This document shows, one piece after another, positions 1-64,000 of a stretch of 64,000 bases of DNA. The position numbers were made by a program, and so were the translations under genes. Source of the DNA: Watersipora subatra (taxonomy: Eukaryota; Bryozoa; Gymnolaemata; Cheilostomatida; Watersiporidae); contig NC_088717.1 of assembly GCF_963576615.1 (NCBI RefSeq), forward strand, positions 37,588,302-37,652,301, read 5' to 3'. Every line of letters begins with the position of its first letter. Position 1 is the stretch's first letter. Under the pieces are notes generated by a model that was given only the letters and a program-made list of their open reading frames with translations, was not told the DNA's origin and ran no database searches.

Positions 1-697
1 TGTATGTTAGATTGAGTAACTAAGTATGTTGTGCAAGTAATTCATATTATTACTGTAGATAATTTGTACAGCAAACAAAAATGTGTGTGTTTCATTTTAG
101 CAATCACAGTAACTGAGTTGCGTCCATGCATTGTTACCAAATAATTTTTTTTAAGTTTTTGTATGCAGTGCAGCAGCGATATGTGACTAAATAAGAAACT
201 ATAACATAGACCATATTTACAAATACTGAGTTACATTATTCATTTATATTAGTGAGCAGAAAGTTATGCAGCCTAAAAGAAAATTGAGAGTTCAAAAAGC
301 CATGATCGGAAGATTGAGGCAAACTACCAAAAATGTCAGAGCTGTATACTGTTAAAAGAAATTGGTGTTTGAAAATTATAATGATGACTTATGCCCGAGC
401 CCACAACTTACTCAAGAAGCTGCAAAATTAAACTGGCAGCAGGGTCTTCTTGTTGTTGAGGCTTTTGTAATATCGCATTAAACTTGACGTCTGAAAAAAT
501 TTACTCAGTTTGGTGACTAAGCAACGACCATTCTATGGTACTTGACTAGTTGAATTTTTTAGTATCAAGCATGGTGGCTGTTGTTGTTTTAAATACAAAT
601 TTATTGATTCCTACGTTGAAGTTTAACATACTATACAATATGTAGGTTCTAACAACAATTATTTTTGTTTTATACAGATTGTTGTTTTATTGTACAG
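1..697. other. AT-rich stretch, no gene seen
   Basis: No open frame, splice pattern or repeat that I can recognise. It forms the left flank of the satellite array that starts near 698. Confidence 0.5.
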
Positions 698-3600
698 ATT
701 ATAGCAGACTCTTAGTTGATCTATAAGTGATAGCAACATCCCAAGTTATATGTAAGCCATGGTACCTCTGCAATAATATGTAAGTTATAGCAACCTCCTA
801 AATGATATATAAATAACAGCAGCTTCTTAATTACTATATAATTCATTGCAGCCTCCTAACTGATATATAAATAGTAGCTACCAACTATATAAAATTCAAA
901 TTATAGTAAACTCTTTTGTGATCTATAAGTCATAGCAACATCCTAAATTCTATGTAACCCATAGCAACCACTGCAATGATATGTAAGTTATAGCAACCTC
1001 CTAAATGATATATAAATAGCAGCAGCCACCTAGTTAATATATAATTCATAGCAGTCTCCTAACTGATATATAAATAGTACTGTAGCTACCAACTATATGA
1101 AATGCAAATTATAGCAAACTCTCAGGCGATCTATAAGTGATAGCAGCATCCTAAATTATATGTAACCCATAGCAGCCTCTGCAACGATATGTAAGTTATA
1201 GCAACCTTCTAATTGATATATGAATAGCAGCAGCCTCCTAATTAATATATAATTCATAGCAGCCTCTTAACCGATATATAAATAGTAGCTACCAACTATA
1301 TGAAATTCAAATTGTAGTAAACTCTTATGTGATCTATAAGTCATAGCAACATCCTAAATTCTTTGTAACTCATAGCAACCTATGCAATGATATGTAAGAT
1401 ATAGCAACCTCCTAAATGATATATAAATATCAGCAGCCTCCTAATTAATATATATTTCATAGCAGCCTCTTAACTGATATATAAATAGTACTGTAGCTAC
1501 CAACTACATGAAATTCAAATTATAGCAGACTCTTAGTTGATCTATAAGTGATAGCAACATCCCAAATTATGTGTAACACATGGCACCTCTGCAATGATAT
1601 GTGAATTATAGCAACCTCTTAAATGATATACAAATAGAACCAGCTTTCTAAGTAATATATAATTCATTGCAGCCTTCTAACTGATATACATGTATAAATA
1701 GTAGCTACCAACTATATGAAATTCAAATTGTAGTAAACTCTTATGTGATCTATAAGTCATAGCAACATCCTAAATTCTATGTAACTCATAGCAACCTCTG
1801 CAATGATATGTAAGATATAGCAACCTCCTAAATGATATATAAATATCAGCAGCCTCCTAATTAATATATAATCCATAGCAGCCTCCTAACTGATATATAA
1901 ATAATAGCTATCAACTATGGAAAATTCAAATTATAGCAAGGTCTTAGGTGATCTATAAGTCATAGCAACATCCTAAATTCTATGTAACCCATAGAAACCT
2001 CTGCAATAATATGTAAGTTATAGCAACCTCCTAAATGATATATAAATAACAGCAGCCTCCTAATTAATATATAATTCATAGCAGCCTACTAACTGATATA
2101 TAAATAATTGCTATCAACTATGGAAAATTCAAATTATAGCAAGGTCTTAGGTGATCTATAAGTGATAGCAACATCCTAAATTATATGTAACTCATAGCAG
2201 CATCTGCAATGATTTGTAAGTTCTAGCAACCTCCTAAACAATATATAAATATCAGCAGCCTCCTAATTAATATAAAATTCATAGCAGCCTCCTAACTGAT
2301 ATATAAATAATAGCTATAAACTATGAAAATTCAAATTATAGCAAGGTGTTAGGTGATCTATAAGTGATAGCATCATCCTAAATTATATGTAACTTATAGC
2401 AGCCTCTGCAATGATATGTTAGTTATAGCAACCTCCTAAATGATATATAAATATCAGCAGCCTCCTAATTAATATGTAATTCATAGCAGTCTCCTAATTG
2501 ATATAGAAATAATAGCTATCAACGATGGAAAATTCAAAATATAGCAAGGTCTTAAGTGATCTATAAGTGATAGCATCATCCTAAATTATATGAAACTCAT
2601 AGCAGCCTCTGCAATGATATGTAAGTTATAGCAACCTCCTAAATGATATATAAATATCAGCAGACTCCTAATTAATATATAATCCATTGCACCCTCCTAA
2701 CTGATATATAAATAATAGCTATCAACTGTGGAAAATTCAAATTATAGCAAGGTCTTAGGTGATCTATAAGTGATAGCATCATCCTAAATTATATGTAACT
2801 CATAGCAGCCTCTGCAATGATATGTAAGTTATAGCAACCTCCTAAATGATATATAAATATCAGCAGCCCCCTAATTAATATATAATCCATAGCAGCTTCC
2901 TAACTGATATATAAATAATAGCTATCAACTATAGAAAATTCAAAATATAGCAAGGTCTTAGGTGATCTATAAGTGATAGCATCATCCTAAATTATATGTA
3001 ACTTATAGCAGCCTCTGCAATGATATGTAAGTTATAGCAACCTCCTAAATGATATATAAATATCAGCAGCCTCCTAATTAATATATAATCCATAGCAGCC
3101 TCCTAACTGATATATAAATAATAGCTATCAACTATGGAAAATTCAAATTATAGCAAGGTCTTAGGTGATCTACAAGTGATAGCAACATCCTAAATTATAT
3201 GTAACTCATAGCAGCCTCTGCAATGATATGTAAGTTATAGCAACCTCCTAAATGATATATAAATATCAGCAGCCTTCTAATTAATATATAATCCATAGCA
3301 GCCTCCTAACTGATATATAAATACTAGCTATCAACTATGGAAAATTCAAATTATAGCAAGGTCTTAGGTGATCTATAAGTGATAGCAACATCCTAAATTA
3401 TATGTAACTCATAGCAGCCTCTGCAATGATATGTAAGTTATAGCAACCTCCTAAATGATATATAAATATCAGCTGCCTCCTAATTAATATATAATCCATA
3501 GCAGCCTCCTAACTGATATATAGATAATTGCTACCAACTATGTGAAATTCAAATTATATCAATTTCTCAAATGATCTATAAGTTATAGCAACATACTTTA
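698..3600. repeat. 203-bp higher-order satellite built of seven 29-bp monomers
   Basis: The landmark GATCTATAAG recurs at about 718, 920, 1128, 1331, 1539, 1747, 1950, 2153, 2354, 2558, 2761, 2963, 3167 (as GATCTACAAG), 3370 and 3573, a spacing of 201-208 bp. Each 203-bp unit splits exactly into seven 29-bp monomers that mostly start AGCARCCTCCTAA and continue TGATATATAA. One monomer, AGCTATCAACTATGG, is strongly diverged. The first five or six units are more variable, with 4-6 bp insertions such as AGTACTGTAGCT for AGTAGCT. Units from about 1950 on are nearly uniform. About 14 complete units are present. A decayed tail of the same monomers continues to about 3720. No coding potential. Confidence 0.93.
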
Positions 3601-4142
3601 TTATATGTAAATCAGAGCAGCTTCTAAAAGAAACAAGTTATAGCAAACTCCTAAATGATATAAGTTACGGCATCTTACTAAAGGTTATGTAAGCTATGCC
3701 AAGCTATGTAATGTTTCCATTGTAACTATTACATAGGTTACACTTGTAAAATTCTAATTTATGGGTAATTTGTAGCAATGTGCTAACTGGTAATCATTAT
3801 TTTTGCTTACTCATTGAGGTATGAATTATTTTACCTTCAAATTGATATGTAATTTACAACAACCATCTAGACATTCTCCAAGTTTTGACAGTTTTTCTAG
3901 TATGCATATTTACAAAGTATGATAAGGCGATGAATATATATTGTATGATACCATATTCTCCTAAAACTTCCATAAAAATATATAATAATTAGGAGGTGCA
4001 TAAATATATATATATCTACAATGTAGATAAATTAGACCATATAGGAGGCTTACCCATATATATTTGCGTTAACTCCTAATCCCTTATATTCCGCAACCTC
4101 CTAACTGGTATATATTTATTCAACTCCTAACTCGGAAATATG

Positions 4143-4143
<1 letters not shown>
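3601..4143. other. decayed satellite edge and AT-rich spacer
   Basis: To about 3720 the sequence still shows broken 29-bp monomers (AGCAACAT, AGCAGCTTCTAA, AGCAAACTCCTAA). After that it is AT-rich with scattered CTCCTAA words at 3957-4130 that echo the monomer. No gene is seen. Confidence 0.55.

Positions 4144-4222
<79 letters not shown>
4144..4222. repeat. (TA)n microsatellite
   Basis: A pure TA dinucleotide run of about 75 bp closes the satellite block. Confidence 0.95.
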
Positions 4223-4224
<2 letters not shown>

Positions 4225-5918
4225 AGGGTGTATTGGAGAGCATTCCTTTTCTTGCTTCTAGCTAATGAAGACGTGGTGAGTGCTTATAAAACCAGGTGGT
4301 GATGAACTTATGAGACTCAGAGCACTTACAACAGCCTTGAAGTTCTGAGCACACGTTTAAGCGTTTTGGTAGTTCTGAAAAGCCGCCAGTAGTAGCAGTG
4401 GTAGTAAAGAGAGGAGATAATAAATTTATTATGTATACTTTTATTTTATATTCACACGATATTAGTTATGGTTGATAGATGACATCTATCAGTTGTATAT
4501 ATTTCAACCAATGTTCAGTTGCAATGCCATTATTTCTTACCGTGTTTCTACTATTGTCTCTTTATTGATCCATCAGTGGCCCATCAGTGGGCACCGATCT
4601 CCATTACTGTAGGCGTAATCTCTAGGAATGATAAACGTAACCTCCCATCACTCCTAGACAAAACTTCTCGTTGCCGAACTTTCTTATAAGCAAGAGCTTT
4701 TGAAGCAGAATCCCCCGATAGGTGAAATCACAGTAACCCGTCTTTTTGTACAACATTTCTGATGATATTGTGCGCTATTGCTATCTGGGGAAGTCAATGC
4801 AGTCTTGGTGTAGATGAGCATTTGGGTTTATGGTGATTGCGCTGAAATTCTATTAGTCGAAATACCCATTCGCCAAAAGGTCATTTGTCAAAATTGAAGC
4901 CTTCTTTCGAAAAGTGTAGTTTTGGTCGAAAATTTAGGCTATTAGTCAAAAACTCAAGTGGTTTAGTCAAAATTAATGATATTGAACAAAAACATTAAGA
5001 ATTATAATATTAATAGTAATTTTTTACCTTTTAGTGAAGTTTATCTTCAACTTAGTGTTAGTTTAGTTTTACAATTTTGTACTAGCTCCATCACCAAAAC
5101 ATATGCTATGCTATAACTGCTGTATCAGAAAATACTTCACATACACACTTGTGATATGCATGCAACTGGTTTTCTTATGGAGTTCTGCGACATTCGGGTG
5201 TAATAATATATACATGTACAGCGTATTGCATGTTTCTTTATTACATAATCAAATTTGCGAAACAAAATTTGGTTTGTTGAAAGCTATCATGACTTTATCA
5301 GCGAGCAGGTTTATTTATTTCACTGGCTACATTTAGTGAAGTATTTCAAGATTGTACACCTAATTTTGAAATTATGGTTATACATATACTTTTTAGGACT
5401 TATAGCACAATGGCAGTGTTATGATACAAGTCATTTTATGTGCAACTATGGTATAATCCCATATACTTTCTGAACTTGTGGATTCGTTCATCAGCATAGC
5501 TGTGCAATCATCCGAATCAATTGCATACATGTACATGTATGTGCTTATGCACATTGTGAAAGTATGCTTGTAATTGCATAATTAATAATCATAGAAGTGC
5601 ATTGATTTATTGTAGCTATTTCTCCAAAAAATTAATGTTGCAATTTTAAAAAGTAGCGCTATTGGATCTTTGGTAACTTAACAGCCTCTGGATTATTTGT
5701 TTATAAAATTGTTGAGATTCAACTCTCAATTTTTTAAAATTGAAATTGTAGTAAAAGGATTCAAAATTAAATAAAAATGAATAAATTTAATTTCTTAAAT
5801 AGTTTATTCACTGAATGACCTGTTAATTTTAATTTATGACAACTCATTATAAAAATAAAAACTATCGGTATAATGTCATTATACATCATCAAATTCCACG
5901 TTGGAAAATAAAACAAAA
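4223..5918. other. intergenic, no gene recognised
   Basis: Only short frames occur, none with a recognisable protein. A stretch at about 4225-4510 has a TATAAA-like box (TGCTTATAAAACC) and then AATAAA, the layout of a promoter-bearing LTR, but I could not find matching ends. At 4850-4980 there are repeated words such as TAGTCGAAA, TTTGTCAAAA and TAGTCAAAA, probably an old repeat. Confidence 0.4.
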
Positions 5919-5920
5919 TA

Positions 5921-7041
5921 CAGTCAAACATGGATAACTCGAACTTCAAGGGACCGAGCAAAAGTGTTTGAATTATCAGAGCATTCAAGTTATCAGAGCA
6001 CTGTCACAAGTCCATATATTTACTTATTTATTAGTAGATACATGTACATATACAAACTATAATATAAATCAAAAGCACAAATGGCTTGTTTCAAATTAAA
6101 TGCTTCTAATGTAAAGTTTAAAACGTTTTCATGAAAAAGAATAGAGATTTTTCTATCACTTGAGATTGGTTTATTGTTTGAGGTGATGTTATTGCCAGGA
6201 CGTTTTTCAGATTGACATTGGCAAAACTTGATCGTTGTTGAAATGCTCAAAAGAAAAGACATTTTTTTCTTTTGGGGTTTTACCCACGATCAATTTTGCC
6301 GTTTTTTCTTGAAGTTTATGCAGATTACCTTACTTTACCTGGGATTCGTTAAGAGCAACACTCCGAGGCAGTTCAATTAGAAGTTTTACGAGGTTTTACG
6401 GTACATTCTATATCACTCACGCTTTTTTAATAGATACTCATTGAATGTACACACGTATTCTGTGTTTAGGTCAAACGATGAATAGTTTTTTGTAGCTCAG
6501 ACAACGTATACGTTTAATTACAACATTTTTTAAGACGTTTTAAACATTCAACATTCCGACGTTGATTCAACACGGAATCAACGTCGGAAAACTATTCATC
6601 ACGGGCTAACCGAGTCACGCACTCAAGGATTTTCGCCACGCACATACAAAACAACATGCGATTTTTGTTTTGTATGTGAGTGGCGAAAATTCTTGCGCGC
6701 GTGACCCGGCTAGCCCGTGCTATTCATCGTATCGCAGTATAAATCAAATTTCACCAAACTTTTAGAAAAGTCGTTGACAAAAATATTTTGCCGATGGTGG
6801 TAATAACGATGCTTATGAATTACGAAAAGATGAAGTTTACCTCTATGGCTTTGAATAAAGTGATTTTCTAAAGCGAAAACAACCGTTTCGGTAGCTGTTG
6901 GGCAAAAAAACAGTTCGAATTAACAGTGTTGAGTTCGAGTTATCTATAGCAATTTATCATTACGTGGGAACGGACCAAAGGAAATGTTCGAATTAACCAT
7001 GTGTTCGAGCTATCCGTGGACGAGTTATCCATGTTTGACTG
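5921..7041. mobile_element. MITE with 21-bp perfect inverted ends, TA target site
   Basis: The left end CAGTCAAACATGGATAACTC is repeated as a perfect reverse complement at the right end (about 7021-7041), and both ends are flanked by TA. Inside the ends, more words are shared in inverted form (TTCGAATTA, GAGTTATC). At 1,121 bp with no transposase frame it is non-autonomous. TA duplication and CAGT termini point to the Tc1/mariner superfamily. A nested fold-back lies at 6592-6728. Confidence 0.8.
6555..6728. repeat. nested hairpins inside the MITE
   Basis: Two inverted repeats follow each other. TCCGACGTTGATTC at 6555-6568 pairs perfectly with 6575-6588. Next, about 61 bases at 6592-6652 pair with 6667-6728; both arms carry ACGGGCTA, GTCACGC, TTCGCCAC and CACATACAAAAC, with a few mismatches and a loop of about 14 bases. 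The second looks like a separate small fold-back element that inserted into the MITE. Confidence 0.75.
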
Positions 7042-7250
7042 TATATAGATATGTATGTAAATTTTAATCAATTCCAAGGAAAGAAAACAACTTCAGTAAA
7101 GTATTTTACATTTTACACCATAAACTGTACTATATACTGCATTGAATTGAATTGCAAGATTAAATTGCATCATTTAATTGCAAGATATTAATAGCTGTAG
7201 CTAGAATGACACACATACGACCAATTTTTAGATATATATATATATAAATT

Positions 7251-7941
7251 GTTTCCTCACCCCGGATACCCCGTATGGGTGGTAAATTCTGCTCGAACTC
7301 GGGTCTCCTACCAGAGACCTGGGAGTTTGAGCACTCGCCTCAAGATCTTAGCTGTTCCCAATAGCGCACTTTTCTGCAACTCACCTGAGTTGATTGTTGT
7401 TGGTATTTGGGCAAGCCACATTTTATGCGCCGGTGTTATTGCGCCCAGTGCCCCAATGACTACTGGGATTACAGTTGTTCTTACATTCCAGCATTTTTCA
7501 ATTTCTTCTCCAAGAGGGAGATATTTCTCTACCTTTTCTTTTTCTTTGCTGGCTATATTGTAGTCATTGGGTACTGCTATATCTATTATAGTAGCCCTCT
7601 TGTTCTCCTTGTCTACCACCACTATATCTGGTTGGTTTGCTTTGACATGCTTGTCCGTTTGGATGTAGAAGTCCCAGAGGATCTTAGCGCGGTCATTTTC
7701 ATTCACCTTACCATGAGCTTCCCACCAGTGTTGTGGTTTATTAAGGCCATACTCATCACATAGACTTCTATACACAATACCTGCGACATGATTATGCCGC
7801 TCAGTGTATGCGTTCCCTGCTAGCTGCCTGCATCCACTGATGCAGGATGGATGTGTTGGATGGTCTCAGGTGCATCTTTGCACAGTCTGCATTTAGGATC
7901 ATCTCTAGTGTGATAGATTTTCGTTTGGAGTTGCCTTGTTA
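7251..7941 (-). pseudogene. 3' fragment of a non-LTR retrotransposon ORF2
   Basis: On the minus strand an open frame (7308-7775) reads a typical C-terminal region of LINE polyproteins: WDFYIQTDKHVKANQPDIVV, then TIIDIAVPNDYNIASKEKEK, then VVIGALGAI and KILRRVLKLPGLW near the end. Upstream (7775-7941) the CCHC-like segment CRLCKDAPETIQHI and then YTERHNHVAGIVYRSL can be read only by switching frame near 7845. The PD...D spacing resembles a PD-(D/E)xK nuclease segment, which is an inference. Reverse transcriptase is missing, so this is a dead 5'-truncated copy. The overlapping plus-strand frames are shadows. Confidence 0.8.
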
Positions 7942-8118
7942 ATATATATATATATATATAGGCCTATATATATATAGGCATATATATATATATATATATA
8001 TATATAGGCCTATATATATAGGCCTATATATATATAGGCCTATATATATATAGGCCTATATATATATAGGCCTATATATATATATATAGGCCTATATATG
8101 TATATATATAGGCCTATA
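7942..8118. repeat. (TA)n tract broken by AGGCCT palindromes
   Basis: TA runs are interrupted about eight times by AGGCCT, so that nearly every window is its own reverse complement (TATATAGGCCTATATA). The same AGGCCTATA word recurs at 10309-10316, next to the other end of the Helitron cluster. The tract probably served as a repeated Helitron landing site, since Helitrons insert between A and T. Confidence 0.85.
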
Positions 8119-10300
8119 TCTACTATATAAACGGCAATCGTTGTCTGTCTATCTATCTGTGTGTCTGTCCGCTTTATAGAGTACTGTACTTTGCCGACTA
8201 TTAGCCGCTACTTTTATATAAGGACGTGTCTATTCTGCGGTTTTTTTCACCGCTAGGGCGCATTAACGGGAATCTCAGGTTAGTACACGCATCTATTATA
8301 ATACGTAACCTGCTATTCATCGTAAGGATGGACGATAAATACTGATATGCTAATAGTATGAGTTGTCTTCTCGATATATTAAGTCACCGATAACTCCCAA
8401 ATATGAGCAGTATAAATAAATTACCGTATATGGCGGTCTTTTTTTTTCGATTCGATCGTTAGTTAGTAATCTTTTATTTTGGTGATAACAAAATAACAAA
8501 AAGCCTCTATTTGCAGGCATATTATCCAATAAAACGGAAACTGTAGAAGATTCCTGAATGCAAGATAGTAGTGAACAAGTCATATTTAGTTTGAGATTAT
8601 TTGTGTAAAAGTTAAAAGAAACTTTACATGAGAGGATGACTTCAAATAAGTAATGCAGGATAGCTTATACAAAGATAAATTGATTGATATGTACTATATA
8701 CAAGGGTTCAGGGCTGAAGAATAGATCCTCTATGAGTATTGATTGTGGCAAGATTGTAACAGATTCGATCGTACGAAGCAAACTTAATTAATATGTGTAA
8801 GTAGTAAAATTAAATTAGTAGTAAATATTAGTAGTGAATTAAATAAAATTTACTACTCTTTAAATAAATTAATGAATAGTAAATTACATCTAATTAATAT
8901 TTACTGCCAACGTGTACCGGGAAGGTCATGTGAACATTTGTTTCTTGCAACCACTAGAAAAACGCTGTTCTCTATCTACTACATAAACGGCAATCGTTGT
9001 CTGTCTGTTTGATTGAGTGTCCGCCTTATAGAGCGATTTTTCCTTTTATCACTGTACGAATTTCGGTCATACGAAGCGAACTGAATTAATATGTGTAGTA
9101 ACAGTAAATAAATTATAGAGCGGTCTTTCTTTTTCCATTCGGTCGAACGAAGCCAACAGAACTAATATGAATACTAAATATCGTAACTTCGTAATATGGA
9201 CTATTAGCCGCTACTTTTCTCTGACGATTTGAGCCAAGCGGCTTATATAAAGGTGTGGCGATTCTGTTGTTTTTCTTTCACCGCTCGGGCGCATTAACCG
9301 AAATCCCTGGTTAGCACGCTTTTTAAACAGCAAATTTTCTGCCGTGTTAAAAAGCGCCTTCCTGAGTTCTGCGGCCTATACAAAGGTGTCTATACAGCTA
9401 TACAAATGTACTATTTATTAAATAAAATAAATTAACGAGTAGTTATTTACATGCAATTAATATTTACTGCCAACGTGTACCGAGAAGGTCACGTAAACGT
9501 TTGTTTCTTGGAGCCACTGGAAAAACGCATTTCTCACCTACTAAATTTCCACATCAAAAAGGTAAGTGTTTCTTATACGATGTTGTATTGTATATGAATT
9601 GCCACATCTCTACTACTTAATAACGTTGGATTTGCCGCTGTTCGTGATAGTGGGTCATGTTCATTTCCTTCAGCAGCCGAGTTACTAATTTTTTTCCAGC
9701 TCAAAAGTAGGCACACGCCGAAAACTGTTTCTTCATACGCCCGACAAAAAAACCAAAAATGTTGTCTATCCGCAAGTGTTGCGTTGAACTAAGGGAGAGA
9801 GAGAGGGGGAGAGAGGGAGAGAGAGGAGGGGGGAGAAAGGGAGAGGGGGGAGAGAGGGAGAGGGGGGAGAGAGAGGGCGGGAGAGAAGGGGAGAGAGAGG
9901 GAGAGAGTGAGGAGGAGAGGGGGAGAGAGAGAGGAAGAGAGAGGGAGAGGGAAGAGAAAGGGAGAGAGAAAGGGGGGGGGGAGAGAGGGAGAGAGAGGGA
10001 GGGAGAGAAGGGGAGAGAGAGGGAGAGCGAGGAGGAGAGGGGGGAGAGAGAGAGAGGGAGAGAAAGAGGGAGAGAGAGAGGGGGAGAGAGAGAGAGGGGG
10101 AAGAGGGAGGGAGAGAGAGAGGGGAGAGAGGGAGAGGGGAGAGAGAGAGAGGGGAGAGACGGAGAGAGGGGAAAGAGGGAGAGAAGGAGAGAGGCAGATG
10201 TAACTGCATATTTGGAGTTGTTTTACAGTATGAAAGCCAACTCTCAATAAACCTTATGCTGCCCGTGAATCTGTTACTGTAGGCGGGTAATGCAGCTAGT
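8119..10300 (+). mobile_element. nested or duplicated non-autonomous Helitron
   Basis: The start TCTACTATATAAACGGCAAT, followed by GTTGTCTGTCT and GTCTGTCC, is a typical Helitron 5' end. A second copy of this start lies at 8975 (TCTACTACATAAACGGCAAT). The 3' end at about 10261-10300 has a GC-rich short hairpin (GCCCG...GGCGGG) and finishes GCAGCTAGT, the CTAG-type Helitron terminus. Body segments are duplicated: ATTAGCCGCTACTTTT at about 8199 and 9204, and ACTGCCAACGTGTACCG at about 8903 and 9465. No Rep/helicase frame is present. Confidence 0.75.
9789..10197. repeat. 410-bp polypurine (GA-rich) tract
   Basis: Almost only A and G on the plus strand for about 400 bases (GGGAGAGAGAGGGGGAGAGA type), with single C or T interruptions every 20-60 bases. 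It lies inside the Helitron. It is open in several frames on both strands, giving false Arg/Glu/Gly and Ser/Leu/Pro proteins. Mirror-symmetric blocks could form triplex (H-) DNA. Confidence 0.93.
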
Positions 10301-10313
10301 ATATATATATAGG

Positions 10314-10386
<73 letters not shown>

Positions 10387-10440
10387 GTATATGTATATGT
10401 ATATAGATGGATAGATAGATATTTAGATAGTTAGATAGAT
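10301..10440. repeat. (TA)n with (TATATG)n and (GATA)n
   Basis: A TA run to about 10380, then a GTATAT hexamer run and TAGATAGATAGA to about 10440. It sits between the 3' ends of two Helitrons in opposite orientation. Confidence 0.9.
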
Positions 10441-12215
10441 AGCTGTACTACCCAGTTTTGCTCAGGTAATAAAAAGTCTTTGGACAGACAACTTTATGTT
10501 TATTTAACATACCGTATACAACATTTACCATGCTAACTTTTAAACTTCATATCATGAGAAAATATCTTTAAGCAGTTCAAAGGAATTAAGAGGAAAAAGA
10601 AAACAACTCCAAAGGTTTTCAAGTTTTTTCAAACAACTACAACTTTCAAGTTTCATATTATGAAAGAAGTGTTTTCTTGAAATAAATTAGGAAGAAAAAT
10701 AAAACTGTAAATGTCTTTACATGTAAATGTAAAATCATTAGCAAGTAATGGCTAAATATAATTTGTTCAGCTATGATTACAATGAAAAGTTATTTGGTAT
10801 ACTACATGTATTATATGATTTTCGCTCGTTTCAGTGTTGGCATCATAAAGTGAAAATATCATATAGAGTAGTATAGAAACCCATAGTGATTATCTAATGC
10901 AATCACTGCCTGTTAAAATTCAACATCATTAAAAATAGTAACGAAACAATATATTAAACTTAGCAACTATAGTTACCTCCAATAACTTTGGTGCATTTTG
11001 TGGGTATGATCTGCAAAAATGCAACATTACAATGTTCTATGTGCAGAGTTCTTACCTTTAAAACAGACGTGTAATTATAAACGCTGAATCTAACTTATTT
11101 GATTTTATCTTACTATAAACATACTTGAAAGAAGTTTTCACATGTATTTTAGCAAATTTTTAACTAAGATTTTATCACTGTTAATCCCCTGTTTGCAAAC
11201 GGCTTTACAACAACGGATGACGCTGAACTGAGATATAATCGCCAAATTTTAATGTCAAGAAAACTTAATCTTGATACCGTTTTGCGGAAAACAAAATAGC
11301 TCTAGTACAGCAAAAACGGAAAAAGAATCGTGTTTTATAGAATTAATAGAATTCATAGAACTTCAATTAACACGTCATTCAGCGGGGAAAGACCTATAAA
11401 TTATTGCGCTATTATTAAAATTAAGAAAACGTAGTGTGGCTGGGAAAAAGTCTTTGGAGCAGCGGAAATAATTTAGGAGAGCAAATAAATGTTGATGTGA
11501 AATAAATAGCAAATATGTAAACTAGGAAACAGATGATTTTTCAATGATACAATTGATCCAAACTGAGAATACCCAATGAAAATTGTTATTTCATGGTAAT
11601 TGTTGTATTATGGGATTTGTTAGGCTCAGGCTATATTGGTGTCTGAGCTCAAGGCAGTACAGGTGGTCTTGGTAATTACGGTGAGTGCATAAAGCTGGAT
11701 AAAGCTAGTGGGTAAAGCTAGGAGATTAGCTAGTGTAAGGCAGTATGAGGGAGGATATAAGGAAGTATAACGAAAGACAGCGGCTCTTCTTCATCTTCAC
11801 ATCAGTACATGTGAGTACATTGATTTATACAACAGTAATCAGTACAACAAATGCCAAATTTTAATTTCGAATTAATGAATTTGCAGAAAACAAATTAGCC
11901 CTAATACGGCGAGAACGAAAAAGCATCGCGTTCCATAGAGCTAAAAGAGTTCATTGAGTTTAAATTATCACGTCATTTTTTGTGTGAAAACGAAAAAAGG
12001 ATGTATACCTTATGTAGTATATGCCCATGTATTGCGAAAGCTTTCGTGGTCTCGTTGTGAGAGCATTGGATAGCACAACTGTGATTGCGGTCTTCGTGAG
12101 TTCTAATCCATCAAAATGTGGAATTTTTAACATCAAAATTTTAATAGCTATAGCCGGAATGACAGACGACACACCAGACGAAGACATACTTTGAGAAATA
12201 TAAATACCGGTATAA
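10441..12215 (-). mobile_element. minus-strand Helitron, nested insertions
   Basis: The reverse complement near 10441-10490 reads CAAAGACTTTTTATTACCTG, then a short hairpin and ACAGCTATC. This is the same 3' motif seen in the Helitrons ending at 21436 and 45467, with CTAT for CTAG. The matching 5' end type (TTTCTCAAAGTATGTCTTCG on the minus strand) is at about 12170-12215. A tRNA-like stretch lies at 12045-12120. A block beginning GCCAAATTTTAAT occurs twice (about 11250-11380 and 11852-11975), so the interior is rearranged. That both ends belong to one element is inferred. Confidence 0.5.
11601..11849. mobile_element. possible solo LTR
   Basis: 249 bp beginning TGTTGTA and ending TACAACA, the TG...CA inverted ends of LTRs, between the two copies of the GCCAAATTTTAAT block. 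A 4-6 bp target duplication is not evident (only AAT on both sides), so this could be chance. Confidence 0.3.
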
Positions 12216-14063
12216 GATAGATAAGTGAATCGCACATATATTATTGTGTAGTTAGTATATGAAAACTACACATTGTTGTAAAGATGATTTATTAAGGAAG
12301 CGATAGATTTTTTTGGTCATATTTATTGTATGGTTATTGCTAGTAATAGTTATATTTATTTAGACTTACATATCATCAATGTCACTGTTGTCAAAGTCAT
12401 CAGCTCCTGGATCAAGATGCATAATTGATGATGAGGAATTTGACCCGCTACAAACAAAATGATATTATCATATCGTATGTTGTGCTATTAATACATGTAT
12501 TAATAATTATGATGATTACTTTATTAACAAGTTTCTATCTTCAAGTCGAAAATTAATGTGTAACTTGTGCTGAAGATTCTATGTTTTAGATACAGTGTTT
12601 TTACACTTTCATAGCTCAACTTCATGTGATAAAAGAAACGTATACTTTCTAGGTGGGCTACTTCCACTCCAAAATCTATAACGCTGGTCTGCCCTCGATC
12701 TGCTCTCTGATCTGTAGTGTCATGCCTGATGCAAAGTCATCTCAAGGTTTCCTTTTTTTCCGTATTTGAGCAAAAACTAATGCTCAACCATCCTTAACAC
12801 TTTCCCTATAATACATGTACTTATTTTTTGCAACTGTGTCAGGTTTTTGTTAAATGAAAACAATAATGTTGAAATATACAAAGTTTCAATTGCATTTTTA
12901 AACTGCTCGCAAATTCTGAATAAAAATGATACAAACTATTGAGTTACTCAGTTTTGGTGATGCTCAGTACAGCAGCCTTAAATGAAATATAACATACATG
13001 TATTAATATATGTTATACTGTTTGGCTGTAATTTTAACTGAATTTATCTCAAGTTTTGTGAGCTACCATTGAAATACATTATTTGTACAGTGTTTATGTC
13101 CGTGGAAATCAGCAAATAAAGTCTCAAAAATTTTTGCCTAAGGCCGCGATCATGACTACCTTACAGCCTCGATGTCGCACCCACATGTATTGAATGTTTT
13201 AATTTACAATTTATATACATGTATATTATAAAACATATTTGTATTTATATTCTGGTAATATAATCTTGTCCTGTGAAGTCAAATGACACATATCTGGATA
13301 TATATGTAGTTGCATTAGCAGTGCAGTAGTGCGCATGTCATGATTATGCAGTGTATATGCATTGTGTATTTTTACTACTGCAGCATACATAGAGTACAAC
13401 TCTTGTTATTTCTTAATGTGCAGTAAGTAGCATTGATGCAATGGAGAATCACCTACTGCACATTGTGCAACTGTAGATGCAACAAGATTGTTGCTAGTAG
13501 ACATTGATTCAGCACAATTTTAATGAGACATAATCCTGATAATAGCATCAACTATCATTTACCAAAATCAAAAGATATGGCAGTACTGTAGCCTGGGCAT
13601 GGCTCTCTTGGGGGGGAGAAAGAGAGCCATGCCCAGGCTAGCAGTACTGTAACTGCGAACAGCTTATTTGTACTTAGAGTTATCCTCTCTTAAATAAACA
13701 ATATTTCGCGAAAGTGTACCAATACGTATTAGACCAATACAAATGTAGTCTTCAATTTCCACTAACAGTCTATGGAGTTTGATCAATAGTCTTAAATTTT
13801 GCCGATTTGTCTTAGTTTTCAACGAACAGTTTAGGAATTTAAAAAATAATCTTGAATCTCGACTAATAGTCTATGAGCCCGACAAATAGCTTAGCGGCAA
13901 CAACAGTTTTAACCGTTAGTTTTTCAAATAATCCCCTAATTACCAGCATTTGATGTGGGCGCATAACGAGACTACGTCTTTTAGGTCGCTGTTTCCTGTG
14001 TTTGGCTTGCACTAGGCAATTTTTCTTTTAGAAATCGCATCTTCAAAAAACCTCGCATTCACA
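12216..14063. other. intergenic upstream of DAW1
   Basis: No gene recognised. It contains a strong hairpin at 13581-13649 and, at 13720-13900, repeated words such as AATAGTCTTAAATTTTG and AATAGTCTATGAG that look like an old repeat. The last 200 bases must hold the DAW1 promoter. I saw no TATA box or convincing RFX X-box there. Confidence 0.45.
13581..13649. repeat. near-perfect 28-bp-arm hairpin
   Basis: AGCCTGGGCATGGCTCTCT at 13590-13608 is mirrored as AGAGAGCCATGCCCAGGCT at 13621-13639, and CAGTACTG flanks both arms. The 12-base loop is G-rich. It is GC-rich against an AT-rich background and probably a small fold-back element or the joined ends of one. Confidence 0.85.
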
Positions 14064-17000
14064 ATGAAGCTCAAGAAATTTTTATTACGATACTATCCAC
14101 CAGGTAACTATAATAAACACAATGTGTTTTTTTATACATTTTAGCTGTAGCTTCGCTTGCGAAAAAAGTAGTTGTCGGCCACTATCGAGTAATTCTAACC
14201 TAAACATTCCAATTTGAACCTTATCAATGGGTATTAACCTTATCAATCGTTGTTATATGTGAATATCGGTGTTTACAGGTGTTTGAATATAACGTGGTTC
14301 AAACATTTTAAATATATTTTTAATATGTTTAGATCTTTTTATTTGCTACAGAATTTTAAATAACTGTTTTACAAGATCATGCCTCACCTAATACTGACCC
14401 GTGTTTTTAGGGTGTATTATGAATTTGCAAGAAATGTCAGTGTCGTAAGATGGTTTAGACTAGACTACATACAGATTGCAACAGGTTCTATGGCAAACTT
14501 TGCGAAATATAATTTATTTTTTCAAGAAATTTCAGTAAGTAGCAGTGTAATAATATAGCTGACACTCTGAGCTTTAATATTAAATACAAGGTTTCAAAGC
14601 ATTCAAGTGAACCACGTCATTCCAAGAGTTACTGTGCAAAACATATTAGAATAACAAATATGTAAAGCACTAATAAGTACAGTTATGTTTGTATTTTGAT
14701 ATAACAAGCCCAAAACTAATGGTCGAACCATAGGCCTATATAGTGTTGTTCAAAAATAAAAATCTTCGAAACATGTCATGTTGAAAATTGTCTTTTATTG
14801 ATGTTGGTGTAGCCCTAGAATGTGGAGGTTAGCTAATCTATCCTACAGTATATTTTCTTAGCTTTTTATTCACTCACACAACTTCTAAAGCCTTTATGTA
14901 TGACTAGCTGGGATACCTGGCATTGTCCGGGTTTTAAAATTAGCTTATAAACAATGGGAGTTGCCTGGCACTTGCTATTAGCCTGGCACATTGCCAATGG
15001 ATAATTTGAGTAAGCTTACTAATAAGAGTTATCACTTCTCACACCTTTGCGTCGTGACTGAAAGCGGTAGCGTATTTACTCCCATATAGCGACATATATC
15101 GCCTAATGAATTCATCAAGTTTATGTGGCTGAATTGGTAAGGCATCAGACTGATGAACCAGAGGGTCCCAGATCAAATCAGACGCGCTCCCAATTCTTTC
15201 TTCTAAGATTTTAATAACTATAGCTGGAACGACACACAAACTTTGAGAAATATATACAATTGTATATATATGGATAAGCTTTACCACTTATGCTTGACAT
15301 ATATACATTCCATTTGAATTCTGATTGTGTTTCTAACATTGCCTTCCATTACTCGCAAAACTTCTTTATTCTGGTTGATAGCGTACTTTATCACAGTAAA
15401 TTATGATATGAAGGGATAAAGGCTTATTAGGATGTTCTTGTTGCAGGTATCATACTCGAATACGAACAAGGTGGCATCATGAAACAACGAACACTTGACC
15501 TGCTAAATCTACAGCCGCAGTTAGTTTTTCAGTATATTCTAGAGTTATTTGGTGTAGATGCTTAAAATAGTTTGGTTTAAAGATGAACTTACACATAATA
15601 TTAGTAGATTTTATCAGAAAGTGTCGATCGGTATTTTTCTATAATATGCAATTGTTTTTAATGTTTGAAGTGTTTTCTTAAGAGCATTTTAACAGTGATC
15701 AGTCATTTTAACATCTTGGCAGTCAGATCACTTCAAACATCAAAAACTGATCTCAACTGATAGAAAAATATCGATACTTTTTGGATAAAATCTACTACAG
15801 TTTTGTGTAAGTTAGTCTTTAATAATTAATTAAATATTTCTATTGCTTCTACTCTCTCTGCTGAATGATTTCTTCCTTATCGATAGTTTCACTATCCCAG
15901 TTTAAGGTTTATTTTGGGTTTATAATTAAAGATTGCTATATTAGCCTTATGTAATGATTATATTGTTTATTTTTTCAAATTCCTTTTACCCTTTCTATCC
16001 TGTCTCAGATATGATATTCTATTTGAGTAACAACATATTATCTCTGCCATACGATTAAATTTGCCAACATAGAATACTTCCGATGTTATCTCTTACCTTG
16101 TGAGGTACATAAAATTATCTGCAGTGAAATAAAATCTTTGTTCTAGGTCAGACATAGATACAGTGGTGGATGAGTTGATGCGCACAGAAAAACTAATAAC
16201 TCCTTCCAAAGTCGATCAGGTTAGTAAATGTATTCGTGTCTGCGTGTTATTTAATGTTACGTCGTAAACGCTTGCACGATAATTTTGCTTCTCGAGCAGT
16301 AGTTTTGTTTTTATTTTGATGATATTTGCTTGAATTTTAGGTCAGAAAACTAGTACAACGACTCCAAGAAAAGCTTGCTATGGCTCAAGACTCCACATTC
16401 TATTTGTTTAAAGTTCTACGGGCTCACATTCTACCACTTACCAATGTAGCTTTTAACAAATCTGGCTCTAGGTGAGACATATCTATGTATTCCATTTAAA
16501 CAATTAAAACAAGGTATAAACTGATGAAGCGGTCGTAGTTCAGTGGATAGGGTGCTGTCTTATGATCAATAATTCAGTGGTTCGAATCACATAGCCTAAG
16601 GACCATTGGTGATGTTAAGAATGGCATCCAACCACAATTGCTCTGGTGTCAAATCTGGTCAGGTCATCGGCGACTAAACCAGGTTCCCCATCTGCACTCC
16701 ACTGTGAAGGGAGGGGTGGCTAGCAACCCTGCGGGACTAAAAACAAAAAGTGAAAAAGAATGGAGGAGCTCTTCTGTGAACTGTTAGAGATTATGTCTTC
16801 ACAGTACATGTTATTTAAAGCGAGATAAAGCAACTAAAATTTAATTGCTTTACCACGTTGTTTGGTATGCTACAATAAAAATGAAAGCGCAGGTTTAAAG
16901 TCTGAGCAAACCAGCCTCATCAAGTGCTAAACCATTGTATAACCAGGTGTAACTATTGTATTTGTTGTATTGTAACCAACTATAAGTATGGTTTAGCACC

Positions 17001-20000
17001 TGATAATGGTGGTTTGATCAGATTTGATGCTGCGCTTTTAAATTTTATAGTTAACCATATGAAAAAATGTTGTAGTGCAATAAATTTTAGCCACTCGTTA
17101 CCTTGTTTTATTCAGGCTTTTTTTAAGCCAAGCACTTTATATGTAAAGCCACTAGAATTAAATTAGTTCCATTTACAGAATGCACAGGTCTGTCTGTAAT
17201 ATTCCTAGTTTTACCTTCTCTCATTCGGTTTTAATGAATTCATACACAGCGTTAGTCTGAAAAATATTCACACATATGCCTTCCTGGCATCACATCCTTT
17301 GATTGGTTCATCTAATATGTCCCAGGGTTGCTCAAGACTGTAGCTAAATTACTGATTGTTTTGTTCGACTAAAGTTACAAGAGAAAAATATTCTTCATCA
17401 TATAGGGTTTGAACTCGGTGATGCTCTCTAAGTATGCCAACTCACTAACCTCTGTGCCAATCATCCGTCTTCTAATTATAAAAGAATGATTGCACGCATA
17501 CTTATTCTCTGTGCTTTATTGACACTCCTGATGATCTCTGGCAGCGCACCAAATCGCCAATATACAAAAGATTTGTGTAGGTTTATTTTCAACTGTGTTC
17601 ATCAGTAGCTCGCTCAAATAGCTTTCTCTTTATTCATTCTACCAATATTTTATGCTCGAGATATTGCCGAAATACTTGAAATATTTCAAACTGATTGAAA
17701 AATAAAAGGTGGCTGCCGACAGGACATTACTTTCCACTGACACACTGATTGAAGTTCTTGGTAATGAAAACTTAGATCTAAATAGACAAAATTAGAAAGC
17801 TGACAACCGTCAGCGAGTTACTACATGTTCACAATGTTGAACTTTTGTTACCTACTTTCTCTGTTTATGCTGCCACAAATGAAAAATTTAATGACTTTTT
17901 TAGGAGAGATTGTAATCATGCTGGCTGTCTACTGTATTTTAGTGTGTCTGTTGCCTGCTACCATCTCTTCTAAAAAATCCTGTTTTTTCTTCCTAGCTTC
18001 ATCACGGGCAGCTATGACCGAACATGTAAGGTTTGGGACACGGCATCTGGTGAGGAGTTGCAGACATTGGAAGGTCATCGCAATGTCGTATATGCAATTG
18101 CTTTCAACAATCCATACGGGTGGGTTTAATAGTTCTTGTCTTAAAGAGAGTGGTTAGTTTATGGATGGCGGATTATTTAGCAATAAGGAATACTTATCTA
18201 ATAAAATAATATAATTACATACCGTCTAAACCTCAGGTCGAAAATGTTTGGGCACATACTCACTAGAGAGAAGCAATTGCTTGAATTGCATATTCAACTA
18301 AAATCTGATCACAGCCTATGTAACCTGTGGCCTGAAACAATTAAGAATTTTTCTTTTCTCAGCTGATATTACGCCCGAGTAAACTAAGGTTTCATAGTTT
18401 CACTTTATTTTTTCTGCTTTTCCTGATGACATACGATTATGAAATTCTGGTCGCATTGTACAGTATACATTTTCTGTGTAATTTCAAAGTTTCCAGTCGA
18501 TCGGACTACTGCTTCTTGAGATATTGCTGAAATACCGATGTCACTTGTAGCTGACAGAGAAATGTAAAATGGCTGCAGACAGTACATTAGTTTCTAATAA
18601 CACACTGATTGAATTTCTTGGTAATGAAGGGTCAGGAGTAGACAAACCTTGAAAGGTTCTTCTCCTCAGCAACAAGAGCTTTACAACTATTTGTTATTTT
18701 ATTTATAACAAATATACACAATATATTATTGTGTATATTTGTTATATACACAACATTCTATTTTGAAACCAGCAAACTTTTAAACATCGCTTACTACCCG
18801 CCCTCCTTATGGAGTAGCGTGTAGTAAGCGACGTCTTTAACACTGAAGCCTGAGCCCAAGATAATTCGGAACGTTTCTTTCGCATTAACTCTACGCTCGA
18901 AAAAAACTCAGCTGTGGATTTTGGCTTTGCTTATTCTCTTTCCAGTTTAGGTAGCATTATGAAATTCTGGTCGCTAAGTGCGAACTATGTTTTCACTACA
19001 GTTCCAACATTTCAAGTTGACTGGACTATTGACTTTTGAGATATTGTTGAAATGCTGAGGGCATATCAAAGCAGCAAAGAAATGAAAAATGGCTGCTGAC
19101 AGAACACTAGTTTCTGATGACACATGCTGATTGAAATTCCTGGTAATGAAGATGAAAAACAGACAAACTTAAAAAGCTTCTTTTCAGCAACAAGACTTTT
19201 ACACTAAAACTATTTAAATAATATACACACTCTATCCGACTCAACATGCATCAACCATTGTGTTTCTTCAGTTCCTTCGAAACATCATATCATTGAAAGA
19301 GTGTAAAAAAAAAACTATTTACTAAATTTGGTTTATGATATTTTCATTGAGTTCAACAAGCTTGTAGCTTCAAAATAATATTCAGTTCAGAAGGAAGTTT
19401 GCTATCTTAAGAGCTTCCACAGTTTCAAGAGCTCCCAAGAGCTCATCTAAGCTTGCACAGAGCTCTCACAGATCTCAATATCATTCTTTACAGCTTGGAA
19501 AGTTGTTAATACGGTCTAGGATCAGTGGGCTTACTTATGTTTGTAAGGTCGGGCTTCACAGTTTCAAATTTAAAAGTTATAAGGAATGTTTATCGGATTA
19601 TCCTTATTCCTTGTCGGATAAGGAAATTTATCGGGTAACGTCATTTTATACACAGTATAAAACTGTATACACGGTTTTATACACAGTTTTATACTGTGTT
19701 TTATACTGTGTATAAAACTATGTATACACGGTTTTATACACAGTATAAAACTAGTGTATACAGTTTTATACTGTGTATAAAACTGTATACACGGTTTTAT
19801 ACACAGTATAAAACTAGTGTATACATAGTTTTTTCGAATTTCGGTTTGAATCGAAGTCTTTGTAACACAGAACACTTAAACTCAAGTCTACCTCCTAAAT
19901 GACTATTTGGGAGGGTATACATATGATAATGGTGCAGGTACCAGGCGTTGCCCTCTGGGAATTGTTTTTGGAAGTAGTAGAACGTCGTATCGAGCGGCAT

Positions 20001-23000
20001 AAAAGCGGCGGCATATTTTAATTTTAAAGTAAATGTTAAAATATTAGCATATGGTCTTTTGAATGCAAGTAGACATCGTTTGCCACTGTTTTATGCAAAT
20101 CAACCCAAATTTATGAAATTTTGAAAATTTGGATCATTTTGGAACAAAAATGCTTCGTGGTTGTTTATGAAACCCTCTTAGGTTTCCTCAGCATTTACCT
20201 TTTCTATATGTACACTTGCTAGTCCTGTGCCCTGTGAGAGATCATCATGAGTAATCAGTATGATTATCCAATAAAGTTGCATGGTTGCCGAGTGGTGTAG
20301 TGGTAATGTGCTTACTCTTGAATCTGACAACCTGGGTTTGATTCCTGCGTGAGGCAATCTTTTTCCTAACGCATTTAGCGTGGCTATGGACAGAGAACAC
20401 GGCTTTTATTATAGTAAAAATTGTTGGTATTATGGGTAGTATGCACTCATGCCAACCTGTTTATTATCTTAGTTTTACATATGCCTGTTCACTCACCTCT
20501 ACTATCTCTCATCTTACTCTGAATATTATTATTGTCATTCTGGTTGTAGAGATAAAGTTCTGACAGGATCATTTGATAAGACCGCTAGACTGTGGAGTGG
20601 AGAAAGTGGCAAGTGCTTCCATACCTACAGAGGACACACTGCAGAAATAGTGAGTTACACACACAGCTATTATAGTACTATTATAGTGCTATTATAGTAA
20701 ATAGATTGTCTACTTGATGTAACACTGTGTCTTTATTTGCCATGTTGAATGTCATTATTCTAATATGTTCTAGTAGGTAGGTTTTCCATCCAAGTCATTG
20801 CCATAAAGAATATTATCCTATATTGTTTTGAGCTAATAAAGTTGATAGTATTAAGTTTGAGCTAATAAGAGCTTTGTAGAATGGTCTGTATACAAGAACC
20901 AAGATTGCAGTTAACTTTATTCTTTTAATAGGTTACAATAAAATCGTCAACGAACATGTTATTATTAAAAGTTATTGAATTATTAATATTATCTATATAT
21001 TTCTCAAAGTTTGTCGCATGTAGGTTTGTAAGATTGATTGTCCGGCAATAGATCTTAAAATCTTGAAATAAATATTCCGTGCCGACGAAGAGTCGATCTC
21101 GGACTCGACTGTTTACCAGTCTGACGCCTTCCCCACTAGATTACAGAAATTAAATTGCTAGCTTGCCAATATAAGTCATTATATGAGAGCAAAACCTAAC
21201 TGCTTTGCTTACGACGCGGGTCATAGCATAACGTCACGAGAAGCTGTTCGCTCATATTATTAAACTTGCTAATAGCAAATCTCTCACTACTTCTCATTGT
21301 TTGTAAGACAAAACACTTTTCTCATGATATGTAGTTTGAAAGTTAGAATGGAAAATGTCGTTATATGTTAAATACAAATCAATTTTCTGTCCAAAGATTT
21401 TTCTATTACCCGGGCAACGCCAGGCGGCCCAGCTAGTAACATATTAAAACTAATGAAGACTTGATGGTAAATTATGCGTGTTGTCACATTACCATTCTCA
21501 TTGTTCCTGCAATTATTGACTCAGTGGGTATTATTTATGCATGGCTTTATCTAGTACAAGTGAGTCCTTTCTAGGGATTTCAACTTATAAAAGAGAGAAT
21601 TTAAGAAGTTTAGTTAATACTTTGTAGCCTAATCTTGTACATACAAGCCGGTCTCCTGATCCTAGACTGGCGTACATACATGTATGTTTCATCGACTGTG
21701 AAAACACTTGTAATAGCGCATTTCTTTTGAAACTGAATATAATTTTGAAGCTCTAAGATTGTGGGGAACAATGAAAGAAATGGAAATGAAATATAGTGAA
21801 TATTTCTTACTTTACTCTCTGTTAAAAAAGGTGATGTGTTGGAGGTGATTTAAGACTCATCACTATTGACGTACACTGAATGTGATAGAGACTCATCACT
21901 ATTGACGTACACTGAATGTGATAGAGACTCATCACTATTGTCAGACACTGAATGTGATAGAGACTCATCACTATTGACGTACACTGAATGTGATAGAGAC
22001 TCATCACTATTGACGTACACTGAATGTGATAGAGACTCATCACTATTGACGTACACTGAATGTGATAGAGACTCATCACTATTGACGTACACTGAATGTG
22101 ATAGAGACTCATCACTATTGACGTACACTGAATGTGATAGAGACTCATCACTATTGACAGACACTGAATGTGATAGAGACTCATCACTATTGACAGACAC
22201 TGAATGTGATAGAGACTCATCACTATTGACAGACACTGAATGTGATAGAGACTCATCACTATTGACAGACACTGAATGTGATAGAGACTCATCACTATTG
22301 ACAGACACTGAATGTGATAAAGACTCATCACTATTGACAGACACTGAATGTGATAGAGAGTGTGGGTTTTCATGAATAGAAAAACGACTAGTTCAAGTAT
22401 CAAGCTTTTGTTGGTGATGGGAAGAACTTTTTTAGGTTTGTCTTTTTTTGATCCTTCGTTATCAATAACTTCAATCAGTGTGTCATTAAAAATTGATGCC
22501 GTGTCAGCAGCCATTTTTCATTTCATGGTTGGTTTGAAAAATCTTTAGTATTTCAGCGATATCTTTAGAATTAGAATTCCAATCGACTTAGAACTTTGAA
22601 ATTATATTAAAAACGTGTCACACACGAAGCGGTCAAAGAATTTTTAGTCCTACATAAAACAAAAGTTAGAGAAACCAAAGCGAAACTATGAGGCGAGTTT
22701 TCTTGGGCATAGGAACTGATGAGTAAACAACTCTCAAATTATATCAAGTTCAGACTTTGCAGTGCAAAATAATACTAAAGATTTTGTACCAAATAAGCTA
22801 CTCTTCACCTAAAGTCTCTATTCAAATTTTATTCTATTCATCAGTTTCTACCATTGTTTTTTATTGTAGTTATATGCAGCCGTTGCTCTTTATTTAGACA
22901 GCTGTTTACCCTTTTTATTCTTCAAGTCTTTGCAACTCTTTTCTGTTATGCTTGTCTTTTTGCTTAATCATTCTGAAGTCAGCATTGTTCGCTGCTTTTT

Positions 23001-26000
23001 TTAGCAATGTTTGTTTCACACTTACTTTTTTGGTAACTTCCAGGTATGTTTAGCCTTTGATCCAAAGAGTACCAAAGTGGCTACTGGTAGTATGGATGCA
23101 ACAGCCAAAGTTTGGGATGTGGAGACTGGAGCTGAGCTGTGTTCACTAGTCGTAAGTTCATTGTGCTTAAAAAAATTTCAAAACACCACTTTCATAATTT
23201 CTTTTACATTTTTTTGCACAGCTAAAAAAACTATTTAATGTTTGTGTTTCGGATGTTTTTCAGAATTTAAATTTGAAGCACATTTTTATCTATTCCTTCT
23301 TGTTTCTATTCATTATAAGGATTTTGGTGAAGAAGTGAGGAAAATCAAGGATATCTATACCATTTTCTACCTTTGAAACATGTAATAGTCATTGCTTTTA
23401 TTAGGAACATGTTGAACAATTTTTCAGCCCGCTGTTTCTTTTATTGTAATCGTTTATCTTGACTGCTTTGCAAATTGTAACTCTATTGATATACACTCTT
23501 ATAAGATGCCTCACACTCATAGCAATGGCCTCTTCTTTAAAATTACAGCACGCTGTGGATGTATGTTAGCATCTTCCTTGTGGTTGTAGCTCCATGTCTG
23601 TGAACATGGGAAGTGTTTGACACTTCTGTAATTAAGAGAGCTGATGTTATATGTTCTTTTACCAATCTATTTTTTGTGATGGTCCGGCAAGCAAATTTTA
23701 TATTGTCTTCTAGAAGACAACATGAATGCATCTTTGGATTGGTCAGAATTAGTTAGAAAACTTTGGATCGGTCAGAATTAATTTGAATTCCAGAACAAGG
23801 TTGTGTGCAATCCACATAGCTTGGCTTTGTGAACATCAGATTATTGTTATGCTTCTAACTGGGCGATCTGATTTTTAAGAGTAATGGAATTCTTCACAGA
23901 TATTTGGAAAGGTTCAAATCTGTGTATACGCACTGCAATAGTCATATTATTATATCTGATTGCATCCATTCAAACCTGTATATACGCCTTGTAACACAGC
24001 TATACTATTAAACCTATTTGTAGCTCACATAAACTTAGGATGTACTTTTTTATAATTCTGCTTTGTTGATCACATATAATAGTGACAATACACTTCCAGG
24101 GTCACAATGCTGAAATAATCTCGCTGTCATTTAATACGGCTGGAACACACTTGATTACCGGAAGCTTTGACAACACGGTTATCGTCTGGGATGTGAAGAC
24201 TGGTAAGAGGGTTTACACCCTTGTCGGTCACCAGGCTGAGGTCAGCAGTGCCCAGTTCAACTTTGACTGTTCTCTTATAGCCACCGGCAGCATGGATAAA
24301 ACTTGCAAGCTCTGGGATTTTACGAGGGGTGAGTGGTGAAGTCTCTGCGATATGAGGCTGAAAGTTTCAATTCGATTGAATTTTGTTTTTCTTTTAGTTA
24401 TGGAATGAATAAAAATTTAGAGTTGTTCACTTACAATCACCAATGGTGTGTGTGTGTGTGTGTGTGTGTTACGAGGCGGAAATACGGGTTTATGAATTCT
24501 GTAAGGCTACATATCGCATGTAACCTCAGGAATCTTTTTGTCATTTTTTGAATTCAGGTACTGGTATAGCAGACTGAACATGAGAGTCTGCATTGCTTTG
24601 AGTTGGTGCTTAAAAATTTTTTTTAAATTGTCCTAATTTGGATGAATTGAATGAAACCGCACAAGATTTTTATTTAGGGGTTCATTAATATATCTAAAAC
24701 AGCAGTATAGTTATTCCCATTTCTCAGAATTATTTCATAATGACTATGGATAATTATAACTGCGATAAGCTGTAATAAGAACTGTAATTCAATAATTACT
24801 TTATTGTGTTTTTTATATATTTCAACACTATTCTCTAAGTTCAAAGCTGGAAGGATATTGGTACATTTTTGTACATAACACAACAATGTGCGTTGTGTAG
24901 CTTTGTTATTTTTAGGAATCAATAAATTTTTAAACTACAATCTAACACTAATTATTTGTATAGTCACTTTTTCCATCAGAGTTTCAGCTTTTCTAGAGTT
25001 TCATTCGTCTTTGGGATTTGTGTGCCCTTGATATTTTATGACTAAGCAAGGCCAGATGATTTATGTATTGCTATCACAGTAGACGCTCCTACAAAGTAAA
25101 TAATCTGTTCTATGAACGTTATAGAGAATTTACGTTATAAAACAATAAAATACATGTAAATTGCCTAATCCGTTTCAAGATATTTTCATACTTACCTTTT
25201 TAACCATACAAAAAACCATACAAAACTTTTAATTGGTTGTCTGTACCGTAACACGGTGCAGCATTATTGGTTTGCACCGACAACATTTCTTTTTTTTTCT
25301 TATCACTTTCACTCGTTTTATGGTTGCAGTTATTTTTCAATAAGCTTTATACGCACGTTTTCGATGCCATTCACAACGATTTGTTTATTTTCTCTAGACA
25401 GCAAAGTATAGTCTGCGGATGAAAACTAATAACAAATACTTTATACGTCTACAATAAAACAAAACAGAAATATGTTTTCACTATAATAAGAGCGGTATGT
25501 ACCTGTACGTTGTCTATCCGTATCTAGGGAGTCGGGGTTAAGATAAAAGATATCTTTTGACAATATTCCAGCTTGTAACTTTCAGATTGGTGAACTGACG
25601 CTGTAACGCCTGCACCAATCGATCGTCTTTAAGTATTTTTGAACAATTGCGCTGCTACTTTCGAATTAAAATCGAATATGAAACAAGTTTTTCATTTTTT
25701 AAACTTTATTACTGTACCTGGACACACGAATGACAAGCGATCAGCAGACAAGCAGATTTATATATTTTCTCTAGAGTAAACATGCCCTCTGTGCATAGTC
25801 TGGCTTTAAAAAGACACGGACACCAATGATCAGATTTTACACACGACCACAGTGGTGATAGCAAGGTCACTAGATATATCCTAGTCGCTCTAATCCTTTG
25901 TAGGCTGTTGTATTGGAACTCTGCGGGGACACGACGATGAAGTATTAGATGTGGCGTTCGATTACACTGGCCAGAGGCTGCTGACTGCGTCAGCCGATGG

Positions 26001-29000
26001 TACAGCTCGCTGCTACAATTCTACAACTCATAGTCTACTCAGCAAGATGGAAGGACATGAAGGTGAAATATCAAAGGTACTGTACGCCATGTTTATTTAC
26101 CTTGACCTTAATCATTGTCATCTGGAAACTATGCATTTTGGAAAAAACCTTTCACAAATATAAATATTTTGTAATACAAATTACTTCTTCTCAAGACTTC
26201 TACCTGAATGTCTTGAGGTGATGGTCTTGTAAATCGAAGCAAAAGCCATTTGACGCTGTTTTATGCATACTTACACAACTGTGCAATTGTGTACATTGCT
26301 CCCGCGAAATCATAATTATTGTTTTGGAAGAAAAAAATAATGCTTTGTGGCAGTGAAAGAATTTTTCGGGGAGTTTCACCATGCAGATCTAAAAATTTGT
26401 AATTGGTTCAGAAAGTTCACCAGGCCAACTTGATCTGGAATGTGGATCTGGGTTTATGTGGTCTTGTAGACTAAGTTTAGGCGGAGTTTGCACGCGAACA
26501 AACATTCTTCCTTTTTATGTTTTATATATGTGTCACACAGCAACACATTTGGTTTTTTAACAAAAAATGCTTTATTATGTTCCGTGTCTATTTTTACGAG
26601 TCCGTTGTAACTAGAATTAACACACACGGAGTAGTCATTGATGACGCAAAATTTCATAGTACATTATGATTTATGAGCTATGACAGAGTCGCAACAGTTA
26701 GTAATCAACTTTCTACTATAGGACATGCAGGTTCATTCTGCAGAAACTTAACCAACTGCTCAGACATCAATTGACATCTAGCTCTGGATTTACTCTGCCA
26801 ATGTCTCTTCCAATGCTTCTGCCAATGTCAATGTCCTAAGATTTTTCATCATATAAACGTGTGCAAAAGTAATTGTAAATATGTAACAAAGTATAACATA
26901 AACATACAAAAATACATGTATATCTTTTTTCTATCATACTATCGTGCTGTTGGAAGTGTTTTATGCGCAGTCTATCGTATTGTTGTTTGTAGCCTATAAA
27001 ATGTGTGCTGGGTACAAGGTTTATAATAATAAGAGTGATTTAGATTTAAATAGCTTTTTTATGGATTTTATCTGGTTTAATGAAAATTTTTTCCTTTTAA
27101 TTGATTTTCAGTCTTGTAAAATACAGAACTTTAAGAACTGGCTTTTTGTAACTATTTTCAAGTCAACAACTTTTAGGACTGTAGAGTTGGGATGGGATAG
27201 AGAAGGATCATCCAAGGCCTTGCGTAGCAGCAACTCTTTGGCATACTGTCAGCTTACAATCACCCTATATACAAATTTTTTTGTATACGACATAAAATAT
27301 GAGCGAATACTTGTATTAAAATATGGAGTAATTTTTATTGTACAGCAAGTCAGATTTCTCAAAACGTTTCAGTTTTGTAAAAATTATAAAAGCTGGTAGA
27401 AATAAGAAGTGAACCATGAAAACAATAGATAGTATATGAAAACAATAGATAATATATAAAAACAATAGATAATATATGAAAACGATAGATAATATATGAA
27501 AACAATAGATAATATATAAAAACAATAGATAATATATGAAAACAATAGATAATATATAAAAACAATAGATAATATATGAAAACAATAGATAATATATGAA
27601 AACAATAGATAATATATGAAAACAATAGATAATATATGAAAACAATAGATAATATATAAAAACAATAAATAATATATGAAAACAATAGATAATATATAAA
27701 AACAATAGATAATATATGAAAACAATAGATAATATATGAAAACAATAGATAATATATGAAAACAATAGATAATATATGAAAACAATAGATAATATATGAA
27801 AACAATAGATAATATATGAAAACAATAGATAGTTTAAATTAGTTAGATCACTCTGTTTAAACTACATACATACTTTACCTTATATACACACATCTTACCT
27901 TCTTTCTTTCACGTGTGCCTATAAAGTTGAGGAACAAAAAGTTTTTTTTATTACTTTTATAAACAATTTAGACTTTTACATTTTTTTTTTGTCTGGATTT
28001 ATGCGATACATTTCTTTTGATGTTAAATTTAATTACTTTAAACATTTATGGTTGTTTTATTGACTTAAGAAAGAATTCAGCAAAAGACATTGTGTTCTTG
28101 TAAAAACATTTGTTCCGGATTGCGACGGTTTCGACCAGAAGTGACATAAGAAGCAAGTTTTTCAATAGATTACTTTTATATGTTGAGGTTTTGCTGTATT
28201 AGGTTATTGTTCATGTTTTCTGATAATCTGCTGCAGTCATTGTCAAATGGTGGATAATGATCCAATTTCTTATGTTTCATTTTTTGGGCTCCTCTAAGTT
28301 AGGTTTTCTTATTAGGTTCAGGCTTGTTCGTAAATTTGTGTTATCTGTGAAAGTAAATTACTGTTAAGTGCGGATAACTCCTTGAATCATCTGTGCAAGG
28401 AAGTTACTGTCAAGTGTGGATAACTCCTTGAATGAAGATTGTATCTTTGTCAGATCGCTTTCAATCCGTCTGGAAGTAGAGTTCTTACTGCAAGCTCTGA
28501 TAAAACTGCTCGACTTTGGGATCCAGAAACTGGAGAGCTCAAACAAGTTTTGGAGGGACACAGCGATGAGATATTTAGTTGTGCTTTTAACTATGAAGGA
28601 AACACCATTATAACAGGTAGAGCACCTTTTTAACTGTTGCAGACTTTTATAATTATTTTAGTCTGTCATAACTGGTACATTACCATCACAACTGATGTAG
28701 TACCATCATTGCTAGCATAATACTATCGTATTTGCTGTTCCAATAGAGCTGTGATAGCACTGATATAGCATACAGACGGTTCCCAACCTACGAACGAGTT
28801 ACGCTCCGAACGATTGTTCGTAAGGTGAATTTGTTCGTAAGTTGCTTCAGTGCTATATTTTGTATTATAATTTATGTTGAAGGCCTATATAAGTATATTG
28901 AAGGTTTATATAAGTATGTTTAAGGCTTGTATAAATAACCTGTATTGGTTTGTACTGAAAAAAATATTTAACAAAATGGAGATAATACTTTGGTGGACGC

Positions 29001-30345
29001 CGGGCCATGACACTGCATTTCTTATTTATTGTATGTTTTGTCCTTTTTATTATATTGTTGTTTTAATCGTTATGCTATCACTTATCGTTGTTTAATTTTT
29101 TGTATGTGTAGTCCGTTTATTATATCGTTGTTTCACTCGTTATGCTATTGTTATATCTGATATACCGTCATAACACTATCACTTATCGTCACTTAGATTG
29201 TTGTCATACCAACCGCTAGCGGTCCTATTTATTCACCTTGTTAGCCGGTGTTCTTACCGTTTGCCATTAGCCGGAACGGTTGATATTATTGTATATAAAT
29301 GAGTGCGCTCATTTAGTTGAGCAGAGCAGATAGCCGTACGCTCCTCGGCTAGTGAAATCTCCTTCGCTAATTAAAAGCTGAATGAAACTACACGCACTCT
29401 CTTCTCTTTATTTATTAGTAGAGATCGTGCCAAGTAAAGGCCGGCAAATCTCTTTACAATACGTATGTAAAGTTCAAACAAAGTTCAAACAAATAATTTG
29501 AAAGTTAATCGAGTTACAAACAACGATACATACGTTCGTATGTACCGTTGTTCGTAACTCGAATGTTCGTAAGTAGGGAACCGTCTGTATACAGTTTCTT
29601 CATATCTGCTATAGTTCTATCAGAGCTGGTATTTTTCTACTATAAATACATATGAGAATTCAGCGGGGCATTCAGTAGTAGATACATATAAGCATACTAC
29701 TAATAACTAGTATGAGAATTCAGCGGGGCATTCAGTGGTAGATACATATAAGCATACTACTAACAACTAGTATGAGAATTCAGCGGGGCATTCAGTGGTA
29801 GATACATATAAGCATACTACTAACAACTAGTATGAGAATTCAGCGGGGCATTCAGTAGTAGATACATATAAGCATACTACTAACAACTAGTATGAGAATT
29901 CAGCGGGGCATTCAGTAGTAGATACATATAAGCATACTACTAACAACTAGTATGAGAATTCAGCGGGGCATTCAGTAGTAGATACATATAAGCATACTAC
30001 TAACAACTAGCTCAAGTAGACATGAACATACTTCAAGATTTGGATGATAACGCTGTCAATAACAACATCTTTAGTACGGAGTACATGCTGCAATGTTTGC
30101 ACTCAGCGATTTGATGTTAGCCTTATTTTACTGGCCAGTTAAATTAAATAAACATTAATTAAAATTAAATTAATTAGTTTCTTATTTATGTAGAATAGAG
30201 CATCTTATTTTATTTGTTATTAAATAATTACCAAATTAAATAATAAGATGCTTTATTCAACAGGAAGTGCTATCTGTTTTATGGCTAGGCGCTGTTTCCT
30301 TGATTTACAGGAAGTAAAGACAACACCTGCAGGATATGGAAATAA
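14064..30345 (+). CDS. DAW1: DAW1 (WDR69), dynein assembly factor with WD repeats 1
   Basis: DAW1 is known to help assemble outer dynein arms and deliver them into motile cilia. Eleven coding exons join in phase: 14064-14103, 15447-15519, 16147-16219, 16341-16471, 17997-18119, 20550-20649, 23044-23151, 24100-24328, 25904-26076, 28454-28616, 30311-30345. All introns are GT-AG. They sum to 1,248 nt, or 415 aa, the length of human DAW1. Residues 1-14 read [14 protein letters not shown], close to the human N terminus; residues 1-90 are the helical N-terminal part. Then eight WD repeats follow, with end signatures CKVWD, ARLWS, AKVWD, VIVWD, CKLWD, ARCYN (degenerate), ARLWD and the terminal CRIWK. 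No frameshift or stop. AATAAA overlaps the stop codon (30341-30346); whether it is used as a poly(A) signal is unclear. Confidence 0.96.
14904..15273 (-). mobile_element. short non-autonomous Helitron in DAW1 intron 1
   Basis: On the minus strand the 5' end carries TTTCTCAAAGTTTGTGTGTC and the 3' end reads CCCGGACAATGCC...CCCAGCTAGT, a hairpin plus CTAG terminus. About 370 bp, antisense to DAW1. Its middle (15122-15180) is a tRNA-like sequence on the plus strand, with TGGCTGAATTGGTAAGGCAT as a D-arm/A-box-like part. Confidence 0.7.
15579..15820. mobile_element. 240-bp stem-loop MITE, family with AAGATGAACTT ends
   Basis: Left end TAAAGATGAACTTACACA and right end TTTTGTGTAAGTTAGTCTTT are inverted copies. 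Inner arms also pair: TAGTAGATTTTATC with GATAAAATCTACTA, and ATGTTTGAAGTG with CACTTCAAACAT. Relatives are at 31343-31792, about 51955-52262 and about 57360-57640. Confidence 0.8.
16529..16760 (+). mobile_element. tRNA-derived SINE with Meta-like core
   Basis: The head is tRNA-like with an A box (TAGTTCAGTGGATAGGGTGC) and a B box (GTGGTTCGAATCAC). Then comes a core with GATGTTAAGAATGGCATCCA, like the core of SINEs known from molluscs and other invertebrates, and a tail ending in A-rich sequence. It lies in DAW1 intron 4, same strand. The name Meta-like is from recall of such cores. Confidence 0.75.
17403..17470 (-). repeat. tRNA-like fragment
   Basis: On the minus strand, TTGGCACAGAGGTTAGTGAG (A-box region) is followed by GAGTTCAAACCCT (B-box region), in the order of a tRNA-derived element. 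It is too degenerate for a working tRNA. Confidence 0.45.
17640..19210 (+). repeat. three copies of an unclassified interspersed repeat
   Basis: Diverged direct copies at about 17640-17800, 18380-18690 and 18950-19210 share GAGATATTG(C/T)TGAAAT, then AAATGGCTGC(A/T)GACAG, then CACACTGATTGAA and CTTGGTAATGAAG. A fourth copy in reverse orientation is at about 22365-22720. In each, an ATG GCT GC(A/T) GAC start (MAAD) is kept, followed by an (N/D)DTLIEV-like segment, so the repeat probably derives from the 5' part of a coding transposon. All copies are in DAW1 introns. Confidence 0.6.
19640..19830. repeat. palindromic tandem repeat
   Basis: Blocks of TTTTATACACAGTATAAAAC and ACTGTATACACGGTTTTATA alternate in both orientations, so the region folds on itself in many ways. 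All frames are open across it, which explains several short false frames. Confidence 0.85.
20284..20420 (+). mobile_element. tRNA-derived SINE (second type)
   Basis: GTAGTGGTAATGTGC (A box) and CTGGGTTTGATTCCTGCG (B box) lie in a sequence whose ends GGTTGCC and GGCAATC can pair like an acceptor stem. Next comes ACGCATTTAGCGTGGCTATG, a body segment. It is in DAW1 intron 5. T-stem mismatches argue against a functional tRNA. Confidence 0.6.
20992..21436 (+). mobile_element. short Helitron carrying an antisense tRNA-like core
   Basis: Starts TCTATATATTTCTCAAAGTT and ends CAAAGATTTTTCTATTACCC, then a hairpin and GGCCCAGCTAGT. The stretch 21063-21135 read on the minus strand is tRNA-like: TAATCTAGTGGGGAAGGCGT (A-box region) and GAGATCGACTC (B-box region). 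445 bp, in DAW1 intron 6. Confidence 0.75.
21848..22359. repeat. 36-bp minisatellite, about 14 copies
   Basis: The unit contains GAATGTGATAGAGACTCATC and CACTATTGAC. An early block has GTACAC and a later block CAGACAC at one site, so copies of one type are clustered. Period 36 is divisible by three and the unit lacks stops, so both strands give 12-residue repeat proteins; these are not genes. It adjoins a reverse copy of the interspersed repeat in DAW1 intron 6. Confidence 0.95.
22365..22720 (-). repeat. reverse copy of the MAAD interspersed repeat
   Basis: Fourth and best-kept copy of the family described at 17640-19210. The minus-strand frame starts [20 protein letters not shown] and continues about 40 codons before running into the minisatellite. 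Function unknown. Confidence 0.55.
27413..27832. repeat. 20-bp minisatellite, about 21 copies
   Basis: Unit AAAACAATAGATAATATATG (A for G at the last base in some units). Three units make exactly 60 bp, so the minus strand is open in all three frames with the same 20-residue repeat (FIYYLLF type). It is in DAW1 intron 9 and not coding. Confidence 0.95.
28773..29587. mobile_element. TA-flanked MITE, 815 bp
   Basis: Left end CAGACGGTTCCCAACCTACG and right end (reverse complement) CAGACGGTTCCCTACTTACG match at 18 of 20 bases and are flanked by TA. Inner words CGAGTTACG and CGTAACTCG are also inverted. No transposase. It sits in DAW1 intron 10 and is probably a Tc1/mariner-type derivative. A possible solo LTR is nested at 29199-29458. 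Confidence 0.8.
29199..29458 (+). mobile_element. possible solo LTR nested in the MITE
   Basis: 260 bp with TG at the start (TGTTGTCATACC) and CA at the end (CTCTTTACA), a TATA-like box (TGTATATAAATGAG) followed by a GC-richer stretch and AATTAAA. This is the order of an LTR promoter and poly(A) region. No clear target duplication was found. Confidence 0.35.
29647..30012. repeat. 60-bp minisatellite, 6 copies
   Basis: Unit contains TATGAGAATTCAGCGGGGCA and AGATACATATAAGCATACTA. The copies differ at only two or three sites (AGTAGTAG or AGTGGTAG; AATAACTAG or AACAACTAG), so the array is young. DAW1 intron 10. Confidence 0.95.
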
Positions 30346-30956
30346 ACATCTTCAATGGAGTCATTAGCAGCTCCTTCCAGAACCGTCTCACGTCATCAGT
30401 TTTAACCTCGAATATTGATATGCATATGGAACGTCACAATTATCTTCTGTTGAGATTTTTCATATCTGTTTTATCATTCCGTCCTGTGTCAACCAATCAA
30501 TTCACAGAAACCTAATACCGTCCACATGAGACCAAAAAAATATTACACCACGTTTGTTATTTTTTCTGTTGTTATATTTCCCTCCATCAGCTTCTTAGAA
30601 CATTGTGTAGATCTGCATTTCTTCATTGGTTGCTATTTTTTGACAAGAATTAAGTCTTCTGTTCCACCGTCCATAAACACTGTCCATTATTCTAAATGTT
30701 ATATTTTCAATATCGAATATTTACAAACATCCTAGAGGCGTGCTTCGATTTGATCATGGGTTTTTCCAAATTAAGCTGGAAAAATAATTTTGTGATTAGT
30801 ATTTAGTTGCTTAATATTGTCACTTTATATTATAATAATATACTGTTGATAGTTTTATTGGCATACACGGTGAACACACTAACTTTACATGCAACATTGA
30901 AAACATATAATACGCAGGGGTGACAACTTCTCATACATCAGATTGACTGATTTCAA
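30346..30956. other. convergent intergenic spacer
   Basis: 611 bp between the DAW1 stop and the stop of the minus-strand membrane-protein gene. AATAAA on the minus strand at 30854-30859 is a fitting poly(A) signal for the latter, about 100 bases past its stop. The spacer has no further gene. Confidence 0.55.
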
Positions 30957-33900
30957 TCAGCATGTTGATTCAGTGCTACTAAACAGAAACCCTAAAAAGG
31001 CAGCGGCTCCAGCCACTCCTAGAGATATAAAGCTGATGGGTATTGGATATGTCTTCCACCTTTCATCTTTAGTGGCAATGGTAAGAATATGGCTTGACAT
31101 GTTTAGAACCCAGCCTCCAACGAGCATAACGTATGACTACAAAGACAGAGAGTGATGGCAGGTTTTTGAATGTTACTAATAAGTACTAGCAGTATCATGG
31201 AAAAGATTTAGTTGCAGGACAAGAAGCTACCGGCGCATTGCCATGGTAACATGGTTAGTGTAAGAAGTATTTAATTTGTCTAATTTCTGATAAGCTGTTG
31301 TGATTAACATTCCAACATCTTTTGTGTGTGCATCGCCGCCTTGAAGATAAACTTGCACAAAATCTTAGATTTTATCAGAAAGTATCGGTATTTTTTTATC
31401 CTTCGACATTGTTTTTGATGTTTAAGGTGATCTGACTGCCAGCACATTTCACGATTGAAATCGACAAAACTTCATCACAATTAGAAAGCTCTGAAGAAAC
31501 ACGTGCAAAATGGTGTTATTAGTTGTCGTTGCTACAGTTGATATCGGCTATTGCACTCAAGTTGCAACGTTACGCTAGGCCTCTCCAATCTGTCGACTTT
31601 TCAACTAAAGATGTTATAATCACAGTTTTGCTTGATCTGAACATTTTTAACCGCAATCAAGTTTTATCGATTTTAATCTTCAACCATTCTGTCAATCAGA
31701 TCACCCCAAACATCGAGAAGAATCGCACATGATAAAAAAAGGCCGATACTTTTTGATAAAATCTACTAAAAGTTTGTGAAAATTCATCTTTAAGAAGTAA
31801 CTTGATACAATAAAAAATTTGTTAATTAAACTGCAGCAGTTAGTTAATTGAAGGATGCAAGCGTAGACAAAAACTGCTCTTACTAGCAGATGGTGTAGGA
31901 ATGTAATTTTTACTGCACTTTTATTCTGTGCTAGTACGCAATATTAAGCTCTGGCATCGCGTGAGATTTTTTGATTTTAATCAGAAGAGTGAAGCGTGTG
32001 TGGAGATGTTCAATGCAAGTTGCTAAACAATTTGAATGACAACTATCCGTGAACAATGAGGGCAATTGTCCTTAATCCATACACAGGCGCGTTTGTGAGT
32101 TTTTAATCAAATGCGCGTTCTAGAGACTGGTTCTTTGAACCGAGACAGAGCTTTGAAACCAAATATTTTTGATAAAATGGCCAATGAGCATGCAATGACT
32201 AAGTGGGACAACATAGCTATCGATTTAGCACGCTTGTCTCTAGAAACTGTAAAAATCGTGTTTATTTAAAAAGAAATAAAATCGAACTTTTCTAAAGTTT
32301 TTCAAACATATTCAGTGTTTTAACAAACTAAAAATTTATTTCAAAGCTTCCAATTGTATGCTTGTTTCCCTAGTATACTATAATTGGCACTGGTGTAAAT
32401 ACACTAACATACCTCGACATTTTCATGATATGCTGTCAATAGAATTTCTAGTATTGAGTACATGTTGCAGTGTTTGATGAGTTTCAACGAACGACTGAAT
32501 ATGAAATGTTTATCACCCTATCATCATACTTATTGATACTCAGATACAAGCTCTGTATCCAAAAGAAGATTTTATCTTAGCTGTTAGTTTACTAGCATCA
32601 GCTGTTTTACTGCCAGGCACTAGTTCCTTGAACGCCCCAGTTTGAGGTAGTCACAAGGTCGAGGTCACAAGTCTCTCAGATTTTTTTTAGAGGTAGCTAA
32701 AGCGGAGTTGTTCTGGTAAAAGGAGCATTTTATGGGTTCTTTTCCCATTACCACTGGTGTCAACCCCAAATACAACCCATTGTTTATAGGTCAAGCTTCT
32801 TATATAACTGAATCACAGCTGCTCTCTACTAATTTCATATATACAGCATCATTAAGGCCTCTTTGGCTAGACATGTACTTATTTTCAAACATTATACAAG
32901 TTTAAAACTTGTCTACAGTTTAACAACAACTTGACTTGCTTTCAAACTTTATAGCTCTGTAGAGAATGACAATAAGAAATTATCTTTTAGCAAAAAAGTA
33001 TAAATTATGTTTAGATCTTAGCATCAGCTATTGAAAGTTTATAACCATTCCTTAATCTATTGGCATAGCATTGCTCTGTTTACAAATAACCACAGAGAGA
33101 AGATAACTCATTGTGCATACTATAGCTGCTCTAAGACAATGCATCTCTGGTGGCATTTGAACTATTTGGCATGAAAAGTTGAAAACAAAAAATAAACTTA
33201 CAAAAATGGGAGGTCGCCAGAATATAGTGCTGTTATAGTTGACGAGAGGAACGGTTATCAGTGGAATACAAAACCACGGTTGGTGGGTGACGAGGTCTTT
33301 TATTTTCTGAAACAATGTACTCAGCAAGTTCATGATTTTGCCCAATTTAAATAATAGACATTCTATTAAATATTTCTACACAGGCCATTGTTCAGTTGCA
33401 GTTTTCTTTACATTTAGGAATGTCTACAGATGTACTGTGTTACATATGTTTTACCATGCTTGCGTGTAATATAGGTATGATGTTTTATGTCTTTCACATA
33501 AAAAACACATTCATCGCATTGCCTTTCCTTTTGTTGCAATAGTATATAAGAATTGGTATTGCCAGCAGCTTTATTGTTTATATCATCACTTCTATTGTCT
33601 TTCTAACTATTAGCTGTTTTACCATTTTAATATTTTAGTACAATCTTTCTCAATATATCGACAAAGATATTGTCTTTTATTATATAATACTTAACAGTTA
33701 TGGCCAGCGTATAAATGCCCTTAATGCTGTTGAGCTTATTGTGTCATTAGATATTTACTGTTTAAAGTACTCAAATCACATCACCAATCTGCCTGACCAT
33801 CCATTACATTCCTACTTCCCCAGACAATCCACCACACCTTATACCAGATACCTCCACTTTCCTGATAGACTTTATAGAACAGCTATACCGCAAAAAGATA

Positions 33901-36900
33901 TTTTTTCCTATAAGCATAATTTTACTTTACTATTATGTGTTTGTATCATGGTATAGTTTACTTTGAACAGCCTTGACCTCTGACAATAAAGTTCTTATCA
34001 ATCAATCTAATTTCATTTAGTTCATTTTTAGCAAATTTTTTTCAAATTGACAATAGTTACCCAATATTTAGTTGAGCCTATGAGTTGTTCGTGGCGGTTT
34101 TAATACAAACACGCTTAGCTATACTTCCTAGTCAAATCTAGCAACTAGTAATACCATGCTGTATAGCACCAATCGAGTAGGTTAGTTAATGGATTGTTGC
34201 GTGCAAACGACTCATGGACGTCCCAGTCAGTACATATATGAAAGCAATCATAGATGCGATAGTAGGTACATATGTTTATATATGAACAGATTCATAGATG
34301 TGATGGCCTGTGCATAAATTTATGTGCCATCGATACATAGATGTGACGGTTAGTGCATACTCATGTGCCATAGATTCATGATACATACGCATGCAGTTCA
34401 TATTCTATGTGAACCAGATGGTCTAGCAGTAACTCAAATAATCAAATATAAAATTTTTTATCATTTACTACTCAACTAATCATGGAATTCAGGTCTCTCT
34501 TTTTGGTAGTTTGTAGTCTTGAACTATATGAAGGTAATACTGAGAAAAAAGGTCAAGGAATATTATGCCTTGTGACTTGATTAGACGTAACTGACATTAA
34601 AAGGTTATCTTACCCGATATGTATAACAAGTTATTTCTCCATCTTTATGTAAGCTCTTTGCTGCAATATAAACATGAGTAGCGTCAAGTCCATCAGATTA
34701 TCTGGGCACTTTGGACAAATGAGGCCTTTCCTATATTTTTATAGGGTTTTAACTATGCAATACTAAAAATGAAGTGCATAATTGAGACGATTAATATTTT
34801 GTAGGCTAAAAGAAGATTCCAACGCTTTTTAGTATTATCTATTAACTTATATGACATTAATTATCTGTAATTATATAACAGAGTAAATGAAATGTACAGC
34901 TAGGATTAAAATAGATACAAGGCATGTTAGCTGAATAATGAATGATGGAAAAGAGCAATAGATTTATTATGCAGAAATATCTTATGTTGTGTTTAAACTG
35001 CTTTAAACTGCTAAGAAGTAGATGTATTACATGTGTTACATGTATATGCTCTCATAAAGTGCTAAACTATAAAACATCTATGTAAAACATTTGAAGTAAA
35101 ATATTTCTAGCTCATTGTTATCACGCATTTATTTGTTGAGTTTGTGCAAAAGTTGACCACGAATAAAAAAGACAGCTTTTCAAGGATAGACATATAGACA
35201 TTAAACATATAGACATTAGACATCTAGATACTAGAAATATAAACACTAGAAATATAGACACTAGACATATAGACACTAGACATATAGACACTAGATATAT
35301 AGACACTAGACATATAGGCACTAGACATATAAGCACTAGACATATAAGCACTAGATATCTAGACAATAGACATATAGACGCTAGACATATAGACGCTAGA
35401 CATATAGACGCTAGTCATATAGACACTAGAAATTTAGACATTAAACATATCACAGACATATCATGTCTGTAATATGTCTATTGATTGTTTTACCTAGCCT
35501 ACACACATTATCCATTGAAAAAATTTCTAACAATTTTCTAACAGTTATTAGAAGCCTATTGTGGTCCAGTTGTCTAAAGCACCTGACCTACAAACAACAG
35601 GCCGAGTTCATATCCCAAAACAGGCTACTGGTGATGACAGGTGATGACAAGAATGACATCCAACTTTAAATTGCTTTTTGCATTGAGTATGTCTTTAGCT
35701 ATAGAGGTTCTCTAGCCATTGAGTACGTCTCTAGCTATCGAGGTTCTCTAGCCATTGAGTATGTCTCTAGCTATCGAAGTTCTCTAGCCATTGAGCTTAG
35801 ACATGTATAGCTACTATAATAAATTTTTTGCATCGATGTTATTAAAATAAACACGCACAGCTTCTGCTTGCATTAAGCTACCAGATGTCATACTCGATCA
35901 TTGAGGGGTTGCTCACATACACAGAAATGCAGTATCTACATGTACATGTATATAAAATTCATAAATATATCGTCAATTGACCAACCAAAGAGCATATGGA
36001 ATTCCCAGAATTATGTCAGTGTAAAACAGCCACAAAAGTTCTCAATAAGTTTCCTCTCCTATTCACAAACAAACTGATTATCAGTTCTGAATATGTTTTG
36101 AAAGTAACTCCACCCGCTACCTGCTGCCTACTTCTAGCTGACAGAATAGCTTATTGGGCTTATCATCAGTAATATTAAATAAATAAGCAAAGGTTTGCCC
36201 ACAGTTAACTAACATTGCGGAGTAATCTCAATAAATATTTTATTCATGATTATTGCTAAATAATTATCATTTGACAAACTTTCTAAACTTAAATTTTACA
36301 TGAAGCTGATGAAGACACCATACTGCTCCATTAGTTTGTGTGACTACCTAACAAAACCTGCCGTTATTTGTACATACCCAAGACTCTGCCAGCAAATGTT
36401 CCTGTTAAAACACTGATGGCGACAAGACTACCCTTAGATACGGTAGCCTGCGATGCAGATTTCATTAGAAATTTTCTAAGCTCATCTCCTGTACAGTAGA
36501 GTCCATTTCCAGTATTTCCAAGTGTAATGTTTGGCTCTGAAAGCAACGATACAAGGCAAGAGGTTAGTAAAGAACTACAGATTGTCACAAAATGATTGCT
36601 GAATCCAATATGGAGCATTTACTATGGGTTGCCAGTCTTTGGTTTTCCTTTTCAAATAAAAAAAATTGAAATCTAATATACAAAATGCCATTTTGATAAA
36701 GTGTGTTGCTCCATTATCTTTTTTGCTTAAAATTGGTGGATGTTTTATATTTTACAAGTTATATTTACAGTTTAAATAATTTTAATTAAAACAATTACCA
36801 GCATCAAGTAAAAATAGGAAAAAAAATTAGAGAAATCTCTAGTATTGATGTTATCAATACTCAATATTAATGTTATCAATAGCCCTCTTCTTGACAGTTT

Positions 36901-39900
36901 CTGTAAAATTAGCTGTCTTCATGCTGATGAGCTTCCATTGAAAAAGTAAACTCTTTTATCTATATATATTTTTCAAAGTATGTCGTCTGTCTTCTGTCGT
37001 CTGTCTGCGTCCCGGCTCTAGATCATAAAATCTTGATGTTGAATTTTCTGTTCTGATGATTTCTGAAAGTTCTGATAAATTTGAACTCATAACGAATGCA
37101 TCAACAAGTTTCTAATCCATACGCTCTACCACTGAGCTCTACCACTGAGCTCTACCACTGAGCAATGAGCTCTACCACTGAGCTCTACCACTGAGCAATG
37201 AGCTCTACCACTGAGCTCTACCACTGAGCAATGAGTTCTACCACTGAGCTCTACCACTGAGCTAGAACAGCATATTCCATACGTTCTACTACTGAGCTCT
37301 ACCACTGAGCAATGAGTTCTACCACTGAGCTCTACCACTGAGCAATGAGCTCTACCACTGAGCTCTACCACTGAGCAATGAGTTCTACCACTGAGCTCTA
37401 CCACTGAGCTAGAACAGCATATTCCATACGCTCTACTACTGAGCTCTACCACTGAGCAATGAGTTCTACCACTGAGCTCTACCACTGAGCTAGAACACCA
37501 TACTCCATATGCTCTACCACTTAGCTAGAAAAGCATATTCCATACGCTCTACCACTGAGCTAGAACAGCATATTCCATACACTCTACCACTGAGCTAGAA
37601 AAGCATATTCCATACGCTCTACCACTGAGCTAGAAAAGCATATTCCATACGCTCTACCACTGAGCTAGAAAAGCATATTCCATACGCTCTACCACTGAGC
37701 TAGAAAAGCATATTCCATACGCTCTACCACTGAGCTAGAACAGCATATTCCATACACTCTACCACTGAGCTATAACAGCATATTCCATACACTCTACCAC
37801 TGAGCTAGAAAAGCATATTCCATACGCTCTACCACTGAGCTAGAACAGCATATTCCATACACTCTACCACTGAGCTATAACAGCATATTCCATACACTCT
37901 ACCACTGAGCTAGAAAAGCATATTCCATACGCTCTACCACTGAGCTAGAAAAGCATATTCCATACGCTCTACCATTGAGCTAGAAAAGCATATTCCATAC
38001 GCTCTACCACTGAGCTAGAAAAGCATATTCCATACGCTCTACTACTGAGCTAGAACAGCATATTCCATACGCTCTACCACTGAGCTAGAAAAGCATATTC
38101 CATACGCTCTACTACTGAGCTAGAACAGCATATTCCATACACTCTACCACTGAGCTAGAAAAGCATATTCCATACGCTCTACCACTGAGCTAGAAAAGCA
38201 TATTCCATACGCTCTACCACTGAGCTAGAAAAGCATATTCCATACGCTCTACTACTGAGCTAGAACAGCATATTCCATACGCTCTACCACTGAGCTAGAA
38301 AAGCATATTCCATACGCTCTACTACTGAGCTAGAACAGCATATTCCATACACTCTACCACTGAGCTAGAACGCAATGGCAATCGGAAACGTTTTCATATA
38401 ACGGATACACAATGCGCGTGTTAATTATTTTAGCCTTGCATCCACGAGTTACGATGCTTCTGTTCAGAAATATTTTGGGACCTCATGTAAGTATGTGCAA
38501 TGTGATGCTTATTCATCCTTTTTCATTAAGGCTAAATTTATTCGGCCCCACGATATCGACGATAATTTATCTCAAACTTAAAATTCGGCAATTGGTTCAC
38601 TGATTATATACAATGAAACCTCGGCTCTTGGACGCTTCGGTTCTCGACTAACTCGGTTATCAACCAAAAATTTTGAGATTTGTTCGTCGCGGATCTCGAA
38701 CATAAATTCGAGAGCATGCGCATTGAAATTGGAACAGCTCCGGAAACAACATGCAAACGTTCGTTAACAAAAAGCAATTTACGCTTCATGAATTCTTTAC
38801 AAAAAAGGAGGAACCATCTGGGGCAAAAAGATTTACCAAATAGATTTGCTAAAGAGATAACACCTCTAGCATACGTATATTTGTTTATTATTTAACTTGT
38901 GAGGAGCAAAGAGGAAAAAAATGTTAAATTGTAGAACGGCGAAGAACTTTATAAGGCTTAGCTTGTCTGGAGACTCATTCGCTGTGCACTTGATCGCTAC
39001 CATAAGTTCCTAATTGGTTAAATTGATGTCTACGCATGTCATGTGCTGGGTTACATTGGTTTACTTGAGGGTTAGGTAAATTTCTTTAATTTATTTGACC
39101 AAAAATTAATTTTTCAAAACTCATTTTCTCAAAAGTCAATTACTCGAAAACTGAAAAGTACAATTTTTTGAACATAATTGAAATTATTTGGTGAGCTCTA
39201 TTTTGTTCTTGTATTTAGTTTATCTTATACGTACATAAAACAGCTTCTGTTTACAAAGTTCTGATTTTAGGTTTTTGTACTATATTTTTTCTGTAGTCTC
39301 AAATCATCAAGCTGGAAACAACGTTGACAGCGATAAGGGAAGAAATTAGGTTTAAATGACAATTTATATGTCAAGGACAAAATATATTAGAATTGAGAGA
39401 TGTGCAACAAAATGGGAACTTGGTTCACTACAAAATGGGCATCAAGGATATCAAAAGTTGCGCAGACGAGTTCCATAGTGAACAAAATTGCTATTTGTGA
39501 ACTACTGATTTTTATTTATTTTTTTGACTATTTCAAGTAGACTATTACTTGGTTTGATGAGAGGTTTGGGTTGTACTTAAGGTGTCTGATTAGTAACCAT
39601 TGTAAATGACAATTCTTTAACGACTTGATACTGTACAGCAGGTGAAACTACAAATTCAAATTTTTCAACGAATTGTATTTTAATACATTTTGATATTTTT
39701 TGGAAACAAATTTTGTAGCTAATTGATAAATAGACATTACTATGTTTGATTTAGTGATTTATTTTAGCTAAAATCAGATCATCTTAGGCTCTGATAACTC
39801 GAAATCATATTACTTTTAACCGTACCAGTTGATTAGGTCAATAAGTCGATCAGAAGATGTAAAGACATTGATTGATGGTATGATGTATAAGAAGATTTTA

Positions 39901-40284
39901 AAATTGAGAAAAGGAATATGAAAATTTGGAACATTTCAGAACTTAAAATCTTAATTAAATAAAATTAAATCTGAAATGTTGGGCATGAAAACGATTGTCT
40001 TGAAGTTTAATTCAGTCAGTTTTCATCATTTAGTCACTAACTGAAGTGTAACTAACATAGATAGGACTTTGCCTCCTAGCATATAGTCACCAACCTTGAA
40101 AAATAGAGAAAGCTTTTCTTTCTATGCTCGTATAATCTTTGCTTTCAGAAACCCTTCAAGCCTAGGCCTTTACTAAAAAAGCATAGCCTGTGTAAAGGAA
40201 CTTACGACAATGGGGCAGTCCTTTAGTGCTGAGGGCATCAACAGCAGACGAACCAGTACGCGTGACCGTAGAGAACTGTGCCAT
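30957..40284 (-). CDS. unrecognised small multi-pass membrane protein
   Basis: Four exons join in phase on the minus strand: 40206-40284 (start, MAQFSTVTRTGSSAVDALST), 36378-36536, 33202-33296 and 30957-31136 (stop), giving about 170 aa. Donors are GTAAGT, GTATGT and GTAAGT. The third exon's acceptor is the least sure: the phase needs AAAAG at 33297, while a better-looking TTTCAG lies 10 bases upstream and would break the frame. Hydrophobic stretches SLVAISVLTG, FCIPLITVPLV, VMLVGGWVLN and FISLGVAGAAAFLGFLF suggest three or four membrane helices; WRPP and KDERWKTYP lie between them. The start has a good context (AACATGG), but the frame is open upstream, so a further 5' exon is possible. I do not recognise the family. 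It ends tail-to-tail with DAW1. Confidence 0.7.
31343..31792. mobile_element. full-length copy of the AAGATGAACTT MITE family
   Basis: Left end AAGATAAACTTGCACAAAAT and right end TTTGTGAAAATTCATCTT are inverted, with TTTTATC(A)GAAAGTATCGG mirrored near the right end. The 450-bp middle (TATCGGCTATTGCACTCAAG, TTGATTTTAATCTTCAA type words) is shared with the copies near 52000 and 57500. Between exons 3 and 4 of the membrane-protein gene. Confidence 0.75.
33741..34012 (+). pseudogene. possible LINE 3' tail
   Basis: A short frame reads HPLHSYFPRQSTTPYTRYLH and LYRTAIPQKDIFSYKHNF, which resembles the extreme C terminus of some LINE reverse transcriptases. It is followed by AATAAAGTTCTTATCAATCA, the short-repeat tail often seen at LINE 3' ends. 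The match is by eye only. Confidence 0.35.
34013..35170. other. intron sequence, nothing recognised
   Basis: AT-rich, between exons 2 and 3 of the membrane-protein gene. A few loose repeats of CATAGATGTGA(C/T)GG at 34250-34350, otherwise no feature. Confidence 0.4.
35180..35460. repeat. 15-bp minisatellite, about 17 copies
   Basis: Unit CATATAGACACTAGA with frequent single changes (AAATATAGACACTAGA, CATATAAGCACTAGA, CATATAGACGCTAGA). Divisible by three, so it gives a false Ser/Ile/Cys/Leu/Val repeat on the minus strand. Confidence 0.92.
35556..35675 (+). mobile_element. tRNA-derived SINE fragment
   Basis: GTGGTCCAGTTGTCTAAAGC (A-box region) and GGCCGAGTTCATATCCC (B-box region) are followed by GGTGATGACAAGAATGACAT, the core also seen in the two minus-strand copies at 56584-56870. 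Same SINE type as those, ending at CCAACTTT. Confidence 0.65.
35676..35800. repeat. 36-bp tandem repeat, 3 copies
   Basis: Unit contains CATTGAGTACGTCTCTAGCT and ATCGAGGTTCTCTAGC, with few differences between copies. It directly follows the SINE tail. Confidence 0.9.
36955..37120 (+). mobile_element. Helitron 5' end with antisense tRNA-like core
   Basis: TCTATATATATTTTTCAAAG followed by GTCTGTCTTCTGTCGTCTGT matches the Helitron 5' ends at 20992 and 15273. Then on the minus strand come a B-box-like GAGTTCAAATT and, at the border of the next array, TAGCTCAGTGG-type A-box sequence. No CTAG terminus was seen downstream; the satellite array starts where the rest of the element should be. Confidence 0.6.
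37121..38372 (-). repeat. tRNA A-box satellite (35-bp unit, about 25 copies plus compound head)
   Basis: From about 37500 to 38372 the unit is 35 bp and read on the minus strand contains TAGCTCAGTGGTAGAGCG and then TATGGAATATGCTTTTC. The first part is the D-arm of ordinary tRNA genes and fits the RNA polymerase III A box (TRGCNNAGYNGG, with the optional base absent). The head (37121-37500) is a compound of shorter units, GAGCTCTACCACT alternating with GAGCAATGA, plus full-length units. Variants GCTCTACTACTGAG and ACTCTACCACTGAG are spread in blocks. No B box is repeated. It lies in intron 1 of the membrane-protein gene, in the gene's own orientation. Confidence 0.92.
38373..39865. other. intron sequence, mostly unrecognised
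   Basis: A candidate single transposon end sits at 38610-38670 (CAATGAAACCTCGGCTCTTG, with repeated TCTCGA/TTCGAGA words after it). I found no partner end. Otherwise AT-rich with no gene. Confidence 0.35.
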
Positions 40285-41334
40285 GTTAACTAAATTTTCA
40301 ACCAGCTGACGGTTTACAAAATTTGCTATAATGTCGTGCCAGGTTAAAATATTTAAAAAATGAAATGCCAAACATGTTTTCATAAAAACATGCCAGTCAG
40401 CTTAAAAATTTTCATTAGTGTGTAGATGTATGGTTTCAATATTGGCTCTGCCTAGGTTTTTTTCATGAACTTGAATGTTACTGTGGCATCAAAAGCGTTG
40501 TAACTACTTTTTCCCCAATTACTGCTACATCAGGTTGCTGCATTGGAGATTTGTATCTATATTGAAGATTAGAAAATTAGAAAGCCCTTTCTGTCAACCT
40601 CCGAGGTGGCAACTAGCCAAGAAGCCTCACTTAACTGCCTTGCTATTCAAAAAAATAACTGAGAAATGTCTTTATGTATGAGATGATACGCTGCAAACAG
40701 AACTTTTTTATTTTAATATCTGATCTGGAAGGACTGAGGAAACCAAAGTGATAAACTCGATAAAAGCTTTTTGTCCTTGGCTATTTGTGGCTATGGCTTT
40801 CTGTCTTCAGTTATTTGGCAACTGGCCGAAAAGCCTCGCTTAACTTGGGTTGTCAACAGTGACAATCACTGTGACTTCAAACCTTGACCTTCGCCATAAT
40901 GTGGTATCTTCCATCCATAGTGTAATTATGGCTTTTCCAACATCACCTGCAATTGATGCATTGAACAGTACACTGAATCCATAAATTGATGTTAGTGGCT
41001 TGCCAGAGTGCTTAGACTATTTGATTCTTTTAAAGAACCAATCAATTGGGTCAATGGCAGCGATAAAAATCATTCAAAAGATGAACATTGATTGATAGTG
41101 CGGTGTACAAGAACATGTTAAAAATGGAAAAAGGAATATGACAATACAAAAAATTTCAGAAATTGAAATATCAATTAACTAAAATTAAATCTGCGATGTT
41201 AGGCATGAAGACAATTATCTTAGGTTCAATCAAGTATTCCTCATTCAGTCACTAACTGAAGTGTAACAAACACAGAACTTTGCCTCATAGCATATAGTCA
41301 ACAACCTTGAAAAAAATAAAGAAAATCACTCAAA
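39866..41334. repeat. direct duplication flanking exon 1 of the membrane-protein gene
   Basis: About 250 bases at 39866-40118 recur at 41088-41334 with roughly 80% identity by eye; shared words are AGTCACTAACTGAAGTGTAA, TTTGCCTC(C/A)TAGCATATAGT and AACCTTGAAAAA. A shorter pair, GGCAACTAGCCAAGAAGCCT at about 40608 and GGCAACTGGCCGAAAAGCCT at about 40809, lies between. Exon 1 (40206-40284) is inside the span and was not seen duplicated. Confidence 0.75.
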
Positions 41335-43197
41335 AATATATTATATATATATTTTATTTGCTAATAATCTTGCAATTTCTTGATATTTTTTTTATGTACT
41401 CGAACAACTGATCAGACTACCAGCTGCACAATCACAAGAAAACTAACCCGATGAAATCTGGCCACTTCAGTATCACAATGGCAGGCTTGAAGACCAAATA
41501 CAAAGTTACATGCGGTGTACAGCAATTCAGTATTATCCTAACCTGCTCAGTACTTAATGTAAAGCAAATTCTGAAACCAAGGCACCTCTCACTCTTAAGC
41601 TCAACCTTCCACCTTACCCTTTAACTAGCCACACCTGGTAGTAAGCGTATTGTCATTACCTCCCTTAAACTCCAGCCTTCTCAAGTTGCCCCATTCATCC
41701 TTTCTTATGCTGAGACACTGGACTGTTGAACCAGCCCAGCGGTCCTCTTTTTTATCTTACTTTGAACAATTTTACTTTCTTCAGCCCTTGTTGTCCTGCG
41801 AAGCTTGCTGCCCAGAAATAATGCAGCAATGAGTGTGCTATGTATAATGTACCTCCGACATTACTAACCAACCCAACGTTTGTATTAGTGATTTTGTTCC
41901 TACGAGCCAGTGAAGCACTTTTACTTCATTTGGAAAGGATTTTAACCCTATAATTTTAAAATACCATCAGAAAATGATAAGATAGTTAAAAATGTTTTAC
42001 TACTTACTTTTATGGACTTGTCACCAATGCAATGAATGTTCATTAGCAAAGTACAGACAACTCCAGTTACCTAATAAGTCTGCGAGGACAAACACTTTGG
42101 ATAAATCGTACATTTTAATTGTAGTCTTAAAGCTAACCTAAATCTATTACTACTAAGCCAATGATATATCATACCAACGTTTGTAATTTTTTACATTTAT
42201 TTTAACATGTGCGTTGCGACGAAGCTTTCATCTAATATTTTCTTTTATATTTCCTTTCGAAAACCATGTTTGTTATTTTGGTAATTATGCGCACAAATGG
42301 CCACCATGAATACTGGGTAAAAGTAAAGTTGGAACAAAATTAATTCAAAAATATTAACTCAAAAACCAAGATTAAATATACTTACTGTTTTTAGCACACA
42401 CCACCATATTCTAAATTGCTCTGATGTACATTCTTTCACTTTATACAGTTAACATCTAATAAAGACCTAAGCAGCGCTTATACACACTGCTTCTATGTAC
42501 ACTTATGATCCCCACCTTTCCACTTCATATACACTTACATATTTGCAGCAAAACTGGCCTGGTATAAAACCTCTAATACACATAAAGCTTCTGCAACTGG
42601 AGTATGGTAGTTCCAGCTAGAAGTAAACCTACCAAAGGTGTGTTATATATATTTACACATTCCCATTTCCTACACTGATAAATGAATGTGGGAATACTTT
42701 CTGCTCACTGCTGAATTATCACATACCTAATATGGAAACTAATCATGCAGATTGGAGAGGAACAGATTCAACTAATTCACTTCCCTTCCATTTATTCGGT
42801 GTCAGACATTCATACAACGCTCCATGAAATGGGCTAGTGGTTGGAAAGATACGATAACCTATCCGAGAAAACTTGACAGAGAGTTCATGCACTCCAATAA
42901 ACTATTTTTCTTAAATGTGTACTGAAAATTCCACTTCAAGCATAGACATCGGTAATACCTATGAAAAATTCTAGTCAATCCCTGTGGATCAACTAAGTCC
43001 AAAGCTGTAGCACCTAATCGAGTCATGCAGACATTTGAATAGAGAATATCATGGCACAAAATCAGTCAGCACTGGCAGAAAATAACTTTCATAAGTTTAA
43101 CGTCAGAAGGCGATGGGTGTGGTTGGACAAGTCTGATTGGTTAATAAACGATACATCAAGCAGATTAATTGGCTAGCGCTGGCGGATATCAAATCGG
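41335..43197. other. intergenic spacer with a copied splice-donor segment
   Basis: No gene recognised. At 42289-42395 there is a copy of the sequence at 54128-54225, which is intron 2 of the DCUN1D gene with its splice donor. Shared words: TTAATTCAAAAATATTAACT and TATACTTAC. AATAAA on the minus strand at 42792-42797 could end the DCUN1D transcript. Confidence 0.5.
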
Positions 43198-46100
43198 CTA
43201 TGCGCCGGCTTGAGTCTCCATTGAGGAAGCCTTTTGCAATGATTCAACAAACTCATCCAACATGACTGGCCCTGTAAGAGAACATTTAAGTACACTAATC
43301 ACAATGCAAATCTGAAGTGATTTTTGGTTGAATTGCAGAAATTGCATTTGCAAAATTCAATTCATACAAAAAGTGTCAACGATGACACACTTTCAAGGTG
43401 GGTCTATGACATTATACCATGACAGACGACGATAGGTGAGAGAAGCTCGATGCAAAAAAAATTGATGGAAATTATGAACAGGTGATGTGCCACACTTGAT
43501 GTCTGGTGACATAATACCACGTAAGGTTAACAAAGCTGTAATTCAACCAGTTTCATTCTTTTCTTTATCAAATATTAGGTCTAACTGAACATCTTCGATA
43601 GACTTGTATAAACAATTCTAACTGATGAAAAATGTCGGCAGGTGACACTCTTGACATGGTCCTATTGACTGATAACATGACAGGTGACAACGGGTGGCTA
43701 AAGCTATTGAATGTCAATCTTTACATGGCGAAGTATTATTTATAGCTCAACATCTTCCTAGACTCATGTTCAGCCACACAACTATCAACAGTCCACCAAC
43801 TTTTTATGTTCTCCACCAACAACCTCAACATATAGATTTTCGAACAAACAACTTAGAATTTGACAAAATATTTTACTCTACCACCGCAAAAACCTTTCAA
43901 CATATAGCATTAAAATCTTTTAAAACCATGTAGTTTTGCACCAGAAAGGGAAAAATGATACCAATTTAAAACTAAACTTGAAAAATATAAAAGATAGTAA
44001 AATAATTATATATAAGCTAAGTTAATTTGAACTCTACCTAGTATATGTTAGACTAGGTTACACCATGTATCTTTATCACCTCCTAACCTATTGATGACCT
44101 ATAACCTATGACCTATTGCCTACGCTTTCAGTCGAATGTCTGTAAGATAATGTAATAACAAACAATAAAGTAAAGCCTGGTTCCCATATACGTCTCAAAG
44201 CACCGGTGACAGCACGGCAGGCTATTAGCGGTGAAATGGGAACCTACGTAGTAGTAGGTTGTTGCCTAGGTAGTTGTCGGAGGCAACGCAAGAGTTTAGC
44301 GCTGTTCAAATTTCGAGAAGAGCCGCAGGCAAAGCCTTCCCGAAATGCACTGTACGGCATAGCGAACGAACACTGTTATGTCGTTATTAGCGATGCAGCT
44401 TTATGTGAACCACCGAGCCTGGCGTCGCAAGCATTTTACTGCGCAATATTACCGCCGGAGTCTCGCAATCGATATGGGAACCAGGCTTAATCATTGATTA
44501 TTGCTTTATTAATTTAGAGTTTTGCAAACATTTTAGTTTGTAAAACTATATATATAGATCTCAGTGTTTGTCTGTCATCAATCGTCTGTCCAGTAATAAC
44601 TTTAATAATAAAAAAACCATTTCACTGAGGATTTGAACTCACAACATTTAAACTGCAAGTCTACCAATGAGCGTGTGTAAACACTAGACTAAGCCATTCT
44701 TAACATTCAGATCTCTCTATCTAACCTTATTGCGATTGCACACGTAAAACCTGTACTTTTTATAATTAATTTATATTACATTTTGCGTTTGTTTTTCTTT
44801 AGAAATATTTTTGAAAGCTTTTTTGTACCATTACTCATAACCTATTTTTTAAATTTTTAATTTTTAAATACGCCGCTTCAATTTCCATTACCTTACTATT
44901 TCTGGTTTTTTCCAAATTTCGATCGTTAATTCTGTAAAGGCTAAATAGTTTTCATGTGGGCAATAGGAGTTGTCTCTACATTCTCTCTCCATTCGGTCAG
45001 ACAAAGTATCAAACGAAGACAGCCTGATATCTCATTTTTACATTTGCACTAGTATCAAGAGGTATCAGTATCGTCCTACTCCAAGTTTTGATAGATAGCT
45101 TTTGCTGCAACAGTAACCTCTTTTATACACATATTTCTATGCACTCATTGTTGTTGCTCATTCAACATATTCATGATTTTTATTTTGTTTACTCAGTTCG
45201 TATCAATTATATCATTACCAAATCACTTTTTATTGTAATCGTAGCAAAACAAACTTTATTTAGCCATTACTTACTAAATATTTCAAGTTTAAATTTAAAC
45301 ACCTTTACAGTTGTTTATTTTTTTCTTAATTTATTTGAACTACACAAAACGCTTTTCTCATGATATGTAGTTTGAAAGTTAGAATGGTAACTGTTGTAAT
45401 ACGCTGAACAGAAAAAAATCTGTGCAAAGACTTTTTATTACCTGGGTATTGCCAATCATTCACCTAGTAGTTCTATATAATACATTTGTTTTAATGAAAT
45501 GTGTTAACGCTGGAAGTATTAAAAAGTTATCATAGATGTTTGGTCATTGGAACAAATTAAATAAATTACAGTGTATTCCTATAATAATATTTGCTTCAAC
45601 ATACGATGGTTTCAACACTCAAAGCAAATATTGGAACAAATAAACTTTGAAGTTTAACTGCATATGAATAATTATGATATATGAGCACACGGCTGTGGAG
45701 TCTCCACTGAACTATTACTATGGATTATTATGAATTATCATCTAAGGTGAAGGAATCCATGGATGCAATTGTATAAGAGTGTGCCTACAAATTGAATGTA
45801 AGGGCATATGAGATGTCTTAGTTTCATCCATATGCTTGTGTGCTAACAGTGTATGTAAGTGCATACAAACAAAACTCAAAGAAATGTACGTACACGCGCC
45901 ATTGACATCGTAGTTTGAAAGGTCGGACTTTATGCTTCTACTGAACTCCAAAATGTTATTCCATTGATCTCTATTCAATACCTTGTACTGTGAGTTCTAC
46001 AAAATCATGAGATAGCCTATGAACCTTTGCCAAAATTACGAAGTGTATAGATAGATGCTATACAATCTGCACATATAAACAAACTAATACTCTTTTAAAA

Positions 46101-47172
46101 TTGCAGAATATTCATAATGAAGGTGTGCCTGAGACTAATTTTATTAGACACACCGAATAAACAAGTATAATAAAAACCGTTCAATAATTTGATATTTGTC
46201 TTCAACTATGTAAGCAGTTCTACTTCAATCATGTTAACAGTCCTACTTCAATTATGTTAACAGTCCTACTTCAATTATGTTAACAGTCCTACTTCAATTA
46301 TGTTAACGGTCCTACTTCGATTATGTTAACAGTCCTACTTCAACCATGTTAACAGTCATACTTCAATTATGTTAACAGTCCTACTTCAATTATGTTAACA
46401 GTCCTACTTCAATTATGATAACAGTCCTACTTCGATTATGTTAACAGTTCTACTTCAACCATGTTAACAGTCATATTTCAATTATGTTAACAGTCCTACT
46501 TCAATTATGTTAACGGTCCTACTTCGATTATGTTAACAGTCCTACTTCAACCATGTTAACAGTCATACTTCAATTATGTTAACAGTCCTACTTCAATTAT
46601 GATAACAGTCCTACTTCAATTATGTTAACAGTCCTACTTCGATGATGTTAACAGTTCTACTTCAACCATGTTAACAGTCCTACTTCAATTATGTTAACAG
46701 TCCTACTTCAATTATGATAACAGTCCTACTTCAATTATGTTAACAGTCCTACTTCGATTATGTTAACAGTTCTACTTCAACCATGTTAACAGTCATATTT
46801 CAATTATGTTAACAGTCCTACTTCAATTATGTTAACAGTCATATTTCAATTATGATAACAGTCCTACTTCAATTATGTTAACAGTCCTACTTCGATTATG
46901 TTAACAGTCCTACTTCAATCATGTTAACAGTCCTACTTCAATCATGTTAACAGTCCTACTGCAACTACGCTAACTGTGGTTTTACAATAACGTTAACAGC
47001 ACTGTAAACATCTGAACAATGTGATCTTAACAGCAATTTATAAAAAAGCTTCCCATAAACAGAGATATTTAAAATCTCCAATGTTACTAGAATAGCCAAT
47101 AAAATTGCCAAATGCGTGGAGATACAGTTGTAATACACATCCAGTAAACTCGACACAATGACCGTGTTAATG

Positions 47173-47213
<41 letters not shown>

Positions 47214-50200
47214 TGGTGTGCATAAACTTGGAATCACCAGTTAAATCTTCAAATATGTATGTTTATATGCTGTTGTCTAAGAAATTCTTTGGAGTTAAGT
47301 GCCTCAACCCCATCAATATATATATCATTTGAAAGAGAAAATTTTGAAGAACAAGATGATGCCAAATATTCAAAAATATTCTCAGATTTTTATCGCTGAG
47401 GGTGGATCTACCGAAAGGCAGACTTATTGCAGGCTATGAATGTTGTTAGTGAAAATTGATAAAATAGGATACAAACAAACTCTTTTATACAAGTTGGTGG
47501 CCCTGAAAAGGGCCGTTGGGTTATTGTTGGCCTTCAGAAGAACTGGTAAGGTGTCTTGAGCTGAGCATTAGTATTTTATTGGCCAGCCCTTGTTCTTGAT
47601 CACCATCTGACACCGTCGAGACATGCTGTTTACCAACTTTCTGAGCTCTTCAGGAGTGATGATGTGATGCCAAGCATGAATAATCTTCTCTATGAGCTCC
47701 CGTTTTGTCTTTGGTTTATCTTTGCTGACTATCACACCAATACGCTGCCAAAGATTTTCAATGGGATTCAGGTCAGGGCTTTGTGCTGGCCAGTCTATTA
47801 CCCTCACATTACTTCTGGTCATCCACTCCTTGACTTTCTTGGCACGGTGGCAGGGTGCATTGTCATCCTGGTAGTACCAGTGTTGGTCGTTGCTGGTGAA
47901 CAGGCTTCGAGCACTTGGAAGCATGACATCTTCCATGGTCTTGATGTATTTGTCTCCATTCATCATGCCTTCACAAATGGAGAGTCTTCCCACACCAAAA
48001 GCTGTCATGCAACCCCATACCATGACTCCAGTAGGGTGCTTGATGGTTGGTAGCGTACAAGCCGGGCTGTACTCCTCTCCAGGTCGTCTCCTCACATAAC
48101 AATTTCCAGAGTGTTTTTGGATGGTAAATTTTGACTCATCACTGAACAAGACCCTTTGCCATTGGGCTGTTGTCCAGAACCGTTTATCTTTAGCCCACTC
48201 TAGACGACGCTTTCGCTGTTTCTCAGAAACTAAAGGCTTGCGCCTTGCCTTGCAGCCTTTCAAACCATTTGCAAGCAGTCTTCTTCGCACTGAACTGGGG
48301 TGAATCTCAGTATCTCTGTTGTCCTTGATCTCCTTACAAAGTTGAGTACTGTTCAGATGTCTGTCAGTGAGGGATCTTCGTACCAGGTACCGATCTTCAT
48401 GGATAGTCGTCTTCTTGGGTCGTCCAGCAGAGTAGGTGGGTTTAAGACTGCCATTGGAGGTCCAAGTCTTGATTGCTGTGTAGACTAGTGTGCATTGTTT
48501 GAAAGCACATCTTCTGCTGATCAGATTGATATATAATAACTGGCATGGCATCATAATTGGCGGGAAAATAGAAAGCAAATGGAAGATCCATTCGATATAG
48601 AGTGAACAAAACAATGTGATTCCAAGTTTATGCACACCACTGTATATATATCTTATTGGTCTCCCTTACATATATATTATATGTAAGGAAGACCCATAAG
48701 ATGGTATATACTACCGGTATTAAGAAGCCAATAAAAAAGACCCTCAGAATATCTCTCTCACTTTCGATAATTGGCTATGACAAGAACAGAAACATTTTTA
48801 GAAAAACTAGTAACAGATACAAAAAACAAAAACTCTTCATCTTCCAACTAGTCTGGCTATAGCTTAAACACCAAATGCTACACCAAACAATTATTAGCTA
48901 GAACAGGTTCTAACAAGTTATTTTTTAGTAAAACATGACTTCACTTCCAACTACTGTCGTACATCACAACAAAATAAGTAAGATGCTCAATGTATGTCAA
49001 ACTCCATAAAACGACCATGTGATCGTTCAGGATCGGACAAAGCCATGCAGTATAACAGTATGCAGAAACAAGTGATCGACTATAGAAGCAACCAAAGTAG
49101 TCCTTGTTCATGCAATCGGTTTTAAAAGAAAGCTTACAATAGCTATGCCATTTAAATTTATAATTCTATAAACAGCACACAGATACAGAAGCATGCACGA
49201 ATACTTGGGATACTTGTACCAGAACTCCTTAGTATTTGCGTATCACAAAAGCAAATGGGTTAGGCATATTCAGCAGACCCATGTGATCGTTGGAGTAAAG
49301 AAACTTTTCAGATAAAGAACCAAGTGAAAAATTACAATCAAGGCACCTCAGAGCTGACTGATTTTTCAACGAATTTACCAATTGATTTCTCGATTTTTTA
49401 TTAACTATTTTACAAATCCATTCACCAAAAATAGCAAAAAAGGTTTTATAGCAAGTGGTCTTATGCATGAAACTCATTATTGGTATTACATAAAAAATTA
49501 TTGCTAGTGTTAAAAGTTGTTCTAGAAACTCATGTGCGCACACTAAAAAGAAAACAGTGCTATATAGAGTTCAGCAATCCAGCTATACAGTCTGATAACT
49601 GGACTATACAGAGTCTGACAGTTAGACTATACAGAGTCTGACAGTTGGACTATACAGAGTCTGACAGTTGGACTATACAGAGTCTGACAGTTGAACTATA
49701 CAGATTCTGATAGTTGGTCTATACAGAGTATGACAGTTGGACTATACAGAGTCTGACAGTTGGACTATACAAAGTGTGACAGCTGAACTATACCAAGTCT
49801 GATAGTTGGACTATACAGAGTATGACAGTTAGACTATACAGAGTCTGACAGTTGGACTATACAGAGTCTGATAGTTGAACTATACAGAGTATGACAGTTG
49901 GACTATACGGATTCTGATAGTTGGTCTATACAGAGTATGACAGTTGGACTATACAGAGTCTGACAGTTGGACTATACAAAGCGTGACAGCTGAACTATAC
50001 CGAGTCTGATAGTTAAACTATACAGAGTATGACAGTTAGACTATACAGAGTCTGACAGTTGGACTATACAGAGTCTGATAGTTGAACTATACAGAGTATG
50101 ACAGTTGGACTATACAGAGTATAACAGTTGGACTATACAGAGTCTGACAGTTGGACTATACAGAGTATGACAGTTGGACTATACAGAGTATAACAGTTGG

Positions 50201-53200
50201 ACTATACAGAGTATGATAGTTGGACTATACAGAGTCTGACAGTTAGACTATACAGAGTCTGACAGTTGGACTATACAGAGTCTGACAGTTAAACTATACT
50301 GATTCTGATAGTTGGTCTATACAGAGTCTGACAGTTGGACTATACAGAGTCTGACAGTTGGACTATATAGAGTATGACAGTTGGACTATACAGAGTCTGA
50401 CAGTTGGACTATACAGAGTGTGACAGTTGAACTATACAGAGTCTTACAGTTGGACTATACAAAGTATGACAGTTGGACTATACAGAGTCTGACAGTTTGA
50501 CTATACAGAGTCTGACAGTTGGACTATACAGAGTCTGACAGTTGAACTATACAGAGTCTTTCAGTTGGACTATACAAAGTATGACAGTTGGACTATACAA
50601 AGTCTGACAGTTTGACTATACAGAGTCTGACAGTTGAATTATACTGATTCTGATAGTTTGTCTATACAGAGTCTGACAGTTGGACTATACAGAGTCTGAC
50701 AGTTGAACTATACAGAGTCTGACAGTTGAATTATACTGATTCTGATAGTTGGTCTATACAGAGTCTGACAGATGGACTATACAGAGTCTGACAGTTGGAC
50801 TATACAGAGTCTGACAGTTGGACTATACAAAGTATGACAGTTGGACTATACAGCGTTTGACAAGCACTCTTAAGATCGTTTAAACGTATACACCCACATG
50901 TTGAAGCGTATTCATGTACATCAGAGCGACTCGCCTGCTATTACACTAACAGCTGCAAGTGTTCCAAGGAGTTAGGGTAAAGAAAGTAAGGCCGAGTACA
51001 TAAATCCAGGAGAAATAAGCATTATAACAATCTAATACATACATCCCGAAGAAATAAGCATTATAGCAATTTAGTACTTACATCCAAGAAAGATACGAAC
51101 TGCGTAATCAGAGGCCACCTTGACTCCAATAACAGTTTCAGCATTGCTTTCCCCATTTCAATGTCAACATTTCGATGCCCATTTCCCTGTAGAAAAGAGT
51201 TGTTAAAATGCAAAAATTAGTGTTATCGATGTTTCCAGAAGCAAATTTAATTAGGTGAAATATGATATTTCACGTATCAGTCTGTGTCAATAAAATTGTA
51301 ATGATATAAGTATTATGTGTCAATCTAACTTTGATAGCTGTGGTTATAGAGAACAACTTAACTCAAACTAAATGACTTAATAAGATAATTTGCTATACAA
51401 AAACCTAGCCGGTCTGGGTAGCATTCGATCGAATGGTAAACCTTTCATTGGTTGAATATAGATCATAGTTGATTACCTAAGACCGCCATTATTAAGTTGG
51501 TATAGCTTAATTTGTGAAATAGAAGACTTGAATCCATTATCTAGTTCAGAAAAAGCTAACACCAATAACCTGAAAAGTCCTAGGAGTAGGTGTTTCTACC
51601 TATATCTGTGTGAAGCTAACAGATTCGAAATGAGTTCTGGTATATCTAGCATTGACCAGTTCACATAATTGGAACTATAACCAGCATTAAAGGCATTTTA
51701 GTATAAATAGCGTTGAGGTGTCGTTTAATGACATCTTGAGAAAAAACAAGTATTGCTAATTCTGGGTCCCACCGAGGGGACTGCTAACTACAGCAATAAA
51801 ATTAACTGATTATGCAAAAAATGAGATGAAACTCAAACTTGTGTTTTTGCAGATGACTAGCGCCAGTGCACTAAAGCACTTAACCTAACAGCTTCGACAT
51901 GAGAATTTATGTCCATAAAATTATCAAACAGTCACAGCTAAACTATTCTTAAACAGAAAAATAAATGTGCGAAATGACGCCACTAGTTGATATCATTGTT
52001 ACAATTGATATTAATATCGGCTATTGCGCTCAAGTTACAACATTACGCGCCTCTATTCTGTCAGTCTCTTTGCAACTAGAGATGTCATAATCTCACTTTA
52101 GCTCGATATGAGCATTTTAACCGCGATCAAGTTTTGTTGATTTTAATCTTGAAACATCTCAGCGGTGAGATCACTTCAAGCATCAAAAACAATCGCAAAC
52201 TATAGAAAAATACTGATAATTTCTGATCAAATATACTAAAAATTTGTGCTGGCTCATCTTTTTACTTCAAACTATTTAAAACGTAGATGTAGTTTTCCCA
52301 GGTCATTTGTTCTCCTAAAACCTATAAATGATACTGAGGTGTGAACTGTTCAATTCCTTTAAAACACTAGAACAATGCTATAGCAGAATCTTGACAAGTA
52401 CAGCTTTGCGAACTCTCAGCGACACAGGTGTTATGTTGGAACTTGATTGGTTGGTTATTGCGATGTCATAATACTATTTTAGGAACTTATTAATTCTATT
52501 GACCGCCATAATGCTAGCTATTGGCGATTTAGCATTTGTGTGACAAGCTTTTTAAGTGGTATAGCTGAACTGAACAAGCTGGAAATGCCATGAATAGTGT
52601 GCTATCATGCAAACAGCTAATACTTTGCAACAACTAGGAGCATATTACACAAACAATGAATCTATTTGTATCTTCATAAGATCTTCATAATTGCGAAAAA
52701 AAGTTGTTGCTGACAAGTTGGTTCATCGCTTTATTTTTGCTGCCTCTATGGAATGCCAGTGGTAGTTTTCTAGTACTTCATCATCTAGTGTTCTGAAAAT
52801 TGGTTTTTACCTCCAAGCCCATAATTTATTTACTCCGGATTTACTGCTGCTTTAAAGAACTTAACCCTTTGAATACCATTCGGCTACCTATTATAAGTGT
52901 AGAATAACTCCTGACATACACATACATTGAATCATTTCCTGTTGTCTGAATTTTTTGGATGATGCAAACAGTTTGAACAATATTTTGTGAAGCCAACTAA
53001 AATCCAGGATTGCTAAGCCCATTAGTAAAAGGCAATATACTGTACCTTAAGTTTAGAACTTATACAGATGAGTCAAAGGTGTAAGTCATACTAACCTTGG
53101 AAAAGTCAAAGATGAACATATATAAATGTGCGTGAGTCAGATATGTAAGTCACACTCACCTTGGAGAAATCAAAGCTGAACTGATATATACTTTTGAAAT

Positions 53201-54487
53201 GAACATCATTTTGCAGCAGTTGACGAAGCTTGGGCATCTCCCTTTTTAACTTTTCACAATTATCACACCTGAAGACAAGTTTGATAGATGACCATTGGAT
53301 GATGGCATATTGTAGTACTTTTAGCCGACAAGCAAAGTAAAATCACAAACTCATAGCAAGGACAGCTACACTTGCACTACAATAAGAAATGAATTTCTCC
53401 AGAATGAGAGAACATAACATATATATATTTTTGAATGATACAAATACAATAGCTGTCAGAAATATTTACATACTCGAGAGAGGCCATGCCTTGAAGCCAC
53501 TCCGACTTGCGAAAGTACCCTAATTGACTAGCTTTGAGCTTCCAAGCGAGGGCTAACATCGAAATATCTTCTGGATCAACCTGTATATCTTGGCAAAGTC
53601 TTTCCATACCATGAGGTCCAATGATAGAGTCTTTGCTTGAACAAGGATAGGCAGGTTCATCAGCTAAAGACACAAAATAGAGTAAGAAAAACAATTCCTT
53701 CTGGATTAGTAAAAATTATTGATGACTAAATTTAAAATTCGATAAGTAGCCTTCATAAAAGGTTGGCTACATCGAATCTTCACCACAAAAAATGTAGAGA
53801 ATGAATAACTAGCAAAATACTATTCAAGATATATGACACATTTTCCTGTTGTACAAAATTGTTGAATAATAACTCAATAATGAGCACACAGGAAGTTTTG
53901 GACCAAGCAATTTTGAAAACACTCTAGTTCATCAATATAATTTTGCAGTTCGTTTCATAAAGAAATATCAAACAAAAGATAATAAATATACAAAATAAAT
54001 ATTCTAGTATATTTAAATATATAAATTTCATAATATAAAATGATATTTTTTTAAAAATAAAATAATTATTGCACTTCATCAGCACAAGATTAATAAATTT
54101 TGGAACAGTTGCTGATAGTAGCCTAAGCGCACAGATGGCCATCAGGAATGCTGGGTGAAAGTAAAATTGAAATAAAGTTAATTCAAAAATATTAACTCAT
54201 AAAGCAAGATGATATATACTTACAGTATTTATTAAACCACATTATGCAGTCTTCGGAAGAATATGGAAGCTCGTTTCTCAGATCTGTAACCCTAAAACTA
54301 GAAACCATAAAATAATTAAGATAATATACTAACAAAGGCTAAAAATTTAACGCTAAGCACTTACAAATATCTGCTACACGTTAATTAGAGCTACTTACTT
54401 TCCTTGTCGGCTCGTTTTATAACGTTTGGAAGACTCTGTCTTAGTTTGACTCTTTCTTTTATGCATCTCTCTAACCTTGTGAGCCAT
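43198..54487 (-). CDS. DCUN1D5: DCN1-like protein (DCUN1D4/5 type)
   Basis: DCN1-like proteins bind cullins and the NEDD8 E2 and stimulate cullin neddylation. Seven exons join in phase on the minus strand: 54399-54487, 54224-54291, 53474-53663, 53160-53268, 51082-51186, 45894-45996, 43198-43271; 738 nt, 245 aa, near the 237 aa of human DCUN1D5. Residues 1-25 are basic (HKRKSQTKTESSKRYK), like the nuclear signal of DCUN1D4/5. The PONY domain follows: WFNKY, IIGPHGMERLCQDI, MLALAWKLKA, then YQFSFDF, LLLESRWPL, QWNNILEFSRSI, DLSNYD and WPVMLDEFVE. Exon 6 uses donor GTACGT, the only choice that restores the codon for Trp before PVMLDEF. A DEPAYPCSS insertion precedes IIGPHG. DCUN1D5 is preferred over DCUN1D4 by its neighbour DYNC2H1; many invertebrates have one gene for both. 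Confidence 0.93.
44174..44487. mobile_element. 314-bp MITE, TAA target site (PIF/Harbinger-like)
   Basis: Left AGCCTGGTTCCCATAT and right ATATGGGAACCAGGCT are perfect inverted ends, flanked by TAA on both sides. The interior is much richer in GC than its surroundings and open on the plus strand for 94 codons, but encodes nothing recognisable. TAA duplications are typical of PIF/Harbinger. In intron 6 of the DCUN1D gene. Confidence 0.85.
44559..45467 (+). mobile_element. non-autonomous Helitron in DCUN1D intron 6
   Basis: Start TCTCAGTGTTTGTCTGTCAT; end GCAAAGACTTTTTATTACCT, then GGGTATTGCCAATCATTCAC and CTAGT. Near the start (44625-44690) the minus strand has a B-box-like GTTGTGAGTTCAAATCC and an A-box-like GCTCATTGGTAGACTT, as in the other Helitrons here. 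TTTTCTCATGATATGTAGTT is shared with the element at 20992-21436. Confidence 0.75.
46203..46968. repeat. 23-bp minisatellite, about 33 copies
   Basis: Unit contains ATGTTAACAGTCCTACTTCA plus two to three more bases. Variants (ACCATG, GATTATG, AGTCATA, ATGATAAC) recur in blocks of several units, showing that multi-unit segments were copied. DCUN1D intron 5, just before the Tc1 element. Confidence 0.95.
47174..47210. repeat. (TA)n at the Tc1 insertion site
   Basis: A TA run abuts the left end of the Tc1 element and continues briefly after the right end (48643-48650). The element therefore landed inside a TA microsatellite. Confidence 0.9.
47211..48642 (-). mobile_element. nearly intact Tc1-like transposon
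   Basis: Ends CAGTGGTGTGCATAAACTTG and its exact reverse complement at the other side form perfect inverted repeats of at least 26 bp, flanked by TA. Length 1,432 bp. It carries one long uninterrupted transposase frame on the minus strand and sits in intron 5 of the DCUN1D gene, in the gene's orientation. Perfect ends and an unbroken frame mean a recent insertion. Confidence 0.93.
47568..48635 (-). CDS. Tc1-family DD34E transposase, N-terminal part altered
   Basis: Cuts and pastes the element by recognising its inverted ends. The 355-codon frame has a GRPKK motif at about 71-75, a second helix-turn-helix region (about 80-130, HPSSVRRRLLANGL), and the catalytic triad D166 (LFSDESKF), D258 (YYQDDNAPCH) and E293 (NPIENLW), with 34 residues between the last two: DD34E, the Tc1 signature. 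No stop or frameshift. The first Met lies in the inverted repeat itself, and residues 1-45 do not look like the usual first helix-turn-helix; only its end (KTWTSNGSLKPTYSAGRPKK) is clear. Thus the N-terminal DNA-binding part is probably shortened, and the true start may be the double Met at 28-29. It may be unable to bind its ends. Confidence 0.9.
   Translation of the reverse strand: MHKLGITLFCSLYIEWIFHLLSIFPPIMMPCQLLYINLISRRCAFKQCTLVYTAIKTWTSNGSLKPTYSAGRPKKTTIHEDRYLVRRSLTDRHLNSTQLCKEIKDNRDTEIHPSSVRRRLLANGLKGCKARRKPLVSEKQRKRRLEWAKDKRFWTTAQWQRVLFSDESKFTIQKHSGNCYVRRRPGEEYSPACTLPTIKHPTGVMVWGCMTAFGVGRLSICEGMMNGDKYIKTMEDVMLPSARSLFTSNDQHWYYQDDNAPCHRAKKVKEWMTRSNVRVIDWPAQSPDLNPIENLWQRIGVIVSKDKPKTKRELIEKIIHAWHHIITPEELRKLVNSMSRRCQMVIKNKGWPIKY
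48646..48705. repeat. short inverted repeat beside Tc1
   Basis: CTTATTGGTCTCCCTTACAT is mirrored, with small changes, by ATGTAAGGAAGACCCATAAG around a TATATATTAT centre. Confidence 0.7.
49585..50862. repeat. 23-bp minisatellite, about 55 copies
   Basis: Unit GACTATACAGAGTCTGACAG plus TTG. Variants (GAGTATGACAG, GATTCTGATAGTTGGTC, AAAGTGTGACAGCTGAAC) recur in the same order several times, so blocks of about 8-10 units were duplicated. DCUN1D intron 5. It has the same 23-bp period as the unrelated array at 46203. Confidence 0.95.
51955..52262. mobile_element. partial MITE of the AAGATGAACTT family
   Basis: The right part (CACTTCAAGCATCAAAAACA, then GATCAAATATACTAAAAATT and GCTCATCTTT) matches the family at 31343-31792, and TATCGGCTATTGCGCTCAAG matches its middle. 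The left inverted end is missing. DCUN1D intron 4. Confidence 0.65.
53066..53196 (-). repeat. tandem duplication of an exon end with its splice donor
   Basis: Two adjacent units of about 64 bp. One holds the real end of DCUN1D exon 4 (FDFSK, donor GTGAGT at 53154-53159). The other, downstream in the intron, again reads FDFSK followed by GTTAGT at about 53090-53095. The second donor is only useful if the copy is ever retained or spliced. Confidence 0.7.
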
Positions 54488-55519
54488 TTTAGAAACCAAA
54501 AATCAATGACGGTAACTATAAAAGCTAAAAAAAGTAGTACATGTACGTGATTTCGAGCATACAGCAAACTTTCGAACTGTGACTTGAATGCAAGACGACA
54601 GGGTGTACCCTCACGATTAGGAATATTGTATAACCTACTAATTCCCTATTTATAACTAAAATACACCATGAAAAATTGTTGTGTGTAAACTAAAACTCAC
54701 AAAAACTGCATTTTTCTACAATAATTATATAAAATAAGTTGCCAAGTTTTCAATGAACAGTAAATTACACATACCAACCACAAACCGAGCATTACGAACC
54801 ATTACAAAAATAAAATAAAGCTACAGTAAGACACTTACGAGCATTAAGCGAATTTGAAATTTAGCAAAGCTGCAGTGTGAATTATAAATTTTAATATGAA
54901 TATTAATTACCTAAATACTTACAAAGATACTTACGCCGTAAAATAATTTGGACAAGTAATGCCAGACAAAAAGCTTAACGAAAGAAACTTCCCAGAAAAC
55001 TACTAAGAGAAAAAATAGAGCCGCTAACATAGTGTGCCTCGCTGCTGATTGATCTTGTTACATAGCGGCTAATTGGCCAACTAATGTTGTCGTAAAAAGA
55101 TAACCAATGAAACGGTATTTAACATTATAACCCGACATACCTGAAAAAAAGTTTCATTAGCAACGCGGCTATGAAAGCTCGCTGCTGATGTTCAAAATTT
55201 TATTCAAGAGTTTTCACTTGTGGACCCTGCAGGTACAAAATTGTAAATATCAGATGGTTTTGAATCTGTAATAAACACCTAGTGAAACAAATTCTGTGTT
55301 CGAGTAAAAGATCAAAATGAACTTGACAAAATAAAAAGTTTGAAGCGACAGCTCTCACAAATTACTATATTCGTTATAATTAGTAATACTTTTAAAAACA
55401 GTTGTTTGTTGTTTAGATTATGGTAAGTAACAAACGAAGATTATCAAGATTTTGGCATTGGTTGCCGCTTTCGTGTTATGTTATTTTGTCACAAAAGTCT
55501 CTGTACCTATGCAGGCAGT
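54488..55519. promoter_or_regulatory. presumed bidirectional promoter of DCUN1D and DYNC2H1
   Basis: 1,032 bp separate the two start codons, which point away from each other. The middle has CCAAT boxes in both orientations: ATTGG at 55071-55075 and CCAAT at about 55102, plus a candidate X-box at 55151-55164. No TATA box in a sensible place. Transcription starts cannot be fixed, and a non-coding first exon of either gene may lie here. The region has no transposon that I recognise, unlike nearly every other kilobase of the window. Confidence 0.6.
55151..55164. promoter_or_regulatory. candidate RFX X-box
   Basis: GTTTCATTAGCAAC fits the imperfect-palindrome X-box (GTNRCC/RGYAAC halves) well in its right half (AGCAAC) and loosely in its left. 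It is 356 bp upstream of the DYNC2H1 start codon. RFX factors are known to drive ciliary genes, including the dynein 2 heavy chain in C. elegans. One such site can arise by chance. Confidence 0.35.
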
Positions 55520-58500
55520 ATGCCAGTAGGAGACTCTAGAAAAGACTACATATTATCGGCTATTGGTGGACATTACTCCATATCTGCTGCCGAGGTAGAG
55601 GTTCTTGGGATTAGTGATGATCGGGCTTTGAATTCATTCCTAGACGATGGAAACGTTTTGTCACTCTGTGCTAATATTTCGCAAAAAGGCAGCGACAAAT
55701 CTGTCAGCCTATCTAACAAGGTTGGTAAACAGCATTTACCATCTGTTACATTGTGTGTTTGTTTTTATTTTTTGACCTGCAGTCTGTTACAAAAATTAAA
55801 TTTTGAAGATATTTTTGACTACAGATTTAATCGGTATATTAAAACAATTGTTGGTGACGCATGACATTGAATGACGTCATTAGCAATAATGTAGTTTGGA
55901 TGAAGTAGTTGAGTACATAATTATTAGGGCTTGAGAGTGTTTTATATGTCAATTTACATAGTTATAGAGATCTTGTGTAGAATTATATGAACAAGCAGCC
56001 ATTAGTCTGAGAACGTTTTTATTTTACCAGTATTGAGTATGTATTGCAATTGAACCAGTCATACTAATGTCCGGAATTTAAATTTTAATAAAGTCACTTT
56101 TTACTGTGCACATACAAGTATATTAGCTATGCAGTCTATGCTCTGGTTTTAGGTTGACCCAAGTGGCGACAGAGAAGCTGTTGTCTTCTTCAAAACGAGA
56201 CCAGTGACGATAACCCCTGACAACCTGCACACAGATATATCTGTATCTACCATGAATGAATCACCCATTAATGCTCTCTACCACTCAGTTCAAAAAGTCT
56301 TTGCTCCACTGCTTCTTAAGGTATCCTACAGTTCTGACTCATTTTACTTTCCACAGTAGCCCAGTCTACATCGTGATTATCTATTCGGTTGTCAGATGAT
56401 TTGATTAACTTAGTAGACATAGATGAGACTTAATTGTATATATCTGTATTTGTACATTTGCCTGTGCGTGAGTGAACAATCTCTCACACATTGAGTATAC
56501 TCTCACACATTGAGTATAATAGTACATGCTTAGCCTATTGCAAGCAGAGACTATGCATGTTTTTTAAGAACCAATGAGCAGTTTAAGGTTGGATGTTATT
56601 CCTGTCACCACCGGGGGTCTTTTTTTAGAAATTGAACCTCGACACATTATTTACAGGTCAGGAGTTCTAGACCACTAAACCACGGGTTATTTCCTTACAT
56701 TGTTTTAATATTTTAATCCTTATTTAAATAAGCTTTTTTACTAATCAATGCAGTTGACTAACTGTTAAGAGTTGGATGTTATTCCTGTCACCACCGGTGG
56801 TCTCTTTTAGGAATTGAACCTCGACTTATTGTTTACAGGTCAGGTATTTTAGACCACTAAGCCACGGATGCTTTCTTACATTGTTTCAATATTTTAATCA
56901 TTTTTTAAATAAGATGTTTTGTTAATCAATCAGCCATGGTTGCTTTATGTCAATCGAGTTTAGTGCAGTTGAACAACTGTTAAAATGAGGTATCGGTATC
57001 CATGGGTCAAACGTTTCGTACAATCGCTACAGTTGACACCTTTGTTTGTCAGGTTTGCTCGCTTAACTTTATATTCTACACAGGATGATAAATGGAGCAA
57101 AGGTATGAACCCAAAACTGCAGTCCTTGTTGTCGGAGCTCGAGGAGGGTTTGGGTAGTGTGATCAGGAAGCAAGAGGCTGGACATGGACGTGGTAATGCT
57201 GATGACTCTTTAGGTGGTGAGTCACATTGTTCCAGTTATCGTTTTCATCTAACAACACATGTCATTAAAAGGTTTGCTCAGATCAAACGAGTTGCAAACA
57301 GAGTGCAAAGTTCTGCAAAAGCAGTTGCAGAAGCTGTATAGTTGCAAAAGCACAACCGAATCGAGGCGTGTAACGTTGCAAATTGAACACAATATCCGAT
57401 ATAAACGATAGCAACTAATGATATTGATGTTTTCGTATTATCAACGATTGTAAAAAAATACTGTGGATGTTTCTCTTCGAAGTGTTTTAAGTTGGATAAT
57501 ATTTTGTCGATTTTAATCTCCAAACACCGTGGCAGTCAGATCACCTCAAACATCAAAAACAATTACATGGACAAATGATAGAAAAATACCAATACGTTAT
57601 GATAAAACATACATAAATTTTGTGTAAAATCATCTTTTAGACCCCTTGTTGTTGTTGTGATAATAATAGTGATGTTGCTAAAAGCAATTAACAATACTTT
57701 TAAAGCAAACTTACTATATATGTTAATATTAATTAAAAATATACATAACCATTTCTAGGAGCTGAATTATCCATCATAGCTTTTCGTTGTTAGCGAGTTG
57801 GTTGTTGTATATCTGATCTTCGTCTCATGAGACAAAGATCAGATATACTGTCAAGACATACGATGTCCTGTTATGTTTATCACTGTTTGCATACATGCAA
57901 TTAACTTAGGTCATGGCAACATATCGTCAAGGAATATTGTTTCCAGAGACTTTATCAATAATTCCAATAATTATATATTTACTATAACGCTGTTCTGTTC
58001 ACAATCAAAAATTCATATTGCACTCTGAAGAGGATTATTGTCTGGGTTATATATAAAGAGTTTGAGTGAGCCGTTGCTGTAAGCGAGAAAGTCAAAACAG
58101 CATATATAGAACAAATATATGCATGTCTTTAGGTTTTCTATTCGTGTAACAAAGTACAATCATACACTCTATTGGCTGGTAAAATATATTTTATCTTATT
58201 TTATTATTTCTTGACTGCATCAATCTTGCCATACAGGTATATTGGTGCCTAGCGATGAGTTCCAATATTGGGATGAAGTTGCCAACTCTGCTAACAAACT
58301 AGAGACAAAAGAGAGAGCACAATTCTTCACCGACATGTTTAACCAGATAAGCAAAGTAAGATTTTTGTCTAATCTTCTTTATCTGATATGTACACATATA
58401 TTGTATCTTCTCTATCTGATATGTACACATATATTGTATCTTCTCTATCTGATATGCACATATATATTGTATCTTCTCTATCTGATATATACACATATAT

Positions 58501-61500
58501 TGTATCTTCTCTATCTGATATATACATATATATTGTATCTTCTCTATCTGATATGTACATATATATTGTATCTTCTCTATCTGATATGTAGATATATATC
58601 GTGTCTTCTCTACCTGATATGTACAAATATATTGTATCTTCTCTATTTGATATGTACATATATATTGTATTTTCTCTACCTGATATGTACACATATATTG
58701 TATCTTCTCTACCTGATATGCACATATATATTGTATCTTCTCTATCTGATATGTACATATATATTGTATCTTCTCTATCTGATATGTACATATATATTGT
58801 ATCTTCTCTACCTGATATGTACACATATATTGTATCTTCTCTACCTGATATGCACATATATATTGTATCTTCTCTACCTGATATGTACATATATATTGTA
58901 TCTTCTTTATCTGTTATGTACATATATATTGTATCTTCTCTACCTGATATGTACATATATATTGTATCTTCTCTATCTGATATGTAGATATATATCGTGT
59001 CTTCTCTACCTGATATGTACATATATATTGTATCGTTTCTACCTGATATGTACATACATATTGTATCTTCTTTATCTGATATGTACATATATATTGTATC
59101 TACAGTCATGAAAACATCGTTGTTTTCAATGGCCCAATTTTGGTGGATTTTTGACGTGAACTCTATTTTACTTTTATTTTACTTTACAGTATTTTTGTAT
59201 TCAATTGCACCTTTTTGCTACAGAAGATATCAACGGGGGTTTTCGGACAAATTAAATGCATCAGTAGCATTTGCTGATTACATAGCTGAGTTTTTTTCGA
59301 TTTGTTTTTCTCACCAATCAGTGCAATACGAAGTGCCAATTATTTTGTACCAGTATTTGATATATTTCAATAAAATAGTTTTCTCACATTTGCACTATAA
59401 TTTAAGTGTGGTGCAGCCAGTATATGTACATGTATAATTTAAGTATGGTGCAGCCAGTATATGTACATGTATAATTTAAGTATGGTGCAGCCATTATATG
59501 TACATGTATAATTTAAGTATGGTGCAGCCAGTATATGTACATGTATAATGATTAGAAGTATCTACTAATCTTTCCAAGGATTTTGTCAACCTGAACGCAC
59601 TTGAAGTCGCTGACGTTCTGGAGGTCATTGAAGTCTGTCAGGACGCCCTGGATGAAGTCTGGAAGCAGACGGAGCACGATCCTTATCCCCAGGGCAGAAT
59701 GAGACACCTTTTAGAGGTCATCGGTAGGTCATTACACTAACCTTGTTCATCTACAGCAACTGACTAATGACAACATATCATGAATTTCTGGCTCGAGTCG
59801 ACAGACTGTTTCAGTGACTGCTTCTTAAAACTATCACATGACTAGGTGTAACTATCACATAGCTAGGTGTAACTATCACATGACTGGGTGTAACTATCAC
59901 ATGACTAGGTGTAACTATCGCATGACTGGGTGTAACTATCACATGACTAAGTGTAACTATCACATGACTGGGTGTAACTATCACATGACTAAGTGTAACT
60001 ATCGCATGACTAGGTGTAACTATCGCATGACTAGGTGTAGCTATCACATGACTAAGTGTATTTAGGTATCAAACTAGTTTTAGAACATTAATGGGTAAAT
60101 TATTGATGAATTAACTAAATAAGTTTGCCTTTTGACTAGTTATGGGGGAACTAGTTATGGGGGAACTAGTCAAACTAGGAACTAGTGCTAATCTGATAGT
60201 GCTTCAAATATAAACAGATAGCATTGCTAATCTGATGGCATTTTCGATTTCTTGTCCGTTTCTCGATGATCTGTTTGATTTGCAAGGTAGGCCCTATTTT
60301 TGTTAACCAACATCCAAATATAAAAGTGAATATAGTGTGTAACGTATAAAGGGTTAGACGAAAATGAAAAACCCCAACATGTCATACCAACAGACTGCTA
60401 TGATGATCATGGGCATCCAATGCTATTCAAAGCAGATTGGTGTTGAAATTACATCAGTTTTTGGTTTGAAAAGATTGCAGACCTCACACGTTGTCAAAGG
60501 GTAGTTTATAAACAGGAATATTAAAATTGTTTTCAATCAACTTGCGCTAACCAAGACCATGCTTTAGAAAAACTTACAAGGTGTTTACCAGAACTGTCAA
60601 AGCCATATAGCGAGAACTTTGTACTTTCATGTATGACAAAATATGACAAACTAAATAATGTTTTTTTAGTCAAGCAGTACTGCAGCATTGTGTATGGTAA
60701 AGGTAGACGCAAGTATACTTGGCTATATGCTGTTGTGATTTTTACTGTAATAAAAGCAGCATCCATGCGACTGTCCGAGGAGGTTTGAAAAAAAGATTGC
60801 TTTCGATAGGATTCAACCTCACGACTTTTAGCTTGGTAGACCGACACTGCCATGTGTACCAATCGACCACCTCACCGCATTTCGAAATAATTTTGCCGTT
60901 ACATATTACACATGCTGATCTCTCACCACTAACCAGACTGCTGAGGTACCAGTACTAACTAATGAAGGTACCTGTACTAAATAATGAAGGTACCAGTACT
61001 AAATAATGAAGGTACCAGTACTAAATAATGAAGGTACTAGTACTAAATAATGAAGGTACTAGTACTAAATAATGAAGGTACTTGTACTAAATAATGAAGG
61101 TACCAGTACTAAATAGTTAAGGTACCAGTACTAACTAATGAAGGTACCTGTACTAAATAATGAAGGTACCAGTACTAAATAATGAAGGTACCAGTACTAA
61201 ATAATGAAGGTACCAGTACTAAATAATGAAGGTACCAGTACTAAATAATGAAGGTACCAGTACTAAATAATGAAGGTACCAGTACTAAATAATGAAGGTA
61301 CCAGTACTAAATAATGAAGGCACCTGTACTAACTAATGAAGGTACCTGTACTAAATAATGAAGGTACCAGTACTAAATAATGAAGGTACCAGTACTAAAT
61401 AATGAAAGTACCAGTACTAAATAATGAAGGTACCAGAACTAAATAATGAAGGTACCTGTACTAACTAATGAAGGTACCTGTACTAAATAATGAAGGTACC

Positions 61501-63860
61501 AGTACTAAATAATGAAGGTACCAGTACTAAATAATGAAGGTACTAGTACTAAATAATAAAGGTATCAGTACTAAATAATGAAGGTACCAGTACTAAATAA
61601 TGAAGGTACCAGTACTAAATAATGAAGGTACCAGTACTAAATAATGAAGGTACCAGTACTAAATAATGAAGGTACCAGTACTAAATAATTAAGGTACCAG
61701 TACTAAATAATGAAGGTACCAGTACTAAATAATGAAGGTACCAGTACTAAATAATGAAGGTACCTGTACTAAATAATGAAGGTACCAGTACTACACAATG
61801 AAGCGTAGATACGTGTATGTTTTTTTATAGATATAACTGTTTGAGATGTTTGTGTTGATTCTTAGTCAAGTACATCCACCATCCATTCATCCGAAAGACC
61901 TGTAACAAACCACGAAAGATCATTTACATGCAGTTAATATAATTCAAACGATTTAAATTTAAATATTTTTCAGTTTTTCAAAACTAAGAAGTTAAAAAGG
62001 GAGTGTGTTCATTCAGAAAAGTTCAAAATTTGCTGTCAATCATACTTCAAGGGAAGATTACCATTGCTATCAACTCGCAATGCTTAAGAGCTCATTGTTA
62101 TGCTAGTCAATAGTTTGTAGTTTCAGGGATGAAATCTGTTTAGAACACGCTAGTCATTCAAGAGGAAGCTCCTTGATTTCATTGGTTGAATTTTTGTTCT
62201 ACACAATAGCGCAAAAGGCTAAAATTGTCATTCATTAGTTGATTTGTTCGTTACAGATGGATCGCTGTGCAGATATGTTCAACAACACCTGGCTGATGAA
62301 GACCTCTGGTACGGCTCATTCGCCAAGGTCAAGGAAAAGCTAAGGCTGTGTATCTCTGTCTGTGACCGGTGGTCAGGGGTGTGCCAGCAACTGAGCAAAC
62401 ATTTCTGGAAGCGCTACACTCCTCACCCGTGGAAGGGTGATGCATTCATTCCTCCTTCTGTCACCAGTCTCCATGCTCGACTGAGCGAGGTGCGTAGAGT
62501 GTGGAGAATAAGTACTATGCTATCATAATTACATTTATTTTGACTTCATTATCCACACATTTACCAGCTGAGCTACAGCAAAAAATTATGTATTTAGTGA
62601 TAAGTACAAATATGGTCAAACCTTGATATGCGAGCTCAATGTGTTTTGAGACTGAGCTCATATGTCAATTTGTTCAAATCTCAAAGCACTATTTCCTATT
62701 TAATGTGACTAAATGCAAATTAATCCGTTCCTATACTATGAAAAAACCCGTAAAACAGGATATTGAATTTGTAAGATTTTAATTGTTGTAATTCACTATC
62801 GTTGCTCACAAAATAACATATACCTATTTAGTGGTTATGATATGTAATAAAATTTTATAAATTTCATATGTTATATAAAATAAATTTCCTCTCCAAAGAC
62901 TTTTTACTCAGCCAACGCTGGGCATTTAACTAGTACGCTCATAAAGTAACAAATACTTATTTAGTGGTTATGATCTGCAATATAATGTAACATTAGTATG
63001 TACTGTGCTGTATGGAGTTCTTACTTTTGAGACAGATGTAGAGGTTAACGACGGTGTGAGAGAGATTTGACATACACGCTTTTGGTACACTAGACTTGTG
63101 ATGCTACATAGAATAACATAAACTTTGAATTAAACTTTAATGAGTTTAGCTTACTTGACACTCACTTAAAGTTAAGTTTTAATCTTTTATGAAACTTGAC
63201 TTTAATTTTGTCTTCGTCTTAATATTTGCTACCTATTTCTGGCCTGGTGTTTTTAGTCTTGGTTTCTAGATAACTTGTAGCTGGCCTTTTTAAAACTTCT
63301 TTTAAAAAGCGTCCTCTCACATACTTAACCATTTAGTGGCCATCGAGAACTGCCTCGTATGTTCATATCTCAAGGCTTTGTGTCTCAAGGCAGAAACTTG
63401 CTCGAAATTCTACTCGTATCTCGATTTTCTCGTATGTTGCGGTACTCGTATGTAGAGGTAGGACTGTATACATACATGTATAAGTGAATTTTTCTATATG
63501 TGTATTTTGCATATTTTTCTCAACCTTTTTGTGCAAATGAAATGCATGCTGGTGTAGGTTTTTATAGTATTTAATTTCAGTGCCTAGGCTATAGAACTGG
63601 GTGTTTTGCAGATACTGAGTATCCGGTCTGTCTATGAGCAGCTCCTCAGACTCCTCCCATCAGGGGAACAGGCCGAGCTCCGAGCTTTGGACAGCTTTTC
63701 TCCATTTAACTCAGTTTCTCCTCTCCAGTTCAACCCTTACACACAGCCTCTGTGGAATGCTGCCGTTTCTCAGCATCAGAGAGCCATGCTGCCAGCTGAG
63801 CAAAAGATTGCAGGAAAGCTCAGACAGAAGTTCCGACAAGTCGGCTCTAATAGTCAGCAG
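55520..63860 (+). CDS. DYNC2H1: cytoplasmic dynein 2 heavy chain, N-terminal part (cut by window end)
   Basis: DYNC2H1 is the motor of retrograde transport in cilia. Seven coding exons join in phase: 55520-55720, 56153-56320, 57084-57216, 58237-58355, 59579-59723, 62257-62489, 63612-63860; 416 codons of the roughly 4,300 expected, all in the N-terminal tail. Motifs matching the human protein by recall: NSFLDDGN, VFFKTRP, VFAPLLLK, NPKLQSLLSELE, VPSDEFQYW, DEVWKQTEHD, HPWK, FNPYTQPLW and PAEQKIAGKL. The start at 55520 (ATGCCAGTAG) is chosen because it aligns with the human N terminus; the frame is open further up to 55478, after an in-frame ATG there. The last exon ends at donor GTAAAA, after which the gene runs out of the window. 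AAA motor domains lie beyond. Confidence 0.95.
56584..56940 (-). mobile_element. two tandem copies of a SINE-bearing unit
   Basis: A unit of about 180 bp occurs twice. Each has, on the minus strand, GTGGTTTAGTGGTCTAGAAC-type A-box sequence, GAGGTTCAATT B-box sequence and GGTGACAGGAATAACATCCA, the same core as the SINE at 35556. Both copies also share the flank TTACATTGTTT(T/C)AATATTTTAAT, so a segment larger than the SINE was duplicated. DYNC2H1 intron 2. Confidence 0.7.
57360..57640. mobile_element. partial MITE of the AAGATGAACTT family
   Basis: TCGATTTTAATCTCCAAACA, CAGTCAGATCACCTCAAACA and the end TTTTGTGTAAAATCATCTTT match the right half of the copy at 31343-31792. The left end was not found. 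DYNC2H1 intron 3. Confidence 0.65.
58368..59104. repeat. 33-bp minisatellite, about 22 copies, next to a splice donor
   Basis: Unit contains GATATGTACATATATATTGT and ATCTTCTCTATCT. It starts only about 12 bases after the exon 4 donor of DYNC2H1 (58356). As 33 is divisible by three and the unit lacks stops, the exon's frame runs on through the array for 250 codons; intron retention would add a Leu/Ile/Tyr-rich repeat. Every other frame is open too. Confidence 0.95.
59398..59550. repeat. 37-bp tandem repeat, 4 copies
   Basis: Unit contains TATATGTACATGTATAATTT and AAGTATGGTGCAGCCAG. It ends about 30 bases before DYNC2H1 exon 5, so it forms the region of the branch point and pyrimidine tract. 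Confidence 0.9.
59828..60064. repeat. 21-bp minisatellite, 11 copies
   Basis: Unit GTGTAACTATCACATGACTA plus G, with GGG/AGG/AAG variants alternating. It is in DYNC2H1 intron 5, about 100 bases after the exon 5 donor. Frames are open on both strands; not coding. Confidence 0.95.
60805..60895 (-). repeat. tRNA-like fragment
   Basis: Minus strand: GTGAGGTGGTCGATTGGTAC (A-box region) then GTCGTGAGGTTGAATCCTAT (B-box region), about 50 bases apart as in a tRNA. No acceptor stem pairing is obvious, so it is probably a SINE head or tRNA relic. Confidence 0.5.
60941..61800. repeat. 22-bp minisatellite, about 39 copies
   Basis: Unit GGTACCAGTACTAAATAATG plus AA. Each unit holds two palindromes, GGTACC and AGTACT. 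The variants GGTACCTGTACTAACTAATG and GGTACTAGTACT recur in blocks. Copies are nearly identical, so the array is probably unstable in length. DYNC2H1 intron 5. Confidence 0.96.
62613..63466. mobile_element. TA-flanked MITE with a Helitron end inserted
   Basis: Left end TGGTCAAACCTTGATATGCG and right end (reverse complement) CAGTCCTACCTCTACATACG share the pattern AGTCnnACCTnnnATnCGAG, flanked by TA. Inside, 62880-62933 reads CCAAAGACTTTTTACTCAGC...AACTAGT, a Helitron 3' end, bounded by two copies of TATTTAGTGGTTATGAT (about 62825 and 62959). DYNC2H1 intron 6. Confidence 0.6.
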
Positions 63861-63989
63861 GTAAAAAGGCTACAGGATTACTTCATTACATTATTACATA
63901 ATATTAATATGGTCAGAAATGTTGTCTTTGAAGTAGAGTTCAATGAGATGGTGTAATTACATCACCTGTAGTAAGCGGCTAGACTAGTA

Positions 63990-64000
63990 CAGTCAAACCT
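63990..64000. mobile_element. start of another TA-flanked MITE (cut by window end)
   Basis: CAGTCAAACCT after a TA has the same terminus as the elements at 5921 and 62613. Only 11 bases are visible. Confidence 0.35.

Follow-up and report, generated by a model that had tools for sequence, protein, structure and literature searches.

A minisatellite that probably grew inside the tRNA-like promoter of a Helitron-like element in the bryozoan Watersipora subatra

The best explanation of the tandem array at 37121-38370 of the window (the whole 64,000-nucleotide stretch of Watersipora subatra DNA analysed here), given a probability of roughly 0.7, is that a minisatellite developed within the tRNA-like promoter of a single non-autonomous Helitron-like element. 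In this copy the A-box stretch of the tRNA-like segment has multiplied in tandem, and the B box is single at its usual spacing. Such arrays would start with a tandem duplication and then expand through unequal exchange or slippage, and this growth would have occurred separately at several loci. The coordinates of the features are collected in Table 1.

Table 1. Features of the array, its carrier element and the related copies in the window.
Feature	Position	Strand	Basis or remark
Helitron-like non-autonomous element holding the array	36959..38612	+	matches to L013, L014, L019, L024, L027, L028
5′ subterminal body, common to other copies	36959..37074	+	sequence search
Single B-box-like sequence GAGTTCAAATTT	37077..37088	-	box scan; start 50 nt after the last A-box start
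A box / D-arm copy nearest the B box (the last one), GAGCTCAGTGGTAGAGCG	37122..37139	-	motif scan
Compound head, steps of 13, 20, 35 and 48 bp	37121..37526	-	TRF and splitting at the D-arm motif
Regular array, unit TAGCTCAGTGGTAGAGCGTATGGAATATGCTKTTC, 35 bp x 25.6	37476..38370	-	TRF and splitting at the D-arm motif
Continuation of the carrier past the array; upstream of the tRNA-like head in other copies	38371..38612	+	sequence search
Further 5′-part copy with B box GAGTTCTAATCC and a weak A box	12060..12212	-	28/100 shuffles as good
Helitron-like copy with A box TGGCTGAATTGG in an antisense tRNA-like segment; CTAG end before T	14904..15265	-	3/100 shuffles as good
Helitron-like copy; antisense tRNA-like segment by eye; 3′ hairpin, then CTAG before T	20992..21436	+	30/100 shuffles equal the A+B score
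Diverged copy; antisense B box GAGTTCAAATCC	44540..44671	+	outside the 16 terminus-only hits

The array consists of 25 regular 35-bp units and a compound head. The regular part has a 35-bp period with 95% matches according to TRF. In the head (37123-37526), TRF rows of period 13, 33 and 81 overlap, the 33-bp period being the sum of 13- and 20-bp steps. When the D-arm motif is used as the cut point, the 25 regular steps of 35 bp are followed by the mixed steps of the head. The 18-mer TAGCTCAGTGGTAGAGCG is found on the minus strand of the array at 41 sites with at most two mismatches, as against a mean of 0.00 in 100 shuffles. The first-pass annotation had described a 1.25-kb array of 35-bp units with a D-arm/A-box motif on the minus strand, and this is borne out by TRF and the motif scan. 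Its count of about 25 exact motifs stands in part: each of the 25 regular units has the motif with no more than two changes, but only 12 sites in the array are exact. Strong folding as single-stranded DNA is seen for the 13-bp unit type (z -3.54), but not for a pair of 35-bp units (z -1.23) or for a single-copy stretch (z 0.01). ARAGORN gives two tRNA-His genes in the array, where Rfam reports no tRNA, and the pair is taken to be a chance product of the repeat. A coding role was likewise rejected, with the longest listed frame (132 aa) lying in the compound head only and 35 not being a multiple of 3.

The array is placed inside a single element because both of its flanks match the same dispersed element. 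The 5′ terminus of this carrier, TCTATATATATTTTTCAAAG preceded by A, is at 36959. Relatives of the left flank (36960-37054) are found in the window at 12211, 15258 and 7242 on the minus strand and at 20990 on the plus strand, with further matches at 14511 (minus) and 44546 (plus) that fall below the nhmmer inclusion threshold. The suggestion that the left border is a Helitron-like 5′ part agrees with this, as the flank is related to window elements with such a 5′ end. On the other side, the right flank aligns with L013, L014, L019, L024 and L027 at 72-78% identity, and the homology with other copies stops at 38603-38612. A match to L028 (81% identity) covers 38509-38869. The downstream scan for ends made of a hairpin and CTAG before T found no 3′ terminus for the array-bearing element, and inverted-repeat scans around it led nowhere. 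The adjoining region, 38604-38869, is common to L028 and resembles by eye a terminal repeat of the pogo/mariner type; an ORF there has no Pfam match.

Helitrons begin with TC after a host A and end with CTRR before a T, with a hairpin just upstream of this end. Among 11 5′ ends compared by eye, the array-bearing element and some others start with TC after A, and others begin within AT repeats. Downstream of the 5′ end, a hairpin with CTAG before T is found in L017, L019, L021, L024 and two copies of the window (ends at 21436 and 14904). Within 1.7 kb on the same strand, 8 of 29 5′ ends are followed by such an end (3/13 in the arbitrary sample, 5/16 at loci chosen by the A box); for the opposite strand the figure is 1 of 29. 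Taken by itself, the 3′ pattern shows a weak excess in the arbitrary sample (6 versus 3 in reversed sequence) and a count of 8 versus 1 at the A-box loci. On these sequence features the carrier is termed Helitron-like rather than Helitron.

The nearest exon recognised by search is DCUN1D4-like and lies at 45.7-46.0 kb on the minus strand (E 2.5e-10); its Pfam Cullin_binding score of 26.5 bits is just under the cut-off of 27.9. A possible further exon at 43.3 kb was noted by eye only and has no Pfam match, and a DYNC2H1 exon is located at 63.6 kb. Nothing in these results shows the intronic location that had been assumed for the array. Pfam searches of 14 ORFs gave a Tc1/mariner-type transposase and the cullin-binding match below the cut-off. 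The transposase ORF runs from 48665 to 47568 on the minus strand, and about 50 nt downstream of it on the same strand Rfam places a histone 3′ UTR stem-loop at 47519-47474, with 39.4 bits against a gathering score of 34. Other repeats in the window include a large higher-order minisatellite at 698-3662, with a 203-bp repeat present 14.6 times over an underlying 29-bp period (TRF), and minisatellites with units of 22-33 bp and 22 to 55 copies each at 46200-46964, 49589-50862, 58372-59101 and 60944-61803.

Relatives of the array were sought with the array units across the genome (783.7 Mb, 239 contigs). This gave 61 matches, from which 20 stretches were chosen, and 13 of these (L012-L024) carry a single A box. 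The search leaves the proposed relation of the unit to tRNA elsewhere in the genome unrefuted. The boxes and ends of these relatives also support the earlier suggestion that the unit comes from a tRNA-like segment with a Helitron-like carrier. Within the window, an antisense tRNA-like A and B box adjoin the flank, as judged by eye, in the copies at 12.2, 15.2, 21.0 and 44.6 kb; shuffle scores back the segment at 15.2 kb and not those at 12.2 or 21.0 kb. The group is abundant, with 2582 first-look candidates, of which 40 were scored, and the B-box 14-mer occurs 2662 times genome-wide as against 5 for the reversed word.

Since the other loci had been reached through an A-box query, a second sample was drawn using only a model of the 5′-terminal ~95 nt (E 0.01). 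Besides the window, this sample took in 20 stretches of 10 kb each, placed arbitrarily on contigs 1-3; it gave 16 hits, two of which are the arms of one palindrome in L034. In 9 of the 16, at most 5 of 100 shuffles reach the A+B score; the other seven, which include the array-bearing element, have no clear A+B pair. The tRNA-like segment of many copies lies ~100-200 bp inside the 5′ end and faces outward. These segments miss the gathering score of the Rfam tRNA model, which has no hit at gathering in the window; the sole hit, in L017, reaches 14.4 bits against a gathering score of 29 (E 1.3). They do not match the tRNA model in the way expected of a tRNA gene or pseudogene. ARAGORN finds no tRNA genes in the 20 fetched loci. 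Pairs of elements in opposite orientation with their 5′ ends together were seen at L034 (~2400), at G000:C6:36730185-36730498 and in L017, the L034 pair being a palindrome around ATATATAT.

The array had been described as an A box without a B box. This holds for the repeated units, from which the B box GAGTTCAAATT is absent, but one copy lies at the left edge of the array at the usual spacing, and the description of an “A box only” satellite is thus rejected. Of 22 loci, 13, with the window array among them, have their A and B starts exactly 50 nt apart, which is the spacing of most single-copy relatives. These 13 are not all independent, L014, L015 and L016 being by eye copies of one duplicated region. 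The distance differs from 50 in five of the 22 loci and no B box was found in four, so that 18 of these loci, all chosen by the A box, have one. In 11 of the 18 the first T run comes exactly 14 nt past the B box, as against 46 nt in the window array copy. The B box of the window element is degenerate, and its A+B score, calculated like the others with a general consensus for the two boxes, is equalled by 38 of 100 shuffles. Within the stretches examined there is no B box beside the arrays of L027, L029 and L030; the L029 stretch ends inside its array, and L030, a duplicated relative, has lost the B-box half.

Further A-box arrays were found in L025 (39 bp x5), L026 (28 bp x3), L027 (38 bp x3) and L028 (59 bp x2). 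A 69-bp unit recurs 34 times in L029, where the array reaches the border of the stretch, and ~146 times in L031, where it takes up all 10 kb. A 47-bp unit is present 46 times in L030, which looks like a duplicate of L010. L052 holds an array of 13-bp units with a B box after it. The arrays of L025-L031 came from the A-box query and are biased in this respect; L052 did not, as it was found by a word search. The 69-bp satellite is far larger at 22.7 and 25.15-26.67 Mb of G000:C6.

The foremost alternative, compatible with the minisatellite reading, is that the arrays arose through sequence-driven slippage alone and that their apparent bias towards the A box comes from the sampling. The A-box query did yield most of the arrays seen, and tandem repeats are common in this genome: those with a period of at least 10 take up 10% of the 264 kb sampled and 11413 of the 64000 bases of the window, which is above the pooled arbitrary stretches. 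The 13-bp unit, with its strong predicted fold, also fits by eye an AGC...AGC repeat in the D arm. Against a sampling effect stand genome-wide counts of exact 14-mers recurring at a gap of 11-41. The A-box word forms 49 such pairs at eight places, five of which are similar 47-bp arrays on contig 1, leaving about four origins. The B-box word forms none in its 2662 occurrences. A word from the element body forms 11 pairs at one place, a 36-bp-unit array after another tRNA-like head. The A word occurs 1493 times (460 and 1033 on the two strands) and the body word 2432 times; outside arrays, 2422 is taken for the body word and 920 (2 x 460) for the A word, the latter being an estimate in which any real tRNA genes are also counted. 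Compared with the B and body words together, four A origins give a Fisher P of 0.002 (0.013 without the window array), in a test with two control words only, neither of them from the 5′ domain. Compared with the body word alone, P is 0.023, and it rises to 0.067 when the window array is excluded, a value that suits the sampling effect.

Direct repeats bear on the same question. Those of at least 6 nt span the A box in a mean of 1.47 of 11 copies and the preceding stretch in 1.48, as against 4.0-6.4 for five other parts of the element. As these two parts have the fewest spanning repeats, long microhomology is not the reason for A-box arrays, and seeding by such repeats was rejected. With this and the absence of tandem B-box words against it, slippage alone is a somewhat improbable account. 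Because one array arose in the element body, the A box is not unique as an array site; that it is favoured is suggested, though not proved, by these counts.

A second alternative concerns the carrier, which could be a tRNA-derived SINE made up of an A/B head, a body and a tail rich in AT (ATATATATAGAT); the array would then be an expansion in the SINE head. In the 13 single-A-box loci, as judged by eye, the A box is followed by the B box, the body and an AT tail that varies, and the fixed position of the T run behind the B box in the 11 loci given above would suit such an element, as would the tRNA-like head with both boxes, seen in 18 of the 22 A-box-chosen loci and in 9 of the 16 terminus-only hits. 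A SINE is nevertheless unlikely, because the sequence shared by several copies reaches ~230-250 bp upstream of the A box, beyond the expected Pol III start. The strand preference of the Helitron-type 3′ ends (8/29 versus 1/29) is also against it. The simpler version, a SINE that ends in the array, was rejected, as the element carries on beyond the array.

That the array is a functional TFIIIC platform maintained by selection, whether as a sink, an insulator or an extra-TFIIIC site, is very improbable. In favour of this are the A boxes, ~40 in number and near-perfect, a single B box spaced as in a tRNA, and similar arrays at other loci. However, TFIIIC binds mainly through the B box, of which no exact tandem words were found. 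Unit boundaries and lengths vary among loci, an array arose in the element body too, and tandem repeats are in any case abundant in this genome. The array may bind TFIIIC weakly, but it is probably without host function, and of the options raised by the first-pass annotation “simply a young array” fits best. An assembly artefact is scarcely credible, given the ordered variation of the units, the two flanks belonging to one element and the other arrays at separate loci.

The minisatellite reading has partial counterparts in known systems. The oyster Helitron/Helentron non-autonomous elements Cg_HINE, CvA, CvE and CvG contain internal satellite-like repeats, according to the available portions of PMC11136912. 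As far as those portions describe them, these elements resemble the present case in having tandem repeats inside a Helitron-like element and short dispersed arrays; Drosophila DINE-TR1 is reported to be a further element of this kind. The array studied here differs from them in that its repeats derive from the tRNA-like segment close to the 5′ end, its unit varies by locus and 13 single-A-box copies are without an A-box array. Satellites from tRNA-related regions are also on record, namely Hy/Pol III of Hydromantes and Satellite 1 of Xenopus laevis (excerpts of PMC9659126). They share that origin with the present array; they are known here by description rather than by unit content, and to that extent the present case is distinguished by a unit that covers the A box, a single B box and a Helitron-like carrier. 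Minisatellites born in Alu and other SINEs, in which a short piece of the element expands in place (the same excerpts), are similar in that a short piece of a dispersed element has expanded in place, and differ, in so far as the excerpts go, in the carrier and the part of the promoter. Among the accessible portions of the open-licence literature searched, no Helitron with a Pol III promoter or a tRNA-like part was found.

A bound Pol III/TFIIIC complex would, less surely than the steps of growth themselves, make the A box a preferred site for arrays. This role is put forward because tRNA genes are known to act as replication fork barriers (available text of PMC6733944). A wider proposal, rather doubtful, is that a large Helitron-like group keeps an outward Pol III type 2 promoter despite wide divergence and that factors bound at the A box favour the repeated birth of arrays. 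If this is true, the arrays would mark Pol III initiation complexes that disturb replication, or the extra A boxes would help the element. What is possibly novel is a Helitron-like group that has kept a Pol III-type promoter and in which arrays have arisen repeatedly at the A box. Separate births of arrays at one part of a promoter form a natural series that could be used to test Pol III promoters as satellite hot spots, and a group of Helitrons that retains its tRNA-like promoter may be a novel type of construction for these elements.
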